From contig NZ_JOJE01000036.1 of NCBI RefSeq assembly GCF_000720255.1, positions 1 to 64,000 on the forward strand: DNA of 64,000 nt. The letters are read 5' to 3'. The position numbers and the translations under genes were made by a program. Position 1 is the first letter of the stretch. The number at the start of each line of letters is the position of its first letter. Origin of the DNA: Streptomyces griseus subsp. griseus (lineage in GTDB: Bacteria > Actinomycetota > Actinomycetes > Streptomycetales > Streptomycetaceae). Below the pieces are notes generated by a model. That model had not been told where the DNA came from, did not search any database, and worked only from the letters and a program-made list of their open reading frames with translations. This document shows positions 1-64,000 of this stretch, in pieces.

Positions 1-340
1 GCGTTTCCCTTTCCGGCGCTTCCGACTCTATCAGATCCTTTCGGTCCTGATTCCCAGTCAGAGGGGGGTTGTCTTCCCGGCCGTTGGGCCGTTCCGACGT
101 CTCAAACCTTAGCGGATCCTCCCGGCGATTCCCAATCGAGTCGTTCGAGTCGATCGAAAACCAACCGAGCCCCATCGAATTCGAATTCGGGCACACCGAA
201 TTCGACCCCGTCAGGAGCGATCGTTTGGTTTGGTGCCGCTGGTGCGGCGGGAGCGCTGACGAAGAACCGTTACGGCTCTCCGACAACCCGAAGAACTCTA
301 CGGGTCCACGAGGAGGCTGTCAAGCGCCCACTGTCAAGAT
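1..340 (-). promoter_or_regulatory. rRNA operon multi-promoter upstream region (16S gene lies left of the window)
   Basis: Read on the minus strand, this stretch ends in the purine-rich leader I recognise from upstream of Streptomyces 16S rRNA genes (short GGAAAGG and GATCTGATAGAGTC blocks). It has no convincing gene. At least two sigma-70-like promoters are visible on the minus strand. One has TTGACA at 323-318, a 17-nt spacer and TAGAGT at 300-295. The other has TTGGGA at 135-130, an 18-nt spacer and TAAGGT at 111-106. A third TAGAGT lies at 30-25 with no clear -35. Several stacked promoters are typical of Streptomyces rrn operons. The region is richer in A+T than the genes beside it. The rRNA itself is inferred, because it is outside the window. 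Confidence 0.72.
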
Positions 341-353
341 CTTTTCGCTCGCT

Positions 354-905
354 TCAGTCGAGGTCGCTGAGGCGGCCGCCGGAGTCCGGCTGGGCGTGCT
401 CCACGCGGCGAAGGAGCCGGGTCAGCACCTCGCCGAGCGTTGTGCGCTCGAGCGGAGTCAGGTCCTGGAGCAGGTCCTCCTCGAAGACCGTCGCCAGGCG
501 CATGGCCTCCAACCACTTCTCGCGTCCCTCCGGTGTCAGCTCGACGATGACGCGGACCCGATTGGTCTCGTCCCGCTCTCGGGTAACCAGTCCCTCCGTG
601 ACCATGCGGTCGATCCGGTGGGTCATCGCGGCCGGCGTCAGTCCGAGGCGCTTGGCGAGATCGCTGGGACCCATGCGATACGGGGCGCCGGCGAGGACGA
701 GCTCCTTGAGGACCTCCCACTCGGCGTTGCTGATGCCGAGGGCGGAGGTCTGGCGGCCGTAGGCGACGTTCATGCGGCGGTTCAGGCGGGAGAGCGCGGA
801 GACGATCTGCTCCACCTGGGGGTCGAGGTCCTGGAACTCGCGCTGGTAGGCGGCGATCTGCTCTTCGAGTGTCGGCTCACCGAGGCCGCCGGGGGTGTCG
901 CCCAT
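354..905 (-). CDS. MarR-family transcriptional regulator next to a divergent efflux gene
   Basis: This 183-residue protein has the MarR layout: a helical dimerisation N-terminus (about 1-60), a winged helix-turn-helix (about 77-128) with recognition helix around LTPAAMTHRIDRM and a charged wing (RERDETNRVR), and a C-terminal helix pair. It is divergent from the MFS exporter at 1034, with 128 bp between the two starts that carry inverted repeats. The usual inference is a repressor of the pump and of itself that is released by small toxic or phenolic ligands. The pair corresponds by position to S. coelicolor SCO4122/SCO4121, which I recall as a MarR-controlled multidrug pump. The ligand cannot be read from the sequence. 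The ATG at 905 is the only good start. Confidence 0.88.
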   Translation of the reverse strand: MGDTPGGLGEPTLEEQIAAYQREFQDLDPQVEQIVSALSRLNRRMNVAYGRQTSALGISNAEWEVLKELVLAGAPYRMGPSDLAKRLGLTPAAMTHRIDRMVTEGLVTRERDETNRVRVIVELTPEGREKWLEAMRLATVFEEDLLQDLTPLERTTLGEVLTRLLRRVEHAQPDSGGRLSDLD

Positions 906-935
906 GGTCGCAGTATGGCACGCGGCTGCTTGGCG

Positions 936-984
936 TCGAAGTCCTTCGAGGTGTACTGTTTACCTTCTAACTTTAGCTTCGAAG
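936..984. promoter_or_regulatory. Candidate MarR operators between the divergent regulator and efflux genes
   Basis: The intergenic DNA holds TCGAAGTCCTTCGA at 936-949 (perfect 6-2-6 inverted repeat), CTAACTTTAG at 967-976 and the palindrome CTTCGAAG at 977-984. The first and third share the CGAAG half-site. They lie between the two divergent starts, where a MarR repressor would block both promoters. The assignment is inferred from position and symmetry only. Confidence 0.45.
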
Positions 985-1033
985 TCTTCAGTCCTAACTA
1001 CTGAGGCACACCAACTACTTGAGAGAGGTGAAC

Positions 1034-2320
1034 GTGACCAGGGCGAAGGGCGCAGCGATGCGCCGGATCCACGTGGGCAACGCACTCAGCGCGTTCGGGC
1101 TCGGTTTCACGGTCCCCTACCTGTACGTCTATGTGGCGCAAGTGCGGGGGCTGGGGGCCATGACGGCGAGTCTCGTGCTCGCCGTCTTCGCCGTGGCCGC
1201 GCTGATCGTGCTGCCGTTCGCCGGCCGGGCGATCGTGCGGCGCGGCCCGCTTCCGGTGTTGCTCACCGCCCTGGTCACCGCCGCCCTGGGTTCGCTGAGC
1301 CTGGGGCTCGCGGGCAACGCGACGGCCGTGCTGCTGGCGGCGGCCGCGCTCGGGGCCGGGCAGGCCGTGATGCAGCCGGCGCTCGCGACGATGATCGTGG
1401 ACTGTTCGACGGCGGAGACACGGTCGCGGGCGTTCGCGACGCAGTTCTTCCTGCAGAACCTGGGGCTCGGCGTCGGTGGGCTGATAGGTGGGCATCTCGT
1501 CGACGCCACGCGCGTGTCGTCGTTCACGCTGCTGTTCGCGATCGAGGCGGCGATGTTCCTGCTGCTGGTCGTGGTCATGGCGACGGTGCGGATGCCGCAC
1601 TCGCCGCGGATTGATGACGCGCCGGCGGGGTCGGCGAAGGGGAGCTGGAAGCAGCTGCTCGAGAACCGGGCCATGGTGCAGCTGTGTGTGCTGGGCTTCG
1701 TGCTGTTCTTCGCCTGCTACGGACAGTTCGAGTCGGGGCTGAGCGCCTTCGGCGTGGAGGCGGCGGGGATATCGACGTCCGCCCTGGGGACCGCGCTGGC
1801 CGCGAACACCGCGATGATCGTGGTCGCGCAGTTCGCCGTGCTGAAGTTCGTGGAGCGGCGTCGGCGGTCCCGGGTGATCGCGTCCGTGGGGCTGATCTGG
1901 GCCGTGGCGTGGCTCGCGGCGGCGTACGCGGGGCTCGGGCACGGCAGCCAGGAGATGGCGACGGCGGCCTTCGTGTCGACGTACGCGCTGTTCGGGCTGG
2001 GGGAGGCCATGCTGTCGCCGACGGTGGCGCCGCTGGTGGCCGACCTGGCACCGAGCGGGATGGCGGGGCAGTACAACTCCGCCTTCGCTCTGGTGAAGCA
2101 GTTGGCGTTGGCGGTGGGGCCGGCGGTGGGCGGGCCCATGGGTGCCTCGCTGCACGCGCCGTATGTGGTGACGTTCCTGCTGTTCTCGTTGGGGATCACG
2201 TGGCTGGCTCTGCGGCTGGGGCGGCAGCTGAGCGCGGTGCAGGACCGGCCGGGGCTCGCTCGCAGCCGTGTGGTGGCCCGCGGTGGGGCCGCGGCGCAGT
2301 CCGTGTCGGCGGAGGCCTGA
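1034..2320 (+). CDS. MFS multidrug efflux transporter
   Basis: A 428-residue integral membrane protein with about 12 hydrophobic segments, arranged as two six-helix halves around a polar central loop near residues 190-205. It lacks the classical MFS motif-A loop in a form I can mark with certainty, but length, helix pattern and the partner MarR gene fit a drug:H+ antiporter of the DHA1 type. I chose the GTG at 1034 because a purine-rich ribosome site (GAGAGG, 1023-1028) sits 5 nt before it; a TTG at 1019 is in frame but lies too close to that site. The gene would be derepressed when the MarR protein binds its ligand. Its positional counterpart in S. coelicolor (SCO4121) is described, from memory, as conferring resistance to several antibiotics. 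The substrate here is not readable. Confidence 0.85.
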   Translation: MTRAKGAAMRRIHVGNALSAFGLGFTVPYLYVYVAQVRGLGAMTASLVLAVFAVAALIVLPFAGRAIVRRGPLPVLLTALVTAALGSLSLGLAGNATAVLLAAAALGAGQAVMQPALATMIVDCSTAETRSRAFATQFFLQNLGLGVGGLIGGHLVDATRVSSFTLLFAIEAAMFLLLVVVMATVRMPHSPRIDDAPAGSAKGSWKQLLENRAMVQLCVLGFVLFFACYGQFESGLSAFGVEAAGISTSALGTALAANTAMIVVAQFAVLKFVERRRRSRVIASVGLIWAVAWLAAAYAGLGHGSQEMATAAFVSTYALFGLGEAMLSPTVAPLVADLAPSGMAGQYNSAFALVKQLALAVGPAVGGPMGASLHAPYVVTFLLFSLGITWLALRLGRQLSAVQDRPGLARSRVVARGGAAAQSVSAEA

Positions 2321-2330
2321 CCACGCGGTT

Positions 2331-4043
2331 CTAGGTCTTCGGCAGGACGAACTCGCACCACACCGCTTTACCCCCTCCGGGAGTACGCCTCGCGCCCCAG
2401 TTCGAGGCGATCGTGGCGACGATGGCGATGCCTCTGCCGGACTCGTCGGCGGGTTCGGCGCGGCGGCGTCTGGGGAGGTGGTCGTCGCCGTCGGTGACCT
2501 CGATGATCAGGCGGCGGTCGGTGCGGCGCAGGCGCAGACGCATGGGTGGGGTGCCGTGCTGGAGGGAGTTGGCGACGAGTTCGCTGGCGGCCAGCACGCC
2601 GAGGTCGTGCAGCTCGGGCGGGAAGCGCCAGCTGGTGAGGACGCCGGAGGCGAAGGCACGCGCGCGTGGGGCCGCCTCCACTCCGCCGAGGAGTTCGAGA
2701 GCCGCGTTGCGGAAGAGCTCGCTGTCGGGGCCGGTGCGGGCGGGCTGCTGGAGGACCAGGACCGCCACGTCGTCGTCGTGGTCGGCGGTGACGCCGGCCG
2801 TGCGGACCAGGCGGTCGCAGATCACCTGCGGGGTGCCCGTGGCACCGGCGAGGGCGCGTGCCAGGGAGGCGATGCCCTCGTCGAGGTCCTCGTTCCGGCG
2901 TTCGACCAGGCCGTCCGTGTAGAGGACGGCCGTGGAGCCGGGGCCCAGCGCGATCGAACCCGAGGCGTGCATCCAGCCGCCGGTGCCGAGGGGCGGTCCG
3001 GTGGGTTCGTCTGCCCGCTCGACCGTGCCGCTCTCGTCGCGGACCAGGATGGGCAGGTGGCCCGCGGAGGCGTACACCAGGCGGCCCTCGTTGGGGTCGT
3101 GGACGGCGTAGACGCAGGTGGCGATCTGATTGGCGTCGATCTCGGCGGCCAGGCCGTCGAGGAGTTGCAGGACCTCGTGCGGGGGGAGGTCGAGGCGGGC
3201 GTAGGCGCGGACGGCGGTGCGCAGCTGGCCCATGACCGCGGCGGCGCGGACGCCTCTGCCCATGACGTCGCCGATGACGAGGGCCGTGCGGCCGCCGCCG
3301 AGGGTGATCACGTCGTACCAGTCGCCGCCGACGGCCGCTTCGGTGCCGCCGGGCTGGTACGTGGCCGCGATGCGCAGGTCGTCCGGCTGTTCGAGTTCCT
3401 GGGGGAGCAGGGAGCGCTGGAGGGTGACGGCCGTCTCGCGCTGGCGGCGTTCGCTGGCGCGGAGGCGTTCGGCGGCCTCGGCATGGTCGGTGACGTCGGT
3501 GGCGAAGACCAGGACTCCGCCCTCGCCGTCGCTGTTCTCGGCGACCGGTGTGCAGGTGAAGGTGTAGAAGCGGCCGTCGGGGGCCTTGCGGGACTTGACC
3601 GTGCGGGGCTTGCCGCTGCGCAGGACCTGGTCCAGGAGCGGGAGCAGGCTCAGTTCCCGCAGCTCGGGGAGGGCGTCGCGGGCCGGTTCGCCGAGGCGGC
3701 GTGCGCCGAAGGCGGTGACGTAGGCGTCGTTGACATAGGCGAGGCGGTGGTCGGGGCCGTGGATGAGGGCGACGAGGGCCGGGGCGCGGTCGAGGACCTC
3801 GCGCACGGGCAGGTCGTCGACGGCTCGCACGGGTGCCGCTTCATCGGACAGTCGTTCGGTGCGGGCCGCGGGCACCGAGCCGTCCCCCCGACGTTCGGGG
3901 GAGGCGGGGTGCTCGGGCCGCGCTGCTGCGCGGCGCTGCGTTCCGGGGAGCCGGGCGCTCCAGCGCGTGAAGTTCACGAATCCTTGCCTCGTGTAGTCGT
4001 CGTCGGCCGGCTCCGGACCGGGCCAGGGCTCCGGTGACCGCAC
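2331..4043 (-). CDS. PAS - SpoIIE-type PP2C phosphatase - HATPase (RsbU/RsbW-like) signalling protein
   Basis: A 570-residue cytoplasmic protein with three parts. A PAS-like domain lies at about 75-185 and a short amphipathic linker at about 185-210. A PPM/SpoIIE serine phosphatase follows (about 210-430), with the metal-binding pattern GGDWYDV and GDVMGRG and the late YTDGLVERR segment. A C-terminal GHKL ATPase (about 440-565) of the anti-sigma type carries ASELVANSLQHG (N-box) and DESGRGIAIV (G1 box). The phosphatase would dephosphorylate an anti-sigma antagonist, and the ATPase half could act as the kinase/anti-sigma, so both switches of a partner-switching module may sit in one chain. No antagonist or sigma-B-like gene lies beside it, so the partners must be elsewhere. 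Streptomyces has dozens of such proteins; the specific target is unknown. Confidence 0.85.
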   Translation of the reverse strand: MRSPEPWPGPEPADDDYTRQGFVNFTRWSARLPGTQRRAAARPEHPASPERRGDGSVPAARTERLSDEAAPVRAVDDLPVREVLDRAPALVALIHGPDHRLAYVNDAYVTAFGARRLGEPARDALPELRELSLLPLLDQVLRSGKPRTVKSRKAPDGRFYTFTCTPVAENSDGEGGVLVFATDVTDHAEAAERLRASERRQRETAVTLQRSLLPQELEQPDDLRIAATYQPGGTEAAVGGDWYDVITLGGGRTALVIGDVMGRGVRAAAVMGQLRTAVRAYARLDLPPHEVLQLLDGLAAEIDANQIATCVYAVHDPNEGRLVYASAGHLPILVRDESGTVERADEPTGPPLGTGGWMHASGSIALGPGSTAVLYTDGLVERRNEDLDEGIASLARALAGATGTPQVICDRLVRTAGVTADHDDDVAVLVLQQPARTGPDSELFRNAALELLGGVEAAPRARAFASGVLTSWRFPPELHDLGVLAASELVANSLQHGTPPMRLRLRRTDRRLIIEVTDGDDHLPRRRRAEPADESGRGIAIVATIASNWGARRTPGGGKAVWCEFVLPKT

Positions 4044-4204
4044 ATTGTGGGCAGCACCGGGTATGCGGCACTTGGGAACAGCGTCGTGGGTTCGCGGGGT
4101 GGTGGGCGGGCGGCCCGCCCGGGCTCGGGGTCAGTCTGGCAGGGCGGCCGTCCGGGCCGACAGTCGTCAGACGCCGGGGTGGCCGGTGAAGTTCCTGGGT
4201 CCGG

Positions 4205-5647
4205 TCAGGACGACCCCTTCGGGTCGTCAGAAGGCTTTCCACCGGCAGCCAGTTCGAACTCCGCTCGAGGGTGTTCGAGCGATCCGAGCGAGACGATCTC
4301 CCTCTTGAAGAGCCCGGAGAGGATCCATTCGGCGAGCACGCGCGCCTTGCGGTTGAAGGTCGGCACCCTGCTGAGGTGGTAGGCGCGGTGCATGAACCAG
4401 GCGGGGTAGCCCTTGAGCTTGCGCCCGTAGACCTGGGCGACGCCCTTGTGGAAGCCGAGTGAGGCGACCGAGCCGGCGTAGGTGTGGGCGTACGTCTCGA
4501 GCGGTTCGCCGCGCAGCGCGTGGACGATGTTGTCGCCGAGGACCCTTGCCTGGCGCAGGGCGTGCTGGGCGTTCGGGGCGGTCTCCTTGCCGGGTCCTCC
4601 CCCAGAGCCGCCGGCCTGGGAGGTGCCCCCGGCGGTGACGTCGGGGACGGCGGCGGCGTCGCCCGCGCCCCAGGCGTGCGGGGTGTCCGCGACGGACAGC
4701 TCAGCGGTGCATTTCAGCCGTCCGCGCTCGGTGCGGGGCAGGTCGGTCGCGGCGAGCACCGGATGGGGTTTGACGCCGGCCGTCCACACGACCGTACGGG
4801 TCGGGAAACGGGCGCCGTCGCTGAGGACGGCGACGCGGTCGGCGCAGGATTCCAGCCGAGTGTTCAGGCGTACGTCGATGTTGCGGCGGCGCAGTTCGGT
4901 GACGGTGTAGCGGCCCATCTCCTCACCGACCTCGGGCAGGATGCGGCCGGAGGCCTCGACGAGGATCCACTTCATGTCCTCGGGCTGGACGTTGTGGTAG
5001 TACCGCGCGGCGTAGCGGGCCATGTCCTCCAGCTCCCCGAGCGCCTCCACGCCGGCGTAACCGCCGCCTACGAAGACGAAGGTGAGGGCGGCGTCGCGGA
5101 TCGCGGGGTCGCGGGTGGAGGAGGCGATGTCCATCTGCTCGATGACGTGGTTGCGCAGGCCGATGGCCTCCTCGACCGTCTTGAAGCCGATGGCGTGGTC
5201 GGCGAGGCCGGGGATGGGCAGGGTGCGCGAGACGGATCCGGGTGCGAGGACGAGTTCGTCGTACGACAGCCGCAGGGCGCCCGTGCCCTCCTCCTCGGTG
5301 GCGAGGGTGCTCACGGTGGCGGTGCGTTTGGCGTGGTCGACGGCGGTGGCCTCGCCGACGATGACCCGGCAGTGGGGCAGGACGCGGCGCAGCGGTACGA
5401 CGACGTGGCGCGGGGAGATCGAGCCGGCGGCCGCCTCCGGGAGGAACGGCTGATACGTCATGTACGGGTCGGGTGTGACCACGGTGATCTCCGCGTCGCC
5501 CCGGGCCAGTTCCTGTTTCAGGTTCCGCTGGAGCCGCAGGGCCGTGTACATCCCGACGTAGCCGCCGCCGACAACGAGAATGCGCGCACGTTCCTTCACC
5601 TTCCCATGACGCACCCGGCGTCGGCGTTTGTCCACAGTCCCGACCAT
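4205..5647 (-). CDS. ndh: Type II NADH dehydrogenase (NAD(P)/FAD-dependent oxidoreductase)
   Basis: A 480-residue NDH-2-like flavoprotein. The FAD-binding Rossmann motif GGGYVGMYTALRL is at about residue 27-39 and a second dinucleotide motif FVGGGYAGVEALGEL, for NADH, at about 190-205. The FAD-contacting WTAGVKPHP segment and the AWGAGDAAAVPD motif follow. The C-terminus has amphipathic helices expected to anchor the enzyme to the inner face of the membrane. It would pass electrons from NADH to menaquinone without pumping protons. A Pro/Gly/Ser insert (about 365-375) follows the AWGAGDA motif. The gene stands alone between two unrelated transcription units. Family membership is clear; the in vivo quinone and physiological role are inferred. 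Confidence 0.9.
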   Translation of the reverse strand: MVGTVDKRRRRVRHGKVKERARILVVGGGYVGMYTALRLQRNLKQELARGDAEITVVTPDPYMTYQPFLPEAAAGSISPRHVVVPLRRVLPHCRVIVGEATAVDHAKRTATVSTLATEEEGTGALRLSYDELVLAPGSVSRTLPIPGLADHAIGFKTVEEAIGLRNHVIEQMDIASSTRDPAIRDAALTFVFVGGGYAGVEALGELEDMARYAARYYHNVQPEDMKWILVEASGRILPEVGEEMGRYTVTELRRRNIDVRLNTRLESCADRVAVLSDGARFPTRTVVWTAGVKPHPVLAATDLPRTERGRLKCTAELSVADTPHAWGAGDAAAVPDVTAGGTSQAGGSGGGPGKETAPNAQHALRQARVLGDNIVHALRGEPLETYAHTYAGSVASLGFHKGVAQVYGRKLKGYPAWFMHRAYHLSRVPTFNRKARVLAEWILSGLFKREIVSLGSLEHPRAEFELAAGGKPSDDPKGSS

Positions 5648-5979
5648 GTGTGTGACCGTGGGCCTGGTGTGCGCAGGGTTGGCCGAATCACCGAGGTCCG
5701 GGACAGGTGTGCAGGTCAGAGGGGGTGAGCCAGGGAGCGGGAAGGGGACGTTTCGGGACGTATACGCCCCGTACTCCGATCGGGGGGCGCTCCGTGCGGA
5801 ACGCGCCCCTTCTGAATTGACTCCCTCTCAACTATGTTCGTGTGTCGACGGGGTGTAGTGGGGAGAGCTCGTCGAGACCGCGACGGGCGGCCTCGGGAAG
5901 CGGGTCCGTTCCGCACGCTCCGGGCATTCGATGGCGGGGAGAGTCTCCGGGGGGAGACGTCATTACCGGGGGAACATTC
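5648..5979. promoter_or_regulatory. Divergent intergenic region between ndh and atrA with a GC-rich hairpin
   Basis: 332 bp without a gene. An imperfect hairpin at 5784-5809 pairs GGGGCGC-TCCG with CGGA-AC-GCGCCCC around a 2-nt loop. A TTGACT -35-like hexamer follows at 5817-5822, but I see no -10 at standard spacing. The region should carry the atrA promoter and leader (the gene starts at 5980) and the ndh promoter. Confidence 0.4.
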
Positions 5980-6759
5980 ATGCATATTCAGGACTCTCAT
6001 TGGTCGTCCGCATCCGCTGTCGTATCCGGCGGCGGGGCGGTGGTGAGCGCGGCGGCGCACAACGGACGCGGTGAGGTACCGCGGACGACACCGCTGCGCG
6101 TGGACGCACAGCGCAATCTTGAGCACGTGCTGCGTGCGGCGCGCGAGGTCTTCGGCGAGCTGGGGTACGGCGCGCCGATGGAGGACGTCGCGCGGCGCGC
6201 GCGGGTCGGCGTCGGCACGGTGTACCGGCGTTTTCCGAGCAAGGACGTCCTGGTCCGGCGGATAGCCGAGGAGGAGACCTCCCGGCTGACCGGCCAGGCT
6301 CGGGCGGCCCTCGGACAGGAGGACGAGCCGTGGTCGGCGCTGTCGCGCTTCCTGCGGACGTCGGTGGCCTCGGGTGCCGGGCGGTTACTGCCGCCGCAGG
6401 TGCTCAGGGTCGGTGTCTCCGAGGACGGCACGGACGCCGAGCCCTTCGGCGAGGCGCGGGTTCCGCAGCAGCGGACCCAGCCGGGCGGCGGGGAACTGCG
6501 GCTGGTGCAGGAGGACAGCACCGCGTCGTCGGTCACGGCGGACGACGACACGGGCGCGGCGGCGCTGCTCGAGGTCGTGGGTCAGCTCGTGGACCGGGCG
6601 CGCGCGGCGGGTGAACTTCGGACCGACGTGTCGGTGTCCGACGTCCTGCTGGTGATCGCGACGGCGGCGCCCTCGCTGCCGGACGCGGCGCAGCAGGCGG
6701 CGGCCTCGGCGCGACTGCTGGACATCCTGCTGGAGGGACTGCGGTCCCGGCCGGCTTAG
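5980..6759 (+). CDS. atrA: TetR-family regulator AtrA
   Basis: A 259-residue TetR-family protein. After a polar N-terminal tail of about 40 residues, the helix-turn-helix domain spans about residues 45-95: AAREVFGELGYGAP, then the recognition region RARVGVGTVYRRFPSKDVLV. The remaining 160 residues form the all-helical ligand and dimer domain. Sequence and neighbours match AtrA (SCO4118 in S. coelicolor). From the literature, AtrA activates the actinorhodin activator actII-ORF4 and, in S. griseus, the streptomycin activator. I chose the ATG at 5980 because GGGGGAA lies 6 nt before it; in-frame upstream codons lack a ribosome site. A terminator follows at 6775. The protein ends in an Asp/Ala-rich helical stretch that differs in composition from the DNA-binding part. 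Confidence 0.88.
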   Translation: MHIQDSHWSSASAVVSGGGAVVSAAAHNGRGEVPRTTPLRVDAQRNLEHVLRAAREVFGELGYGAPMEDVARRARVGVGTVYRRFPSKDVLVRRIAEEETSRLTGQARAALGQEDEPWSALSRFLRTSVASGAGRLLPPQVLRVGVSEDGTDAEPFGEARVPQQRTQPGGGELRLVQEDSTASSVTADDDTGAAALLEVVGQLVDRARAAGELRTDVSVSDVLLVIATAAPSLPDAAQQAAASARLLDILLEGLRSRPA

Positions 6760-6774
6760 GACGCACGGGGAGTT

Positions 6775-6811
6775 GGGGGCGTGGGTGCAGGTCACCCGCG
6801 CCCCCTCTTTT
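6775..6811 (+). terminator. Rho-independent terminator after atrA
   Basis: A GC-rich stem (GGGGGCG.GGGTG pairing with CACCC.CGCCCCC) around a 5-nt loop is followed by TCTTTT. It lies about 15 bp after the atrA stop codon. Confidence 0.75.
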
Positions 6812-6919
6812 CCGCACGGATGAGTGGAAGGTCCCCACCGCGGGGTCCTGAACAAAAGCCAATGTGGCACTCTGACCGGTGTTCGGGACTGATGGGTCTG
6901 GCGGCGGGGGCTTTCCGCG

Positions 6920-8809
6920 ATGAGCGTGCACGGGCGGGACGGGTCACTCGATGACGGCGACGCGGAAGTCGGCCGTCCGCCCACACCGCAGGTGCCCAGT
7001 CAGGGCAGACGGACACTGCCGTCGTCCGACGCCGAACTGATCGGACGAATGCGTTCGGGCGACGACACGGCGTACGAGGAGCTGTACCGGCGCCACGCGG
7101 ACGCCGTGCGCCGGTACGCGCGCACCTGCTGCCGTGACGCCCATACCGCCGACGACCTCACCGCCGAGGTCTTCGCCCGCATGCTCCAGGCGGTACGCGG
7201 CGGCACCGGGCCCGAACACGCCGTACGCGCCTACCTGCTCACCTCCGTCCGGCGCGTCGCCGCCCACTGGACACGGTCGGCGCGGCGCGAGCAGCTCGTC
7301 GACGACTTCGCCGTGTTCGCGACCCACGCATCCCGGTCCGCACAGACGTCCGACAACGACTCCCTCGAACTGGGCGCGGACGTACGCGCGATGCGCGAGG
7401 CCGAGCAGTCCATGGCCATGCGGGCCTTCCGCTCGCTGCCCGAACGCTGGCAGGCCGTGCTGTGGCACACCGAGGTCGAGGACGAGTCGCCGAGCGATGT
7501 CGCGGTGCTGTTCGGACTCGACGCCAACGGCACGCGCGTGCTCGCCAGCCGCGCCCGCGAGGGCCTCAAACAGGCTTACCTGCAGGCCCACGTCAGCGCC
7601 GCCCTCACCGGCGACGAGGCGTGCGCCCGCTACGCCGACCAGCTCGGCGGCTACGCCCGGCGCAGGCTGCGCACCCGCGCCGAACGGGGGCTGCGCAAGC
7701 ACCTCGAGGACTGCGCCAAATGCCGGCTGGCCGCGCTCCAGATCGAGGAGGTCGCCGGCAGCATCCCCGCGGTCGTACCGGTCGCGGTGATCGGCTGGTT
7801 CGGCGCCGCCGGGTACGCCAAGGCACTCGCGCTCATCGCCGGTGGGGCCGGCACGGCGGGTGCCCTGGGCGCGGCGGCCACGACGGGAGGGGGCTGGACG
7901 GGCGGGACGGGCGCCGGTGGCGGCGCGCCGGCCGCGGAGGCGCTGGGCGCGCCCGTGAAGGCCGGTATCGCGGCCGGCGCGGTCGCCGTCGCCGCCACTG
8001 CGGTCGCCGTCGCCCTCATCAACCACGACGGTCCGGCCAAGGAGCCGGTGGCCAGGCCGCCCGCGTCCGCGCCCGTCGTCCAACCGCAGCCGCCGACGTC
8101 CCACCCGACGCCCACGCCCACCTCGTCGCCCTCGGCCGCGCCCGCGAAGCAGCAGTCACAGCCGGCCCGGCCCGCGCTGCTCGCGTCCGGCCCTACGCCG
8201 ACACCTGCCCGCACCCCTGAGCAGACGCCCGCCCCCACCCCGACACCTCCGCCCACCACGAAGCCCGCACCGGAGCCGACCGCCACCACCGGCCCGACGT
8301 CGACCGCGACCCCGGAACCGACACCCACTCCCCCGCCTCCGCCGCCTCCGCCGCCTCCACCGCCCGCCCCGGTCGTCTACCAGTGGAGCGAGCTGTCGTA
8401 CGACGTCACCGGCGACGGCACCAAGCCCGAGATGCGGCTGCGGGCGAGCAGTTGGGTGTGGCAGCGCCACGGGATGTCGATCGACGACCAGCGCTATGCG
8501 CGCGGAGTGACCGTGCACGGCGAGTCCTCCGTCACCGTCGACCTCAACCGCGCCTGCTCCTCCTACGACGCGCTCATCGGTGTCGACGACCTGACGCCGA
8601 AGCTCGGCAAGGTCTCCTTCGCCGTCTACGCCGACGGCGTACGGCTGTGGAATTCCGGCATGGTCAAGGGCGGGGATCCGGCCGTCCCCGTCCATGTGAA
8701 CCTCACCGGACACCGGACCGTACGGCTGGTCGTCGAACCGCACAGCGCGGGCCCCTTCGACCCCGCGGCGCTCGCGGACTGGGCGAACGCCAGGTTCACC
8801 TGCTCCTAG
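6920..8809 (+). CDS. ECF sigma factor fused to zinc-finger, membrane segment and secreted sugar-binding-like domain
   Basis: A 629-residue protein with a sigma factor at the N-terminus: region 2 at about 40-110 (YEELYRRHADAVRRYART), region 4 at about 160-215 (LPERWQAVLWHTEVE). A zinc-binding anti-sigma-like motif follows at about 235-265 (HLEDCAKC). Next come a hydrophobic Ala/Gly stretch with at least one membrane segment (about 275-375), a long Pro/Thr linker (about 380-485) and a C-terminal NPCBM-like beta domain (about 490-629) that should lie outside the cell. Sigma factor, its inhibitor and a sensor are therefore in one chain, as in the ECF group I recall as SCO4117, reported to affect development and secondary metabolism. 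It follows atrA on the same strand and overlaps the convergent AfsR-like gene by 14 bp. Confidence 0.87.
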   Translation: MSVHGRDGSLDDGDAEVGRPPTPQVPSQGRRTLPSSDAELIGRMRSGDDTAYEELYRRHADAVRRYARTCCRDAHTADDLTAEVFARMLQAVRGGTGPEHAVRAYLLTSVRRVAAHWTRSARREQLVDDFAVFATHASRSAQTSDNDSLELGADVRAMREAEQSMAMRAFRSLPERWQAVLWHTEVEDESPSDVAVLFGLDANGTRVLASRAREGLKQAYLQAHVSAALTGDEACARYADQLGGYARRRLRTRAERGLRKHLEDCAKCRLAALQIEEVAGSIPAVVPVAVIGWFGAAGYAKALALIAGGAGTAGALGAAATTGGGWTGGTGAGGGAPAAEALGAPVKAGIAAGAVAVAATAVAVALINHDGPAKEPVARPPASAPVVQPQPPTSHPTPTPTSSPSAAPAKQQSQPARPALLASGPTPTPARTPEQTPAPTPTPPPTTKPAPEPTATTGPTSTATPEPTPTPPPPPPPPPPPPAPVVYQWSELSYDVTGDGTKPEMRLRASSWVWQRHGMSIDDQRYARGVTVHGESSVTVDLNRACSSYDALIGVDDLTPKLGKVSFAVYADGVRLWNSGMVKGGDPAVPVHVNLTGHRTVRLVVEPHSAGPFDPAALADWANARFTCS

Positions 8810-11800
8810 CGTCGACCGGATGCTGCCGCGCGGCCTCGGCCAGTTCACGCAGGACGCCCTCCAGGGTGAGGGCCGCGCCCCTGGTGCTCTCGGCCGCGAC
8901 ACGCTCGGCGCCCAGGGCCGCACGGGCGGCCGCCACCGCTCGCTCGGTCTCCTCGCGCTCCGGCGTGGGACGCGGGTGGCCACGCAGCCGGTCGCCCGCC
9001 CCTAACAGGCGTACCGCGCGCGGGAAGTCGCCGAGCCGGGTCAGGAGGTACGCCGCGCTGTCCACGACCGCCGACGTGATCGCCTCGGCGCACCGGTCGG
9101 TCACGGCCTGCCGCAGTACGTCGGCGAGGAGCGGCAGGCCGTGCTCCGGTCCGCGTTCGGCGGCGGTGACGTTCGCTTCGAGCAGGCCCAGCACGGCGAT
9201 GAACTGGGGTGGCGGGGTGCCCGCCGCCGCCATCGCGTGTGCCGCGTCGCACAACTCGCGTGCCAAGGCGGTGTCCTTGCCCTCCAGTGCCATGTGGGAC
9301 CGCAGCAGCAGGGCGAACGCCCGGGAGTCGATCACGCCGTAGCGGTCGGCGGCCGCGTCCGCCTCGTCCAGCGTGGCCAGGGCGGTGGGGCGGTCGCCCG
9401 CGCGGTAGGAGATCTCCGCGAGCCGGACCATGAGAAACGGCGACTCGGCGTACGCGCCGACCTCGTAGGCGAGCCGCAGCGCCTCGCGGTACTCCCCCTC
9501 CGCCTCTTCCAGGCGGCCGCGTGCCATCGCCGCCTCGCCGGCCGCGCTGCACACCTGGGCCCACATCCAGCGGTCACCGACCCGCCGGCTGAGCACGCGC
9601 AGTTCGGCGAGGTCGTCGTCGACCCGGCGCAGACCGCCGGGCGAGTCGACGACCATGTGGGTCCGCATCATCAAGGTGGCGCCGACCGCCCAGTCGTCGC
9701 CGTGGACACGGCAGTTGGCGACCGCCGTGTCCAGCACGGACAGCACGTCCACGGAGCCCCGAAGGTGGAAGGCCGTCAGCGGCCATGCCACCCCCGGCAT
9801 CCGGGCCGCCCGTGGGCCGCCCTGCTCGTAGTGGGCGCGTACGCGGGCGATGTACCGCGGGTACCGGGGGTCCTCCGCCGCCTCGTCCGGCGGGGACTCC
9901 GAGGTCAGGAAGAGGCCGAGCAGGCGCAGGTCCATGCGCGTTCCGTGCAGGGGATGCGGCACTTCCCCGTCGGGGGCGGCGAGGAAGGCGTCGAGGGGGT
10001 CGGCGACGTGCTCGGCGTCGCCGGTCAGCGGGCCGGCGCCGCTGTCCAGGGACGCTCCCAGGCGCAGGACGCGGTCGACCCATTGCGCGCCCTCGTTGCG
10101 GTAGTTGCGCAGCCACCAGAACCAGCCCATGGCGAGGGCGAGGGCGGTGGCCTCGGTCTCGTCGCCGGCGGCGAGGGACCGGTCGAGGGCGGCACGGATG
10201 TTGTCCAGCTCGGTCTCCAGCCTGGAGATCCACGGGAGCTGCCCGGCGGACCGCAGCAGCGGCTCGGCCCGCTCCACGAGGGCACGCGCCCACGCGCGGT
10301 GCCGACGCTCGGCCCTGGCGCGCAGCTCGGGGGCCTCGGCGGCGCGCTCGGTGGCGTACTCGTGGATGGTCTCCAGCATGCGGTACCGCATGCCGTCGCC
10401 GTCCCTTGTGCAGGGGGCGGCCACGACCAGGGACTTGTCGACGAGCGCCCCCATGAGGTCCGCGACCGGGCCGGTGCACACGGCCTCGGCGGCGTCGAGG
10501 TCCCAGCCGCCCGTGAACACGGACACCTCGCGCAGGACCGTCCGCTCTCGCTCGTCGAGCAGGTCCCAGGACCAGTCGACGACCGCGCGCAGGGTCTGCT
10601 GGCGGGGCAGGACCGTGCGGCTTCCGGAGGTGAGGAGGCGGAAGCGGTCGTCGAGGCGGTCGGCGATCTGGCGCGGCGTGAGCAGCCGCAGGCGGGCCGC
10701 CGCCAGCTCGATGGCGAGCGGCAGTCCGTCGAGGCGCCGGCAGATCTCCGCCACCGCCTGCTCATCACGGAGCACCACGGCCGCGTCGGGACGGGCGGCG
10801 GCCGCGCGCTCCGTGAACAGGCGGTGCGCCTGGTCGGGGAGGAGGGGCTCGACCGGGCGAACCGACTCGCCGGGGACGCCCAGGGGTTCACGGCTGGTGG
10901 CGAGGACGGTGAGCCCGGGGCAGCGGGTCAGGAGGGTCTCGACGAGGGTGGCGGCCGCGTCGATGACATGTTCGCAGTTGTCAAGGATCAGGAGTGGGCT
11001 GCGCGCGGCGCAGTACTCGACGAGCAGGGCGACCGGATCGTCCTGCGGGGTTCCCAGGTCGTTGGCCAGGAGCACGGTCTCGCGCAGACCGAGCGCGCTG
11101 ACCACTGCACCGGGCACCGCCTCCGGCCGGTCGAGCGGGGCGAGCTCGGCGAGCCATGCCTGAGGGAGGCCGGCGGCGGCCTCCTCGGCGAGGCGGGTCT
11201 TTCCGGAGCCGCCCGATCCGGTGAGGGTGACGAGACGGGCCCTGTGCAATTCGGAACGGATGGCGGCGAGCTCGGGTTCCCGGCCCACGAAAGAGGTAAG
11301 CCGCGGACGTAGGTTGCCGAGACGTTCGGGGGGCCGGGGTGCCGGTCGGGCTGGTGCGGTCGTCGGCACCGCAGTCGTTCCGTTGAGCAACGTCGCGTGC
11401 AGCGTACGGAGTTCCTCGCCCGGGTCGGTGCCGAGGCCGTCGGCGAGGGCGCGGCGGGCGGTCTCGTACGCGGCGAGGGCGTCGGCGGTACGGCCGGTGT
11501 CGCGCAGGGCGCGGACGAGGAGGGCGTGCAGCGGTTCGTCGTAGGGGTGCGCCGCGGTGAGGGCCGTCAGGTGCGGTACGACGTCCTGGGCTCGGCCGAG
11601 TCGCAGCTGGGCCTCGGCGTGCGTGCGGGTCGCCTCCAGGCGGAGGGCGTCCGGGCGGGTCGCGGCGGTGCGGTCGGGGAGATCGGCGAGGGCGGGGCCG
11701 CGCCACAGGGTGAGGGCGTGGGCGAGGTGGCGGGCGGCGGTGGAGGCGTCGGCGCGGTCGTACAGCGCGGTGGTGCCCTGGCGTACCAGGCGTTCGAAGA

Positions 11801-12095
11801 CGAAGAGGTCGATGTCGTCCGGGGCGGCGGTGAGGCGGTAGCCGCCGGGCTCGGAGGTGACGGCGTCTCTTCCGAGGGCTCGGCGGAGGCGGCCGATGAG
11901 GGCCTGGAGGGCGGCGGGGGCGTCTTGGGGTGGGTCGTCGGCCCAGATCTCGTCGATGAGGGTTTCGTGGGTGGTCGTGCGGTCGGGGCGTAGGGCCAGG
12001 GCCGTGAGGAGGGTGCGGAGGCGGGGGCCGGGGAGGGGGACGTCTCTGCCCTGAGTGTCCTGCGCCTGGGTGACGCCCAGGATTCTGTACCGCAT
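8796..12095 (-). CDS. AfsR/SARP-type regulator with NB-ARC ATPase and TPR-like region
   Basis: A 1,099-residue regulator. The N-terminal OmpR-like winged helix (about 1-90; LRTLLTALALRPDRTTTHE) and the bacterial transcriptional activation (BTAD) domain (about 95-245) define the SARP class. An NB-ARC/AP-ATPase follows, with FVGREPEL, Walker A GSGGSGKT (about 285-300) and Walker B PLLILDNCEH. The C-terminal half (about 600-1090) is helical with Ala-rich TPR-like repeats. Such proteins bind direct repeats near promoters of antibiotic or developmental genes and are gated by ATP and partner binding. An in-frame ATG 51 bp upstream also exists; I chose 12095 because the SARP fold begins directly there. 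The stop codon overlaps the end of the ECF gene by 14 bp, so the two transcripts converge. Confidence 0.88.
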   Translation of the reverse strand: MRYRILGVTQAQDTQGRDVPLPGPRLRTLLTALALRPDRTTTHETLIDEIWADDPPQDAPAALQALIGRLRRALGRDAVTSEPGGYRLTAAPDDIDLFVFERLVRQGTTALYDRADASTAARHLAHALTLWRGPALADLPDRTAATRPDALRLEATRTHAEAQLRLGRAQDVVPHLTALTAAHPYDEPLHALLVRALRDTGRTADALAAYETARRALADGLGTDPGEELRTLHATLLNGTTAVPTTAPARPAPRPPERLGNLRPRLTSFVGREPELAAIRSELHRARLVTLTGSGGSGKTRLAEEAAAGLPQAWLAELAPLDRPEAVPGAVVSALGLRETVLLANDLGTPQDDPVALLVEYCAARSPLLILDNCEHVIDAAATLVETLLTRCPGLTVLATSREPLGVPGESVRPVEPLLPDQAHRLFTERAAAARPDAAVVLRDEQAVAEICRRLDGLPLAIELAAARLRLLTPRQIADRLDDRFRLLTSGSRTVLPRQQTLRAVVDWSWDLLDERERTVLREVSVFTGGWDLDAAEAVCTGPVADLMGALVDKSLVVAAPCTRDGDGMRYRMLETIHEYATERAAEAPELRARAERRHRAWARALVERAEPLLRSAGQLPWISRLETELDNIRAALDRSLAAGDETEATALALAMGWFWWLRNYRNEGAQWVDRVLRLGASLDSGAGPLTGDAEHVADPLDAFLAAPDGEVPHPLHGTRMDLRLLGLFLTSESPPDEAAEDPRYPRYIARVRAHYEQGGPRAARMPGVAWPLTAFHLRGSVDVLSVLDTAVANCRVHGDDWAVGATLMMRTHMVVDSPGGLRRVDDDLAELRVLSRRVGDRWMWAQVCSAAGEAAMARGRLEEAEGEYREALRLAYEVGAYAESPFLMVRLAEISYRAGDRPTALATLDEADAAADRYGVIDSRAFALLLRSHMALEGKDTALARELCDAAHAMAAAGTPPPQFIAVLGLLEANVTAAERGPEHGLPLLADVLRQAVTDRCAEAITSAVVDSAAYLLTRLGDFPRAVRLLGAGDRLRGHPRPTPEREETERAVAAARAALGAERVAAESTRGAALTLEGVLRELAEAARQHPVDARSR

Positions 12096-12204
12096 CGGCC
12101 CATTGTCGCTGGGGTGGTGGGATGCGGCATGGGGTTTCGAGCGCACCCGGTGCCGAGCCGAGGCGCCATCGAGCCTGTCCGGTGTTCTGAGGACAACGCC
12201 CCGC

Positions 12205-14280
12205 TCAGCCGCCGGCGGCCAGTGCCCCCCGCTGCGGTGAGATCCCCGCCGGCACCGCGCGCGTGCGGGCCGGGGTGCCGGTCCAGCAGGTGCCTCGGCG
12301 GGAGAGGAGGCGGCGGAGCCAGAGTTCGAGGGAGACGAGGTCGGCGAGGCCGTCGAGGGGGAGGGGCTCGCCCTGGGCGGCGGAGCGGAGGGCCTTGCGG
12401 ACGACGCGGGCCTCGACCAGGCCCGCCTCGGCGAGCAGGGGCGTGTCGAAGAGCGCGATGAGGGAGTCCGCGGAGACCCTGAGGCCAGTGCGGGAGGCCG
12501 CCGCCGACGCGTGGGAGGGCGCGCCCCAGCCGGGCGGGAGGTCGGTCACCCCGGCACCCTCCAGCACCGTGCGCAGGATCGCCGCCCGCGCCCCCGGCTG
12601 CACCCGCAGCGTCTCGGGAAGCTCGCGGCAGGCCCGTACGACCTGGTTGTCGAGGAAGGGGGCGTGCAGGCGCTGCAAGCGGATCTCGGCGGCCTGTTCC
12701 AGGATGCGGAGGTCCGCCGCGTGGCGGGCCAGAGCCGCACGCGCGCGGTGGTCGCCGGGACGCTGCCCGGGCCCCACGCCCGAGCGGTGGGTCGCCCCTT
12801 GCAGACGAACCGATACTTCAGCGAGCGCCTCTCCGGTCAGCCAGCGTGCCGCCGGCCCGGGTCTGGCCCAGGTGAGCGCCGCCAGCGACGCCCCCACCGC
12901 ACCTCCGGGCTCGTCGAGTCTGCGCTGCAGCAGCCGCTCGGCGAGCACCTCGACGCCCGCACCGTACGACGTCCGCGCGAGCCGCCGGGCCGCGCCGTAC
13001 ACGCGCGCGGGGACCAGCACCGAGCCGTCCGCCTTGGCCAGCGCGGCGACGGGGCGCACGAGATGGCGCCGTTTGCGGTCCATGAGGAGGTCGGCGAGGC
13101 GCGCGGGGTGGGCGTCCAGGACCTGCCGGGCGCCGTACCCGGTGAAGTGGTCGGCGCTGCCCGAGGCGAGGCGGGCGCGGTGCCGGGCCGCCGTCACCAG
13201 GGAGGGGCCGGGCTCGTCGGTGAGCGGGCCGTCGAGGTCGGCGTACGGCAGGGTCTCCTCGCCGCCCGCCACGACGACGTGGTGCAGGCGCGGGTTGGCC
13301 GCGAGGGTCCCCGCGCGTTCCACCTCGGCCTCCCGGCCCGGTACGGCCAGGTCGTTGAACGTGACGGCCAGCAGCCGCTCGCCCGCGCCCGTGCCGTGGC
13401 CCAGGAGTGTGCCGGGCCGGCCGGGCAGGCCCGCCGCGAGCAGCGCCAGGGTGCCGGAGGCCGGGCCGCCGGAGAGATCCGCGCCGATGCCCGGAACCGG
13501 CATCCCGCGCGCGGCCCGCCGTTCGGCGGGGCCCATGCCCGGGACGGGCCCGGGGTCGATGTCGGGGACGTGCCGGGGTGCGGAGAGGCGGGTCCGTACG
13601 GCCTCGACGAGCGCGTCGCGCACGGCGTCGACCGCGCGGTCCGGGTCGGCCGCGGGCGCCGCCACCGCGAGGGAGGCGACCTGCTCGTACCCGGCGACCT
13701 CACGCGCCCCGGCGCGAAGGATCAGCGCATGCCCCGGCGGAACGCGACGCACGCCGTCGTACGGCGTGGAGTCCTGGAGCGCGGCAGGTACGTCGGGGGT
13801 GGCCAGCAGCGCGGCGAGGTGACCGAAGTCGAGGTTGGCCTCGACGAGGTCGGCGAGGGGCAGCGCGGCCGTGGCGTACGCCGTGCCGTCGGCCCAGGGG
13901 GTGTGGAACACCGGGCGTGCGCCCGCCAGGTCGCCGCAGACGGTGACCCGCCGCCCGACCTGGACGACGGCCGTGTAGCTGCCCGGCCAGGCGGTCAGAT
14001 GGCGAAGCGCCCCGCCGCGCGCGGCGAACAGGCCGACCCGCAGTTGCTCGTCGGTGGCCCCGCACAGGCCCAGGACGGCGATCCGGGTCTGGGCGTCGGC
14101 CGACACGATCCGCACCTCGTCGGGGCGCCAGTCGCCGACCGCCCACAGCGGATCGGGGTCGCCCCACAACAGGTGGGAGCCCACCGGGTGCAGGGTCTCG
14201 CCGTCGAGCCCGTTGGCGCCGGCGGAGCCGGGCTCAAGGGCTCGCGCGGCGGTGCTGCTCCACCCCACCAACCACCGCAT
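12205..14280 (-). CDS. Asparagine-synthase-like protein without the glutaminase cysteine
   Basis: A 691-residue relative of AsnB and lasso-peptide cyclases. The N-terminal half resembles the class II glutaminase fold but starts MRWLVGW, so the essential Cys-2 is missing and it should not hydrolyse glutamine. The C-terminal half is the synthetase-like ATP domain; its PP-loop reads SGGPASG instead of SGGxDS, and the late PFLDNQVVRACRELP segment is the family's C-terminal motif. The start at 14280 has GGAGG 6 nt before it. The gene lies between two developmental regulators and has no precursor-peptide or B-protein gene beside it. It could be an amide-forming ligase with an unusual nucleotide loop or a non-catalytic relative. 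The counterpart in S. coelicolor is, from memory, SCO4115. Function unknown. Confidence 0.75.
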   Translation of the reverse strand: MRWLVGWSSTAARALEPGSAGANGLDGETLHPVGSHLLWGDPDPLWAVGDWRPDEVRIVSADAQTRIAVLGLCGATDEQLRVGLFAARGGALRHLTAWPGSYTAVVQVGRRVTVCGDLAGARPVFHTPWADGTAYATAALPLADLVEANLDFGHLAALLATPDVPAALQDSTPYDGVRRVPPGHALILRAGAREVAGYEQVASLAVAAPAADPDRAVDAVRDALVEAVRTRLSAPRHVPDIDPGPVPGMGPAERRAARGMPVPGIGADLSGGPASGTLALLAAGLPGRPGTLLGHGTGAGERLLAVTFNDLAVPGREAEVERAGTLAANPRLHHVVVAGGEETLPYADLDGPLTDEPGPSLVTAARHRARLASGSADHFTGYGARQVLDAHPARLADLLMDRKRRHLVRPVAALAKADGSVLVPARVYGAARRLARTSYGAGVEVLAERLLQRRLDEPGGAVGASLAALTWARPGPAARWLTGEALAEVSVRLQGATHRSGVGPGQRPGDHRARAALARHAADLRILEQAAEIRLQRLHAPFLDNQVVRACRELPETLRVQPGARAAILRTVLEGAGVTDLPPGWGAPSHASAAASRTGLRVSADSLIALFDTPLLAEAGLVEARVVRKALRSAAQGEPLPLDGLADLVSLELWLRRLLSRRGTCWTGTPARTRAVPAGISPQRGALAAGG

Positions 14281-14886
14281 CGACGCCTCCACAGACCCGT
14301 GGACAACCAGTGCACCGCACGAACGGGTCACCATGCTGCCACGAAGAACGGCGCACAGAGGGGCGGCGGAGCCGCTTGTGATCCAGGAAGTGCCGGGCGG
14401 CCCGCACGGTCGCGTCGACCTGAACACGCAGGCGGGAGGCGGTGACTTCGACTCGAATGCGCCCCCAGTACGCTCCCCGAAAACGCCCTTCGCGCCCTCA
14501 ACTTCCGTGGTGAGAGCGGTAATCCCATACGAAGGACAGGGGCGATTTTCGGCCAAATCGAGGACATGCGGCGGCCGTCACGGCGAGCGCGCACACGCTC
14601 CGTACACAACCCCGCGCACCGCCCGACGGGTGCGCAGCCCGGGAGGCGGAGCACGCCTCCCGGACCGGTCCGCCGCCCGCGGGGATGTAGGCGGCGGTGT
14701 CCCCCAGCCCACTGGATCCAGTACAGCGGGCCGACCCACGCACGAGCCATGGAACCGCTCCCCCACTGGCCGGAGAAGAGCGCACGGCCGGGCGCACAGC
14801 CACACAACGGGAGCACGTGGCAACGGTGTGTAGGTGAGCCCGCACTTCAGTACGGACCACAATCCCGCCATCCGGAAGAATGCCCC
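14281..14886. other. Long divergent intergenic region, no supported gene
   Basis: About 600 bp between the asparagine-synthase-like gene (minus) and the sporulation-associated gene (plus). Open frames here do not resemble any family I recognise and have no good ribosome sites. It should contain the minus-strand promoter of the asparagine-synthase-like gene, but I cannot pick a convincing -35/-10 pair. Confidence 0.4.
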
Positions 14887-14915
14887 TTAACGCTTGGGAT
14901 GCGGCGAACTACGCT
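14887..14915 (+). promoter_or_regulatory. Candidate sigma-70-type promoter for the sporulation-associated gene
   Basis: TTAACG at 14887-14892, a 17-nt spacer and TACGCT at 14910-14915. The gene starts 62 bp downstream at 14977. Confidence 0.45.
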
Positions 14916-14976
14916 GGGTTTACGAATGCCGCGTGGTTATGCCAGCGCGGCAGCCGTCTGTGTCGAGGGGTGGCGC

Positions 14977-16401
14977 ATGTCCAGGGAGCAACGCGGGCCG
15001 AACGAAAAACTCGGCGCCGTTCTCGCCCTCGCGGGAATCAGCAACGCGGGACTCGCGCGTCGCGTCAACGATCTTGGCGCCCAACGCGGGTTGACGCTTC
15101 GCTACGACAAGACGTCGGTGGCGCGCTGGGTGTCGAAGGGCATGGTGCCGCAGGGCGCCGCCCCGCACCTCATCGCCGCCGCGATCGGCCAGAAACTGGG
15201 CCGACCCGTGCCACTCCACGAGATCGGCCTGGCCGACGCCGACCCCGCGCCCGAAGTGGGGCTCGCCTTCCCCCGGGACGTCGGACAGGCCGTGCGGTCG
15301 GCGACCGAGCTGTACCGGCTCGACCTCGCCGGGCGCCGCGCGGGCTCCGGCGGCATCTGGCAGTCGCTGGCCGGCTCGTTCGCGGTGAGCGCGTACGCGA
15401 CGCCCGCCTCACGATGGCTGATAACCCCGGCCGACAGCTCGGTGGCGCGCGAGGCGAACCTGACCGAGGGCTCCGGCGCACCGCTCAAAGTCGGCCACAG
15501 CGATGTGCAGAAGCTGCGGGAGGCCGCCGAGGACGCCAGGCGCTGGGACTCCAAGTACGGGGGCGGTGACTGGCGCTCATCGATGGTGCCGGAGTGCTTG
15601 AGGGTGGAGGCGGCGCCGCTGCTGCTCGGCTCGTACTCCGACGAGGTCGGCCGGGCCCTGTTCGGGGCGAGCGCCGAACTCACCCGTCTGGCCGGCTGGA
15701 TGGCCTTCGACACCGGCCAGCAGGAAGCCGCCCAGCGGTACTACATCCAGGCGCTGCGCCTGGCCCGCGCGGCCGCGGACGTCCCGCTCGGCGGGTACGT
15801 CCTCGCCTCCATGTCCCTCCAGGCGACCTACCGCGGCTTCGGCGACGAGGGCGTCGACCTGGCGCAGGCCGCCCTGGAGCGCAACCGGGGGCTGGCCACG
15901 GCCCGCACGATGAGCTTCTTCCGGCTGGTCGAGGCGCGGGCGCACGCGCGCGCGGGTGACGCACCGGCGGCCGGTGCGGCGCTGAAGGCGTCCGAGAGCT
16001 GGCTGGAACGGTCGCGTGAGGGCGACAACGACCCGTCGTGGCTGGGGTTCTACGGCTACGACCGGTTCGCCGCGGACGCGGCGGAGTGCTACCGGGATCT
16101 GAAGGCGCCGCGGCAGGTGCGCCGGTTCACGGAGCAGGCGTTGTCGAAGCCGACGGAGGAGTTCGTGCGGTCGCACGGGTTACGGCTGGTGGTGTCGGCC
16201 GTGGCCGAGCTGGAGTCCGGCAATCTCGATGCGGCGTGTGAGCAGGGGGTGCGGGCCGTGGAGGTGGCTGGGAGGATCTCTTCGGCTCGGACCACGGAGT
16301 ACGTGAAGGATCTTCTTCATCGGCTGGAGCCGTATGGGGACGAGCCGAGGGTGGTGGAGTTGCGGGAGCGGGCTCGGCCGCTTCTCATGGCTCCCGCGTA
16401 G
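14977..16401 (+). CDS. Sporulation-associated HTH/TPR regulatory protein (NsdA-like)
   Basis: A 474-residue cytoplasmic protein. Its N-terminus (about 1-75) resembles a divergent helix-turn-helix, with [15 protein letters not shown] and the recognition-like [15 protein letters not shown]. From about residue 195 onward the chain is a series of helical TPR-like repeats ([22 protein letters not shown] and following). This layout matches the family annotated as sporulation-associated proteins, which includes NsdA, a negative regulator of differentiation; the syntenic gene is, from memory, SCO4114. The ATG at 14977 has GAGGGG 7 nt upstream; open frame continues 400 bp further without start signals. 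The direct target and any ligand are unknown. Confidence 0.78.
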
Positions 16402-16494
16402 CACTTCGCCTTCTCGTCTGCCGTCCTGGGGTCGGCTGTGCTCGCCGGGGTTTGAACGTAGTGTCAGTGGCGCAGTGCACTATCGGAGGCGGAG

Positions 16495-17712
16495 GTGGTG
16501 CAGGTGCGGGTGGGTGCGTACGACTGCGACGTGCTGGTGGTCGGCGGGGGGATCGTCGGGCTGTCCACGGCGTTCGCGATCACCCGCGCAGCGCCGGGGA
16601 CCCGGGTGACCGTGCTGGAGAAGGAGCCGGGGGCTGCCCGACACCAGACGGGGCGCAACAGCAGTGTGATCCACAGCGGGATCTACTACAAGCCGGGGTC
16701 ACTGAAGGCGCGGTACGCCGTGCGCGGTGCCGCGGAGATGATCAAGTTCTGTGCGGAGTACGGCATCGCGCACGCCGTCACCGGCAAGCTGATCGTGGCG
16801 ACCGAGCGGGAGGAGCTGCCCCGCCTGCACGCGCTCGTGCAGCGCGGCCGGGAGAACGGCATCCCGGTGCGGGAGCTGGGCGGAGCGCAGATCGCGGAGT
16901 ACGAGCCCGAGGTGCGGGGCCTCGCGGCGATCCACGTCGGGACGACAGGGGTGTGCGACTTCGTCGGGGTCGCACGGCAGCTCGGCGAGGCCTCGGGGGC
17001 GGAGATCCGCTACGGCGCCCGGGTCGAGCGGATCGACCGGCGCCCCGACCGGGGCGTCGCGGTGCGGACCACGAACGGGGACGTCGTCCGGGGCCGGGTG
17101 CTGGTGAACTGCGCCGGGCTGTACTGCGACGAGGTCGCCCGGATGACCGGGGACGAGCCCGGGGTGCGGATCGTGCCGTTCCGGGGGGAGTACTACGAGC
17201 TGGCGCGGCCGGAGCTGGTGCGGGGACTGGTGTATCCGGTGCCGGACCCGGCGTTCCCGTTCCTCGGGGTGCACCTCACACGCGGGATCGACGGCAGCGT
17301 GCACGTCGGCCCCAATGCCGTGCCGGCGCTGGCGCGCGAGGGATACGAATGGCGGGTCGTACGGCCGGGCGAGGTCGCGACGACCGTCGCGTGGCCCGGG
17401 GTGTGGCGGATGGCACGGCGGCACTGGCGGTACGGGGCGGGTGAGCTGCGGCGGTCGGTGTCGAAGGGGGCGTTCACGGAGGCGGTGCGCAGACTGCTGC
17501 CGGCGGTGGGGGAGGGCGACCTGGTGAGGACCGCGGCGGGCGTGCGGGCTCAGGCCGTGCTGCGGGACGGGGGGCTGGTGGACGACTTCCTGATCCGGGA
17601 GGGGGCGCGGGCCGTCCATGTCCTGAACGCGCCGTCCCCCGCGGCGACCGCCTCGCTCCCGATCGGTCGGGAGGTGGCTCGGCGGGCGCTGACCGTGCTG
17701 GGGTCGGTGTAG
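16495..17712 (+). CDS. lhgO: L-2-hydroxyglutarate oxidase-like FAD-dependent oxidoreductase
   Basis: A 405-residue DAO-type flavoprotein. The FAD-binding motif VVGGGIVGLSTAFAI is at about 14-28. HQTGRNSSVIHSGIYY, typical of the LhgO family, follows at about 48-63, and the C-terminal FAD contact VHVLNAPSPAATASLPIG is near the end. Family members oxidise L-2-hydroxyglutarate, a by-product of central dehydrogenases, to 2-oxoglutarate and pass electrons to the respiratory chain or to oxygen. The GTG start follows a GGAGGCGGAG stretch. It is followed by trmB after 108 bp that contains a separate promoter, so it is probably transcribed alone. The substrate is inferred from the family. Confidence 0.82.
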   Translation: MVQVRVGAYDCDVLVVGGGIVGLSTAFAITRAAPGTRVTVLEKEPGAARHQTGRNSSVIHSGIYYKPGSLKARYAVRGAAEMIKFCAEYGIAHAVTGKLIVATEREELPRLHALVQRGRENGIPVRELGGAQIAEYEPEVRGLAAIHVGTTGVCDFVGVARQLGEASGAEIRYGARVERIDRRPDRGVAVRTTNGDVVRGRVLVNCAGLYCDEVARMTGDEPGVRIVPFRGEYYELARPELVRGLVYPVPDPAFPFLGVHLTRGIDGSVHVGPNAVPALAREGYEWRVVRPGEVATTVAWPGVWRMARRHWRYGAGELRRSVSKGAFTEAVRRLLPAVGEGDLVRTAAGVRAQAVLRDGGLVDDFLIREGARAVHVLNAPSPAATASLPIGREVARRALTVLGSV

Positions 17713-17820
17713 GGCCCAGTCCCCCCAGCGGCCAGTCCCCTCAGCGGCCAGTCCCTCCGAGCCGCCGTGCTCACGGCGCCCTCCGCCCCCTGAATCGAGC
17801 CCCGTAAAATCGAGTGCACT

Positions 17821-18729
17821 GTGTCTGACTCCCTCAACACCCCCGAAGCCCCCCAGCCCGCACCCGGTGAGCAGCACCCGCACGACCCCGGTGTCTCGAT
17901 CCGGCACACCCGGGCCAAGGGTGAGCCCCGTTTCCCGGACGGGCCCACGGCCGATCCCGCCGGATCCCACTTCGAGCGGCGGATCCGCAGTTTCCAGCCG
18001 CGCCGCAGCCGGGTGACCGCGGGGCAGGCGGACGCGTTGCAGCGGCTGTGGCCCAAGTGGGGGCTCGACATCGACGGGCAGCGGGTCCTCGACCTGGGCG
18101 AGCTCTTCGGCAACGACAACCCGGTCGTGCTGGAGATCGGCTTCGGCATGGGCGAGGCCACCGCGCAGATGGCCGCCGCCGACCCGGACACGAACGTCCT
18201 CGCCGTGGACGTCCACACCCCGGGCCAGGGGAACCTGCTCAACCTCGCCGACCACAACGGAGTGACCAACGTCCGGGTCGGCAACGGCGACGCCATCATC
18301 CTGCTGCGCGAGATGCTCACCCCGGACGCGCTGGCCGGCCTGCGCGTGTACTTCCCCGACCCCTGGCCCAAGAAGCGCCACCACAAACGGCGGCTGATCC
18401 AGCCCGACTTCCTCACTCTCGCCGCGACGCGGCTGAAGCCGGGGGCGGTCCTGCACTGCGCGACCGACTGGGAGCCGTACGCCGAGCAGATGCTCGAGGT
18501 GCTCAGCGCGCACCCCGACTTCGAGAACACCCAGGCCGATGGCGGTTTCGCGCCACGTCCCGAGTTCCGGCCACTGACCCGTTTCGAGGGCCAGGGACTG
18601 GACAAGGGTCATGTCGTGAACGATCTGCTCTTCCGCCGCGTACAGCACCGCGAGCAGAACGCGGTTCGGCGTTCCCATGACCTCAGCCCGCACCACCAGT
18701 CCCCCACCGAGCCTCCCGCCGACGCCTGA
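17821..18729 (+). CDS. trmB: tRNA (guanine(46)-N7)-methyltransferase
   Basis: A 302-residue SAM-dependent methyltransferase with a proline-rich N-terminal extension of about 60 residues. The SAM loop is EIGFGMGEATAQ (about 106-117). The hallmark YFPDPWPKKRHHKRR (about 178-192) carries the catalytic and tRNA-binding residues of TrmB. It methylates N7 of G46 in the variable loop of tRNAs. A TAAAAT -10-like hexamer at 17805-17810 ends 10 nt before the GTG start and no ribosome site is visible, so the mRNA is probably leaderless or nearly so. The start of the downstream open frame overlaps the 3' end, but I place that protein's real start at 18779, after trmB. Confidence 0.93.
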   Translation: MSDSLNTPEAPQPAPGEQHPHDPGVSIRHTRAKGEPRFPDGPTADPAGSHFERRIRSFQPRRSRVTAGQADALQRLWPKWGLDIDGQRVLDLGELFGNDNPVVLEIGFGMGEATAQMAAADPDTNVLAVDVHTPGQGNLLNLADHNGVTNVRVGNGDAIILLREMLTPDALAGLRVYFPDPWPKKRHHKRRLIQPDFLTLAATRLKPGAVLHCATDWEPYAEQMLEVLSAHPDFENTQADGGFAPRPEFRPLTRFEGQGLDKGHVVNDLLFRRVQHREQNAVRRSHDLSPHHQSPTEPPADA

Positions 18730-18765
18730 CGATCGCGCACCGTCGCGGGCGGCGCGCTCCCTCGT

Positions 18766-18771
18766 TAGGGT
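18766..18771 (+). promoter_or_regulatory. -10 hexamer positioned for a leaderless prsW-like transcript
   Basis: TAGGGT sits exactly 7 nt before the GTG at 18779 and no ribosome site lies between, the usual Streptomyces leaderless arrangement. No good -35 is seen. Confidence 0.5.
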
Positions 18772-18778
18772 CGATGCC

Positions 18779-20134
18779 GTGGCCACCTTTCCCCCGTATC
18801 CGACGCACCCCGACGGCCCCGCCGGCGGGGGCACGCTCCGGCACGCGCACTGGTGGCAGCGCAAGTCGGTACGGTACGGGGCGCTGATCACCCTCCTCAC
18901 CCTCTCCGGGCTCGTCATCCTCGCGCTGGTGCGCGAACAGACCGGCACTGAGGGGTTCCTGGTCGGACTCGGGCTCGCGGTGCTGCCGGTGCCGCTGCTC
19001 GTCGCGGCGTTCCGCTGGCTCGACCGGGTGGAACCCGGCCCCTGGCGCAACCTGCTGTTCTCGTTCGCCTGGGGTGCCTGCGCGGCCGCGCTGATAGCGA
19101 TCGTGGCCAACAGTTTCGCGACGAGATGGATAGCCACGGCCACCGCCGATCCGTCCAGTGCCGACACTCTCGGCGCGACCGTCATAGCCCCCGTCGTCGA
19201 GGAGTCGGCCAAGGCCGCCGCCGTCCTGCTGGTCTTCCTGTTCCGGCGGCGGGACTTCACCGGCATCGTCGACGGGGTGGTCATCGCCGGGGTGACCGCG
19301 ACCGGGTTCGCGTTCACCGAGAACATCCTCTACCTGGGCACGGCGTTCGGCACCGACCAGCTCACCGGGGACCGCGGCATCGCCTCCGTGACCGCCGCGA
19401 CGTTCTTCGTGCGCGTCATCATGTCGCCGTTCGCGCACCCCCTGTTCACCGTCATGACCGGCATCGGATTCGGCTTCGCCGCGCTCGCCGGGGAACGCCA
19501 GCACGTCCGGCGGGTGCTGCTGCCGCTGACGGGACTGCTGCTGGCGATGGCCATGCACGCGTTCTGGAACGGCTCGTCGACCTTCGGCGAGTACGGGTTC
19601 CTCGCCGTGTACGGGGCGTTCATGCTGCCCGCGTTCGGTCTGCTGACGTGGCTGGTCGTCTGGACCCGGCAGCGGGAGCTGAGGACCGTACGCGAGGAGC
19701 TGCCCGCGTACGCCGCCGCGGGATGGCTGGCGCCGGCCGAGCCGTTCGCCCTCGGGTCGATGCGGGCACGGCGGCTGGCCCGGGAGTACGCCAGGCGTCA
19801 TTCCGGCAGGCCCGCGGCGCGCGCGGTGGCCCAGTACGAGGCGTACGCGACGTCACTGGCGTTCCTGCGGCGCCGGGGGAACCGTGGGAAGGCGGGCGCT
19901 GACTTCGTCGTGCGGGAGGCGGAGTTGCTGCGGGAGCTGTGGGGGCGCCGGGATGTGGCACGCCCGGCGCTGGACCACGCGGCGCGGGTGGCCGCGCCGC
20001 CGGTGCCGGTGGTGGTGCCGCCCTGGCCGGTTCACGGGGGGTACGGATACGTGCAGGGGTACGCGAACGGCCCCGGGCCGGGGTACGGGTATCCGGCGGC
20101 GCCCTCACCCGCGTACAACCCTTACCGCTCGTAG
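18779..20134 (+). CDS. PrsW-family intramembrane protease-like protein
   Basis: A 451-residue membrane protein with about eight hydrophobic segments in its first 300 residues. It has the conserved PrsW (M82) motifs within membrane segments: VVEESAKAAAV, GFAFTENILYL, FAHPLFTVMTG and MAMHAFWNGS, supplying the Glu and His residues thought to bind the metal. The C-terminal 150 residues are cytoplasmic and end in a Tyr/Gly/Pro-rich tail. In Bacillus, PrsW cleaves the anti-sigma factor RsiW; actinobacterial relatives may have other substrates. No anti-sigma factor gene is adjacent, though the ECF fusion lies 10 kb away. The GTG at 18779 is chosen because of the leaderless promoter; an upstream ATG at 18677 would overlap trmB by 53 bp. 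Confidence 0.82.
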   Translation: MATFPPYPTHPDGPAGGGTLRHAHWWQRKSVRYGALITLLTLSGLVILALVREQTGTEGFLVGLGLAVLPVPLLVAAFRWLDRVEPGPWRNLLFSFAWGACAAALIAIVANSFATRWIATATADPSSADTLGATVIAPVVEESAKAAAVLLVFLFRRRDFTGIVDGVVIAGVTATGFAFTENILYLGTAFGTDQLTGDRGIASVTAATFFVRVIMSPFAHPLFTVMTGIGFGFAALAGERQHVRRVLLPLTGLLLAMAMHAFWNGSSTFGEYGFLAVYGAFMLPAFGLLTWLVVWTRQRELRTVREELPAYAAAGWLAPAEPFALGSMRARRLAREYARRHSGRPAARAVAQYEAYATSLAFLRRRGNRGKAGADFVVREAELLRELWGRRDVARPALDHAARVAAPPVPVVVPPWPVHGGYGYVQGYANGPGPGYGYPAAPSPAYNPYRS

Positions 20135-20203
20135 CGAGCCCGGGTCGCGGGGGTTCGGCACCGCCGGACAACGCCGTCGCGGCTGAACGCCGTGAGTGAC
20201 TGA

Positions 20204-21154
20204 CTAGGCCGAGGCTTCCGTCAGCTTCGCCACTTCCTGCTCCGTCAGCCGCAGTTCCGCCACGCCCAGCAGTGCCGGCAGCTGGTCGACCGTGCGGGCG
20301 GAGGCGATCGGCGCCGCGACGGTCGGCTGGGCGGCGAGCCAGGCGAGGGCGACCGTGGCGATCGGGGCATCGTGGGCCTGGGCGATCTCGTCGAGCGCGG
20401 CGAGGACCTTGACGCCGCGCTCGGACTCGAGGTGCCCCGCTGCCTGGCCGGCACGCGCGCTGTCCACCGTCGTGCCGGGCCGGTACTTGCCGGTGAGGAA
20501 GCCGGAGGCCAGCGCGTAGTACGGGACGGCGGCCAGGCCCGCGCGGGAGGCGACGTCGCTCAGCTCACCCTCGTAGGTGTCGCGCGAGACGAGGTTGTAG
20601 TGCGGCTGGAGGGCGACGTACCGGGCGAGGCCCTCGCGGTCGGAGAACTCCAGGGACTCACGCAGGCGTCCGGCCGAGATGTTGGACGCGGCGATGTGCC
20701 GCACCTTGCCCGCCCGCACCAGCTCGTCGAGGGCGCCGATGATCTCCTCGACCGGCACCTCGGGCTGGTCGAAGTGCGTGTAGTAGAGGTCGATGTAATC
20801 GGTGTTCAGGCGGCGCAGGGAGGCGTCCGCGGCGGCCTTGATGTTGGCCGCGGTCAGGCCCTGGTACTCGGGGTGCTGGCTGACCTTGGTGGCGATGACG
20901 ACGTCGGAGCGGTTGCCGCGGGCCGTGACCCACTTGCCGATGATGGTCTCGGACTCGCCGCCGCTGTTGCCCTCGATCCAGGCGGAGTAGACGTCGGCGG
21001 TGTCGACGAAGTTGCCGCCGGCGGCGGTGTAGGCGTCGAGGACGGCGAAGGAGGTCGCCTCGTCGGCGGTCCAGCCGAAGACGTTGCCGCCGAGGGAGAG
21101 GGGGAAGACCTCGAGGTCGGAGGAGCCGAGCTTGCGCAGAGATGATGAAGTCAT
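20204..21154 (-). CDS. Aldo/keto reductase
   Basis: A 316-residue NADPH-dependent aldo/keto reductase of the (beta/alpha)8 barrel type. The catalytic tetrad can be placed: Asp and Tyr in NFVDTADVYSAW (about 49-60), Lys in VVIATKV (about 85) and His in YYTHFDQ (about 117). The protein has the family's usual length and no signal peptide. Its physiological carbonyl substrate cannot be inferred. The gene is separated by a strong hairpin (21174-21202) from the M23 peptidase gene upstream on the same strand, so it probably has its own promoter in the short gap. Confidence 0.9.
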   Translation of the reverse strand: MTSSSLRKLGSSDLEVFPLSLGGNVFGWTADEATSFAVLDAYTAAGGNFVDTADVYSAWIEGNSGGESETIIGKWVTARGNRSDVVIATKVSQHPEYQGLTAANIKAAADASLRRLNTDYIDLYYTHFDQPEVPVEEIIGALDELVRAGKVRHIAASNISAGRLRESLEFSDREGLARYVALQPHYNLVSRDTYEGELSDVASRAGLAAVPYYALASGFLTGKYRPGTTVDSARAGQAAGHLESERGVKVLAALDEIAQAHDAPIATVALAWLAAQPTVAAPIASARTVDQLPALLGVAELRLTEQEVAKLTEASA

Positions 21155-21173
21155 GCTCTACGTCAACGCGCGA

Positions 21174-21202
21174 ACGGGAGGCACGCATTCCGTGCCTCCC
21201 GT
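21174..21202 (-). terminator. Terminator after the M23 peptidase gene
   Basis: A perfect 12-bp stem (ACGGGAGGCACG pairing with CGTGCCTCCCGT) around a 5-nt loop, 64 bp downstream of the M23 stop codon on the minus strand. There is no long U tract, as is common in Streptomyces. Confidence 0.65.
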
Positions 21203-21265
21203 GAACGCTTCGTGAATCCGGGAGACCTCACCGACTCCCGGAAGTCTGCGGAACCCGACGGGTTC

Positions 21266-22297
21266 TCAGGGGTTGAGCCCCTTGCCGCGCAGCCACGCCA
21301 TCGGGTCGATGCCCGAGCTGCTGCCGCCGGGGTGGACCTCCAGGTGGAGGTGGGCGCCGGTGACGTTGCCGGTGGCGCCGACCCGGCCGATGACGTCGCC
21401 CGTGCCGACCTTCTGGCCGACGCTGACGTTGATGGAGGACTGGTGGCAGAACCACAGCTCCGTACCGTCGTCGAGGGTCATGATCGTGCGGTAGCCGTAC
21501 GAACCGGCCCAGCCCGCCTCGGTGATGGTGCCGCTGTGGATGGCCTTGATGAGCGTGCCGGTGGGCGCGGCGAAGTCGAGGCCGGTGTGGTAGCCGGAGG
21601 ACCAGTACGAGCCGGCCTGACCGAAGGTCGAGGTGATGGTGTACGAGGAGGTCGGCAGCGTGTACTGCTTGGCCAGCTCGGCGAGACGCTCGGCCTCGGC
21701 CTTCCGCTCGGCCTCTTCCTTCGCCTTCTTCTTGGCGGCCTCGGCCTTGGCCTTGGCCTCCTGCTCGGCCTTGTTGGCGGCGTCGGTGGCGGCCTTGGCG
21801 GCCGCGGCCTCGGCGGCGGCCTGGGCCTTGCTCTCGATCTGGCCCTGCTGCGACTCGGCCTGGGCCATGATGCGGCTGCGCAGCGACTCACCGGCGTCGG
21901 TGGCGCTCTGGGTGGTGGTGTCGGTGTCGGCGCCGACGCTGCTGAGGGCGTCCGCGGCGTCCTTGGCGGTGTCCTCGGTGTCGTCCGTCAGCAGCGAGCC
22001 GACGGAGGGCAGGTCGGGTATGGAGATGGAGACCGGCGGCTTGCCGGTGTTGGCGCTGGCGATGCCGCCCGCGCCGACGGCGGCGATGACGCCCACGCCC
22101 AGGACGGTGGAGCTGCGGGCGAGCCCGCCGCGCTGCTTGGCGACGCGGTGCCGGCCACGTACCGGGCGAATGGATTCCGCGGTGGGGTTCCACTCCTCCC
22201 AGGGGCCCTCGTCGGTGCGGTAGTCGCCGTAACCGAAGGTCTCGGTGCTGCGGCGGCTCGGCGCGGGGGCCTCGGGGGCAGGCGGGTTGGACGCCAC
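21266..22297 (-). CDS. M23-family cell-wall endopeptidase (LytM type)
   Basis: A 343-residue secreted or membrane-tethered hydrolase. A polar N-terminus is followed by a hydrophobic segment (about 66-82, VLGVGVIAAVGAGGIASA) that works as signal or anchor. An Ala/Glu/Lys-rich coiled coil follows (about 140-215), then the M23 domain (about 225-340) with zinc-site motifs GYHTGLDFAAP and HLHLEVHPGG. It should cut peptide cross-links of peptidoglycan during growth, germination or sporulation. The GTG start at 22297 has AGGAG 9 nt before it. The leader contains a ydaO-type c-di-AMP riboswitch, which puts this hydrolase under second-messenger control like other Streptomyces cell-wall hydrolases. Confidence 0.9.
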   Translation of the reverse strand: MASNPPAPEAPAPSRRSTETFGYGDYRTDEGPWEEWNPTAESIRPVRGRHRVAKQRGGLARSSTVLGVGVIAAVGAGGIASANTGKPPVSISIPDLPSVGSLLTDDTEDTAKDAADALSSVGADTDTTTQSATDAGESLRSRIMAQAESQQGQIESKAQAAAEAAAAKAATDAANKAEQEAKAKAEAAKKKAKEEAERKAEAERLAELAKQYTLPTSSYTITSTFGQAGSYWSSGYHTGLDFAAPTGTLIKAIHSGTITEAGWAGSYGYRTIMTLDDGTELWFCHQSSINVSVGQKVGTGDVIGRVGATGNVTGAHLHLEVHPGGSSSGIDPMAWLRGKGLNP

Positions 22298-22321
22298 GAA
22301 GGCGTACTCCTTTCCTTCCGT

Positions 22322-22465
22322 GACGCCTACCGGGTTAGCTGACGGGTTCGGAGCGGGAAGGTCTCCTACGCGCGTATACCGGCCGTGAGTTCACGGCGGC
22401 ATCCACGTGATTCACCCCAAGGTGGTGGTTCCCCGGTTCCCTTGCGGGATTCGGCGCGTGAGCAC
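22322..22465 (-). promoter_or_regulatory. ydaO/yuaA-type c-di-AMP riboswitch in the M23 peptidase leader
   Basis: Read on the minus strand, the leader has the conserved blocks of the actinobacterial ydaO element: CCGAATCCCGCAAGGGAACC with GGGGAACCACC near the 5' end, CTTGGGGTGAATC, then GAGACCTTCCCGC, GAACCCGTCAGCTAACCC and GGTAGGCGTCAC near the 3' end. It ends about 10 nt before the AGGAG site. From the family, c-di-AMP binding lowers expression of the downstream hydrolase. Boundaries are approximate because no covariance search was run. Confidence 0.82.
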
Positions 22466-22563
22466 GGAGCCGCCTCTTGTGACGGCTGGGACGACCGCGC
22501 TGCGTTATCGAACGTTAATAGACAGTGGGTCAGGTTTCCAAGCTGTTCCGCTTGATCATTAAC

Positions 22564-22602
22564 ATTTTCGCCGGGGACTTACGGGCCATGACCGGCGAAA
22601 AT
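22564..22602. promoter_or_regulatory. Inverted repeat upstream of the riboswitch
   Basis: ATTTTCGCCGG at 22564-22574 and its exact complement CCGGCGAAAAT at 22592-22602 are separated by 17 bp. The region is A+T-rich for this genome and lies about 100 bp upstream of the riboswitch. It may be an operator for the hydrolase gene or a weak terminator. Apart from it I see nothing definite between 22470 and 22725. Confidence 0.4.
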
Positions 22603-22728
22603 CGGGCGAGTTGACCGAGTGGCGGGGTCGACAGAATGCCTGACGGTGCGTCAGTTGTTATGCGGAGCGACATGGTTCACTTACGTGGCGTGACCGAATG
22701 TGAAGGTCGCGGAAAGGCCCGGGCAGCT

Positions 22729-22770
22729 TGAAAAACACCGAAGGCCGGGACTCCTGAGAGTCCCGGCCTT
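22729..22770 (-). terminator. Terminator of the initiator tRNA gene
   Basis: A 13-bp stem (AAGGCCGGGACTC with its complement, 22741-22770) around a 4-nt loop, followed on the minus strand by CGGTG and five Us (22731-22735). Confidence 0.85.
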
Positions 22771-22780
22771 CGGCCTTCAG

Positions 22781-22854
22781 TAGCGGGGACAGGATTTGAA
22801 CCTGCGACCTCTGGGTTATGAGCCCAGCGAGCTACCGAGCTGCTCCACCCCGCG
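22781..22854 (-). tRNA. tRNA-fMet (CAT), initiator
   Basis: 74 nt without CCA. Anticodon loop CTCATAA gives CAT, the anticodon stem has three consecutive G-C pairs (GGG/CCC), and position 1 (C) cannot pair with position 72 (U). These are the hallmarks of an initiator tRNA. T-loop sequence TTCAAAT. Confidence 0.93.
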
Positions 22855-22973
22855 TCGTTGATTCAAGTGTACGGCATCCGCGGGGTGCGAAGCGCCAGGG
22901 TTTTACGGAGGGGGCGGAGTGAGGCGGAGCGGCGGGTTTTCCGGGGCCGGTCAGTCGACTCCTCTTGGGCCGG

Positions 22974-24188
22974 TCAGTCGAGCAGGTGGCGGTTGGGGGC
23001 CTTGGCCCGCTCCGCGTACTCCGGCAGTACGACGACCTCCGCGCCGCCCGCCAGCAGCACGCCCGTACCGTCGGCTCCCTGGACGAACGTGTCGGGCTCG
23101 CGCCAGGCCGTGACCACCCGCCCCACCCCCGCGTCGAGGATCAACCGGGCGCAGGGGGCGGGCCGGGAGGCGCGGCGGGCGCAGGGTTCGAGGCTGCTGT
23201 AGACGGTGGCCGACGCGAGCCTGGGGTCGGCCGGGCCGATCTTCGCCAGGGCCGCCTCCTCGGCGTGCACCACGGAGTCGCCGCCCTCCCGGGAGTGCCC
23301 GCGCGCCAACTCGGTCCCGTCGGCCGCCACCACGACCGCGCCCACACTGAACGCGGTCTCCGACGGCGGGCACCGCTCCGCGAGTTCACAGGCGAGGGCG
23401 AGCCAGTGCCGGTCGGCCGGGGAGGCCGCGCCGCCACGACCGGGCGCCGTCGGCTGGTAGCGCATCAGTACGACGTCCTCGATGCGCCGCGTCTCCACGA
23501 GCCGGAGCCGGCCGCCCTGGTAGGCGCCCGGACCGAAGAGGCGGGGGGCGTGGGGATCGCCCACGAAGAGGGGGGCGAGGACGAGCTGGAGTTCGTCGGC
23601 CAGTTCCTGCTGGAGGAGCTGGGTGTGGACGGTCCCGCCGCCCTCGACCATGAGCCGGCGTACACCGCGTACGTCGTGGAGGTGCTCCAGGAGTGCGCGC
23701 CAGTCGAGTTCGGCACCCAGCGCCACGACGTCGACACCGGTCCCGGCGTCGGCGTCGGCGTCGGCGTCGGAAGCGAGGTCGGCGCCGGAAGCGGGATGGG
23801 CACCGGAAGCGGGATGGGCACCGATGCCGGCCCGCCGGGCCCGATCGGCGCCCTTGTCCGTCGTGTAGAGGACCTTCTCCCCGCCCGTGTGCCAGAACTG
23901 TGCCGCCGGGTCCAGCTCGCCTGAGCCGCTGACCGTGACCTTCAGCGGGAACTCGGGCTTTCCGGCGGCGACCCGGGCCGCGCGCCGCTCGGGCGAGTTG
24001 ACCAGCAGCCGCGGGTTGTCGGTGCGGATCGTGCCGGCGCCGATCAGGATGGCGTCGACGGAGGCCCGTACCTCGTCGACCCGGTCGAAGTCGGCCGGGC
24101 TGGAGAGCAGCAGCCGCTCGGGGCCGGTGTCGTCCAGGTAGCCGTCGAGGGAGACCGCGGCGGACAGCAGGACGTAAGGGAGAGGCAT
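22974..24188 (-). CDS. RibD-like protein with reversed domains: reductase first, deaminase second
   Basis: A 404-residue protein. The N-terminal part (about 1-240) is a RibD_C/DHFR-like reductase (AAVSLDGYLDD, ILIGAGTIRTDNPRLL). The C-terminal part (about 250-370) is a zinc CMP/dCMP-type deaminase with the ligands HAE and SLEPCARRASRPAPC. Standard RibD has the deaminase first, so the order is swapped. A low-complexity Ala/Asp/Gly insert (about 120-155, tandem ASGAHP-like and DADADA) sits inside the reductase part. The likely reactions are deamination and reduction of the pyrimidine made by GTP cyclohydrolase II. It is divergent from a MarR gene whose operators also precede a GTP cyclohydrolase II gene, so it belongs to an inducible second riboflavin-type or pyrimidine-derived pathway. 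Confidence 0.82.
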   Translation of the reverse strand: MPLPYVLLSAAVSLDGYLDDTGPERLLLSSPADFDRVDEVRASVDAILIGAGTIRTDNPRLLVNSPERRAARVAAGKPEFPLKVTVSGSGELDPAAQFWHTGGEKVLYTTDKGADRARRAGIGAHPASGAHPASGADLASDADADADAGTGVDVVALGAELDWRALLEHLHDVRGVRRLMVEGGGTVHTQLLQQELADELQLVLAPLFVGDPHAPRLFGPGAYQGGRLRLVETRRIEDVVLMRYQPTAPGRGGAASPADRHWLALACELAERCPPSETAFSVGAVVVAADGTELARGHSREGGDSVVHAEEAALAKIGPADPRLASATVYSSLEPCARRASRPAPCARLILDAGVGRVVTAWREPDTFVQGADGTGVLLAGGAEVVVLPEYAERAKAPNRHLLD

Positions 24189-24240
24189 CTACGCACTCCA
24201 TCGTGGGACGGGAGCATCCGGGTCTTGGGGCCTTGGGGTC

Positions 24241-24269
24241 TTGGTTCAAGTTTGAAACAAACTTACACT
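24241..24269 (+). promoter_or_regulatory. Promoter and operator O1 of the MarR gene
   Basis: TTGGTT at 24241-24246, a 17-nt spacer and TACACT at 24264-24269. The ATG of the regulator follows 6 nt later, so the mRNA is leaderless. The 18-bp site TGGTTCAAGTTTGAAACA (24242-24259) covers the -35 and spacer and matches two sites before the GTP cyclohydrolase II gene. The regulator should repress itself and the divergent ribD-like gene from here. Confidence 0.72.
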
Positions 24270-24275
24270 GGTCGC

Positions 24276-24800
24276 ATGACGACCCGCTGGCTCACCCCCG
24301 AGGAGCAGCGCGCCTGGCGCGCGTACATCGCCGCCACCATGCTCCTGGAGGACGCGCTCGACCGGCAGCTCCAGCAGGAGGCCGGGATGCCGCACATCTA
24401 CTACTCCATCCTGGCCACCCTGTCCGAGACACCGGAACACCGACTGCGCATGACCGATCTCGCCGAGCAGCTGAAGATCACCCGCAGTCGGCTGACGTAC
24501 GCGGTGGCACGACTGGAGAAGGACGGTCTGCTACGGCGCGAGGGATGCACCTCGGACCGCCGCGGCAGCCTCGCGGCGCTGACCGACGACGGGCTCGCGG
24601 TGCTGGAGCGGGCGGCACCGGGGCACGTGGAGACCGTACGCGCCCACATCTTCGATCACCTCAGCCCCGAGCAGGTGACACAGCTGGAGGAGATCTTCAC
24701 GGGGATCACGAAGGGACTCATGGGGGACGGGCCGGGGGACGGCCAGGGGGACCTGCCGTGGCTGCGGCGCTCGTCCACAGGGTGTGCGGGAACGGGATGA
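24276..24800 (+). CDS. MarR-family regulator of a local ribD/ribA-like module
   Basis: A 174-residue MarR protein. The winged helix (about 55-115) includes MTDLAEQLKITRSRLTYAV and the wing CTSDRRGSLAALTDDG. N- and C-terminal helices form the dimer interface. The ATG at 24276 is used because the -10 hexamer ends 6 nt before it, making a leaderless mRNA; further upstream codons would read through the operator. Three copies of one 18-bp near-palindrome lie in its own promoter and before the GTP cyclohydrolase II gene, defining a small regulon of the ribD-like gene, the regulator and the cyclohydrolase gene. The inducer is unknown; a flavin, pterin or pathway intermediate would be logical, but nothing in the sequence shows it. 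Confidence 0.85.
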   Translation: MTTRWLTPEEQRAWRAYIAATMLLEDALDRQLQQEAGMPHIYYSILATLSETPEHRLRMTDLAEQLKITRSRLTYAVARLEKDGLLRREGCTSDRRGSLAALTDDGLAVLERAAPGHVETVRAHIFDHLSPEQVTQLEEIFTGITKGLMGDGPGDGQGDLPWLRRSSTGCAGTG

Positions 24801-24861
24801 CCCGGCCGGAGAGCGACGTTGGGCCTGATGCGTGACACATGAGGCGCGCGCCACAAACGTG

Positions 24862-24923
24862 TTGCTTCAAGTTTCAAGCAGGAGTAGGGTCCCGATCCGA
24901 GGATGTGCTTCAAATCTGAAGCA
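24862..24923 (+). promoter_or_regulatory. Promoter with operators O2 and O3 before the GTP cyclohydrolase II gene
   Basis: TTGCTT at 24862-24867, a 17-nt spacer and TAGGGT at 24885-24890 form the promoter. Operator O2, TGCTTCAAGTTTCAAGCA (24863-24880), overlaps the -35 and spacer. Operator O3, TGCTTCAAATCTGAAGCA (24906-24923, a perfect 7-4-7 inverted repeat), lies just after the expected transcription start. Both match the site in the MarR promoter, so strong repression by that MarR protein is expected. Confidence 0.72.
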
Positions 24924-24966
24924 GGCCCTTGGACCGATCAGCGATGGACCCGACCCGGAGGCCCGC

Positions 24967-25620
24967 ATGCCCGCTTTCCCCGCCGCCACCACGCGCTCCC
25001 GCGTCCGGGTACCGCTGCGCTTCCACGACGGCTACGGCGTCGACGCCGAACTGGTCACCTTCCACGGTCTGACCGACGGCCAGGAACACGTCGCGGTCGT
25101 CCTCGGCGACCCGGGCGCCGTCCCGCTGGTCCGCCTGCACTCCGAGTGCCTGACCGGCGACGTCTTCGGCTCCGCCCGCTGCGACTGCGGCCCGCAGCTG
25201 CGCGAGGCGGTCGAGCGGATCGCGGAGCGCGGCGGCGTTCTGCTCTACCTCCGCCAGGAGGGCCGCGGCATCGGCCTCTACAACAAGCTCGACGCGTACG
25301 CCCTCCAGGACCAGGGCCTCGACACCTACGCGGCCAACGCCGCCCTCGGCCTGCCCGAGGACGCCCGCGACTACACGGCGGCGGCCCAGATGCTGGACGC
25401 CCTGGGCATCACCGGCCTGGACCTCCTCTCCAACAACCCCGACAAGGCCGACCAGTTGCGCACCCTCGGCGTCGAGGTCCGCGACCGCGTCCCCACCGGC
25501 GTCTTCGCCACCCCGGACAACGTCCGCTACCTCCGCGCGAAGGTCCTCCAGACCCAGCACACGCTGCCGCTGACGGAGCTGCGGGAGACGGCGCCGCTGA
25601 CGGAACTGAGCGTGGGCTGA
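24967..25620 (+). CDS. ribA: GTP cyclohydrolase II (RibA type)
   Basis: A 217-residue enzyme opening GTP to 2,5-diamino-6-ribosylamino-pyrimidinone phosphate, the first step of riboflavin synthesis and of several flavin- or pyrimidine-derived natural products. Zinc ligands lie in HSECLTGDVFGSARCDC (about 59-75) and the active-site loop is RQEGRGIGL (about 96-104). LLSNNPDK replaces the common LLTNNPxK. It lacks the RibB half found in bifunctional RibBA, so it is a stand-alone cyclohydrolase. GGAGG lies 5 nt before the ATG at 24967. Its promoter carries two operators shared with the neighbouring MarR gene, so it is regulated rather than housekeeping. Formation of a formylated product, as in some Streptomyces paralogues, cannot be excluded from sequence. 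Confidence 0.88.
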   Translation: MPAFPAATTRSRVRVPLRFHDGYGVDAELVTFHGLTDGQEHVAVVLGDPGAVPLVRLHSECLTGDVFGSARCDCGPQLREAVERIAERGGVLLYLRQEGRGIGLYNKLDAYALQDQGLDTYAANAALGLPEDARDYTAAAQMLDALGITGLDLLSNNPDKADQLRTLGVEVRDRVPTGVFATPDNVRYLRAKVLQTQHTLPLTELRETAPLTELSVG

Positions 25621-25661
25621 GGCTGGTCGAGCCTTCCGGCACGAACGTTGTCAGGTGCCGT

Positions 25662-26447
25662 CTACGAACGGTTGGTAGCGCCCCCGCGACCGTCCTCCTC
25701 CTCGAGGGCCATGTAGAGGCGGGTGCCTCCCGGGCGGAAGCCGACGCGTTCGTAGACCTGCCGGGAACCCTCACCCGAGTACTCGAGCCACACCGAGTCC
25801 GCCTGCTGGGCGAACATGGCCTCGGCCAGTGCCGCGGTGACCGAGCCGGCGACGCCTCGGCCGCGGCAGGCGGGGCGGGTGCCGACGCCGGCCAGTTCCG
25901 AGGTGCCGACGGCGGGCGCGGAGCAGGTTCCCGCACCCGCGCAGCCCCCCTCGGGGTCCCGCACGAACCGCACGGCTCCGCCGTTGTCCTGGGTACGGCG
26001 CAGCCGGGCGGCCCCTTCCCGCGACGCGGCGAACGCGCTGTCGAAGGCCTCGGACAGGGCGGCGCCGATGGACTCGTAGTCCGCGTCCGTGCGCGGAATG
26101 GCGACCGGGAGCGCGGTCGGCGACGGCGGGGTGAGGGTGTCCGGCGTGCAGACCAGATAGGCGTGCTGCGCCTCGGTGGTGAACCCCGCTGCCCGCAGGG
26201 CCGGTTCCACGTGGGGTGCGGCGTCCGGCGCGAACTCCAGCCGGGGCTTGAGTCCGCGCTCGCGGAACGCCTCGATCAGGGCCGCGACGTCGCGGCCGCT
26301 CGGGCGGGCGCCGGGCAGCGGAGTCGCGTAGTTGAGGTAGGGGCTGCTGCTGGAGGGGTCGAACCCCAGGACGAAGGCGGTGATGTCGACCGCCTCGGGA
26401 CGGCGACGGAGGTTGCTGACGGCGAAGTTCTGGACGTCGATGCGCAC
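25662..26447 (-). CDS. GNAT-family N-acetyltransferase
   Basis: A 261-residue protein whose C-terminal half has the GNAT acetyl-CoA site, ELAGVGTRPACRGRGVAGSV (about 186-205, with the R/Q-x-x-G-x-G/A pattern), followed by YERVGF (about 236), typical of motif B. The N-terminal half (about 1-110) is diverged and may be a degenerate second GNAT domain that binds substrate. It contains an unusual Cys-containing insert GGCAGAGTCS (about 170). It may acetylate a small amine or peptide; nothing nearby names the substrate. It converges with the GTP cyclohydrolase II gene, 41 bp away, and shows no operator of the MarR type. Confidence 0.78.
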   Translation of the reverse strand: MRIDVQNFAVSNLRRRPEAVDITAFVLGFDPSSSSPYLNYATPLPGARPSGRDVAALIEAFRERGLKPRLEFAPDAAPHVEPALRAAGFTTEAQHAYLVCTPDTLTPPSPTALPVAIPRTDADYESIGAALSEAFDSAFAASREGAARLRRTQDNGGAVRFVRDPEGGCAGAGTCSAPAVGTSELAGVGTRPACRGRGVAGSVTAALAEAMFAQQADSVWLEYSGEGSRQVYERVGFRPGGTRLYMALEEEDGRGGATNRS

Positions 26448-26664
26448 GGTGAAACGGCCTCACGTTGAAGTGGTGGATGCGTGGCGGTGTGCGGGACACC
26501 GCGCCATCGGGCCGCCGTGAGGAGAGCGGAGCGGAACCGAGCGGACAGGAAGATCCGGTCAGTACCGACGGCGGCCGCTGGGGGACGCCGCAATCATTGG
26601 CTTCAGTCCTTCACCGTGAGAGAGGTGAGCGCGCACAGCACTCGGCGGCAGCTTATCCGCTCGG

Positions 26665-27462
26665 TCAACTGTGCGCCCGGGCAACGAGGCAGGGATCCCG
26701 CCGAAGCACCTCCCGGCTGCCGAGCAGCGTGCCGACGGCCAGACCGAGGGCGGGCAGCACCAGCGTGGCACCGGCCCACAGCAGCCCGGGCAGGGCGTCC
26801 GCAGGCCTGATGGGCAGCCCTAGGAGATCACTGAGCCGCCGCGTGAGCGCGACGGAGAGCCCGGTACCGACGACGGCGCCGATCGCTCCCGCCACTCCGC
26901 CGGAGAGGAGGGCCTCACCGAGCATGATCCGCCGCAACTCCGGCCGCCCGGACCTCAGGATCCGCAGCACCGCGAACTGCCCGACCCGCGCCCGCGCACT
27001 GCCCGCGGCCCGCACGACACCGAGCCACACCGCCCCCAACGCCAGCACCGGCACCAGCACCCGCATCGCGAGATCCGCCACACCGAACAGACCGGCCAGA
27101 TGGCGGACGCGGTCGGACACCGGCGAGGCGGAGAACCCGTCGTCCTGGAGCGCCTTGGTGACCGCGGCCACGTCCCGCTGGTGCCGGACCACGACGACGG
27201 CGGACTGCGCACCCTCCCGCTCCCGGAACGCCTCCGGCTCCTGTCCGGCCCGGGCGGCCGCGAGCAGCGCGGCGGTGTCCTCGGCGAGATGGGCCACGCC
27301 GGGCCCGTCGGCCTGCCGGCTCGGGTCGTACAGCGCGACGACCTTCAGCCTCACCACGGCGGTGGTCCCGGACGCGCTCCCCTCGCCTTGGTGTACCCGA
27401 AACGGACGGACCCGCCCGACCAGCGCACCGAAGTCGGTCCCCTGCGCTGCGGCAGGCCGACG
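26665..27462 (-). pseudogene. Remnant of an FtsX/MacB-type ABC permease
   Basis: Only the C-terminal part of a permease remains. The minus-strand frame has the FtsX-like extracellular strand VVRLKVVALYDPS followed by three hydrophobic segments ending GTLLGSREVLRRDP. Homologous-looking sequence (TDFGALVGRVRPF and on) continues upstream of the first available start until an in-frame TGA at 27465-27463. Full family members exceed 800 residues and are paired with an ATPase gene, which is absent here. A 230-residue product from the GTG at 27357 is possible but would lack most of the transporter. I read it as a decayed fragment. Confidence 0.7.
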
Positions 27463-27465
27463 TCA

Positions 27466-27756
27466 GAGGCCCCTCACCGCACGGCCCGCTCCGCTGGACC
27501 CGGTGTCTGTTCAAGTCACCGGCGACCAGCCCCCGTTCACGCCTAAGTGGGACGCCGGTTGCCCGCAGCTTTCCTGGGCGTGGAGATTGCGGGAGTTCTG
27601 GGAGCTTGTTGGGGAGACCGGTCGGTAGCGGGGGAAGATCGGCCAAGTCGTGATGTTGCTCCGGTTTCCTTCTGCCTGGTGCCGCAGTGTCCCTTGGTGG
27701 ATCTGTGACTTGTGGGGCTCGCGCGCACTCACCCCCCATGCGAAAGGAACCCATCC
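27466..27756. other. Intergenic region between the permease remnant and the DUF1906 gene
   Basis: About 290 bp with no supported gene. It ends with the ribosome site GAAAGGAA (27742-27749) of the DUF1906 gene. I see no clear promoter pair. Confidence 0.4.
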
Positions 27757-29892
27757 ATGGCCGACGAGAGGGTGCTGCGCGCGCAGCGGTTCATCAACGA
27801 CACCTATGGCGGCGTACCGGGGATCACGAAGGTCGAGGAGACCGGGGTGGTGGACTGGCCGACGGTGTACGCGCTGGTGCGTGCGCTGCAGTACGAGCTG
27901 GGCATCACCGCGCTCTCGGACAACTTCGGGCCCACCACGCTTGCCACGCTGACAGCCAAGTGGCCCTCGATCGACGCGAGTTCCGCCACCCCGGCGAACG
28001 TCGTCCGCATCGTGCAGGCCGCCCTGTGCTGCAAGGGCTACGACGGCGGTGACATCGACGGTACGTACAGCGTCCGAGTCGCCGCCTCCGTACGGCAGTT
28101 GAAGGCGGACGCGGGTCTCGACGGGCCGTACCCCGGGGACGCCGTGGTGCCGAAGCTGTTCAAGGCGCTGCTGAACAGGGACGCCTACATCCGTCAGGAG
28201 GGCGGCAGCGACACCGTGCGGGCGGCGCAGCGCTGGATGAACGGCACGTACGTCGGCCGGGCCAACTTCTTCGTCATCGCCTGCGACGGCCGCTACTCCC
28301 GTGACGTGCAGCGGGCGCTGATGTACGCCGTGCAGTACGAGATCGGCATGACCGACGACGTGGCCAACGGCGTCTTCGGCCCCGGCACCCAGAACGGGGT
28401 CAGGTCCGCCACCCTCTCCATCGGGTCGACCGGCGCCTGGGTACGGCTGTTCTCTGCCGCGATGGCGTTCAACCAGCGCCCCGGGGTCACCTTCACGGAC
28501 ACGTTCGACGCCCGGCTCGCCGGACGGGTGGCCACCTTCCAGGAGTTCGTGCGGCTCCCCCTCACCTGCAAGGGCGACTTCGCCACCTGGGCGTCGCTGC
28601 TGGTGTCCACCGGCGACACCTCGCGCCGGGGCAGCGCCGCGGACTGTTCCACCGAGGTCACGGCCGCCCGGGCCGAGACGCTGGCCGCCGCCGGGTACCG
28701 GGTCGTCGGGCGGTACCTGTCGAACGTACCCGGCACCACCCTCGACAAAATGATCAAGCCCGGTGAGCTCAGAACCATGGCCGCGAGAGGGCTGCGCTGC
28801 TTCCCGATCTACCAGACCAACGGTGCCGCCGCGAGCTACTTCACCGCCGCGCAGGGCGCCTCCGACGCCGCCGACGCCCTCTACTGGGCCCGCTACCACG
28901 GCTTCCGGCCCGGCACTCGCATCTACTTCGCCGTCGACTACGACGCCGTGGACGACGAGGTCACCACCAACGTCCTCCCCTACTTCACGGCCCTGAAAGC
29001 CGCGATCGACGCCGACGGCGCGGGCTACCTGACCGGCATCTACGGCGCGCGCGCCGTGTGCGCCCGGGTGGGCGCCGAGGGACTCACCTCCGCGAGCTTC
29101 GTCTCCGACATGTCCTCCGCCTACACCGGCAACGTGGCCTCCCCACTGCCCGAGGACTGGGCGTTCGACCAGATCGCCACCATCGACGTGGGCACCGGCG
29201 AGGGCGCGATCCAGATCGACAACAACATCGCGTCCGGCCGTGACCTCGGCCAGATCGCCTACGCCCCGCCGGCCGTCGCCACCGACCTGGACGTCCGCTT
29301 CGACATCTCACGGCAGGCGGTCGCCCTGACGGACGTACGCCATTACCTGCGCTCCTGGGGACTGCCGGAACGGGGAGCCGGCGACCCGACCCCCACGTCC
29401 ACGCAGGTGACGGCGGGCGCGGACAGCACGGCCGGCGCCTTCGACGTCCTCATCTCCTACGACGCCGTCCTGACCGACCTGGCCCGCACCCTGCGCATGC
29501 GCAAGGCGCTCATCGCCGTGAGCCTGCTGTGGACGGTGCGCACCGGGGCGGCCCTCTCCCCGAAGACCGTTGTCGCCGCCCGCAACTACTGCGTCCAGCA
29601 ACGCATCCTGCGCGGCCCGCTCCTCGACGCGGGCGACCCCGCCGACCTCCGCGCGGTCGCCCGGAAGATGCGCGACGACGACAAGTTCCGCATCAACAGC
29701 ACCGCCTACGCCCTCATCAAGACCGCCCACGACCTGGGCCTGCCACGCCCCGGCCTCGCGGACACGGCGGAGAGCACCCGTCGGCTCCTGGGCGACTTCC
29801 TCGGCTCGGGCGGCCTGGACGGATCGACCCAGCTGGGCCTGTACCAGGTCCTGGAGAAGCACTACGCGCCGCTGCGCGGCACGGGCCGCTGA
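27757..29892 (+). CDS. DUF1906 (Rv2525c-like) glycoside-hydrolase-like protein with N-terminal binding repeats
   Basis: A 711-residue protein. The first 300 residues contain three repeats resembling peptidoglycan-binding modules (VLRAQRFINDTYGG, DTVRAAQRWMNGTYVG, each followed by an FGPxT-like segment). A DUF1906 TIM-barrel-like domain follows at about 302-500: AADCSTEVTAARAETLAAAGYRVVGRYLS, then RIYFAVDYDA with acidic residues in the expected active site, and a conserved DNNIASG end. A helical C-terminal region of about 200 residues follows. DUF1906 proteins such as mycobacterial Rv2525c are thought to act on cell-wall glycans. I see no signal peptide or lipobox, which is odd for a wall enzyme. 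GAAAGGAA lies 7 nt before the ATG. The next gene, 35 bp on, encodes a Tat-exported M15 peptidase, so they probably share a transcript. Confidence 0.75.
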   Translation: MADERVLRAQRFINDTYGGVPGITKVEETGVVDWPTVYALVRALQYELGITALSDNFGPTTLATLTAKWPSIDASSATPANVVRIVQAALCCKGYDGGDIDGTYSVRVAASVRQLKADAGLDGPYPGDAVVPKLFKALLNRDAYIRQEGGSDTVRAAQRWMNGTYVGRANFFVIACDGRYSRDVQRALMYAVQYEIGMTDDVANGVFGPGTQNGVRSATLSIGSTGAWVRLFSAAMAFNQRPGVTFTDTFDARLAGRVATFQEFVRLPLTCKGDFATWASLLVSTGDTSRRGSAADCSTEVTAARAETLAAAGYRVVGRYLSNVPGTTLDKMIKPGELRTMAARGLRCFPIYQTNGAAASYFTAAQGASDAADALYWARYHGFRPGTRIYFAVDYDAVDDEVTTNVLPYFTALKAAIDADGAGYLTGIYGARAVCARVGAEGLTSASFVSDMSSAYTGNVASPLPEDWAFDQIATIDVGTGEGAIQIDNNIASGRDLGQIAYAPPAVATDLDVRFDISRQAVALTDVRHYLRSWGLPERGAGDPTPTSTQVTAGADSTAGAFDVLISYDAVLTDLARTLRMRKALIAVSLLWTVRTGAALSPKTVVAARNYCVQQRILRGPLLDAGDPADLRAVARKMRDDDKFRINSTAYALIKTAHDLGLPRPGLADTAESTRRLLGDFLGSGGLDGSTQLGLYQVLEKHYAPLRGTGR

Positions 29893-29927
29893 CGGGAAGC
29901 ACCGGAGAAGAGAGCAGAGCACCCCAC

Positions 29928-30605
29928 ATGGCAGCAACACGACGACACTTCCTGCGGTCCGCGGTCACCACGGCGGTCGCGGCCGGCGCGGTCGCCGGTA
30001 CGGCCCCCCTGGCCCCGGCCGCCGAGAAGGCGCCCCCCGCCGGCACGGCGGGAACGGCGGGATCACCAGGATCCGCGGGGCAGGCCGGCCGGACCTCCGC
30101 CAACGGCTGGCCCATCCCCACCGCACCGCCCGACGCCGACGGCAGCGTCTGGACGTGCCCGGTGCCGGGGACGGGCTTCGGCATCGAGGTGGCGATCGGC
30201 GACGTGGAGGCGATCCTCGTCCACGTCGTCCGCCGCTTCCACTACGAGGTGGAGACCCTGCGCGCCGGAGACGTCACCGGCTACCGCTCCCCCGCGACGA
30301 CGAAGGGGTACGAGACCAACCACGCCTCGGGCACCGCGATCGACATCCGCCCCGACGCCTACCCGCCGGGCGCGAAGGGCGGCTTCTTCGCCCCCCAGCT
30401 CGCCGTGATCCGCGCCATCCTCGCCGACACCGAGGGCGTGGTGACCTGGGGCGGCGACTTCCCCCACCCCGACGAGAGCCACTTCCAGATCGACGTCCCG
30501 CCCACCTCCCCGAAGGTGAAACAGGTCGCCGACCGCATCCGCACCTGGAACACGACCCCGGGCAGGGGGGCGGGCGTCACGCAGGACCCGCGAAACCGTT
30601 CCTGA
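29928..30605 (+). CDS. Tat-exported M15-type peptidoglycan peptidase
   Basis: A 225-residue protein. The N-terminus has a twin-arginine signal (TRRHFLRSAVTTAVAAG) with Ala-rich cleavage region near residue 35. After a Gly/Ala/Pro linker, the M15 (VanY/D-Ala-D-Ala carboxypeptidase or endopeptidase) fold provides the zinc-site pattern NHASGTAIDIRPD (about 130-142) and the second motif ESHFQID (about 185-191). It should cut stem peptides of peptidoglycan outside the membrane. I chose the ATG at 29928 because the Tat signal begins there; the frame is open further upstream but inside the previous gene. It is 35 bp behind the DUF1906 gene, suggesting a joint role in wall remodelling. Confidence 0.85.
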   Translation: MAATRRHFLRSAVTTAVAAGAVAGTAPLAPAAEKAPPAGTAGTAGSPGSAGQAGRTSANGWPIPTAPPDADGSVWTCPVPGTGFGIEVAIGDVEAILVHVVRRFHYEVETLRAGDVTGYRSPATTKGYETNHASGTAIDIRPDAYPPGAKGGFFAPQLAVIRAILADTEGVVTWGGDFPHPDESHFQIDVPPTSPKVKQVADRIRTWNTTPGRGAGVTQDPRNRS

Positions 30606-30652
30606 CGCTGGGCGGGTGGGTCTCCTTCGGTTCCTCACCGGCCGCCGGGGCG

Positions 30653-33600
30653 TCACCCATGAGTGGCGAACAACCGGTGCAGCGGCACCACCCTCAGTGC
30701 CTCCGGCGGAACCTGGGCAACCAGCCACGTGTTGCCTCCGGCGTACCGGCATTCAAGTCCCGCGGGGGCAGGGACGCACAGCAGGACGCTCGGACCGTGC
30801 CGCCTCCCGGCGCTGAGGGCCGCGGCACGGTCACTCGTCAGATGGACCCACTGCCGGGTCATCGGCCGCAGCCCCTCGCCCCGCTCGAAGATGCTGCGCA
30901 GGGCGGCGGTGGGCGTGCAGTGGTAGAGCGGAGTCTCCGGCTGCCGGATCTCGTACTCGATGGCCGCGGGTCGCGAGTGGCCGTAACGAGCGCGGACGAG
31001 ACCTTCCCGGACCTCGAAGCGCGTCTCGGTCACCGCACGTGCCACGCTGATCAGTTCGTCGGCGGAGACCCTGAGCTTGGGTTCGAGCGTCGTCACCAGG
31101 GTGTCGACCGGCACCCAGCCCTGGTCGTCCCGCGTGATCCCGGGGTCGTGGCGGAGGTGGTAGGCCAGCGTACGGCTGATGCGGCGCCTACGGCCGTCCT
31201 TGAGCTCGCGCAGCGGAGCGTCACCGGGGGTGCCGCGTCGCTCCGCCCAGGCATCGCGCAGCCTGATCGCCAGATCGCGCAGGGGATCGGGCTCAGGGCA
31301 GCGCTGCGGGTCGTCGACCAGGGGCGGCGAACACATCTCGTCCAGGAGTGCTTCGCCATGCTCGCGGACGCCCGGTCCACCCGTGCGGTCGCTCAGACAG
31401 CGCACCGCGCGGACCAGCAAGGAAGCCCGGTAGGCGGTCCACAGCTTCTCGACATCGACGGCCGGGGCACCCTGGCAGCACGACAGCGCCTCCACATAGG
31501 CCATGACCACCTCACGGCGCAGGTCCCAACGGCCCACCGGGAGAGCCGGCACGTCGTCGGTCAGCTGGGCGAGCTCGTATCCCATGGGGCGCCAGCGTGA
31601 CGCCTCCAGATCGACCGCGACGATCCGGTCGGTGTCGGTCACCAGCCAGTTGAAGGCGTGGGCGTCCCGGCGGGGCTGTGGCGGAAGGGCGGTCACGTCC
31701 AAAAGCGCCCACCATTCCTCGAAGAGCGCGTTGGCGTCGCTGGGCGGCTCGTCGGGCAGGATCGCCCGCAGCCACATCCGCACCTCGTTGCGCACTTCCT
31801 TGCGTACGCCCTGGACCGGAGACCGGGGCGTACCGCAGGATCCGTGCACGTAGGCGAGGAACTTCGCCGTGCGTTTGAGCAAGCGGCAGGACGCCTCGGG
31901 CAGGGTGGGTGACAACCGGTCGGCGAGCACCGTGCCGTGCTCGAAGCGGCGCACGGAGATGATCTCCGTACCGTCCGGGAACTGCTCCTCACCGTGCGGC
32001 AGGTCGGCGACCGAGATGGTGGTGATCAGGTCGATGATCCCGAACTCGCCCTCGGCCCCCATGCGTTGCAGCATCCGCTGCACCGCGGCCGACTTCTCGG
32101 TGTCGCGGTCGAAACAGAGCTGCGTCGTCGGTTTGAAGACCAGAGTGGAGTTGGTGAACCCCAGGTAATCGTCGACGGTCACGACGTTGCTGCGACCGCC
32201 GAGGTTGCGGCGCACCAGGTCGGGGCTGCTGATCGCCCGGTCGGCGGCGCGCTCGTAGAAGAAGCCCGGATTGCCGTCCGCGACCGCCTGGATCCACCCG
32301 TCGGTCTGCGGTACGTCGCCCAACTGGGCGCGCATCGCTCCTTGTTCGGCCTGGCTGACGGTCACGCTGCCCTTTTCGAGCTCCCGGCCGAGCCTGACGA
32401 GCGGAACGCAGGAGGTGGTGTTCGTCCCCGTCTCCCGGACCAGTCGGGTGATCCCCTCGAGCCAGAAGGACCGGTTGTCCCGCAACGCGGCCGCGGCCAG
32501 GAGATCGTCGGCGTACCGTATCCGGCTGAGTTCGTCGGTCAGCGGCCCGGCCTTGACGATCGAACCGTCCTGCAACCCGAGCGCCGTGCGCAGCAACTTG
32601 TCACGGTCCATCTCGCCGATGTCCTCGAGCTGGACGTACGCCCTGAGGCAGTCGGACAGGAGTCGGCGATGCAGCGGTTCCGTGGAGGACAGGAAGCGGC
32701 TCTGCAGGTCATGAACGAGCACGGCCGGAAGTTCCACCGCCGGATGGCCGGCCTCCGCGAACCGGCGTAGGTGCTCACCGAGTCCGAAGGGGTTGTTGAG
32801 CCGCCGCAGACCGAGTCGTATCTGCGGGAGCAGCGCCGGTGCCCTGCGGGCTGCGGCGGCCACACAGAACAGCAGCGCGTGCTGCACGGCCTCGCCACCG
32901 CTCGGCTCCCCGGCGGACCTGAGCGCTTTCTCGGCATGTCGCAGGTAGATCTCGAAGTTGTCGTCCTTACCCATGCCGTCGGCCAGCCGCAGCCAGACCT
33001 CGGCCATGAGCAGGTGCCACGTGGTGCCGCGCAGTTCGGTGGGGAACTCCCGGTCGGTGCGGACGGCTCTGCCGAGGTACTCCCGGTTCCCCGTGTGATC
33101 GTGGAGCCGCAGGTAGCACTCCAGGAGATAGGGGACGGCGTCCGCGGCGGGGTTCCCCTCGACGATCGAGACCCGGAACTGTTCTGCCGACGCCTCCAGA
33201 TCCGCGACGCCGACCTGTTCGAACCGCGCCAGAAGCACCGCCGCCTGCCCCAGCCGGCCGGAGAACTGGAGCTTGCTCCTGGTGTCGGTCAGGTCGCTGT
33301 CCGCGACCACGTGAACCAGGTAGGCCCGCGCCAGGCGCAGCGCCCGGCAGAAGACCACCGGGCGCCGCCAGTTGATGGACAGGGCGTGGTCCCACAGGGA
33401 AAGGGCGACACGCTGCCGGACCACATGGAGCGTCTTGGCGTACCGCATGCGCGCAGGCATGCTGGTCGCGGCCTGGGCCGCGAACCGGCACAGATTGCAC
33501 TCGAAGACGAACGCCTCAAGGACCAGGATGGACTGGTCGTAGGCGTTCAAGACGTCCTTCCAGGCGGTGAGGACGAGCGTGGGATCGCTGTCCGCGTCGA

Positions 33601-33952
33601 GGACCCCGTGCACCCAGTCCGCGCCACGGCGCTGGATCCACTCGCCCATCAAGGCGTCCAAGGAGTCGCAACCGATCCACCGCAGTAACTGGACGACCTC
33701 CGGGTAGCGTTGCTCCAGGAGTTCGTTGAGAACCTGCTTGGACGGCGCGGGCCGGAGGGATGTGGGCTGTGTGCTCGGGACGATCTTCCGCCCCGGTTTG
33801 GTGGCCCTCCGGGCCACGTCCAGCGGAGTGACTCTGTTCTGCACGGCGCCCCCGTCGTCCACGCACCAGCCGCCCCCGGCCCAAGGCCGAAAAGCTCCTG
33901 AGAGACTGCGAGTGTAGCGTCCGTCACAGTTGGTGGAGGGCAACATGCTCAC
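30653..33952 (-). CDS. Helical repeat - APH-like kinase - KptA/Tpt1 RNA 2'-phosphotransferase fusion
   Basis: A 1,099-residue cytoplasmic protein with three parts. Residues about 70-580 are helical TPR-like repeats. Residues about 590-860 resemble an aminoglycoside-phosphotransferase/RIO-like kinase: a strand lysine in LVFKPTT (about 607), the catalytic loop RRDAHAFNWLV with Asp and Asn at the canonical spacing (about 760) and VAVDLEAS in the place of DFG. Residues about 920-1098 are a KptA/Tpt1 domain: RTLAYHLRHDPG, RARYGHS, MTRQWVHLTSD and GRRHGPSVLL supply the Arg-His-Arg-Arg set that uses NAD+ to remove RNA 2'-phosphates. Kinase and phosphate remover in one chain suggest writing and erasing of an RNA mark, or phosphorylation coupled to ADP-ribosylation. 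The start is uncertain: GTG 33952, or GTG 33844 behind a TACACT (33916-33911). No partner gene is adjacent. Confidence 0.72.
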   Translation of the reverse strand: MSMLPSTNCDGRYTRSLSGAFRPWAGGGWCVDDGGAVQNRVTPLDVARRATKPGRKIVPSTQPTSLRPAPSKQVLNELLEQRYPEVVQLLRWIGCDSLDALMGEWIQRRGADWVHGVLDADSDPTLVLTAWKDVLNAYDQSILVLEAFVFECNLCRFAAQAATSMPARMRYAKTLHVVRQRVALSLWDHALSINWRRPVVFCRALRLARAYLVHVVADSDLTDTRSKLQFSGRLGQAAVLLARFEQVGVADLEASAEQFRVSIVEGNPAADAVPYLLECYLRLHDHTGNREYLGRAVRTDREFPTELRGTTWHLLMAEVWLRLADGMGKDDNFEIYLRHAEKALRSAGEPSGGEAVQHALLFCVAAAARRAPALLPQIRLGLRRLNNPFGLGEHLRRFAEAGHPAVELPAVLVHDLQSRFLSSTEPLHRRLLSDCLRAYVQLEDIGEMDRDKLLRTALGLQDGSIVKAGPLTDELSRIRYADDLLAAAALRDNRSFWLEGITRLVRETGTNTTSCVPLVRLGRELEKGSVTVSQAEQGAMRAQLGDVPQTDGWIQAVADGNPGFFYERAADRAISSPDLVRRNLGGRSNVVTVDDYLGFTNSTLVFKPTTQLCFDRDTEKSAAVQRMLQRMGAEGEFGIIDLITTISVADLPHGEEQFPDGTEIISVRRFEHGTVLADRLSPTLPEASCRLLKRTAKFLAYVHGSCGTPRSPVQGVRKEVRNEVRMWLRAILPDEPPSDANALFEEWWALLDVTALPPQPRRDAHAFNWLVTDTDRIVAVDLEASRWRPMGYELAQLTDDVPALPVGRWDLRREVVMAYVEALSCCQGAPAVDVEKLWTAYRASLLVRAVRCLSDRTGGPGVREHGEALLDEMCSPPLVDDPQRCPEPDPLRDLAIRLRDAWAERRGTPGDAPLRELKDGRRRRISRTLAYHLRHDPGITRDDQGWVPVDTLVTTLEPKLRVSADELISVARAVTETRFEVREGLVRARYGHSRPAAIEYEIRQPETPLYHCTPTAALRSIFERGEGLRPMTRQWVHLTSDRAAALSAGRRHGPSVLLCVPAPAGLECRYAGGNTWLVAQVPPEALRVVPLHRLFATHG

Positions 33953-34045
33953 AGCAGGTCACAAAGGGGCTTTCCCTGTCCTGCGGCTGAGCTAGAGGGA
34001 CGCGTCGAGAGCTGGGAGTTCCTGTCCGCCGCCGTAAGACCGACA

Positions 34046-34462
34046 TCAGTGGACGGTGAAGCCACCCTCGACGGGGAGAGCTGTTCAGGTGACGAAGCCG
34101 ACGCCGGGGCTGCACAGCCACAGGACGGCCGCCGCGACCTCGTCCGCGCGCCCCAGTCGGCCGATGGGCTGTTCCTTGATGATCCCGGCCATGGCCTCGG
34201 CCTGGTTCTCGACCATGTCGGCGACCATCGGGGTGTCGATGACGCCGCAGCACACGGCGTTGATGCGGATGCCCCGGGGCGCGTACTCGACTGCGGCGCT
34301 GCGGGTCAGGCCGATGACGCCGTGCTTGGAGGCGTGGTAGGCCGCACGCTCGGGCAGCCCGACCAGCCCGACCAGCCCGCCCAGGGGCGAGCAGTTGACG
34401 ATGGCGCCGCTGCCCTGCTCCCGCATCTGCCGCAGTTCGTGCTTCATCGCCGCCCAAACACC
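34046..34462 (-). pseudogene. Short-chain dehydrogenase fragment with an internal TGA
   Basis: The frame keeps the SDR catalytic region (Ser in NCSPLGG, YHASKHG with the Tyr-x-x-x-Lys pair, then PRGIRINAVCCGVIDTPM) but the N-terminal nucleotide-binding half (TGxxxGxG) is gone; sequence before about 34462 is unrelated. Near the C-terminus the expected GFVT-G-TALPVEGGFTVH is interrupted: the glycine codon GGA reads TGA (34087-34085 on the minus strand), while the rest of the tail stays in frame to a second stop at 34046. A nonsense change plus the missing half make it a pseudogene. Confidence 0.8.
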
Positions 34463-34642
34463 GGCAGCGTCGGGCAGCCACCGATTCGTCCGCCGGCGTC
34501 CCAGCCGATCCGCAGACGACGGGCACATCCGCTCACGCATCGCTCACGCGTGCATCCGAAGACGAAGCAGCGCCCGACCCGACCGAAGCCGAGTCAGGCG
34601 CTGCGTAGCAGGTCAGAGGCCATAACCTCCGCCCGCCATCGG

Positions 34643-34715
34643 TAGGCCCTGTGGGACTCGAACCCACAACCAATGGATTAAAAGTCCACTGCTCTGCCAA
34701 TTGAGCTAAGGGCCC
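34643..34715 (-). tRNA. tRNA-Lys (TTT)
   Basis: 73 nt. Anticodon loop CTTTTAA gives TTT. The 7-bp acceptor stem GGGCCCT pairs with AGGGCCT, with a G1-U72 wobble. The T-loop is TTCGAGT. CCA is not encoded. Confidence 0.95.
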
Positions 34716-34758
34716 AGGCGATGTTGCGTGATGTTGCCTCCACGAGCATAGCCGGACA

Positions 34759-34795
34759 CGGCCGTGTCTCCGATCGGGTATCGGGGACACGGCCG
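34759..34795 (-). terminator. Terminator after the amino-acid permease gene
   Basis: A 16-bp stem (CGGCCGTGTCTCCGAT with ATCGGGGACACGGCCG, one G-U) around a 5-nt loop, 39 bp past the permease stop on the minus strand. Confidence 0.7.
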
Positions 34796-34833
34796 CGCCG
34801 GGTGGCCGGATGGGGCCGGGAGTGTCAGGACTG

Positions 34834-36369
34834 TCAGGGATCGACCGGTTCGGGGGCGCCCGCTCGGGCCGCCTCGCGGGCGCGGGTGCGTTCGTGGTCG
34901 GGGTTGAGGAACCAGTGGCGGGCCGAGGCCTGCCACCAGGTGGCGGCGAACCCCAGGACGACCAGCACGGCGACCGGCGCGTAGTTGAAGGTCTCCCAGG
35001 TGACGGGGGAAACCTGCGGCAGCATGAACAGCACCGTGATCACCCCGACCCACGCCACCGACGCCATGCCGATCACCTTGGACCAGCGGCCCAGGTGCCA
35101 CGGGCCCCGCTCGAACGCCTCGCCCTTGCGCACCCGCAGCAGCGTCGGGATGACATACGCGATGTAGAGGCCGATCACCGCTATGGAGGTGACCGCCGCG
35201 TACGCCGTCACATTGATCAAGTAGGGCAGGCCCAGCACCAGCGCGGCCCCGGCCGCCAGCCACACCGCCGCGACGGGGGTGCGGGTGCGCGGGCTGACCG
35301 TGTGCCAGACATGGGACAGCGGAAGGGCGCCGTCGCGGGAGAAGGCGTAGATCATGCGGCTGTTGGCGGTCACCGAGGCCATCCCGCAGAACAACTGCGC
35401 GCCGATCACCACCAGCAACAGCAGCTTGCCGGCCGTCGCCCCCAGCGCGTCGAGCAGGATCTGCGCGGGCGGCGCGCCGGTCGGGGAGTTCAGGGCGCCG
35501 TCGTACGACTGGATGGCGAAGGTGAAGCCCAGGAGGAGGACGAAGCCGGCTATCCACGACGTCCAGATCGACTGGACGATCCCCTTCGGGCCCGCTGTCG
35601 ACGCGTCGTGCGTCTCCTCCGTCATATGGGCGGAGGCGTCGTAGCCGGTGAAGGTGTACTGCGCCATCAGCAGGCCCAGCAGCACCACGTACACCCCGCT
35701 GCCCCAGCCCGTATTGTTCACGAACTCGCCGAAGACGAAGGACGCCGACTGGTGGTGGTCCGGTACGAAGGTCAGCGCGCCGACGATCACGGCCACGCCC
35801 AGGACGTGCCACCACACGCTCACACTGTTCAGCAGGCCGACGATGCGGACGCCGAAGGTGTTGAGCAGACCGTGCAGCAGCAGGATCGCCGCGAAGAGCA
35901 GAACCGTCCGGCCCGGCGTCACCTCGAAGTCGAACTGGAGGTTCAGGTAGGCGCCCAGGAAGGACGCGGCGCCGAAGTCGATTCCGGCCGTCACGGCCAC
36001 CTGGCCCAGGACGTTGAACCAGCCCGTGAACCAGGCCCAGGCGGCCGCCGAACGCGGGGGCGCGAGCCGGTGGGCCCAGAAGTACAGGCCCGCGGAGGTC
36101 GGGTAGGCCGAACAGATCTCGGCCATCGACAGACCCACGAAGAGGGTCATCAGGCCGACCGCCACCCAGCCCCAGGTGATCACGGCGGGGCCGCCGGTGT
36201 TCATGCCGAACAAATACAGCGTCAGGCACCCCGACAGCACCGAGATGATCGTGAAGGAGACCGCGTAGTTGGAGAACGCCGACATGCGGCGGGCGAGAAC
36301 CTGCGTGTAACCGAGCTGGGCCAGCCGTTCCTCGTCAGACAGCCCACTCACTCTGGCGTCATCTGTCAT
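34834..36369 (-). CDS. APC-family amino-acid permease
   Basis: A 511-residue transporter with about 12 hydrophobic helices. The N-terminus (LGYTQVLARRMSAFSNYAVS) and the segments GLSMAEICSAYPTSAGLYFW and YTFTGYDASAHMTEET match the eukaryote-like amino acid/choline or GABA permease branch (ACT/AAT family) of the APC superfamily. It should take up an amino acid or amine in symport with protons. The charged C-terminal tail (HERTRAREAARAGAPEP) is cytoplasmic. The gene is monocistronic, ended by a hairpin, with tRNA-Lys further downstream on the same strand. The substrate cannot be fixed from sequence. Confidence 0.87.
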   Translation of the reverse strand: MTDDARVSGLSDEERLAQLGYTQVLARRMSAFSNYAVSFTIISVLSGCLTLYLFGMNTGGPAVITWGWVAVGLMTLFVGLSMAEICSAYPTSAGLYFWAHRLAPPRSAAAWAWFTGWFNVLGQVAVTAGIDFGAASFLGAYLNLQFDFEVTPGRTVLLFAAILLLHGLLNTFGVRIVGLLNSVSVWWHVLGVAVIVGALTFVPDHHQSASFVFGEFVNNTGWGSGVYVVLLGLLMAQYTFTGYDASAHMTEETHDASTAGPKGIVQSIWTSWIAGFVLLLGFTFAIQSYDGALNSPTGAPPAQILLDALGATAGKLLLLVVIGAQLFCGMASVTANSRMIYAFSRDGALPLSHVWHTVSPRTRTPVAAVWLAAGAALVLGLPYLINVTAYAAVTSIAVIGLYIAYVIPTLLRVRKGEAFERGPWHLGRWSKVIGMASVAWVGVITVLFMLPQVSPVTWETFNYAPVAVLVVLGFAATWWQASARHWFLNPDHERTRAREAARAGAPEPVDP

Positions 36370-36427
36370 GCCCCCAGCGATTCCCTCACCGAGGGCGTGA
36401 CATGCGTCACAGAGCTATCAAATGTGG

Positions 36428-36637
36428 CTACCGTGGCTGGAAAACGCCTTCTAACTCTGCCAACCGCTCCCGAACCGTGAACGCGGCACCCGAGTGGAAG
36501 GTCAGCGCGCCCGAGGAGTCGAGGCTGAGGAGGTCGCCGACGCCGTCGCCGACGCCGCCGACGTGGTCGTGGCGCACCTCACCTACGCCCAGGGTGCGCA
36601 CCGCCGTGCCGGTCACGGGCGACGCCGGGAAAGCCAT
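36428..36637 (-). CDS. Small hypothetical protein
   Basis: A 69-residue frame (MAFPASPVTGTAVRTLGVGE to LAELEGVFQPR) whose third codon positions are almost all G or C through most of its length, which supports coding. I recognise no domain. Its GCGGAG motif is too close to the ATG, so a GTG at 36667 may be the true start. The 3' end shows less biased codons. It may be a real small protein or the remnant of a longer gene. It is downstream of the DEAD-box helicase gene, beyond the terminator at 36685-36722. Confidence 0.42.
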   Translation of the reverse strand: MAFPASPVTGTAVRTLGVGEVRHDHVGGVGDGVGDLLSLDSSGALTFHSGAAFTVRERLAELEGVFQPR

Positions 36638-36684
36638 CTCCGCGCTGCCCTGTCCCGCCTCCGCCACCCGGCCCCGGAAACGCC

Positions 36685-36722
36685 GGAAGGGCCCGTACGA
36701 CCGGAGTCGTACGGGCCCTTCC
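36685..36722 (-). terminator. Strong terminator after the DEAD-box helicase gene
   Basis: A perfect 17-bp stem (left arm 36685-36701, right arm 36706-36722) around a 4-nt loop, 23 bp past the helicase stop on the minus strand. The symmetry would let it stop transcription in both directions. Confidence 0.85.
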
Positions 36723-36744
36723 CACATCAGTTCATCAGCCCACG

Positions 36745-38784
36745 TCAGCCGTTGCGCTTCCAGCGCGGCTTGTCCTCGCGACGGCCGAAGGAGCCGCCGC
36801 CGCGGTGGTCGTCACGACGGCCGTACGGACGGTCGTGGCCGGGACGGTCGTGGCCGGGACGGTCGTGGCCGCCGGCACGGAAGCCCGGGCGGTCGTCACG
36901 GCGGTCACGGTTGAACGGACGGTCGCTGCCGCGGTGACCGGTACGGTCGTCCCGGCGGAAGCCGCCACGGTCGTCACGACGCTCGAACGAACGCCCACCA
37001 CGGTCGCCATCACGGTCACGGTTGAACGGACGACGCTCGTCACCGCGGTCGTCGCGGCGGAAGCCACCACGGTCGTCACGACGCTCGAACGAACGCCCAC
37101 CACGGTCACCGTCACGGTCACGGTTGAACGGACGACGCTCGTCACGACGGTCGTCACGGCGGAAGCCACCACGGTCGTCACGACGCTCGAACGAACGCCC
37201 ACCACGGTCACTGTCACGGTCACGGTTGAACGGACGACGCTCGTACGAAGACGAACCCGCCGAACGCTCCTCGCGCTCGCCACGGTCCACATCCTGCGCG
37301 GCCGGCTGCTCCGGCAGCGAAACCGACACGGCACCCTCGGCACCCTCGGCGGCAACCGCCTGCGCCTCCGCAACCGCGGCCTCCGGGTCCTCGCCCCGCT
37401 CACGCGCGACCCGCGCCACCAGCCGGTCGGCCTCCTCACGCAGCTCCGTCGCGCGCCGCTGCGCCCGCTCCAGCTGCTTGTTCAGCTGAGCGACCTCGCG
37501 CTCCGCCTGCTGAGCGGCATTGCCGGCCGACTCGGCCTGCACCTCGGTCATCGACCGGGCACCCGTGATCTCGGCGACCGCCGGGTCGAAGGCCGCGCCG
37601 CCCTGGATGATGTGACGCCCGGCGTCGACGCCCGCGTCCTCCATCAGCCGGAAGATCTGGCGCCGCTGGTGCGGCAGGGACAGCGACACGACCGTGCCGG
37701 TACGGCCGGCACGCGCCGTACGGCCCGCGCGGTGCAGGTAGTCCTTGTGGTCACCGGCCGGATCCACGTTCAGCACCAGGTCGATGCCGTCGACGTGGAT
37801 ACCGCGGGCCGCGACGTCCGTGGCGACCAGGACGTTGACGTACCCGTCCTTGAAGTCGGCCAGCGTCCGCGTCCGCGCGCCCTGCGTCATGCCGCCGTGC
37901 AGCGCGTCCGACTTCACACCCGCGTCACGCAGCTGCTCGGCGACACGGTCGGCACCGAGCTGGGTGCGCACGAAGATGATGGTGCGGCCCTTGCGGGAGG
38001 CGATCGCGGCCGTGACCGGCGCCTTGTCCTTCGGCTTCACGATCAGGATGTGGTGCGACATGGTCGTGACGGCGCCCTGGGCGGCGTCCACCTCGTGGCT
38101 GACCGGGTTGTTCAGGTACCGGTCGACGAGGGTCTTGATCTCGTTCTCCATCGTCGCGGAGAACAGCATCCGCTGACCGCCCGCCGGAACCTGGTCGAGC
38201 AGCTCCGTCACCTCGGGCATGAAGCCCAGGTCGGACATCTGGTCGGCCTCGTCGAGAACCGCGATCTGCACGTTCTCGAGCGAGCAGGCGCCGCGGTTGA
38301 TGAGGTCGCGCAGACGGCCCGGCGTGGCGACGAGGACGTCGACACCGCGCTCGAGGGCGTAGATCTGGTTGCCCATCGACGTACCGCCGCAGACGACCTT
38401 CATCTTCAGGCCGAGGACGTCGCCGTACGGCTGGAGCGCATCCGCCACCTGCATGGCCAGCTCACGCGTCGGCGTGAGGATCACCGCACGCGGCTTGTGC
38501 TTCTCGGTGCGACCACCCGCCAGCGTCGCCAGCGTCGGCAGACCGAAGGAGAGGGTCTTGCCGGAGCCGGTACGGCCACGGCCGAGGATGTCCTTGCCGG
38601 CCAGGGCGTCCGGAATGGTCGCCGCCTGGATCGGGAAGGGGACCGTCACACCGTTCTGTGCGAGCTTGCGCACGATGCCCTCGGGGAGACCGAGGGCCGC
38701 GAAGGTGACCTCGGGGGTCTCCTCGACGGAGTCGTTCTCGCCGTTCTCGGGCACGACGGCGTGATCAGTACTGGAAATGGACAT
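36745..38784 (-). CDS. DEAD-box ATP-dependent RNA helicase with RGG-rich tail
   Basis: A 679-residue helicase. All core motifs are visible in order: Q motif FPIQAATIPDAL, motif I GRTGSGKT, Ia PTRELAMQV, II DEAD, III SAT, then IIFVRTQ, ATDVAARGIHVDG and HRAGRTARAG. A coiled-coil Glu/Arg region follows (about 420-480). The last 150 residues are an Arg/Gly/Asp-rich disordered tail with a 34-residue unit repeated three times. It should unwind structured RNA in ribosome assembly, translation or decay, with the tail adding non-specific RNA binding. The ATG at 38784 begins the conserved MSISSTDH; its GGAAGG site is rather distant (12 nt). A leader of roughly 200 nt before it fits the cold-inducible control known for such genes elsewhere. 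Confidence 0.93.
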   Translation of the reverse strand: MSISSTDHAVVPENGENDSVEETPEVTFAALGLPEGIVRKLAQNGVTVPFPIQAATIPDALAGKDILGRGRTGSGKTLSFGLPTLATLAGGRTEKHKPRAVILTPTRELAMQVADALQPYGDVLGLKMKVVCGGTSMGNQIYALERGVDVLVATPGRLRDLINRGACSLENVQIAVLDEADQMSDLGFMPEVTELLDQVPAGGQRMLFSATMENEIKTLVDRYLNNPVSHEVDAAQGAVTTMSHHILIVKPKDKAPVTAAIASRKGRTIIFVRTQLGADRVAEQLRDAGVKSDALHGGMTQGARTRTLADFKDGYVNVLVATDVAARGIHVDGIDLVLNVDPAGDHKDYLHRAGRTARAGRTGTVVSLSLPHQRRQIFRLMEDAGVDAGRHIIQGGAAFDPAVAEITGARSMTEVQAESAGNAAQQAEREVAQLNKQLERAQRRATELREEADRLVARVARERGEDPEAAVAEAQAVAAEGAEGAVSVSLPEQPAAQDVDRGEREERSAGSSSYERRPFNRDRDSDRGGRSFERRDDRGGFRRDDRRDERRPFNRDRDGDRGGRSFERRDDRGGFRRDDRGDERRPFNRDRDGDRGGRSFERRDDRGGFRRDDRTGHRGSDRPFNRDRRDDRPGFRAGGHDRPGHDRPGHDRPYGRRDDHRGGGSFGRREDKPRWKRNG
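36940..37245. repeat. Three 102-bp tandem repeats encoding the helicase RGG tail
   Basis: The block GTTGAACGGACG recurs at 37021, 37123 and 37225, giving a period of exactly 102 bp, or 34 residues (RRPFNRDRD.DRGGRSFERR and following). A shorter related copy lies near 36910. Because the period is a multiple of three, copy number can change without breaking the frame. Confidence 0.85.
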
Positions 38785-38992
38785 GCGAATGCGAAACCTT
38801 CCGGAGTCTCGTCGGCACGCGCCCGTCAACTCCGTGTTCGCATTCGACCGCCTCAATGCGGTCCGTCACGGCAAGGGAGAGTACGCGCCACACGGCGCGC
38901 TCTGCGGTGGCGCCGGGCAAATGGGATCAAACGATCTACCACCATACGCACCCCCCACCCCCGAAGGCAAATCCAGCCCACAGTGAGACACC
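38785..38992 (-). promoter_or_regulatory. Leader region of the DEAD-box helicase gene
   Basis: About 200 bp without a gene, holding the 5' untranslated region. GCGCGCCGTGTGGCGCG near 38885-38901 can fold as a hairpin. A TACTCT -10-like hexamer lies just downstream of it on the minus strand. Confidence 0.35.
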
Positions 38993-39514
38993 TCACGCCG
39001 GCGACCCCGCCGCCGGCGCCGGCTCACGCTGCTCCAACTGCGGCCCCGGAGGCTCATGCGCCGACGACGACGGCTCGGCCACCGTAGGAGACGGCGACGG
39101 CTGCGGCGGCTCCGGCGACGGTTGCGGCGGCTCCGGCTCCGCAGACACCCGCGTGGGCGTCGGCTGCGGCTTCGGCGGCGTAGGCACCCCCGGCTGCTCA
39201 CTCCACCCAGGCCTCACCGGCACCGAGGCCGACACACTCGCATCCGGCGACGGCGAAACCGAAGGCGACGCCGACCCACCCCGCTCGCCCTTCCCCCGAC
39301 CCTTCTTGCCGTCCCCGACCGCCACACCCACCCCGGCCCCACCACCCGACACAGCAGGCCCCCCGCCCGGCGGCACACCACCCCGCTGCCCCACAGAATG
39401 CGACGGCTTCACACTCCCCCCGGCATCGCCCTCACCCACACTCATACAACCGGAGGCAGCGGCGACCGCCATGACCGTGACAGCCAGACGGACGGGAACG
39501 TACAAGGGGCGCAC
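38993..39514 (-). CDS. Proline-rich putative lipoprotein
   Basis: A 173-residue protein with a lipoprotein signal: MRPLYVPVRLAVTVMAVAAA followed by the lipobox ASGC at about residue 23. The mature part is low complexity, rich in Gly, Ser and Pro (GVPPGGGP, SPSVSPSP, PEPPQPSPEPPQPSPSP), and has no recognisable domain. It should be tethered to the outside of the membrane as an extended spacer-like chain. It lies upstream of the DEAD-box helicase gene on the same strand, but the long gap suggests separate control. Function unknown. Confidence 0.7.
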   Translation of the reverse strand: MRPLYVPVRLAVTVMAVAAASGCMSVGEGDAGGSVKPSHSVGQRGGVPPGGGPAVSGGGAGVGVAVGDGKKGRGKGERGGSASPSVSPSPDASVSASVPVRPGWSEQPGVPTPPKPQPTPTRVSAEPEPPQPSPEPPQPSPSPTVAEPSSSAHEPPGPQLEQREPAPAAGSPA

Positions 39515-39594
39515 GGGCCACCTCCGGGGGTGAGGGAGTCAACCTGCCCAACTCCCCCCGCCCACAAGAGGACACGCGCCACCCCGCCCCAGCC

Positions 39595-39963
39595 CTACCC
39601 GTACCCCAGAGCATGCAGCCGGGCATCGTCGATCCCGAAGTGATGCGCGATCTCATGCACCACCGTCACCTCGGTCTCCGCGACGACCTCCTCCCGAGAC
39701 CCGCACATCCTCAGCGTCGGCCCCCGGTAGATCGTGATCCGGTCAGGCAGCACACCCGCATACCACTCCCCCCGATCAGTCAGCGGCGTCCCCTCATAGA
39801 GCCCGAGCAACTCGGGATCCTCCGCCGGCGGCTCGTCCTCGACGAACACCGCGACGTTGTCCATCAACCGAGTCAGCTCCGGCGGAATCCGGTCCAGCGC
39901 CTCGGCGACCAGTTCCTCGAACTCCTCGCGCGTCATCTCCAGCACACGCTCATTCTCCGGCAC
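39595..39963 (-). CDS. HExxH metallopeptidase family protein (zincin-like)
   Basis: A protein of about 122 residues of the small zincin family (DUF1025-like). The zinc motif HEIAHHFGID is near the C-terminus (about 107-116), preceded by GEWYAGVLPDRITIYRGP, a conserved segment of the family. The acidic N-terminal helix MTREEFEELVAEALDRIPPE follows the start region. The GTG at 39963 has a G-rich ribosome site 4 nt before it. An in-frame ATG at 39936 is also possible, but GGAG touches it directly. Its substrate is unknown. It is divergent from the metallophosphoesterase gene at 40030. Confidence 0.82.
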   Translation of the reverse strand: MPENERVLEMTREEFEELVAEALDRIPPELTRLMDNVAVFVEDEPPAEDPELLGLYEGTPLTDRGEWYAGVLPDRITIYRGPTLRMCGSREEVVAETEVTVVHEIAHHFGIDDARLHALGYG

Positions 39964-40029
39964 AACACCCCCCAACGAGAGTCCCCAACCCACCGCATAT
40001 CCGCCCCACCGCTTGGGCATACGGGACCA

Positions 40030-41574
40030 ATGGCCCGCGTCCCCCTCGCCGCCCAGCTCCGAAACCGCCGCTCCCGCCCCCACCAGCCGACCCCCGAACT
40101 CGACGCCCGACCCCACCCATGGAGACGCGCCCTCGGCCTGCTCGTCGTCGTCCTGCTCGGCGCCTGGCTGGGCCTGCTCATCGTGGGAGACGTCCGCGCC
40201 CCCGTCGGCCCCATGAACACCACCATGACCCTGCGCCCCTCCCTCACCGGCGGCACGAAGATCAACGTCTCCCCCCTGGGCGCACTCAGCCTCGACAGCC
40301 ACATCGCCCCCGTCCGCCTCGACGTGAACGTCGACCAACTCGACCCGGTCCGCTCCCAGGCCCTCGTCGACCACCCCGAACGCCTCACCGGCCTCCAGGA
40401 CGAAATCGCCCACGACGTCGAACACGGCACCCTCGACCTCGCCATACGCTCCTGCGTCGCCGTCCTCACCGGCGCCACCGCCCTCGGCCTCGCCGTCTAC
40501 CGCCGCCCCCGCCGCGCCCTCGCCGCCGGCGGCCTCGCCCTCACCCTCCTCGCCGCCTCCGGAGCCACGGCCTACGCCACCTGGAACCCCAAGTCCGTCC
40601 TCGAACCCAAGTTCTCCGGCCTGCTCTCCTCCGCCCCCTCCCTCGTCGGCAACGCCCGCAACATCGTCACCGAGTTCGACGTCTACCAGAAGGAACTCGC
40701 CCGCCTGGTCACCAACGTGACCAAGCTCTACGACGTCACCTCCACACTGCCCGCCTACGCGCCCGACCCCACCACCATCCGCGTCCTGCACGTCTCCGAC
40801 ATCCACCTCAACCCCGCGAGCTGGAAGATCATCGCCTCGCTCGTCGAGCAGTACAAGGTGAACGTCATCATCGACACCGGCGACACCATGGACCACGGCA
40901 CCGCGGCCGAGAACGGCTTCCTCGACCCCATCCAGGACCTCGGAGCCCCCTACGTCTGGGTCCGCGGCAACCACGACTCCCACCTCACCCAGCGCTACCT
41001 CGAACGCATGAAGAACGTGCACGTCCTCGACAACGGCAAGGCCGAGACCGTGGCGGGGGTGCGCCTCGCCGGCATCGGAGATCCACAGTTCACCCCCGAC
41101 CGCTCGAACAAGCCGGGCGCCAAGCAGTCGGAGGAAGTGGCAGGCGCGCGCCTCGCGGCGGCCCTGCGGGCGCAGAAGGCCGCCGGCAAGCCGGTTGACG
41201 TGGCCATGGTCCACGAACCGTCCGCCGCGCGCGGGACGGACGGCGAGGTCCCGCTCGTCCTGGCGGGCCACCTGCACCACGAGGACATGGAGGTCATGAA
41301 GAAAGGCACCCGCCTGCGCGTCGAGGGCTCCACCGGCGGCAGCGGCCTCCGCGCCGTCGAGGGCAAGTACCCCGACCCGATCGAGGCGTCGATCCTCTAC
41401 CTCGACCGCGACACCCGCCGCCTCCAGGCCTGGGACGAGATCGAACTCGGCGGCCTGGGCCTCACGACGGCCGAGGTCAGCCGCCACCTCCCGAAGGAGA
41501 ACCAACCAGGAGCGAAGCCGACCCCGACCCCGCCCACGCCCTCACCGGGAACCCCGTCCCCCAGCCCCTCGTAA
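40030..41574 (+). CDS. Membrane-anchored calcineurin-like metallophosphoesterase
   Basis: A 514-residue protein. Two hydrophobic segments (about 34-54, GLLVVVLLGAWLGLLIVGDV, and about 145-185) flank a roughly 90-residue loop, anchoring the protein in the membrane. The phosphoesterase domain (about 255-480) shows the metal-binding blocks VLHVSDIHLNP, DTGDTMDHG, VRGNHDSH and AGHLHHEDM. A Pro/Thr/Ser-rich tail ends the chain. It should hydrolyse phosphodiesters or phosphomonoesters at the membrane; substrate unknown. No ribosome site precedes the ATG, so a leaderless mRNA is likely. Divergent from the HExxH peptidase gene and upstream of the tRNA cluster. Confidence 0.87.
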   Translation: MARVPLAAQLRNRRSRPHQPTPELDARPHPWRRALGLLVVVLLGAWLGLLIVGDVRAPVGPMNTTMTLRPSLTGGTKINVSPLGALSLDSHIAPVRLDVNVDQLDPVRSQALVDHPERLTGLQDEIAHDVEHGTLDLAIRSCVAVLTGATALGLAVYRRPRRALAAGGLALTLLAASGATAYATWNPKSVLEPKFSGLLSSAPSLVGNARNIVTEFDVYQKELARLVTNVTKLYDVTSTLPAYAPDPTTIRVLHVSDIHLNPASWKIIASLVEQYKVNVIIDTGDTMDHGTAAENGFLDPIQDLGAPYVWVRGNHDSHLTQRYLERMKNVHVLDNGKAETVAGVRLAGIGDPQFTPDRSNKPGAKQSEEVAGARLAAALRAQKAAGKPVDVAMVHEPSAARGTDGEVPLVLAGHLHHEDMEVMKKGTRLRVEGSTGGSGLRAVEGKYPDPIEASILYLDRDTRRLQAWDEIELGGLGLTTAEVSRHLPKENQPGAKPTPTPPTPSPGTPSPSPS

Positions 41575-41580
41575 ACCGTT

Positions 41581-41610
41581 TTGGCGATACCTCCCGCCAT
41601 CCCATATGCT
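41581..41610 (+). promoter_or_regulatory. Promoter of the Glu-Asp-Phe tRNA cluster
   Basis: TTGGCG at 41581-41586, an 18-nt spacer and TATGCT at 41605-41610, 44 bp before tRNA-Glu. A GC-rich hairpin (CTGAGAAGC-like) lies between. Confidence 0.6.
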
Positions 41611-41654
41611 TCTCACGTCCCCGACGCGCTGAGAAGCGCCCAGGCGGGCCGATA

Positions 41655-41727
41655 GCCCTCATCGTCTAGCGGCCTAGGACGCCGCCCTTTCAAGGCGGTA
41701 GCACGGGTTCGAATCCCGTTGGGGGCA
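41655..41727 (+). tRNA. tRNA-Glu (TTC)
   Basis: 73 nt. Acceptor GCCCTCA pairs with TGGGGGC with one wobble. Anticodon loop CTTTCAA gives TTC. T-loop TTCGAAT. First gene of a three-tRNA cluster. Confidence 0.95.
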
Positions 41728-41764
41728 CGCAACACCGTGTGCGACACTGTCGTACGCACAGCTT

Positions 41765-41839
41765 GGTCCTGTGGAGCAGTTTGGAGTGCTCGCCACCCTG
41801 TCAAGGTGGAGGCCGCGGGTTCAAATCCCGTCAGGACCG
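41765..41839 (+). tRNA. tRNA-Asp (GTC), first copy
   Basis: 75 nt. Acceptor GGTCCTG pairs with CAGGACC. Anticodon loop CTGTCAA gives GTC. Identical to the copy at 47457. Confidence 0.95.
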
Positions 41840-41863
41840 CTGAGGTTTCCCCGGAAGCCTCGT

Positions 41864-41937
41864 GGCTGGGTAGCTCAGTTGGTACGAGCGGCCGCCTGAA
41901 AAGCGGCAGGTCGCCGGTTCGATCCCGGCCCCAGCCA
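41864..41937 (+). tRNA. tRNA-Phe (GAA)
   Basis: 74 nt. Acceptor GGCTGGG pairs with CCCAGCC. Anticodon loop CTGAAAA gives GAA. T-loop TTCGATC. Last gene of the cluster. Confidence 0.95.
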
Positions 41938-41942
41938 CAGTC

Positions 41943-41972
41943 AAGGCCCCGATCTTCGGATTGGGGCCTTTT
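41943..41972 (+). terminator. Terminator of the tRNA cluster
   Basis: AAGGCCCCGATC pairs with GATTGGGGCCTT around a TTCG loop and is followed by further Ts, directly after tRNA-Phe. Confidence 0.85.
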
Positions 41973-42054
41973 GCATGCCCGGTGACCGACTCGCTCGCAG
42001 TACGAGCGATCGCGTCCGCTGCCGAAGAAGATCTCCCCGGCTTGCAGCTCGCCC

Positions 42055-42073
42055 CCGCCGATGGCTTCGGCGG
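42055..42073 (-). other. Hairpin just past the TnpB stop codon (possible guide-RNA or terminator structure)
   Basis: CCGCCGA and its complement TCGGCGG around a 5-nt loop lie 18 bp after the tnpB stop on the minus strand. In IS200/IS605-type elements the omega RNA covers the 3' end of tnpB and the right end, so this could be one of its stems. It could also be a simple terminator. Confidence 0.3.
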
Positions 42074-42090
42074 TAGCGGCGCATCCAGCC

Positions 42091-43263
42091 CTACGCGGTC
42101 AGCGTGAGGGCAGGGACCTGTGACTCGGCCCCGCGGACCCACGCCGACCAGCCGCGGAGGCTGATGGTGTGGGACGCGTTCAGGTCGGCGTGCTCAACGA
42201 AGCCGCAGGACCTGCAGGTGAAGACGGCCTGGCGCGGCCGGTTGCGTTTGTCGATGTGGTGGCAGCGGGAGCACTCCTGGCTGGTGTACGCCGGGTTCAC
42301 GTACACCACGGGGACTCCGGCCCTCCGTGCCTTGTACGCGATGAATTCGGCGAGCTGGCCGAAGGCCCAGGAGTTCATCGTGACGCGTTGGGGCTTTTTC
42401 AGCCGTGCCCGTTCGCGGATGCCGCCCAGGTCTTCGAGGGCGATTCCGCGTCCGGTGCGTTGAGCCTCCGCCACGATGTGCTTGCTGATTTTGTGGTTGA
42501 TGTCACGGGTGCGTCGGGCTTCCTTGCCCGCGTGGCGCTTGGCTCGCCGCTTGGCGCTGCGTGTGCCCTTCTGCTGGAGTCGGGTGCGGAGCTTCCGGTC
42601 GTTCTCGCGGGTGCGGTTCAGCCTTCTGCCGCTGTGCCGGTGTCCCGTGCTGGTGGTGGCGATGTTGGCGATGCCGAGGTCGACACCGATGAATCCCTGG
42701 GGGTCGGGGTTCACCGCGGGTTCGGGGATGTCGAGGGTGGCGAGGAGGTACCACTGGCCGCCTCGGGTGATCAGGTCCGATTCGCCTCGGCGGTACTGGT
42801 CGAGGAGCTGGAGCTGGTGCTCGCTTCCGGTGTAGGGGAGGCGCTTCAGTCGGCCTGCCGTGGTCCAGATGGAAACGGTTCGCTGCTCTGTCTGCCAGGA
42901 CAGCATGCGGTCGTCGTAGGGCTGGGCGGCCGTCGGGCGGAAGACGACGGGTTTGCCGGTGGCCGCCTTGTACGGTTTCGACCCTGGCCGGCCGAGGATT
43001 CCGGCCCTGAGGCTGCCCTTCAGTGCCGCGTACGCGTCGCAGGTCTTCTTGATGACGTGCTGGGCGGCTTGGGCGCCGAGGCCCCAGGTGCTCTTGACCT
43101 GGGTGTAGGTCTCGGCGCGGAGCGCGCGGTTGTCCTTGGTCCCCGTCGCGTGGGCGATGGTCGAGACGTGGTTGGCGGCCTGGTTGCAGGCGTGGAGGGT
43201 CGCTTGGAGTGCCGATGCCTGTTCGGGCGTCGGCAGCAGCTTCACCTGCACCACGAGCTTCAC
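42091..43263 (-). CDS. tnpB: TnpB-like RNA-guided nuclease / IS200-IS605 OrfB protein
   Basis: A 390-residue TnpB. The RuvC-like active site is complete: GVDLGI (Asp), ALEDLG (Glu) and HADLNAS (Asp). The zinc ribbon CSRCHH to CRSCG sits between the last two. Basic helices (RLQQKGTRSAKRRAKRHAGK) would hold RNA. TnpB proteins are omega-RNA-guided DNA nucleases that help retain the transposon. No tnpA transposase is nearby, so this is a solitary (IS1341-like) copy. I chose the GTG at 43263, where family homology (KLVVQVKLLPTPEQ) begins; the frame is open to 43386. It lies between the tRNA cluster terminator and hrpA, transcribed against both. All catalytic residues are kept, so the gene may be functional. 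Confidence 0.87.
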   Translation of the reverse strand: MKLVVQVKLLPTPEQASALQATLHACNQAANHVSTIAHATGTKDNRALRAETYTQVKSTWGLGAQAAQHVIKKTCDAYAALKGSLRAGILGRPGSKPYKAATGKPVVFRPTAAQPYDDRMLSWQTEQRTVSIWTTAGRLKRLPYTGSEHQLQLLDQYRRGESDLITRGGQWYLLATLDIPEPAVNPDPQGFIGVDLGIANIATTSTGHRHSGRRLNRTRENDRKLRTRLQQKGTRSAKRRAKRHAGKEARRTRDINHKISKHIVAEAQRTGRGIALEDLGGIRERARLKKPQRVTMNSWAFGQLAEFIAYKARRAGVPVVYVNPAYTSQECSRCHHIDKRNRPRQAVFTCRSCGFVEHADLNASHTISLRGWSAWVRGAESQVPALTLTA

Positions 43264-43418
43264 GAACAGGGAATCTAGATCGCTGTGTGTGTTCGGCCGG
43301 AAGGAATCAGAACATCTCAGCAGAAAGGGTGACGACCCGAACATACAGACCCGATCCGCGCCGCCGGAGGCAAAAGCGTTCGCCATGAAAATCTCGGGGG
43401 TGAGATCCTGGGTTCCGT

Positions 43419-46400
43419 ATGTCTACGCACCCTGCCCCCGCCTTCGGCGCCCTCGCTCCCCGTCTGACCGAGTTGTCCCTGCGTGATGCGCAGCGGCTCG
43501 GACGCCGGCTCGAAGGTGCGCGCAAGATCCGTAAGCCCGAGGCTCGGGCCGCCGTTCTCGCTGAGATCGAGGCGGAGGTCGCCAAGGGCGAGTCCCGTAT
43601 GGCTGCGCGCGCGGCGCGTGTGCCGGCGGTGAGCTACCCCGAGCAGTTGCCCGTCAGTCAGAAGAAGGACGACATCGCGGCGGCGATCCGTGATCATCAG
43701 GTCGTCATCGTGGCCGGTGAGACGGGTTCGGGCAAGACGACGCAGATTCCGAAGATCTGTCTTGAGCTCGGGCGCGGGGTCAAGGGGATGATCGGGCATA
43801 CGCAGCCGAGGCGGATCGCCGCGCGGACGGTGGCCGAGCGGGTGGCGGAGGAGTTGCGGACGCCGCTCGGGGAGGCCGTCGGCTGGAAGGTGCGGTTCAC
43901 GGACCAGGTCGATCCGGAGGCCACGTTCGTCAAGCTGATGACGGACGGCATCCTGCTGGCGGAGATCCAGACGGACCGCGAGCTGCGCGCGTACGACACG
44001 ATCATCATCGACGAGGCGCACGAGCGGTCTCTCAACATCGACTTCCTGCTGGGTTATCTCGCGCAGTTGTTGCCGCGTCGGCCGGACCTGAAGGTCGTCA
44101 TCACGTCGGCGACGATTGATCCGGAGCGGTTCTCGCGGCACTTCGGTGATGCTCCGATCGTCGAGGTGAGCGGTCGGACGTATCCCGTGGAGGTGCGTTA
44201 CCGGCCGCTTCTGGAGGAGGACTCGGAGGACTCCGACCGGGATCAGATCACCGCGATCACGGATGCGGTGGAGGAGCTGATGGCGGAGGGGAAGGGCGAC
44301 ATCCTCGTCTTTCTCTCCGGGGAGCGGGAGATCCGGGACACGGCTGACGCGCTCACGAAGAAGCAGTACAGATTCACCGAGGTGCTGCCTCTGTATGCCC
44401 GGTTGTCGCATGCCGAGCAGCATCGTGTGTTCCAGCCGCACACCGGTCGCAGGATCGTTCTGGCCACCAATGTCGCCGAGACGTCGCTGACGGTGCCGGG
44501 GATCAAGTACGTCATTGATCCCGGCTTCGCCCGGATCTCGCGGTACAGCCATCGGACGAAGGTCCAGCGGCTGCCGATCGAGCCGATCTCGCAGGCGAGT
44601 GCCAATCAGCGCAAGGGGCGTTGTGGCCGTACGAGCGACGGTGTGTGCATCCGGCTGTACTCGGAGGACGACTTCGAGGCCAGGCCGGAGTTCACGGACG
44701 CTGAGATCCTCCGTACGAATCTCGCGTCGGTCATCCTGCAGATGACCGCCGCCGGCCTCGGTGAAATCGAGAAGTTCCCGTTCATCGACCCGCCGGACCA
44801 TCGCAACATCCGTGACGGCGTGCAGCTCCTGCAGGAGTTGAGTGCGCTGGATCCTGCCCAGAAGGATCCGCGCAAGCGGTTGACGCAGACGGGCCGCAAG
44901 CTGGCCCAGCTGCCGGTCGACCCCCGGCTGGCGCGCATGGTGCTGGAGGCCGACAGGAACGGCTGTGTCCGCGAGGTCATGGTCATCGCGGCCGCGCTGT
45001 CCATCCAGGATCCGCGCGAACGCCCGGCCGACAAGCAGGCCCAGGCCGATCAGCAGCACGCCCGTTTCAAGGACGAGACGAGTGACTTCCTCGCGTATCT
45101 GAATCTGTGGCGGTATGTGCGTGAGCAGCAGCGGGAGCGCGGTTCGTCGTCGTTCCGCCGGATGTGCAAGCAGGAGTATTTGAATTTCCTGCGGATCCGG
45201 GAGTGGCAGGACATCTACTCGCAGCTGCGGACGGTCGCCAAGCAGATGGGCATCCACCTCAATGAGGAGGACGCCCCGGGTGACCGGGTCCATGTGTCGC
45301 TGCTCGCGGGTTTGTTGTCGCACGTCGGCATGAAGGATGTGAAGGACGGCAACAAGAACGAGTACCTGGGTGCGCGGAACGCGAAGTTCGCGATCTTCCC
45401 GGGTTCGGCGCTGTTCAAGAAGCAGCCGCGTTTCGTGATGTCCGCCGAGCTGGTGGAGACCTCCCGGCTCTGGGCCCGTGTCAACGCCAAGATCGAGCCG
45501 GAGTGGGTGGAGCCGCTCGCGGGTCATCTGCTGAAGCGGACGTACAGCGAGCCGCACTGGGAGAAGGACCAGGCGGCGGTGATGGCGTTCGAGAAGGTCA
45601 CGTTGTACGGGGTGCCGATCGTCGCGCAGCGGAAGGTGAACTACGGGCGGATCGATCCGGAGGTGTCCCGGGAGCTTTTCATTCGCAATGCTCTGGTCGA
45701 GGGTGACTGGCGTACGCATCACAAGTTCTTCGCCGACAACCGCAGGCTCCTCAGTGAGGTGGAGGAGTTGGAGCACCGGGCGCGGCGCCGGGACATCGTG
45801 GTCGATGACGACACGCTCTTCGACTTCTACGAGCAGCGGGTGCCGGAGCATGTGGTCTCGGGGGCGCATTTCGACTCGTGGTGGAAGCGCAAGCGGCATG
45901 AGCAGCCGGACTTCCTGGACTTCGAGCGGGAGATGCTGATCCGGGAGTCGGCGGAGGCGGTCACGAAGGCCGACTATCCGGACTCGTGGCGTCAGGGGCC
46001 GCTGAAGTTCCGGGTGACGTATCAGTTCGAGCCGGGTGCGGATGCGGACGGTGTGACGGTCCATGTGCCGCTCCAGGTGCTGAATCAGGTGACGGACGAG
46101 GGCTTCGACTGGCAGATCCCGGGGTTGCGGGAGGAGGTCGTGACCGAGTTGATCCGGTCCCTGCCCAAGCCGATCCGCCGTCACTACGTCCCGGCTCCGA
46201 ATTACGCGAAGGCGTTCCTGGAGAGGGCGGTGCCGTTGCAGGAGCCGCTGACGGTGACGATGGCGCGTGAGTTGAAGCGGATGGTCGGAGTGCCGTTCAC
46301 CGCGGACGACTTCGACTGGTCGAGGGTTCCCGACCATTTGCGGGTGACGTTCCGGATCGTGGACGAGCGGCGTCGCAAGCTGGCCGAGGACAAGGATCTG

Positions 46401-47363
46401 GAGACGCTGAGGCTCCGGCTGAAGCCGAAGGCCCGCCAGGCGCTGTCGCAGGCCGCCGCAGCGACGGCGGAGCGGCAGGGCGGTGAGTCGTTGGAGCGCC
46501 AGGGGCTGACCGACTGGACGATCGGCTCCCTGACGCGGGTCTTCGAGACGCGTCGTGCCGGGCAGCCGGTGAAGGCGTTCCCGGCGCTGGTGGACGACGG
46601 TGACACGGTTTCCGTGCGCCTTTTCGATACGGAGGCCGAGCAGGCCGAGGCGATGTGGAAGGGCACGCGGCGGCTGATCCTGCGGAACATCCCGGTCAAT
46701 CCGGGGAAGTTCGCGTCGGAGAAGCTCACGAACGCGCAGAAGCTGGCGCTGTCGGCGAATCCGCACGGTTCGATCCAGGGGTTGTTCGACGACTGCGCGA
46801 TGGCTGCGGCGGACAAGCTGATCGGGGATTTCGGTGGGCCGGCGTGGGACGAGGAGTCGTTCCGGAAGCTGTTCGACAAGGTGCGTGCGGAGATCGTGGA
46901 CACGACGGTTCGTACGGTGGGGCAGGTGCAGCAGGTCCTGGCGGCCTGGCAGGCCTGTGAGCGCCGTCTGAAGGCCGTACGGAGTGCTGTGCTGCTGCCG
47001 AACCTCCAGGACGTGCGCAAGCAGTTGGACGGTCTTGTGCGGCCTGGTTTCGTGACGGAGGCGGGGTTGCGCCGACTGCCGGATCTGATGCGGTACTTGG
47101 TGGCGGCGGACCGGCGGTTGCAGCAGATGCCGACGAACGTCCAGCGGGACTCCACGCGTATGGAGAAGGTCCATGAGATGCGGGACGAGTACGCGTGGCT
47201 GTTGGAGCAGATGCCCCAGGGGCGGCCGGTGCCCTCCTCGGTGCTGGAGATCCGCTGGATGATCGAGGAGCTGCGGGTGAGCTATTTCGCGCACGCTCTG
47301 GGTACGGCGTATCCGGTGTCGGACAAGCGGATCGTGAAGGCGATCGACGCTGCCGCGCCGTGA
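43419..47363 (+). CDS. hrpA: ATP-dependent DEAH-box RNA helicase HrpA
   Basis: A 1,314-residue DEAH/RHA helicase. The motifs run in order: GETGSGKTTQIP (I, about 99-110), TQPRRIAA (Ia), DEAH (II), TSATID (III), LATNVAETSLT (V) and QRKGRCGRTSDG (VI). The helicase-associated winged-helix and OB region follow, then the long HrpA-specific C-terminal domain (about 700-1310). HrpA unwinds RNA and in E. coli rescues stalled or collided ribosomes and affects mRNA processing; that function is assumed here. The length matches the family. It is flanked by tRNA genes on both sides, all on the plus strand except the intervening tnpB. No ribosome site is obvious before the ATG at 43419. Confidence 0.95.
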   Translation: MSTHPAPAFGALAPRLTELSLRDAQRLGRRLEGARKIRKPEARAAVLAEIEAEVAKGESRMAARAARVPAVSYPEQLPVSQKKDDIAAAIRDHQVVIVAGETGSGKTTQIPKICLELGRGVKGMIGHTQPRRIAARTVAERVAEELRTPLGEAVGWKVRFTDQVDPEATFVKLMTDGILLAEIQTDRELRAYDTIIIDEAHERSLNIDFLLGYLAQLLPRRPDLKVVITSATIDPERFSRHFGDAPIVEVSGRTYPVEVRYRPLLEEDSEDSDRDQITAITDAVEELMAEGKGDILVFLSGEREIRDTADALTKKQYRFTEVLPLYARLSHAEQHRVFQPHTGRRIVLATNVAETSLTVPGIKYVIDPGFARISRYSHRTKVQRLPIEPISQASANQRKGRCGRTSDGVCIRLYSEDDFEARPEFTDAEILRTNLASVILQMTAAGLGEIEKFPFIDPPDHRNIRDGVQLLQELSALDPAQKDPRKRLTQTGRKLAQLPVDPRLARMVLEADRNGCVREVMVIAAALSIQDPRERPADKQAQADQQHARFKDETSDFLAYLNLWRYVREQQRERGSSSFRRMCKQEYLNFLRIREWQDIYSQLRTVAKQMGIHLNEEDAPGDRVHVSLLAGLLSHVGMKDVKDGNKNEYLGARNAKFAIFPGSALFKKQPRFVMSAELVETSRLWARVNAKIEPEWVEPLAGHLLKRTYSEPHWEKDQAAVMAFEKVTLYGVPIVAQRKVNYGRIDPEVSRELFIRNALVEGDWRTHHKFFADNRRLLSEVEELEHRARRRDIVVDDDTLFDFYEQRVPEHVVSGAHFDSWWKRKRHEQPDFLDFEREMLIRESAEAVTKADYPDSWRQGPLKFRVTYQFEPGADADGVTVHVPLQVLNQVTDEGFDWQIPGLREEVVTELIRSLPKPIRRHYVPAPNYAKAFLERAVPLQEPLTVTMARELKRMVGVPFTADDFDWSRVPDHLRVTFRIVDERRRKLAEDKDLETLRLRLKPKARQALSQAAAATAERQGGESLERQGLTDWTIGSLTRVFETRRAGQPVKAFPALVDDGDTVSVRLFDTEAEQAEAMWKGTRRLILRNIPVNPGKFASEKLTNAQKLALSANPHGSIQGLFDDCAMAAADKLIGDFGGPAWDEESFRKLFDKVRAEIVDTTVRTVGQVQQVLAAWQACERRLKAVRSAVLLPNLQDVRKQLDGLVRPGFVTEAGLRRLPDLMRYLVAADRRLQQMPTNVQRDSTRMEKVHEMRDEYAWLLEQMPQGRPVPSSVLEIRWMIEELRVSYFAHALGTAYPVSDKRIVKAIDAAAP

Positions 47364-47456
47364 TCGGACGCGTACGGTGGGTGAGTTCGACCAGCGGGCT
47401 CACCCTCCTGTAGAGTCCTTCTCGCAGCGCAACGCACGAGTAGCGCCGCGAAACCT

Positions 47457-47531
47457 GGTCCTGTGGAGCAGTTTGGAGTGCTCGCCACCCTGTCAAGGTG
47501 GAGGCCGCGGGTTCAAATCCCGTCAGGACCG
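47457..47531 (+). tRNA. tRNA-Asp (GTC), second copy
   Basis: 75 nt, identical to the copy at 41765. A TAGAGT -10 hexamer with an extended TG motif lies at 47411-47416. The last 18 nt are repeated twice more downstream. Confidence 0.95.
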
Positions 47532-47830
47532 CATAGATGAGCTGAGGCCCGCATCCCCGAGGGGTGCGGGCCTCAGTCGCGTCCGGGCACGGGAAGGGCC
47601 GCGCCCGCGGCGCAGCCGCGATCGGACACAGCAAATCCCGTCAGGACCGCATAGATGAGCCGAGGCCCGCATCCCGCGAGGGGTGCGGGCCTCAGTCGCG
47701 TCCGGGCACGGGAAGGGCCGCGCCCGCGGCGCAGCCGCGATCGGACACAGCAAATCCCGTCAGGACCGCACAGTTGAGTGAGGCCCGCGGCCCCGCGAGG
47801 GGTGCGGGTCGTCTCAGTCGTGTTCGGCCT
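47514..47830 (+). repeat. Tandem repeats of the tRNA-Asp 3' end plus terminator (about 118 bp, 2.7 copies)
   Basis: CAAATCCCGTCAGGACCGCA, the 3' end of tRNA-Asp, begins at 47514, 47632 and 47751. Each copy continues with a hairpin (GAGGCCCGC pairing with GCGGGCCTC) that acts as a terminator. Copies one and two are nearly identical over the full 118-119 bp; copy three diverges after its first 20 bases and ends near 47830. No integrase gene is present. Confidence 0.88.
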
Positions 47831-47923
47831 CGGTGCCCGTCCAGCGTTCGGGCGCGCTTCCGTTGGGCCGGCTCGCGCCGGCTCGCGCGGGCTCAGGGCG
47901 GGCTCAGTAAGCAGTCGGCCGTC

Positions 47924-47952
47924 TTGACGGCGTCACGTTCCGCCGGTACCCA
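47924..47952 (+). promoter_or_regulatory. Candidate promoter for the DUF6274 gene
   Basis: TTGACG at 47924-47929, a 17-nt spacer and TACCCA at 47947-47952, 42 bp before the ATG. Confidence 0.5.
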
Positions 47953-47994
47953 GAGAGCAGGGCCGCGTTCCCCGTAGGCCTGCGGAGGTGGCGT

Positions 47995-48198
47995 ATGGCG
48001 GCATCGGTCAGGCACGAGACGCGGGCGCTGCTCCGCGCGCATCTGTCGGCCGCGTCGTCGTATCGGCACCTGACGAGTCACTGTCCGATCTGCCATCGCC
48101 TGTTGCGGCTGGCGCTGGATTCCGCGCCATGGGCCGCGCAGGGGCCGCTGGGGCCTTCGGAGCCGGCCGTCGAGGGTGAGTGTCCCTCTCCTGATTGA
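47995..48198 (+). CDS. DUF6274-family small protein
   Basis: A 67-residue protein conserved next to bldC in Streptomyces, as I recall it. The conserved part is the first 45 residues (RHETRALLRAHLSAASSYRH and a CPICHRLL motif that could bind zinc through two cysteines and a histidine). The C-terminus is less ordered. GGAGG lies about 7 nt before the ATG. It has its own upstream promoter and converges on bldC. Function unknown. Confidence 0.75.
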   Translation: MAASVRHETRALLRAHLSAASSYRHLTSHCPICHRLLRLALDSAPWAAQGPLGPSEPAVEGECPSPD

Positions 48199-48309
48199 GT
48201 CCCCCGAGCGGTCGAGCCGCCGAGCGGTCGAGCCGTCCCCGGGTCTGCTCTCCAGCTCTCACGAGTTGGCCGCTACAGGGGTCCGGGGGTGTGACCGGTG
48301 TCACTGCAT

Positions 48310-48379
48310 GAGTTTTTGAAACTCGGGTTCTTACCAGTCTCCTACAACTGGTCAATTTAATATGTGCAATTGCACCAGT
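48310..48379. promoter_or_regulatory. A+T-rich cluster of inverted repeats downstream of the DUF6274 gene
   Basis: GAGTTTTTGAAACTC (48310-48324), ACCAGT with its complement ACTGGT (48333-48338 and 48347-48352), the 12-bp palindrome GTGCAATTGCAC (48364-48375) and a third ACCAGT (48374-48379) lie within 70 bp. A minus-strand promoter-like pair TTGACC (48355-48350), 16 nt, TAAGAA (48333-48328) overlaps them. No gene follows it on that strand within reach. The rest of 48199-48459 shows nothing else. Confidence 0.4.
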
Positions 48380-48459
48380 CTCACAGGAGATCCGCCACCC
48401 CTCCCCAGAGTCCGACAAGCCCGCGCACAGACCCGCCGGTTGAGCACGCGTCGGCGCAC

Positions 48460-48500
48460 AAAAAAGATCGCACTGGACCCGGCGGAGTCCAGTGCGATCT
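48460..48500 (-). terminator. Terminator of bldC
   Basis: A 14-bp perfect stem (AGATCGCACTGGAC and its complement) around an 8-nt loop, followed on the minus strand by a run of six Us. It is 147 bp after the bldC stop; the stretch between is a 3' untranslated region with no gene. Confidence 0.85.
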
Positions 48501-48646
48501 ACGACGCACCCTTGTTGCGTGCCTGCGAAGCTCTGAATGGCTTGGGCGTGGGCTCTGTTGGGGCAGAACCCGCGTCGCTTGGAGTTAGGGCTCCGGGCGC
48601 CTCGGCATGTTGGGGGAACTGCCGTTTTGCCCGGTTATGCGATGGT

Positions 48647-48853
48647 TCAGGCCTCGCTGCGCTGCTGCGGGATACCCGCGAGCAGTGCGCGGACCTCAGC
48701 CTCGCGGTAACGGCGGTGCCCGCCGAGCGTACGGATGGACGTGAGCTTGCCGGCCTTCGCCCACCGCGTGACCGTCTTCGGGTCCACACGGAACATGGTG
48801 GCGACCTCAGCCGGGGTCAGCAGCGGCTCGGCATCAGGGGTGCGAGCGGTCAT
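48647..48853 (-). CDS. bldC: Developmental regulator BldC (MerR-like DNA-binding protein)
   Basis: A 68-residue protein made of a single MerR-type winged helix-turn-helix: LLTPAEVATMFRVDPKTVTRWAKAGKLTSIRT, then the wing GGHRRYRE. It lacks the dimerisation coil of full MerR proteins. BldC binds direct repeats in a head-to-tail, cooperative manner and delays entry into development in Streptomyces. GAGGAGG precedes the ATG. A long upstream region with several symmetrical motifs (48854-49425) probably controls it, and a strong terminator ends the transcript. The sequence matches the S. coelicolor protein (SCO4091) closely, as far as I remember it. Confidence 0.96.
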   Translation of the reverse strand: MTARTPDAEPLLTPAEVATMFRVDPKTVTRWAKAGKLTSIRTLGGHRRYREAEVRALLAGIPQQRSEA

Positions 48854-49425
48854 GAGCGGCCTCCTCGGGAGAACCGAACCTTCTCGGTTCTTTCCTCTAA
48901 ATTCTGCACCTTGACCCGCGTTGCCCGAAATGGCGGACGCGAGTCGAGTCGGTTATAGGACGAACGGCTTGTCCTCGGCACTACAACTACACCATCTGTC
49001 CAGCCGCGTCGGCCAAACCGATGGAATTGCCCCCCAGGTGTTCATCGGCGACGGAAGCCGATGGACCATGCCATAGCGGACAGTCACGCCACTGTGACGA
49101 TCAGTCACAGGGCGATCAGGAGTCACGAGACCCCCCAAAGCGTGCAATGCTGAGATTCCGGCCACAGTGGAACACAGTGGGACGGACGGAGCCCTCCCCG
49201 GACTCCTTGTCCTATTTTGGCACGAGGATGGGCAAGCGGCGCAAGGGTCGTGTAAGTGCTGTCCGTCACCCTTGCGACAAAAGCCGGGATCGGGACCTAC
49301 GCCCCGTCAGTTCCACGAAGTGCCGTAGACCGTACGCTGCCTACGGCTTCCACGGCCGTGACACACATCACGCAGGCAAGGCCTGTAGCGTGCGTCACAC
49401 ACACGTGTCACTCACGGCCGCGGCC
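48854..49425. other. Long upstream region of bldC
   Basis: 572 bp without a supported gene; the open frames here lack homology and ribosome sites. Near the bldC start the leader has an inverted repeat (GAACC-GAGAA-GGTTC). A TATAAC -10-like hexamer (minus strand, near 48955) has no clear -35. A group of CAGTCAC half-sites is listed separately. At 49360-49425, GGCCGTGA and TCACGGCC are spaced by about 50 bp with GTCACA-rich DNA between. Confidence 0.5.
49081..49127. promoter_or_regulatory. Cluster of CAGTCAC half-sites upstream of bldC
   Basis: CTGTGACGATCAGTCACAG (49092-49110) is a perfect 7-5-7 inverted repeat. Another CAGTCAC lies at 49081-49087, 22 bp before the same motif in the repeat, and GAGTCAC at 49121-49127. 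The core GTGAC-N5-GTCAC resembles CRP/FNR-type sites but with one spacer base fewer than I recall for Streptomyces Crp. Confidence 0.45.
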
Positions 49426-50268
49426 TCAGTTGGCCGAGCGCCGGTCCCGTACCGAGCGCCAGCGCTCCACGAGCCGCCCGTACGCCTCGCCCGCGCCCTC
49501 GCCGTCACCGCGGCGCAGCGCCTCGATGCCCTCGGCCACGTCCGCCGCCGAGTGGTCGTCCTCCAGTTCGCCGGTCGGCAGCGTGTGCACCAGGCCGCCG
49601 TAGTCCAGCTCGACCAGTGAGCGCGGGTGGAACTCCTCCAGCCAGCGCCCCACGTCCACCAGACCGTCGATGAGCGGCCCCTCGTCGATGGCGTCCCGCA
49701 GGGTGCGCAGGGCCCGCGCCACCCGCCGCCGGGCCTGCACCATCGGTGTGCGGTAGCGCAGCATCGGGGGCACGTCGGCGGTGCCCTTGTCGAACCGCCG
49801 CTCCTCGTCGGAGACCAGCACGAACCAGTTCACCGGGATGTGCCAGGTCGCCGTGCGGATCCAGGGACGGGCGTCGGGGTTGCGGGCGAGCCAGCGCTCG
49901 TAGTCCTGGGCGGCCTGCCCGCGTACGACGGGAGGCAGTACGGCGTCGAGGACCGGCTCGGGGAGCTCCTCGGGCAGTTCCTCCAGTGCCTGCCAGCCGC
50001 GCAGCCGGGTCCGCCAGGGGCACACGCACACCACGCCGTCCACCTCCACCACGAAGGCGTCGCCGCTCTCCTGCACCGGTACGGGTATCGGCGGGGTGGG
50101 CAGCAGGTCGGCGAGGGAGCGGCGCAGCTCGTCCTGGTACGAGGGGCGGTCGGCGCGGCGGGCGTAGCGGGCCCAGTGGGTGCGCTCGGGCTCCGGGAAG
50201 GCGGCCAGCGGCTCGTACACGCGCAGATAGGTCGCGTACGGGACGATCACCGGGGACACCTTGGACAC
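49426..50268 (-). CDS. Conserved hypothetical protein
   Basis: A 280-residue soluble protein starting VSKVSPVIVPYATYLRVYEP. It has no signal peptide or membrane segment and no motif I can tie to a function. Recognisable stretches are CPWRTRLRGWQALEELPEEL (about 80-100) and TWHIPVNWFVLVSDEERR (about 140-158), followed by a C-terminal part with paired Arg and Asp/Glu residues. The GTG at 50268 follows GGGAGCAGGC. It sits between bldC and the divergent vdh gene, an arrangement I recall as conserved in Streptomyces (SCO4090). Confidence 0.72.
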   Translation of the reverse strand: MSKVSPVIVPYATYLRVYEPLAAFPEPERTHWARYARRADRPSYQDELRRSLADLLPTPPIPVPVQESGDAFVVEVDGVVCVCPWRTRLRGWQALEELPEELPEPVLDAVLPPVVRGQAAQDYERWLARNPDARPWIRTATWHIPVNWFVLVSDEERRFDKGTADVPPMLRYRTPMVQARRRVARALRTLRDAIDEGPLIDGLVDVGRWLEEFHPRSLVELDYGGLVHTLPTGELEDDHSAADVAEGIEALRRGDGEGAGEAYGRLVERWRSVRDRRSAN

Positions 50269-50337
50269 GCCTGCTCCCTCCCCCGCCGTATGTCCGGGAA
50301 ACCTGCGGAACCCGCCCACGAGGGCGCGGGAAAACTA

Positions 50338-50351
50338 TGCAAATCGTTGCA
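50338..50351. promoter_or_regulatory. TGCAA-ATCG-TTGCA inverted repeat in the vdh upstream region
   Basis: A perfect 5-4-5 inverted repeat in the 222-bp gap between the divergent hypothetical gene and vdh. It lies about 140 bp before the vdh start and about 70 bp before the other. It may be an operator for either. Confidence 0.35.
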
Positions 50352-50490
50352 CGGTCGTACTCCAGGAGTGGGTGATCCTGAGCAGTGCGCGGATGGCGGG
50401 GCCTCCAGGCTCTAGTCTCGTGCTCACGGTTCCCGCCACCCACACGGGAGCTGCTCTCCACCCGCCGCTACTTACCCAGGAGTCACCACA

Positions 50491-51594
50491 GTGACCGACG
50501 TAACCGGCGTACCCGCTGAGGTCCTGCACACCCTGTTCCGGTCGGATCAGGGGGGCCATGAGCAGGTCGTACTCTGCCAGGACCGTGCCAGCGGTCTGAA
50601 GGCCGTCATCGCCCTCCACTCCACCGCTCTGGGCCCCGCGCTCGGGGGCACCCGCTTCTACCCGTACGCCGATGAGGAGCAGGCCGTCGCCGACGCGCTG
50701 AACCTCGCGCGCGGGATGTCGTACAAGAACGCCCTGGCCGGTCTCGACCACGGCGGCGGCAAGGCCGTGATCATCGGTGACCCCGAGCGGATCAAGACCG
50801 AGGAGCTGCTGCTCGCCTACGGCCGGTTCGTCGCCTCGCTCGGCGGGCGCTACGTCACCGCCTGCGACGTCGGCACGTATGTCGCCGACATGGACGTCGT
50901 CGCCCGGGAGTGCCGGTGGACCACCGGGCGCTCCCCGGAGAACGGCGGCGCCGGCGACTCCTCCGTCCTCACCGCGTTCGGCGTCTACCAGGGCATGCGT
51001 GCCTCCGCCCAGCACATGTGGGGCGACCCCACGCTGCGTGGGCGCAGGGTCGGCATCGCGGGCGTCGGCAAGGTCGGTCACCACCTGGTGCGGCACCTGC
51101 GGGACGAGGGCGCCGAGGTCGTGATCACGGACGTGCGGGAGGACGCCGTACGGCGGATCCTCGATGCGTATCCGACGGGTGTGAGCGCCGTCGCCGACAC
51201 CGAGGCGCTGATCCGGGTCGAGGGCCTGGACATCTACGCGCCCTGCGCGCTGGGCGGCGCCCTCGACGACTGGAGCGTGCCTGCGCTCACCGCCAGGGTG
51301 GTGTGCGGCGCGGCCAACAACCAGCTGGCCCACCCGGGTGTGGAGAAGGACCTCGCCGACCGCGGGATCCTCTACGCGCCGGACTACGTCGTGAACGCCG
51401 GCGGGGTCATCCAGGTGGCCGACGAGCTGCACGGGTTCGATTTCGAGCGGTGCCGGGCGAAGGCCGCGGGCATCTACGACACCACGCTCGCAATCTTCGC
51501 GCGTGCGAAGGCGGACGGGGTTCCGCCCGCTGCGGCGGCCGACCGGATCGCCGAGCAGCGGATGCACGAGGCGGCCGCGGCCCGCGGCTGGTGA
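50491..51594 (+). CDS. vdh: Valine (branched-chain amino acid) dehydrogenase
   Basis: A 367-residue member of the Glu/Leu/Phe/Val dehydrogenase family. [15 protein letters not shown] and the catalytic-lysine region [19 protein letters not shown] (about 77-95) form the substrate site. The NAD-binding loop [16 protein letters not shown] is at about 188-203. It deaminates valine, leucine and isoleucine to 2-oxo acids, which feed branched fatty acids and polyketide starter units in Streptomyces. AGGAG lies 8 nt before the GTG start. It is not in an operon; 303 bp separate it from the next gene. Known Streptomyces Vdh is induced by valine and repressed by ammonium and glucose; nothing decisive on this is visible apart from the inverted repeat upstream. 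Confidence 0.94.
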
Positions 51595-51897
51595 GGCTCC
51601 GGGAGCGCGTTCCGCGGGTTTGACGGGTACCCGTCGAGGGGCAGTTAGAGAGAACTCTCACGTTCGTCGGCGGGTCGCCTGCCAAGAAGTGGTTAAAATC
51701 GCGGTTGACCAGCGGGGACAGGGCGCCTCGATGGTTCTGGACCCAGGCACGTCATGCGGGCGACGTACCGTATGGCCGTGGGCTCAGGTACCGTGGAAGC
51801 CCTACGGACCGGTCTCTCTGCGGAGAGCCCGTTCCAGATCATGAACGCGTGTCAAGACTCTGGGGCCGTCGAGCCCCGTCACCGAGGGGGTCGAGCC
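51595..51897 (+). promoter_or_regulatory. Upstream region of the DUF3073 gene
   Basis: 303 bp without a gene. A TAAAAT -10-like hexamer is at 51694-51699 and TTGACC at 51704-51709. Two copies of TACCGT (near 51769 and 51791) and GGGGCC/GGCTCGAC repeats close to the start (51863-51894) could fold into a hairpin before the ribosome site GAGGGGG. Confidence 0.4.
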
Positions 51898-52149
51898 ATG
51901 GGGCGCGGCCGGGCCAAGGCCAAGCAGACGAAGGTCGCCCGCCAGCTGAAGTACAACAGCGGCGGGACTGACCTGTCGCGTCTGGCCAGCGAGCTGGGCG
52001 CTTCGACTTCGAATCAGCCTCCGAACGGCGAGCCGTTCGAGGACGACGAAGACGACGACGACCCGTACGCCCAGTACGCGGATCTCTACAACGACGATGA
52101 GGACGAGGACGACGAGTCCGGTCCCGCGTCGCATCGCCGCGGCGCTTGA
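51898..52149 (+). CDS. DUF3073-family small acidic protein
   Basis: An 83-residue protein. The N-terminus is basic and conserved in actinobacteria (MGRGRAKAKQTKVARQLKY). The C-terminal half is an acidic run (FEDDEDDDDPYAQYADLY and more Asp/Glu). Such a two-charge protein may bind nucleic acid or ribosomes, but no function is established to my knowledge. A G-rich ribosome site precedes the ATG at 51898. A terminator follows at 52167. It converges on purM. Confidence 0.85.
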   Translation: MGRGRAKAKQTKVARQLKYNSGGTDLSRLASELGASTSNQPPNGEPFEDDEDDDDPYAQYADLYNDDEDEDDESGPASHRRGA

Positions 52150-52166
52150 CGCCTTAGCTGCGCTTG

Positions 52167-52206
52167 ACCCGGTCCGGGGTGGTTCGCCACCGTCGGACCG
52201 GGTTTT
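52167..52206 (+). terminator. Terminator of the DUF3073 gene
   Basis: ACCCGGTCCG and GGTGG pair with CCACC and CGGACCGGGT around a TTCG loop, followed by TTT. Confidence 0.8.
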
Positions 52207-52239
52207 GCGCTGCCTTCGGCTGCGTCACCTGGGCGTCAG

Positions 52240-52279
52240 TCCGTAGGCGATCGATCTGTAGGCGATCAATCCGTAGGCG
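52240..52279. repeat. Three short GTAGGCG repeats
   Basis: CGTAGGCGATC, TGTAGGCGATC and CGTAGGCGTC follow each other with a period of about 16 bp between the two convergent terminators. They have no evident gene and may be slippage products. Confidence 0.5.
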
Positions 52280-52311
52280 TCACACCGGCGGTGTCACATC
52301 GCCGGTGTGAC
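52279..52311 (-). terminator. Terminator of the purF-purM unit
   Basis: A perfect 12-bp stem (GTCACACCGGCG and CGCCGGTGTGAC) around a 9-nt loop, 11 bp past the purM stop on the minus strand. Confidence 0.8.
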
Positions 52312-52321
52312 GTCGTCGGTG

Positions 52322-53398
52322 TCAGGCGTAGTCGTTCACCAGGGCGGCCCCCGTCTCGTGGTCGCCGCGGTCGGTGATCTCGCCGGCCACCCATGCGTCG
52401 ACCCCTCGGTCGGCGAGTGTGGCGAGGGCCACATCGGTCGACTCCTCGGGCACGATCGCGATCATGCCGACGCCCATGTTCAGGGTCTTCTCCAGCTCCA
52501 GGCGTTCGACGTCGCCGGTCCGGCCGACGAGGTCGAAGACCGGGGCGGGGGTCCAGGTGGAGCGGTCGACGATCGCGTGCAGCTGGTCGGGGATGACACG
52601 GGCCAGGTTGGCCGCGAGTCCGCCGCCCGTGATGTGGCTGAAGGCGTGCACCCCGGTGGTGCGGGTCAGGGCCAGACAGTCCAGCGAGTAGATCTTGGTG
52701 GGCTCCAGGAGCTCCTCGCCGAGGGTTCGGCCGAACTCCTCGACGGGCGCCTCCAGGGAGAGGCCGGCCTGGTTCAGCAGGACGTGCCGGACCAGGGAGT
52801 ACCCGTTCGAGTGAAGTCCGGAGGCCGCCATGGCGATCACCGTGTCGCCCTGGCGGATGCGGTCGGGGCCGAGCAGGCGGTCGGCCTCCACGACGCCCGT
52901 ACCGGCACCGGCGACGTCGAAGTCGTCCGCGCCCAGCAGACCCGGGTGCTCGGCCGTCTCGCCGCCCACCAGGGCACAGCCGGCCAGTACACAGCCCTCG
53001 GCGATGCCCTTGACGATGGCGGCGACGCGCTCGGGGTGGACCTTGCCGACGCAGATGTAGTCGGTCATGAACAGCGGCTCGGCACCACACACCACGATGT
53101 CGTCCATGACCATGGCGACCAGGTCGTGGCCGATGGTGTCGTACACGCCCAGCCGGCGGGCGATGTCGACCTTGGTGCCCACGCCGTCGGTCGCGGAGGC
53201 GAGCAGGGGACGCTCGTAGCGCTTGAGGGCGGAGGCGTCGAAGAGGCCGGCGAAGCCGCCGAGGCCACCGAGGACCTCGGGGCGCTGCGTCTTCTTCACC
53301 CACTCCTTCATGAGCTCTACGGCGCGGTCTCCCGCTTCGATGTCGACGCCCGCGGCTGCGTAGCTGGCGCCGCCCTCGGCAATCGGAGACTCAGACAT
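52322..53398 (-). CDS. purM: Phosphoribosylformylglycinamidine cyclo-ligase (AIR synthetase)
   Basis: A 358-residue ATP-dependent enzyme that closes the imidazole ring of FGAM to AIR, step five of purine synthesis. Characteristic segments are YERPLLASATDGVGTKVDIA (about 61-80), HDLVAMVMDDIVVCGAEPLF and GGGLAANLARVIP. The size and order fit the PurM/PurL superfamily. It follows purF on the same strand with a 45-bp gap, so purF-purM form one transcript ended by a hairpin. The paralogous-fold PurL gene lies in a second purine cluster about 4.3 kb away. Confidence 0.97.
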   Translation of the reverse strand: MSESPIAEGGASYAAAGVDIEAGDRAVELMKEWVKKTQRPEVLGGLGGFAGLFDASALKRYERPLLASATDGVGTKVDIARRLGVYDTIGHDLVAMVMDDIVVCGAEPLFMTDYICVGKVHPERVAAIVKGIAEGCVLAGCALVGGETAEHPGLLGADDFDVAGAGTGVVEADRLLGPDRIRQGDTVIAMAASGLHSNGYSLVRHVLLNQAGLSLEAPVEEFGRTLGEELLEPTKIYSLDCLALTRTTGVHAFSHITGGGLAANLARVIPDQLHAIVDRSTWTPAPVFDLVGRTGDVERLELEKTLNMGVGMIAIVPEESTDVALATLADRGVDAWVAGEITDRGDHETGAALVNDYA

Positions 53399-53443
53399 GA
53401 CAGTTGAGAACCTTCGTGTCGTACGGCGGGTGTGACGGGCCGT

Positions 53444-54973
53444 CTACGGGCGGCGGATCGCGTCGGCGGCGGCCGTGGCGGCCGGGCCGGCGGCCAGCTC
53501 CGTCTCCAGGAGCTGCTTGCCGAGCAGCTCGGGGTCGGGCAGCTCCATCGGGTACTCGCCGTCGAAGCAGGCGCGGCACAGGTTCGGCTTGGCGATGGTG
53601 GTCGCCTCGATCATGCCGTCGATGGAGATGTACGCCAGGGAGTCGGCGCCCAGCGAGGTGCCGATCTCGTCGATGGTCATGCCGTTGGCGATGAGCTCGG
53701 CGCGGGTGGCGAAGTCGATACCGAAGAAGCAGGGCCACTTCACGGGCGGCGAGGAGATCCGGATGTGGACCTCGGCCGCACCGGCCTCACGGAGCATGCG
53801 GACCAGGGCGCGCTGGGTGTTGCCGCGCACGATCGAGTCGTCGACGACGACCAGACGCTTGCCCTTGATGACTTCCTTGAGGGGATTCAGCTTCAGCCGG
53901 ATGCCGAGTTGGCGGATGGTCTGTGAGGGCTGGATGAAGGTGCGGCCGACGTAGGCGTTCTTCACCAGGCCGGCGCCGAAGGGGATGCCGGAGGCTTCCG
54001 CGTAGCCGATGGCGGCGGGGGTGCCGGATTCCGGGGTCGCTATGACGAGGTCGGCGTCGGCCGGGGCTTCCTTGGCCAGCTTGCGGCCCATCTCCACGCG
54101 GGAGAGGTACACGTTCCGGCCGGCGATGTCGGTGTCCGGGCGGGCCAGGTACACGTACTCGAATACGCAGCCCTTGGGCTTCGCTTCCGCGAAGCGGGAG
54201 GTGCGCAGACCGTTCTCGTCGATGGCGACGAACTCACCGGGCTCTATCTCGCGGACGAAGCTGGCGCCCGTGATGTCGAGGGCGGCGGTCTCCGAGGCGA
54301 CGACCCAGCCGCGCTCCAGGCGGCCGAGGACCAGCGGGCGGACGCCCTGCGGGTCGCGGGCGGCGTAGAGGGTGTGCTCGTCCATGAAGACGAGACTGAA
54401 GGCGCCACGGACCTTCGGCAGGACCGTGTGGGCGGCTTCTTCGATGGTCAGCGGCTTGCCGTCGTCGTCGACCTGGGCGGCGAGGAGGGCCGTCAGGAGG
54501 TCGGTGTCGTTGGTGGCCGCGACGCGCGGGGTGCGCCCGCCTTCCTGCTTCGGCAGGTCGGCGACCATCTCGGCGAGCTGGGCGGTGTTGACGAGGTTGC
54601 CGTTGTGGCCGAGCGCGATGGAGCCGTGCGCGGTGGCACGGAACGTCGGCTGGGCGTTCTCCCAGACGGAGGCACCGGTGGTCGAGTAGCGGGCGTGTCC
54701 GACCGCGATGTGACCCTGGAGCGAACCGAGGGAGGTCTCGTCGAAGACCTGGGAGACGAGGCCCATGTCCTTGAAGACGAGGATCTGGGAGCCGTTGCTG
54801 ACCGCGATACCCGCGGACTCCTGGCCCCGATGCTGGAGGGCGTAGAGCCCGAAGTACGTGAGCTTGGCGACCTCTTCGCCGGGAGCCCAGACACCGAAGA
54901 CGCCACAAGCGTCCTGGGGGCCCTTCTCGCCGGGGAGCAGATCGTGATTGAGGAGACCGTCACCACGTGGCAC
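53444..54973 (-). CDS. purF: Amidophosphoribosyltransferase
   Basis: A 509-residue enzyme that makes phosphoribosylamine from PRPP and glutamine, the first committed step of purine synthesis. A short propeptide (about 22 residues) precedes the catalytic Cys in DACGVFGV, so autocleavage is expected, as in B. subtilis. Four cysteines at the family's [4Fe-4S] positions are visible (KGCVF, PCFFGID, LCRACFDG). The PRPP loop is LVVVDDSIVRGNT (about 375-388). Adenine and guanine nucleotides would inhibit it. The start is a GTG. It leads the purF-purM unit; three unrelated genes separate it from purS-purQ-purL. Confidence 0.97.
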   Translation of the reverse strand: MPRGDGLLNHDLLPGEKGPQDACGVFGVWAPGEEVAKLTYFGLYALQHRGQESAGIAVSNGSQILVFKDMGLVSQVFDETSLGSLQGHIAVGHARYSTTGASVWENAQPTFRATAHGSIALGHNGNLVNTAQLAEMVADLPKQEGGRTPRVAATNDTDLLTALLAAQVDDDGKPLTIEEAAHTVLPKVRGAFSLVFMDEHTLYAARDPQGVRPLVLGRLERGWVVASETAALDITGASFVREIEPGEFVAIDENGLRTSRFAEAKPKGCVFEYVYLARPDTDIAGRNVYLSRVEMGRKLAKEAPADADLVIATPESGTPAAIGYAEASGIPFGAGLVKNAYVGRTFIQPSQTIRQLGIRLKLNPLKEVIKGKRLVVVDDSIVRGNTQRALVRMLREAGAAEVHIRISSPPVKWPCFFGIDFATRAELIANGMTIDEIGTSLGADSLAYISIDGMIEATTIAKPNLCRACFDGEYPMELPDPELLGKQLLETELAAGPAATAAADAIRRP

Positions 54974-55034
54974 GCCTCCGAGTGTAGGCGAGGTCGACCA
55001 CTGGTCCGAATTGGGGATGGGCGCCGGTATTGGA

Positions 55035-55487
55035 TCACTCGTCGGCGACGGCTCGGAGGGTGTCGCCGTTTTCGCTGGTCAGGGCCAGGATTTCGTGATC
55101 GATTCGGTAACTGAGCGTATTGTCGAAGAGGCGGAGAAGGCTGCGTTCGGTGTCCATGAGTGAGGCGTCGCACATCATTCGCGTGGTGGACGGGCGGCCG
55201 AGGGTGATATGTCCGTCCCGGACGGTGGCGGTGGCGTTGACGTGGTTGCAGCCGAGCCGGCCGCCGACCTTGCCGGTCTTCCGGTCGAAGGTGAGGTGTG
55301 CGTCGCCCTTCGTCCGGTGGGTCTTTCCGTCGACGGTGGCGCTGTCGATGTTCCACCGCACGCCGGTGACGGGCTTCTCGGGGCTGACGGCTCCGCTGCT
55401 GCCCGCCTCCTCGGTGCCACAGGCGGCGGCGAGCGGGACGAGGGCCGCGGTGGCCGTCAGGATCAGTCGCTGCTTGTACCTGTACAT
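55035..55487 (-). CDS. META-domain lipoprotein
   Basis: A 150-residue secreted protein. The signal MYRYKQRLILTATAALVPLA ends in the lipobox AAAC (Cys at about 23), so it should be lipid-anchored. Residues 42-147 are a META (HslJ-like) domain: WNIDSATVDGK, then the conserved GRLGCNHVNAT and TTRMMCDASLMDTE with a Cys pair, and an LTSENGDTL end. META domains occur in heat-shock or secretion-linked proteins; molecular role unknown. It lies between purF and two other small genes on the same strand with its own RBS. Confidence 0.83.
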   Translation of the reverse strand: MYRYKQRLILTATAALVPLAAACGTEEAGSSGAVSPEKPVTGVRWNIDSATVDGKTHRTKGDAHLTFDRKTGKVGGRLGCNHVNATATVRDGHITLGRPSTTRMMCDASLMDTERSLLRLFDNTLSYRIDHEILALTSENGDTLRAVADE

Positions 55488-55523
55488 GCCGATTCGACGG
55501 GCACAGGAGGTGTCCGGTTCCCC

Positions 55524-56321
55524 TCAGGACATCAGCGGCAGCAGATGGCCGAGATCCGCCCGCTCCCCGCTCGCGCCGACCTGCGCCGCGTCCAGGGCGT
55601 CCTGCCATGACAGCCGCCCGGTGGCGAGCCGGACCCAGGTCAGCGGGTCGGTCTCGACGACGTTGGGCGGGGTGCCGCGGGTGTGCCGGGGCCCGTGGAC
55701 GCACTGCACCACCGCGTACGGCGGGATCCGTACCTCGGTCGAGCCGCCGGGAGCCTTGACCGCGAGGGCGTCGGCGAGGAGCCGGGTGCCGGCGGCGAGG
55801 GCCTGACGGTCGTAGGGGATGTCGAGGCCGGGAACGGCGGCGTTGAGGTCGTCGGTGTGGACGACGAGCTCGACGGTGCGGGTGACGACGTAGTCGTCCA
55901 GCGTGAGGGCGCCGGCGCTGGTGGCGAGCAGCCGGGAGCCGGGGTGTTCGGCGAGGACGGCCGTGAAGCGCTGTTCGCGGTCGGCGAGGTAGGAGACGGG
56001 GTCCGGGTTCTGCTCGGCGAGTGCGTGGGCGTAGTCGGCGATGGCCGGGGAGTCGCCGCCGATGGCGCCGGGCCAGTCGGCCGGGGTGGCGTCCTGCTTC
56101 ACCGGCGCGGGTTCGCCGACCAGCCGGACCACGGCCCCGAGGGACATCCCGATGTGCGCGACGAGATCCCGGACCGTCCATTCCCCGAGCCGGGTGGGCA
56201 GCGCGAGCTGTTTCGGCGTGAGGCCGGCCACCGCCTGCCGTACGTTCCCGAACTGGGTCAGGACCGCGGTGCGGGTCCTGGCGGGGTCGTAGGTCCGTGC
56301 GCGCTTCTTTGTCGGGGGCAT
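55524..56321 (-). CDS. Maleylpyruvate isomerase-family (DinB-like) mycothiol-dependent protein
   Basis: A 265-residue protein with the DinB/MDMPI four-helix bundle: LPTRLGEWTVRDLVAHIGMS (about 42-61) holds the first metal histidine, and TRTVELVVHTDDL (about 147-159) supplies the Glu and second His. The C-terminal part (about 170-260) is an SCP-2-like domain. The family includes maleylpyruvate isomerase and mycothiol-using enzymes of actinobacteria. The substrate is unknown. Its start is 9 bp after the stop codon of the gene upstream, so the two are probably co-transcribed. Confidence 0.83.
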   Translation of the reverse strand: MPPTKKRARTYDPARTRTAVLTQFGNVRQAVAGLTPKQLALPTRLGEWTVRDLVAHIGMSLGAVVRLVGEPAPVKQDATPADWPGAIGGDSPAIADYAHALAEQNPDPVSYLADREQRFTAVLAEHPGSRLLATSAGALTLDDYVVTRTVELVVHTDDLNAAVPGLDIPYDRQALAAGTRLLADALAVKAPGGSTEVRIPPYAVVQCVHGPRHTRGTPPNVVETDPLTWVRLATGRLSWQDALDAAQVGASGERADLGHLLPLMS

Positions 56322-56330
56322 GGCGTGAGC

Positions 56331-57578
56331 CTAGTTCTCGCGGAAGGTGGAGTCGGAGGGAAACCGCAGGTCCGTGCAGTGGCGGCGGGCGGTGACGTCG
56401 GTGACGTAGGTGCGGAAGAGCGGCTGGAGGTGCTGCCGTATGTGCTTCCCGTACCGGTACTGGACGCTCAGGGCGTGGACGGCGGGCTGTCCGTCGCAGG
56501 TGGAGACCGCCCACCAGACGTTGGCGTCGTCGGAGAAGCCGGCCCTGGTGGGGTCGATGGGCGTCTGCTCCCTGCCGATGCCCTTCGCCTTGACCTCGCC
56601 CGCCTCGTCGCCGAAGTACGACTCCGCGCGCAGCCACCAGGGCGAGCTCCCCAGCACGGTCTGGAGGCTGCCGCGTCCCCGCTCCTTCGACGTGAGGCCG
56701 GACCAGATGTCACGCACCCCGTCGTCGCTCACCGCGAGCAGACAGCTCTCCTCGGGGCTGTGGGAGGCGACCGGTGCGGTCAGGGCGCGGTCAGGGAGGC
56801 GGCCGCGGCCCTTCCGCGCGATGAAGTCGGCGTACCAGCCGCACGAGCCCTTCGCCGACTCCGCGTGCACAAGCGCGCTGCTGGCCGTGGGCAGCTCGGC
56901 CGGGAGAGCCGGCAGTGTCGTCTCGCAGCCCACCTTGGCCGCCGCCCGTTCGGCGGCGGTGCGGGCCAGTTCGGCGAGGGTGTGGCGGTCGGCGTCGGTG
57001 ACCTGAGCGGTTCCGTGGTACCGGGCCACGGTCATGGCGGTGATGGAGGTCTTGCCGCTCGGCTTGTCGGAGCACACGGCCTTCACCAGGACGACGTTGT
57101 CGTAATAGACCCCGAGGCGTCCGTCACCGAGCGGGTGGGGCGCCGACGTGTCGGCCTCACGTGTGAGATCGCCGGTCCTGTCGATCGTCCGCTCGAAAAA
57201 CGGGTCGTCCTGCCCGCTGACGATCTGCGCGAACTCGTCGGACGGGGTCGGCCAGACGGAGAGCAGGAAGTGCCCGTACGTCCTGTCTGAATCCGCGACC
57301 CGGTAGATCACGCACTCCGTCGGCATTGTGGCCAGCGCGTTGGGGTTGTCGAGATCGAACATCGAGTCGTTCGGCTCGCTGCCCGGGCGCGCCCGCGCGG
57401 TGCCGCCGTTGAGGCCGAGGACCTGGTCGGGGTCGACCAGCCCGTCGCATGCCTTCGTGATCTTCTCGCGGCTGGTGGCGCGGTCCAGGCGCTCGTCGAT
57501 CGCCGTCCACAGGCCCCAGCCGCCCACACCCATCCCGACGACAGCCAGGCACATCAGCACGTTGAGGTACTTGCGCAC
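56331..57578 (-). CDS. Membrane-anchored hypothetical protein
   Basis: A 415-residue protein beginning VRKYLNVLMCLAVVGMGVGG, a single N-terminal membrane segment that leaves the rest outside the cell. The exported part has several cysteines that may form disulfides (CDGLV, TECVIY, CSDK, GCETTL, GSCGWYAD, ESCLLAV, STCDGQ, RRHCTDL) and repeats the same layout twice, suggesting two related domains. I recognise no catalytic motif. The GTG at 57578 follows GGGGGAGCGG. It lies 9 bp from the maleylpyruvate isomerase-family gene downstream and just beyond the purL terminator. Function unknown. Confidence 0.7.
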   Translation of the reverse strand: MRKYLNVLMCLAVVGMGVGGWGLWTAIDERLDRATSREKITKACDGLVDPDQVLGLNGGTARARPGSEPNDSMFDLDNPNALATMPTECVIYRVADSDRTYGHFLLSVWPTPSDEFAQIVSGQDDPFFERTIDRTGDLTREADTSAPHPLGDGRLGVYYDNVVLVKAVCSDKPSGKTSITAMTVARYHGTAQVTDADRHTLAELARTAAERAAAKVGCETTLPALPAELPTASSALVHAESAKGSCGWYADFIARKGRGRLPDRALTAPVASHSPEESCLLAVSDDGVRDIWSGLTSKERGRGSLQTVLGSSPWWLRAESYFGDEAGEVKAKGIGREQTPIDPTRAGFSDDANVWWAVSTCDGQPAVHALSVQYRYGKHIRQHLQPLFRTYVTDVTARRHCTDLRFPSDSTFREN

Positions 57579-57651
57579 CCGCTCCCCCGTCCCCCGATGA
57601 CTGCCGCCGACGTTAACAGCCACCTCTGACAGGCAAGAGGAGCATCAGCGC

Positions 57652-57689
57652 GTGAAGGCCCCGTCCGTCGCGACGGGCGGGGCCTTCAC
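57652..57689 (-). terminator. Terminator of the purS-purQ-purL operon
   Basis: A long stem (GTGAAGGCCCCG, CCGTC with GACGG, CGGGGCCTTCAC) around a 2-nt loop, 15 bp past the purL stop on the minus strand. Confidence 0.82.
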
Positions 57690-57703
57690 GGTCGTGCGAG
57701 CGG

Positions 57704-59958
<2,255 letters not shown>

Positions 59959-59962
<4 letters not shown>

Positions 59963-60639
59963 GCGTTGACCAGCTTCTTGAGGATCGAGGTGAAGAAGGG
60001 CAGGCCGTCGGTGCGGCCGGACCCGATGAGCGGCTCCACGGCGTGCTCCGGGTGCGGCATCAGGCCCACGACGTTGCCGGCCTCGTTGGTGATGCCGGCG
60101 ATGTCCCGCTGCGACCCGTTGGGGTTGAAGTCCAGGTACCGGAAGGCGACACGGCCCTCGGCCTCCAGCTTGTCGAGCGTGTACGCGTCGGCGACGTACT
60201 GCCCGTCGTTGTTCTTCAGCGGGATGTGGATCTCCTGGCCGGCCGAGTAGTCGGTGGTCCAGGCGGTCTCCGCGTTCTCCACCCGCAGCTTCTGGTCACG
60301 GCAGATGAAGTGCAGGTGATCGTTGCGCAGCATCGTGCCGGGCAGCAGGTGCGCCTCGGTGAGGATCTGGAAGCCGTTGCAGATACCGAGGACCGGCAGT
60401 CCGGCCTTCGCCTGCTCCAGCAGGGGCTCCATCACCGGCGAGAAACGCGCGATGGCGCCGGCGCGCAGATAGTCGCCGTAGGAGAAACCACCGCACAGCA
60501 CCACGGCGTCGACCTGGTGGAGGTCCTTGTCCTTGTGCCAGAGGGCGACCGGTTCGGCACCCGCGAGGCGGATCGCGCGCTGGGTGTCCCGGTCGTCGAG
60601 GCTGCCCGGGAAAGTGACGACGCCAATACGAGCGGTCAC
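59959..60639 (-). CDS. purQ: Phosphoribosylformylglycinamidine synthase subunit PurQ (glutaminase)
   Basis: A 226-residue class I glutamine amidotransferase. The nucleophile lies in GICNGFQIL (Cys at about 91) and the partner His and Glu in PHPEHAVE near residue 205. It releases ammonia from glutamine and channels it to PurL. The start codon GTG overlaps the purS stop (GTGA) and the stop overlaps purL (ATGA), so the three genes are tightly coupled. Confidence 0.97.
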
Positions 60640-60899
60640 TTCGCGGCCTCCGCGACTTCCTCCACCTTGACGGTGAAGTCCTCGATCACGGTGTTGGCGA
60701 GGAAGGATTCCGCGAGATCGTGGATGCGGGCGAGCGCGGCCTCGTCGACCGGTCCGTCAACTTCCAGTTCGAATCGCTTTCCCTGACGTACGTCCGAGAT
60801 GCCGTCGAAACCCAGCCGCGGCAGTGCGCGCTGCACCGCCTGGCCCTGGGGGTCGAGGATCTCCGGCTTGAGCATGACGTCGACTACGACGCGTGCCAC
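60636..60899 (-). CDS. purS: Phosphoribosylformylglycinamidine synthase subunit PurS
   Basis: An 87-residue subunit that links PurQ to PurL. The family pattern is clear: [19 protein letters not shown], then [15 protein letters not shown] and the C-terminal [16 protein letters not shown] chose the GTG at 60899, 5 nt after GGAG; a GTG two codons earlier is also possible but overlaps the spacing. It begins the operon. Confidence 0.95.
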
Positions 60900-61209
60900 T
60901 GGCACTCCCGGTGTGTGGTGCTGAGCAGGTTCCTTCAGACTACCCGCACCAAATTTCTACGCGGGTAGAGTTGTAGGAAGCTACATGTCGGCCGTCACGA
61001 ACCGGTGCCGGACGGGAGCGTTCACGAAAAGTTACGGGAAAGATCCCCGCTCGACCCCGGATGCCTATTGCGCCAGGACACGCCGGACAGATTTAGTCGG
61101 GCTTCACAATGCATTGCCGCGCACTGTACAAATGAATTGGAAATAGCCGAGACTCGGCACGTCACCGCAGCTGAGCTGTATGTGGTGCCGGACGAAGGGA
61201 CCGATATTC
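60900..61209. promoter_or_regulatory. Divergent region between the purS-Q-L operon and the Lsr2-like gene
   Basis: About 310 bp without a gene and relatively A+T-rich. For the plus strand, TTCACA (near 61104) with an 18-nt spacer to TACAAA (near 61128) could start the Lsr2-like transcript. For the minus strand, TAGTCT near 60941 could be a -10 for purS. I see no purine-repressor box that I can name. Confidence 0.4.
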
Positions 61210-61527
61210 GTGGCGCAGAAGGTCGTGGTCACTCTCTTTGACGACATCGACGGCTCGGAAGCGGCGGAAACGATCGCCTTCGGACTCGACGGCAAGTCGT
61301 ACGAGATCGACCTGAATGAAACCAATGCCAAGAAACTGCGTAAGGCGCTCGCGCCCTACGTGGACGCCGGCCGCAAGCGGTCGAAGTCCGGCAGGACCTA
61401 CAAGCAGACGGAGGTCGCGCCCGACCCCGCGGCCGTCCGGGCCTGGGCCCAGGCCAACAAGATGGACGTCCCCGCGCGCGGGCGCATCCCCAAGAAGGTC
61501 TACGAGGCGTTCGCCGACGCGCGCTGA
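61210..61527 (+). CDS. Lsr2-like nucleoid-associated protein
   Basis: A 105-residue protein with the two Lsr2 parts: an N-terminal dimerisation domain (VVVTLFDDIDGSEAAETIAF, SYEIDLNETNAKKLRKALAP) and a C-terminal AT-hook-like DNA-binding domain (VRAWAQANKMDVPARGRIPK, with the RGR that enters the minor groove). Lsr2 coats A+T-rich DNA and silences foreign genes and secondary metabolite clusters in actinobacteria. By position this is the second Streptomyces copy (LsrL, SCO4076 from memory) rather than the main one. The GTG at 61210 has GAAGGGA 9 nt before it. Confidence 0.9.
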   Translation: MAQKVVVTLFDDIDGSEAAETIAFGLDGKSYEIDLNETNAKKLRKALAPYVDAGRKRSKSGRTYKQTEVAPDPAAVRAWAQANKMDVPARGRIPKKVYEAFADAR

Positions 61528-61654
61528 GCCCCCGGGCCGACGACCGGTCACCCGCCCCTCGCGACAACCGACTTGCGCAGCACCCCTCCTGGTCAGCTAG
61601 AGTTTGGAGCACGCCGAGGGGCGAGGCCGAAAAAGCCCAGCCCACGGAGTACAT

Positions 61655-61726
61655 GCGGGTGTAGTTCAGTAGTAGAACATCCCCCTTCCAGGGGGAAGGC
61701 GCAGTGTGCAATTCCTGTCACCCGCT
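61655..61726 (+). tRNA. tRNA-Gly (TCC) with irregular D-loop and T-arm
   Basis: 72 nt. Acceptor GCGGGTG pairs with CACCCGC and the anticodon loop CTTCCAG gives TCC. The D-loop reads TTCAGTAGTAGAA, without the usual adjacent GG at 18-19. The T-arm reads GTGCAATTC in place of GTTCGAATC and its stem is poorly paired. These are the positions that bind EF-Tu and hold the tRNA elbow together. A TAGAGT promoter hexamer lies upstream (near 61600). Confidence 0.85.
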
Positions 61727-61806
61727 CTGCATCGCCGTACCGACCACACTTGTGGATCAGGTAGGCTGGTGCCCGCGCCGATCGGTGAGAGCCGGTCGGA
61801 GGCAAT

Positions 61807-61879
61807 GCGGACGTAGCTCAGTTGGTAGAGCGCAACCTTGCCAAGGTTGAGGTCGCGAGTTCGAACCTCGTCGTCCGCT
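61807..61879 (+). tRNA. tRNA-Gly (GCC)
   Basis: 73 nt. Acceptor GCGGACG pairs with CGTCCGC. Anticodon loop CTTGCCA gives GCC. D-loop with GG and T-loop TTCGAAC are canonical, unlike the tRNA-Gly just upstream. Confidence 0.95.
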
Positions 61880-61888
61880 CTTGAGGGA

Positions 61889-61918
61889 AAGCCCCGGTCA
61901 TCCGTGACCGGGGCTTTT
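61889..61918 (+). terminator. Terminator after the tRNA-Gly pair
   Basis: A perfect 12-bp stem (AAGCCCCGGTCA and complement) around TCCG, followed by TT. Confidence 0.85.
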
Positions 61919-62013
61919 CGCGTTCTTTGGGCGCGCGTCCGTCTGACATTTGTCATGGACAGTGGTGACAGCTCGCACTGCTGCCGGGGCCGGGCTGCCG
62001 GGACGCTTGGGTC

Positions 62014-62973
62014 ATGGACAGAAACGAACACGAACACGTGATTGAGGTCACTGACCTGCGGCGCGTGTACGGGGGCGGGTTCGAGGCGGTGCGCGGAATC
62101 AGCTTCTCCGTGCGCCCCGGGGAGATCTTCGCACTGCTGGGCACCAATGGCGCGGGCAAGACCTCGACGGTGGAACTCCTCGAAGGGCTCGCGCGGCCCT
62201 CCGGGGGCCAGGTGCGGATCCTCGGCCATGACCCGTACACCGAGCGGGCCGTCGTCCGGCCGCGCACCGGTGTGATGCTGCAGGAGGGCGGCTTCCCGTC
62301 CGAGCTGACCGTCGCCGAGACCGCCCGGATGTGGGCCGGCTGCGTCAGCGGGGCGCGCCCCACCGAGGAGGCCCTGGCACTGGTCGGGCTCGCCGGGAAG
62401 ACCGACGTACGGGTGAAGCAGCTGTCCGGCGGTGAGCGGCGGCGTCTGGATCTCGCGCTCGCGCTGCTCGGGGAGCCTGAGGTGTTGTTCCTGGACGAGC
62501 CGACGACCGGCCTCGACGCGGAAGGGCGCAGGGACACCTGGGAGTTGGTGCGCGCCCTGCGGGACGCGGGCACGACGGTGCTGCTCACCACGCACTACCT
62601 GGAGGAGGCGGAGGGCCTCGCCGACCGGCTCGCGATCCTCCACGAGGGGCGCATCGCGGCGGCCGGCACCCCGGCCGAGGTGACCGCCTCCCAGCCCTCC
62701 CGGATCTCCTTCGAACTGCCCGAGGGCTACTTCCTCGGCGATCTGCCCGCGCTGGGCGAGCTGGGAGTCATCGGCCACGAGGTGGACGGCCGGGTCGTAC
62801 GGCTGCGGACACGGGAGTTGCAGCGGGCGGCCACGGGGGTGCTGGTGTGGGCCGAGCGGGCGGGTGTCGAACTGCGCGGGCTGGACGCGCGGTCGGCGTC
62901 GCTGGAGGAGGCGTTCCTGGGGATCGCGCGGGAGGCGTCCGGATCCGCGCTCGAGAAGGAGCACGTGGCATGA
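62014..62973 (+). CDS. ABC transporter ATP-binding protein
   Basis: A 319-residue ATPase of the DrrA-like exporter class. Walker A is GTNGAGKTS (about 43-51), the Q-loop MLQEGG, signature LSGGERRRLDLA (about 137-148), Walker B VLFLDEPTTGLD and the switch His in LLTTHYLEE. A C-terminal region of about 90 residues is a regulatory extension. It should energise efflux with the permease encoded by the next gene, whose ATG overlaps its stop (ATGA). Such pairs in Streptomyces export antibiotics, lipids or peptides and are often controlled by a downstream two-component system, whose sensor kinase seems to begin at 63818. Confidence 0.92.
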   Translation: MDRNEHEHVIEVTDLRRVYGGGFEAVRGISFSVRPGEIFALLGTNGAGKTSTVELLEGLARPSGGQVRILGHDPYTERAVVRPRTGVMLQEGGFPSELTVAETARMWAGCVSGARPTEEALALVGLAGKTDVRVKQLSGGERRRLDLALALLGEPEVLFLDEPTTGLDAEGRRDTWELVRALRDAGTTVLLTTHYLEEAEGLADRLAILHEGRIAAAGTPAEVTASQPSRISFELPEGYFLGDLPALGELGVIGHEVDGRVVRLRTRELQRAATGVLVWAERAGVELRGLDARSASLEEAFLGIAREASGSALEKEHVA

Positions 62974-63776
62974 GCGGCACGACGGCTGTCACCACCCCCA
63001 CCGGGCGGGCTGTCACCACCCCCGCCGGGCGCTTGGCCTCCCTCGCCCGGGCCGAACTGACGCTGCTCGGGCGCAGCAAGGGCGCGCTCGTCACGGCCGT
63101 ACTCGTGCCGCTGGCGCTGCCGTTCACCCTGCGGTCGGCGGTCGACCAGATGGATGTGAAGGAGGCCGGTCTCACCGTCGGCATGGTGCTGCTGCCCGCC
63201 GCGATCGGCTTCTCGCTGCTGTTCGCGGTGTACAGCACGCTGGTCGGCGTCTACACCGCCCGGCGCGAGGAACTCGTGCTGAAGCGGCTGCGCACCGGTG
63301 AGCTGCGGGACGCGGAGATCCTCTCCGGGGCCGCGCTGCCGGCCGTCACCACGGGCCTGCTGCAGTCCCTGCTGGTGGCGGCGGGCAGCACCGCCCTGCT
63401 CGACGTCCCGGCCCCCAGGGCGCCCCATCTCGCGGTCCTGGGACTGCTGTTGGGTCTGGTGATGTGCGCGGCTCTCGCCGGGGTCACGGCGGGGCTGACC
63501 CGGACCGTGGAGAGCGCGCAGGTCACCACGATGCCTCTGGTGCTGGTGTCGATGATCGGCTCCGGCGTCGCCGTCCCCCTGGAGCTGCTGCCCGACAACC
63601 TGGCCTCGGTGTGCGAACTGCTGCCGCTGTCGCCCGTCATCACCCTGGTGCGCGGCGGCTGGACCGGCAGTCTGTCGGCGTACGAGGCACTGGGCGCGGT
63701 GGCCACCGCGCTGGCCTGGACGGTGATCGCGGTGTTTGCTGTACGGCGGTGGTTCCGCTGGGAGCCACGGCGCTGA
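62970..63776 (+). CDS. ABC-2-type transporter permease
   Basis: A 268-residue membrane protein with six hydrophobic segments and the ABC-2 layout. The N-terminus has the short repeated linker TTPTGRAVTTPAGR, then LARAELTLLGRSKGALV, which is typical of DrrB-like subunits. The late segment ELLPLSPVITLVRGGW is also characteristic. It overlaps the ATPase gene by 4 bp (ATGA), so the two are translated together. Substrate unknown. Confidence 0.9.
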   Translation: MSGTTAVTTPTGRAVTTPAGRLASLARAELTLLGRSKGALVTAVLVPLALPFTLRSAVDQMDVKEAGLTVGMVLLPAAIGFSLLFAVYSTLVGVYTARREELVLKRLRTGELRDAEILSGAALPAVTTGLLQSLLVAAGSTALLDVPAPRAPHLAVLGLLLGLVMCAALAGVTAGLTRTVESAQVTTMPLVLVSMIGSGVAVPLELLPDNLASVCELLPLSPVITLVRGGWTGSLSAYEALGAVATALAWTVIAVFAVRRWFRWEPRR

Positions 63777-63817
63777 CGTACGGGTCGGACGTACGGGGAC
63801 ATGGGGGGCACGGGGAG

Positions 63818-64000
63818 ATGGGCGGGCCGGGGCGTTGGTGGCGGAGCAAGAGCACACCGGCGAAGGTCGAGTGGTACACGCGCTGGACGTTCCACTTCTT
63901 CGCGATGATCGAGGTCGCAGCCTTCGGATTGCAGTTGTTCAGTCAGGTGGGACCCCGGCTGGCGGGTCTTCTCCTGGTGATGGTGTGCCTGCACGCCCTC
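63818..64000 (+). CDS. Probable sensor histidine kinase, N-terminal part only
   Basis: The frame starting at the ATG 63818 gives MGGPGRWWRSKSTPAKVEWY and stays open to the end of the window (61 residues) with two hydrophobic segments (FHFFAMIEVAAFGLQLF and GLLLVMVCLHAL). A multi-helix membrane start right after an ABC-2 permease gene suggests the sensor kinase of an ABC/two-component module. A G-rich ribosome site (63803-63808) precedes it. The kinase domain is outside the window, so the call rests on context. Confidence 0.5.
   Translation, partial: MGGPGRWWRSKSTPAKVEWYTRWTFHFFAMIEVAAFGLQLFSQVGPRLAGLLLVMVCLHAL

Follow-up and report, generated by a model that had tools for sequence, protein, structure and literature searches.

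A Streptomyces griseus protein with TPR-like helices, an APH-family kinase domain and a Tpt1/KptA domain, a candidate writer and eraser of an RNA phosphate

The window, a stretch of 64,000 nucleotides from Streptomyces griseus subsp. griseus (contig NZ_JOJE01000036.1, positions 1 to 64,000), carries a fusion gene beside a tRNA-Lys gene. The initial annotation had described one open frame at 30653..33952 on the minus strand. The frame is present, but its start is probably elsewhere: homologues begin at residue 37 of that frame, which is the GTG at 33844, and position 33952 is therefore probably 108 bases too far upstream. The features of the region are as follows.

30653..33844, minus strand: complete fusion gene of 1063 aa, with a probable GTG start at 33844 and the stop at 30653-30655
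32276..33739, minus strand: N-terminal TPR-like helical superhelix, about residues 36-523 (predicted fold)
31274..32269, minus strand: APH-family kinase domain, about residues 526-857, with the LGGRS loop, K571, D727, H729, N732 and D745 (PF01636 match of the isolated region, model and fold search, invariant residues)
30674..31198, minus strand: Tpt1/KptA domain, residues 883-1057, with the tetrad R898, H899, R942 and R997 and the NAD+-site residues H975, T977 and R1015
34641..34715, minus strand: tRNA-Lys, an integration hotspot adjoining the fusion
34085..34540, minus strand: C-terminal part of a short-chain dehydrogenase between the tRNA-Lys and the fusion, probably a remnant (it matches only positions 105-225 of the 236 of the adh_short_C2 profile)

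The helices, the kinase and the KptA domain were all modeled by AlphaFold2 with a mean pLDDT of 87.5, and profiles, models and conservation bore out the early view that a kinase-like domain, a KptA domain and preceding helices share one polypeptide. A protein search returned 22 further proteins matching the window protein, 21 with KptA and one without. Their source names are either "RNA 2'-phosphotransferase" or "hypothetical protein" and do not mention a kinase, which therefore appears to have been overlooked.

The window protein matched PF01885 with an E value of 2.6e-20 (73.6 bits, against a curated cut-off of 26), and Thermococcus KptA (9ld4) was matched at E=7.8e-27, with 38% identity to the fusion KptA across 169 residues. 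The best score against the NCBIfam RNA 2'-phosphotransferase equivalogs (PRK00819) was 112.7 bits, below the cut-off of 231. Judged by these profiles, the domain is a member of the Tpt1/KptA family outside the narrower equivalog groups. Its model has the two-lobe Tpt1 fold, and like other family members it has the Arg-His-Arg-Arg tetrad and the NAD+-site His; whereas the ordinary enzyme stands alone, at roughly 160-230 residues, this one forms the C-terminus of a 1063-residue chain. R898, H899, R942 and R997 align with R18, H19, R68 and R121 of Clostridium thermocellum Tpt1 (CthTpt1). The tetrad had been noted from the sequence, but its third and fourth Arg had been placed in RARYGHS and RRHGPS, and the mapping on CthTpt1 gives R942 (TRFEV) and R997 (TRQWV) instead. 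All four residues were kept in 35 of the 35 fusions in alignment A4, so that the loss of catalytic residues in homologues, which would have spoken against the initial annotation, was not seen; the NAD+-site Thr is Thr in 32 of these fusions and Ser in three. The domain is basic (pI 10.0; family median 9.5, range 5.8-10.9). Its active site is intact, and it is predicted to remove 2'-phosphates with NAD+. In a tree that omitted L025, L036, L063 and L064, which have an internal stop or are too short, the 35 fusion KptA domains lay on one side of a branch and the 43 stand-alone and outgroup sequences on the other, at a support of 64/99 that is not firm, and the fusion KptA did not group with the stand-alone KptA from the window's family.

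No Pfam match for the kinase region was found with the full-length window protein. The isolated 356-residue region matched PF01636 (APH) at 24.3 bits against a cut-off of 23.2, and matches at E<=1 were found in 13 of 19 rows scanned, the window's row included. A fold search identified the model as an APH/choline-kinase fold, in line with the kinase fold that had been expected. The Lys, catalytic Asp, Asn and metal Asp that had been picked out from the sequence (K571, D727, N732 and D745) are likewise invariant in the 35 fusions. The domain therefore shares profile match, fold and catalytic residues with the APH/choline kinase superfamily, but differs in its conserved RRDAHxxNW and LGGRS motifs and in its position between helices and KptA. 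The solved structures nearest to it are mostly those of small-molecule kinases, and 5-methylthioribose kinase and macrolide 2'-phosphotransferases, which phosphorylate sugar hydroxyls, are among the fold matches. With a pI of 5.3 (family median 5.7, range 4.8-9.3) the kinase domain is acidic, and direct binding of bulk RNA is therefore not obvious.

The helical repeats that had been proposed in front of the kinase, about 500 residues, correspond to approximately 490 residues that the fold search of the model assigned as TPR-like, and the assignment is by fold only; the Pfam scan of the window protein gave no TPR profile match. A further search, run with alignment A1, contributed a single new protein, P0025 of 568 aa, which is related across the helical part alone and had no family matches.

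In the six pairs tested from the Streptomyces/Kitasatospora group, dN/dS was 0.12-0.39 in each of the three regions, which indicates purifying selection throughout. A divergent fusion member with 23% identity (L077) keeps both active sites. The search for other fusions and their neighborhoods, which had been suggested as a check, led to the 35 aligned fusions and to a comparison of loci. The fusion is rare and patchy, and is present in many actinobacterial genera; its codon usage looks foreign in several hosts. Split versions, with a kinase gene beside a KptA gene, were considered and rejected, as four regions surrounding stand-alone KptA genes (L117-L120) and also L109, L080 and L081 gave tblastn matches to the KptA part only. 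Carriage by phages or plasmids was unsupported: nine pattern matches in viral contigs included no relative, none of 20 plasmid and 63 phage records covered 80% of the query, and the best 15 listed of each matched the KptA part only. Among the literature matches listed (titles and abstract starts), no earlier kinase-KptA fusion appeared; an earlier mention is possible, and a 2016 survey of RNA repair by Burroughs and Aravind would be the likeliest place for it.

The fusion of locus L002 adjoins the same tRNA-Lys as that of the window. Of four relatives compared at this site, none has the fusion and one carries a gene for a phage-type integrase; a duplicated tRNA-Lys end was not found in the window at 16-30 bases. 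The fusion gene looks mobile and horizontally moving. The strain's own genome (G000) contained one PF01885 match, the fusion itself, whereas 263 of the 293 relatives without the fusion in the window's family have a stand-alone kptA. At the site where L080 and L081 have their stand-alone kptA, both flanks were matched in G000 (C11:91494-93372 and C11:93430-93870), separated by 57 bases compared with 624 in L080, and the ordinary kptA of the host looks cleanly deleted. Stand-alone KptA was missing from four of six fusion carriers of the window's family and from 30 of the 293 others (Fisher p 0.0018); the count of six mixes four carriers of a systematic sample with two from another search, includes G000 and G681, which have a common insertion site, and compares carriers searched with PF01885 at E<=0.001 with relatives searched with model A1 at E<=1e-10. 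The systematic sample alone gave two of four carriers (p 0.059). These counts are suggestive only of a displacement of stand-alone KptA in fusion carriers. Outside the window's family, the fusion is the sole KptA in 10 of the 13 carriers searched, a result of little weight given how rare KptA is in those organisms.

Intact active sites, the domain folds, selection, signs of mobility and the absence of an ordinary kptA are observed features of this gene. The explanation we favor, tentatively and with somewhat less than even confidence, is a mobile enzyme, probably linked to stress or conflict, whose kinase puts a phosphate on an acceptor, most likely RNA, and whose own KptA transfers this phosphate to NAD+; the RNA substrate, the order of the reactions and the role in conflict are the parts that we infer. 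In this enzyme, encoded by one horizontally moving gene, the TPR-like superhelix may recognize a partner or trigger, the APH-fold kinase would move phosphate from ATP to an acceptor, probably a ribose hydroxyl of RNA with tRNA as the first candidate, and the fused KptA would transfer the phosphate placed by the kinase to NAD+. Writing and erasing would need separate control, with the helical region setting the balance under stress or phage attack, and as the only KptA in the strain the fusion may also do the job of the ordinary KptA. This explanation is favored because both active sites are invariant in the 35 fusions, the divergent member mentioned above included, because every region is under purifying selection, because the fusion KptA domains fall on one side of a branch (64/99), because the host has no other PF01885 match and its kptA site looks deleted, and because the fold matches include sugar-hydroxyl kinases. 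It is also favored because Tpt1 acts on 2'-phosphates and a kinase has been named as one possible bacterial source of them (PMC6333775), and because ArkI and KptA are a reported writer-eraser pair on tRNA (PMC9095486).

If RNA is the substrate, the fusion would likewise pair a kinase with KptA on one RNA phosphate, as ArkI and KptA do at the 2'-phosphate of tRNA U47, but with an APH-type kinase, both activities on one chain and a helical region. A close relationship to ArkI, which had been envisaged, is not supported: ArkI is reported to belong to the eukaryotic-kinase-like AQ578 family, with HGQ and DFE in TkArkI (PMC9095486), whereas the window kinase is APH-type by sequence and has RRDAHxxN, with its catalytic Asp, and DLE in place of the HGQ catalytic loop and the DFE metal loop. 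ArkI was not seen among the best 50 fold-search matches listed, which excludes nothing. The premise that bacteria have no source of 2'-phosphates was too strong, since bacterial ArkI homologues are reported to phosphorylate tRNA (PMC9095486); they already provide a source for some bacteria, and the claim of the fusion is tempered accordingly. In 2019 the authors of the CthTpt1 study called the presence of Tpt1 in bacteria a longstanding conundrum and suggested that a kinase acting on an internal 2'-OH could be one source of substrate (PMC6333775). Tpt1/KptA is widespread in bacteria, and the fusion may point to one source of bacterial RNA 2'-phosphates: an APH-type kinase joined to KptA, with both sites intact in 35 of 35 fusions and a host without ordinary kptA, offers a concrete protein for the 2'-OH kinase idea.

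Several observations weaken the writer-eraser explanation. The acidity of the kinase and its mostly small-molecule relatives count against it, as does a survey which noted a few active APH-like kinases in conflict systems and suggested low-molecular-weight substrates for them (PMC7159879). A writer and an eraser on one chain would cycle futilely unless regulated, and no operon partner names the substrate. In 26 loci compared with a simple purpose-made gene caller (among them L075 and L076, which duplicate L005 and L004, three relatives without KptA, and the short loci L009 and L014; L015 was left out), no adjacent gene family recurred beyond close relatives. Gene clusters common to more loci, one in six and one in four, lay at varying distance from the fusion, and a conserved operon partner was rejected on this ground; the cluster tested in six loci is of MarR type. 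The same neighborhoods bear on the possibility that the kinase phosphorylates the 5'-OH of broken RNA and KptA, following a ligase or cyclic phosphodiesterase, removes the 2'-phosphate at the junction or terminus. KptA has been linked to repair with 2H enzymes and ligases (PMC9503650), and such a task would suit the sole KptA of a strain. We nevertheless consider repair unlikely, as no partner family recurs, no ligase family was present among the Pfam-scanned neighbors, and the kinase is APH-type, whereas the polynucleotide 5'-kinases known to date belong to the P-loop class.

Some relatives carry the kinase core without KptA, and the kinase therefore need not make the KptA substrate. Two of the four KptA-less relatives examined (L078 and L079) directly adjoin a PF18167 SMODS-associated NUDIX gene (E 2.5e-33 and 3.8e-33), whose product is apparently membrane-anchored and may offer a route into anti-phage signaling; the L078 protein, the only one scanned with PADLOC, matched CBASS 2TM effectors (2.4e-18) and DRT RTasNUDIX (1.1e-13). 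A conflict module is a possible though rather doubtful alternative, in which a helical-kinase switch targets a protein, a nucleotide or a product of the invader rather than RNA, and KptA, as the effector, ADP-ribosylates RNA ends or removes 2'-phosphates; the core could be combined with other effectors as well, such as the NUDIX protein. The Streptomyces coelicolor KptA, SCO3953, is reported to ADP-ribosylate RNA 5'-phosphate ends, so a 2'-phosphate is not required. Neighbors of the fusion include a type IIG restriction enzyme with a 32-base gap (L017), mad7/mad8 (L010), a type II restriction enzyme with a methylase (L018) and a cytosine methylase (L019); these were, however, chosen by eye and had no enrichment control. 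PADLOC gave no family at E<=1 for the fusion protein and had no model for the L078 kinase, the L007 CHAT protein or the L004 neighbor. Unlike the two cousins, the fusion loci searched contain no relative of the NUDIX gene, as tblastn (E<=1e-4) with the NUDIX proteins of the two cousins matched only L078 and L079. Some defense-type neighbors and the NUDIX-linked cousins would also suit a cycle that burns ATP and NAD+, in which an RNA carrier is phosphorylated, stripped by KptA with NAD+ and regenerated, so that infection is aborted by NAD+ drain or by build-up of ADP-ribose cyclic phosphate. Such a cycle would follow from the reported Tpt1 chemistry (PMC6333775), provided that the two sites share an acceptor, but the same architecture fits a slow, regulated modification, and we regard the cycle as quite improbable. 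A bolder proposal, which we would call a long shot, makes the helical-APH kinase the core of an undescribed bacterial conflict family with exchangeable outputs, KptA in cis and the SMODS-associated NUDIX in trans; the helical region would sense the trigger, the kinase would phosphorylate RNA or a nucleotide, and KptA would turn the phosphate over with NAD+, giving either a reversible RNA switch or a cell-stopping drain of ATP and NAD+. If that proposal holds, bacteria would have, next to their ArkI homologues, a second and unrelated type of RNA 2'-kinase, and the fusion would be the first such enzyme to carry its eraser in the same polypeptide.

The catalytic residues of both enzymatic domains were compared in an alignment (A4) of 35 fusions, comprising 21 proteins from the first protein search (among them that of the window) and 14 sequences taken from loci. 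KptA-less relatives were omitted, as were P0005, the broken L019, the Kitasatospora-like loci L004-L006, and repeats such as L002 and L015. Of the rows used, P0017 is missing much of its helical region, and P0006 shares 98% identity with L074. The initial annotation had described a kinase Lys, catalytic Asp, Asn and metal Asp as well as an Arg-His-Arg-Arg set in KptA. K571, D727, N732 and D745, together with G549, G550 and H729, were kept in 35/35 fusions, and so were R898, H899, R942 and R997 of KptA, with no loss in these homologues, and H975 and R1015. Residue 977 was Thr in 32 rows and Ser in 3. The KptA tetrad was mapped with C. thermocellum Tpt1 as the alignment reference, using residue roles from work on that enzyme (PMC6333775). 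Across six pairs drawn from six sequences of the Streptomyces/Kitasatospora group, dN/dS was 0.19-0.32 for the helical part, 0.12-0.39 for the kinase and 0.12-0.29 for KptA, so all three parts are maintained in this group.

Other kinase-KptA fusions, which the initial annotation had proposed to seek, were found: 21 of 22 further proteins in the first search carried KptA, the remaining one being P0024. Kitasatospora and Clavibacter were among the matches, and the source names seen there were 'RNA 2'-phosphotransferase' or 'hypothetical protein'. Nineteen loci lay in named genomes, four of them from Streptomyces. Fusion loci were also seen in Nocardiopsis, Actinoplanes, Micromonospora, Haloactinopolyspora, Nocardioides, Curtobacterium, Cryobacterium, Promicromonospora, Rathayibacter, Leifsonia and Demequina, in an Actinomycetales isolate, and in Acidimicrobiaceae and Thermobaculum MAGs; the Actinophytocola locus, also among the 19, has the kinase without KptA. 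The Demequina gene (L019:9782-12793) is split over two frames and is probably broken. Protein P0025 (568 aa) matches the helical part only, at 47% identity, and has an unrelated C-terminus; it is perhaps a truncated or frameshifted copy. With two candidates scored per genome, alignment model A1 matched 267 of 297 genomes of the window's family (Streptomycetaceae, by inference). Four held the fusion (G000, the window's own, G137, G213 and G237) and two a KptA-less kinase, and the other matches listed spanned essentially the KptA part only. A kinase search of 396 genomes of the phylum gave two matches at E<=1e-12, own genome included, and across the order (293 genomes) a kinase-only model gave six, half of them fusions and half KptA-less kinases. 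The fusion was not found in viral contigs, plasmid records or phage records.

In G000 the fusion is the sole KptA. At the site of the stand-alone kptA of loci L080 and L081, this genome retains the flanking genes, with 57 bases compared with 624 in L080. G237 and G681 retain one flanking gene and no stand-alone kptA, G683 likewise has none but its flank has diverged too far for a verdict, and G137 and G213 have the gene. Stand-alone KptA was absent in 4/6 fusion carriers versus 30/293 non-carriers (p 0.0018, with carriers partly non-independent and thresholds differing between groups); in the systematic sample alone, it was absent in 2/4 carriers (p 0.059). The three genomes with KptA-less kinases that were searched (G232, G166 and G695) each have a stand-alone KptA, near the family's base rate. 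When 78 KptA sequences were placed in a tree, those of the 35 fusions formed one side of a branch that is not firm (support 64/99), and the family's stand-alone KptAs fell in another group (88/92). Hence, any replacement would have been by a distant KptA lineage.

Location and base composition bear on mobility of the gene. A tRNA-Lys adjoins the fusion in the window and in L002. Four relatives have the same tRNA-Lys with the fusion absent there; in G290 only about 70 bases separate it from the next gene. In G009 (L122:7598-9996) a phage-type integrase gene (PF00589, E 4.6e-9) and many small genes lie beside it, at the hotspot that the fusion also occupies. Next to the window's tRNA-Lys, only a C-terminal piece of a short-chain dehydrogenase (34085-34540) is present, probably left behind by a previous insertion. 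Elsewhere, the fusion has a phage integrase nearby in L011, a TrwC relaxase in L017, and both a TrwC relaxase and a resolvase in L013. Third-position GC, computed with a simple custom gene caller, was far lower than in the neighbours listed in several hosts: 0.57 for the Rathayibacter fusion versus 0.91-0.97, 0.67 in Nocardioides versus 0.92-0.97 (one neighbour 0.78), and 0.69 in Micromonospora versus 0.94-0.96 for three neighbours. The L002 fusion (0.96) is not below its neighbours, and that of the window (0.88) is just slightly under.

Gene neighbourhoods, a check proposed in the initial annotation, include defence-type neighbours at some loci; the fusion itself matched no PADLOC model of anti-phage systems. 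A type IIG restriction enzyme (E 2e-264) lies on the same strand as the L017 fusion across a 32-base gap, and mad7 (8e-91) and mad8 (2.5e-39) lie upstream in L010. At a distance of about 3.5 kb, L018 has a type II restriction enzyme and methylase; in L019 a cytosine methylase lies at about 5 kb. The CHAT-domain neighbour in L007 had no PADLOC match. In two genomes the fusion is adjoined by proteins related to each other, about 1050-1080 aa long and encoded at low third-position GC (L004:14018-17167 and L005:6336-9575), with none or only weak restriction-endonuclease-like matches. Since neighbours were chosen by eye, without control loci, these findings suggest a conflict role and do not prove it.

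Four KptA-less kinase genes were viewed in DNA (L078, L079, L108 and L020). Directly upstream of those in L078 (6929-10374) and L079 (9069-13329), on the same strand, is a SMODS-associated NUDIX gene (PF18167, E 2.5e-33 and 3.8e-33) whose product starts with a hydrophobic stretch, as judged by eye. The L078 NUDIX protein matched PADLOC CBASS 2TM effectors and DRT NUDIX, and its kinase matched no PADLOC model. Kinase and NUDIX gene together resemble a conflict system of two genes that is so far undescribed; no relatives of these NUDIX proteins are encoded in the fusion loci compared. The helical L108 kinase (8051-11917, 1118 aa) follows, after 63 bases, a protein of 148 residues that has no family match and, as judged by eye, an apparent membrane segment. 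Nearby are a helicase of 1690 aa and other proteins that gave no family match.

In the Tpt1 reaction the 2'-phosphate attacks NAD+ and ADP-ribose cyclic phosphate is released (PMC6333775). Archaeal ArkI adds a 2'-phosphate at position 47 of tRNA and KptA takes it off, with bacterial ArkI homologues also phosphorylating tRNA (PMC9095486). The fused kinase would supply the phosphate on which KptA acts. We consider this the likeliest single reading, held tentatively and at less than even confidence, because the kinase is APH-type with a pI of 5.3, only KptA being basic (10.0), because most of its relatives of solved structure are small-molecule kinases, and because its core occurs without KptA. 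KptA can also ADP-ribosylate 5'-phosphate ends, as reported for S. coelicolor SCO3953 (PMC11833690). No paper among the literature matches listed describes a kinase-KptA fusion, the likeliest earlier survey lying outside them; a few active APH-like kinases, without KptA, are noted in conflict systems in PMC7159879. That tRNA phosphorylation by bacterial ArkI homologues was already reported tempers the interest of the fusion.

Elsewhere in the window, two tRNA-Asp genes may represent duplication of a tRNA on either side of an insertion. The features are:
41655-41938, tRNA-Glu, -Asp, -Phe cluster
42091-43263, IS605 OrfB/TnpB-like gene, between the cluster and the second tRNA-Asp
43620-47363, HrpA-type helicase, in the same interval
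47457-47532, second tRNA-Asp, about 5.5 kb past the cluster
21266-22297, peptidase M23 gene
22309-22466, c-di-AMP riboswitch (99.4 bits), just upstream of the peptidase gene
14633-14741, Scr4115 RNA
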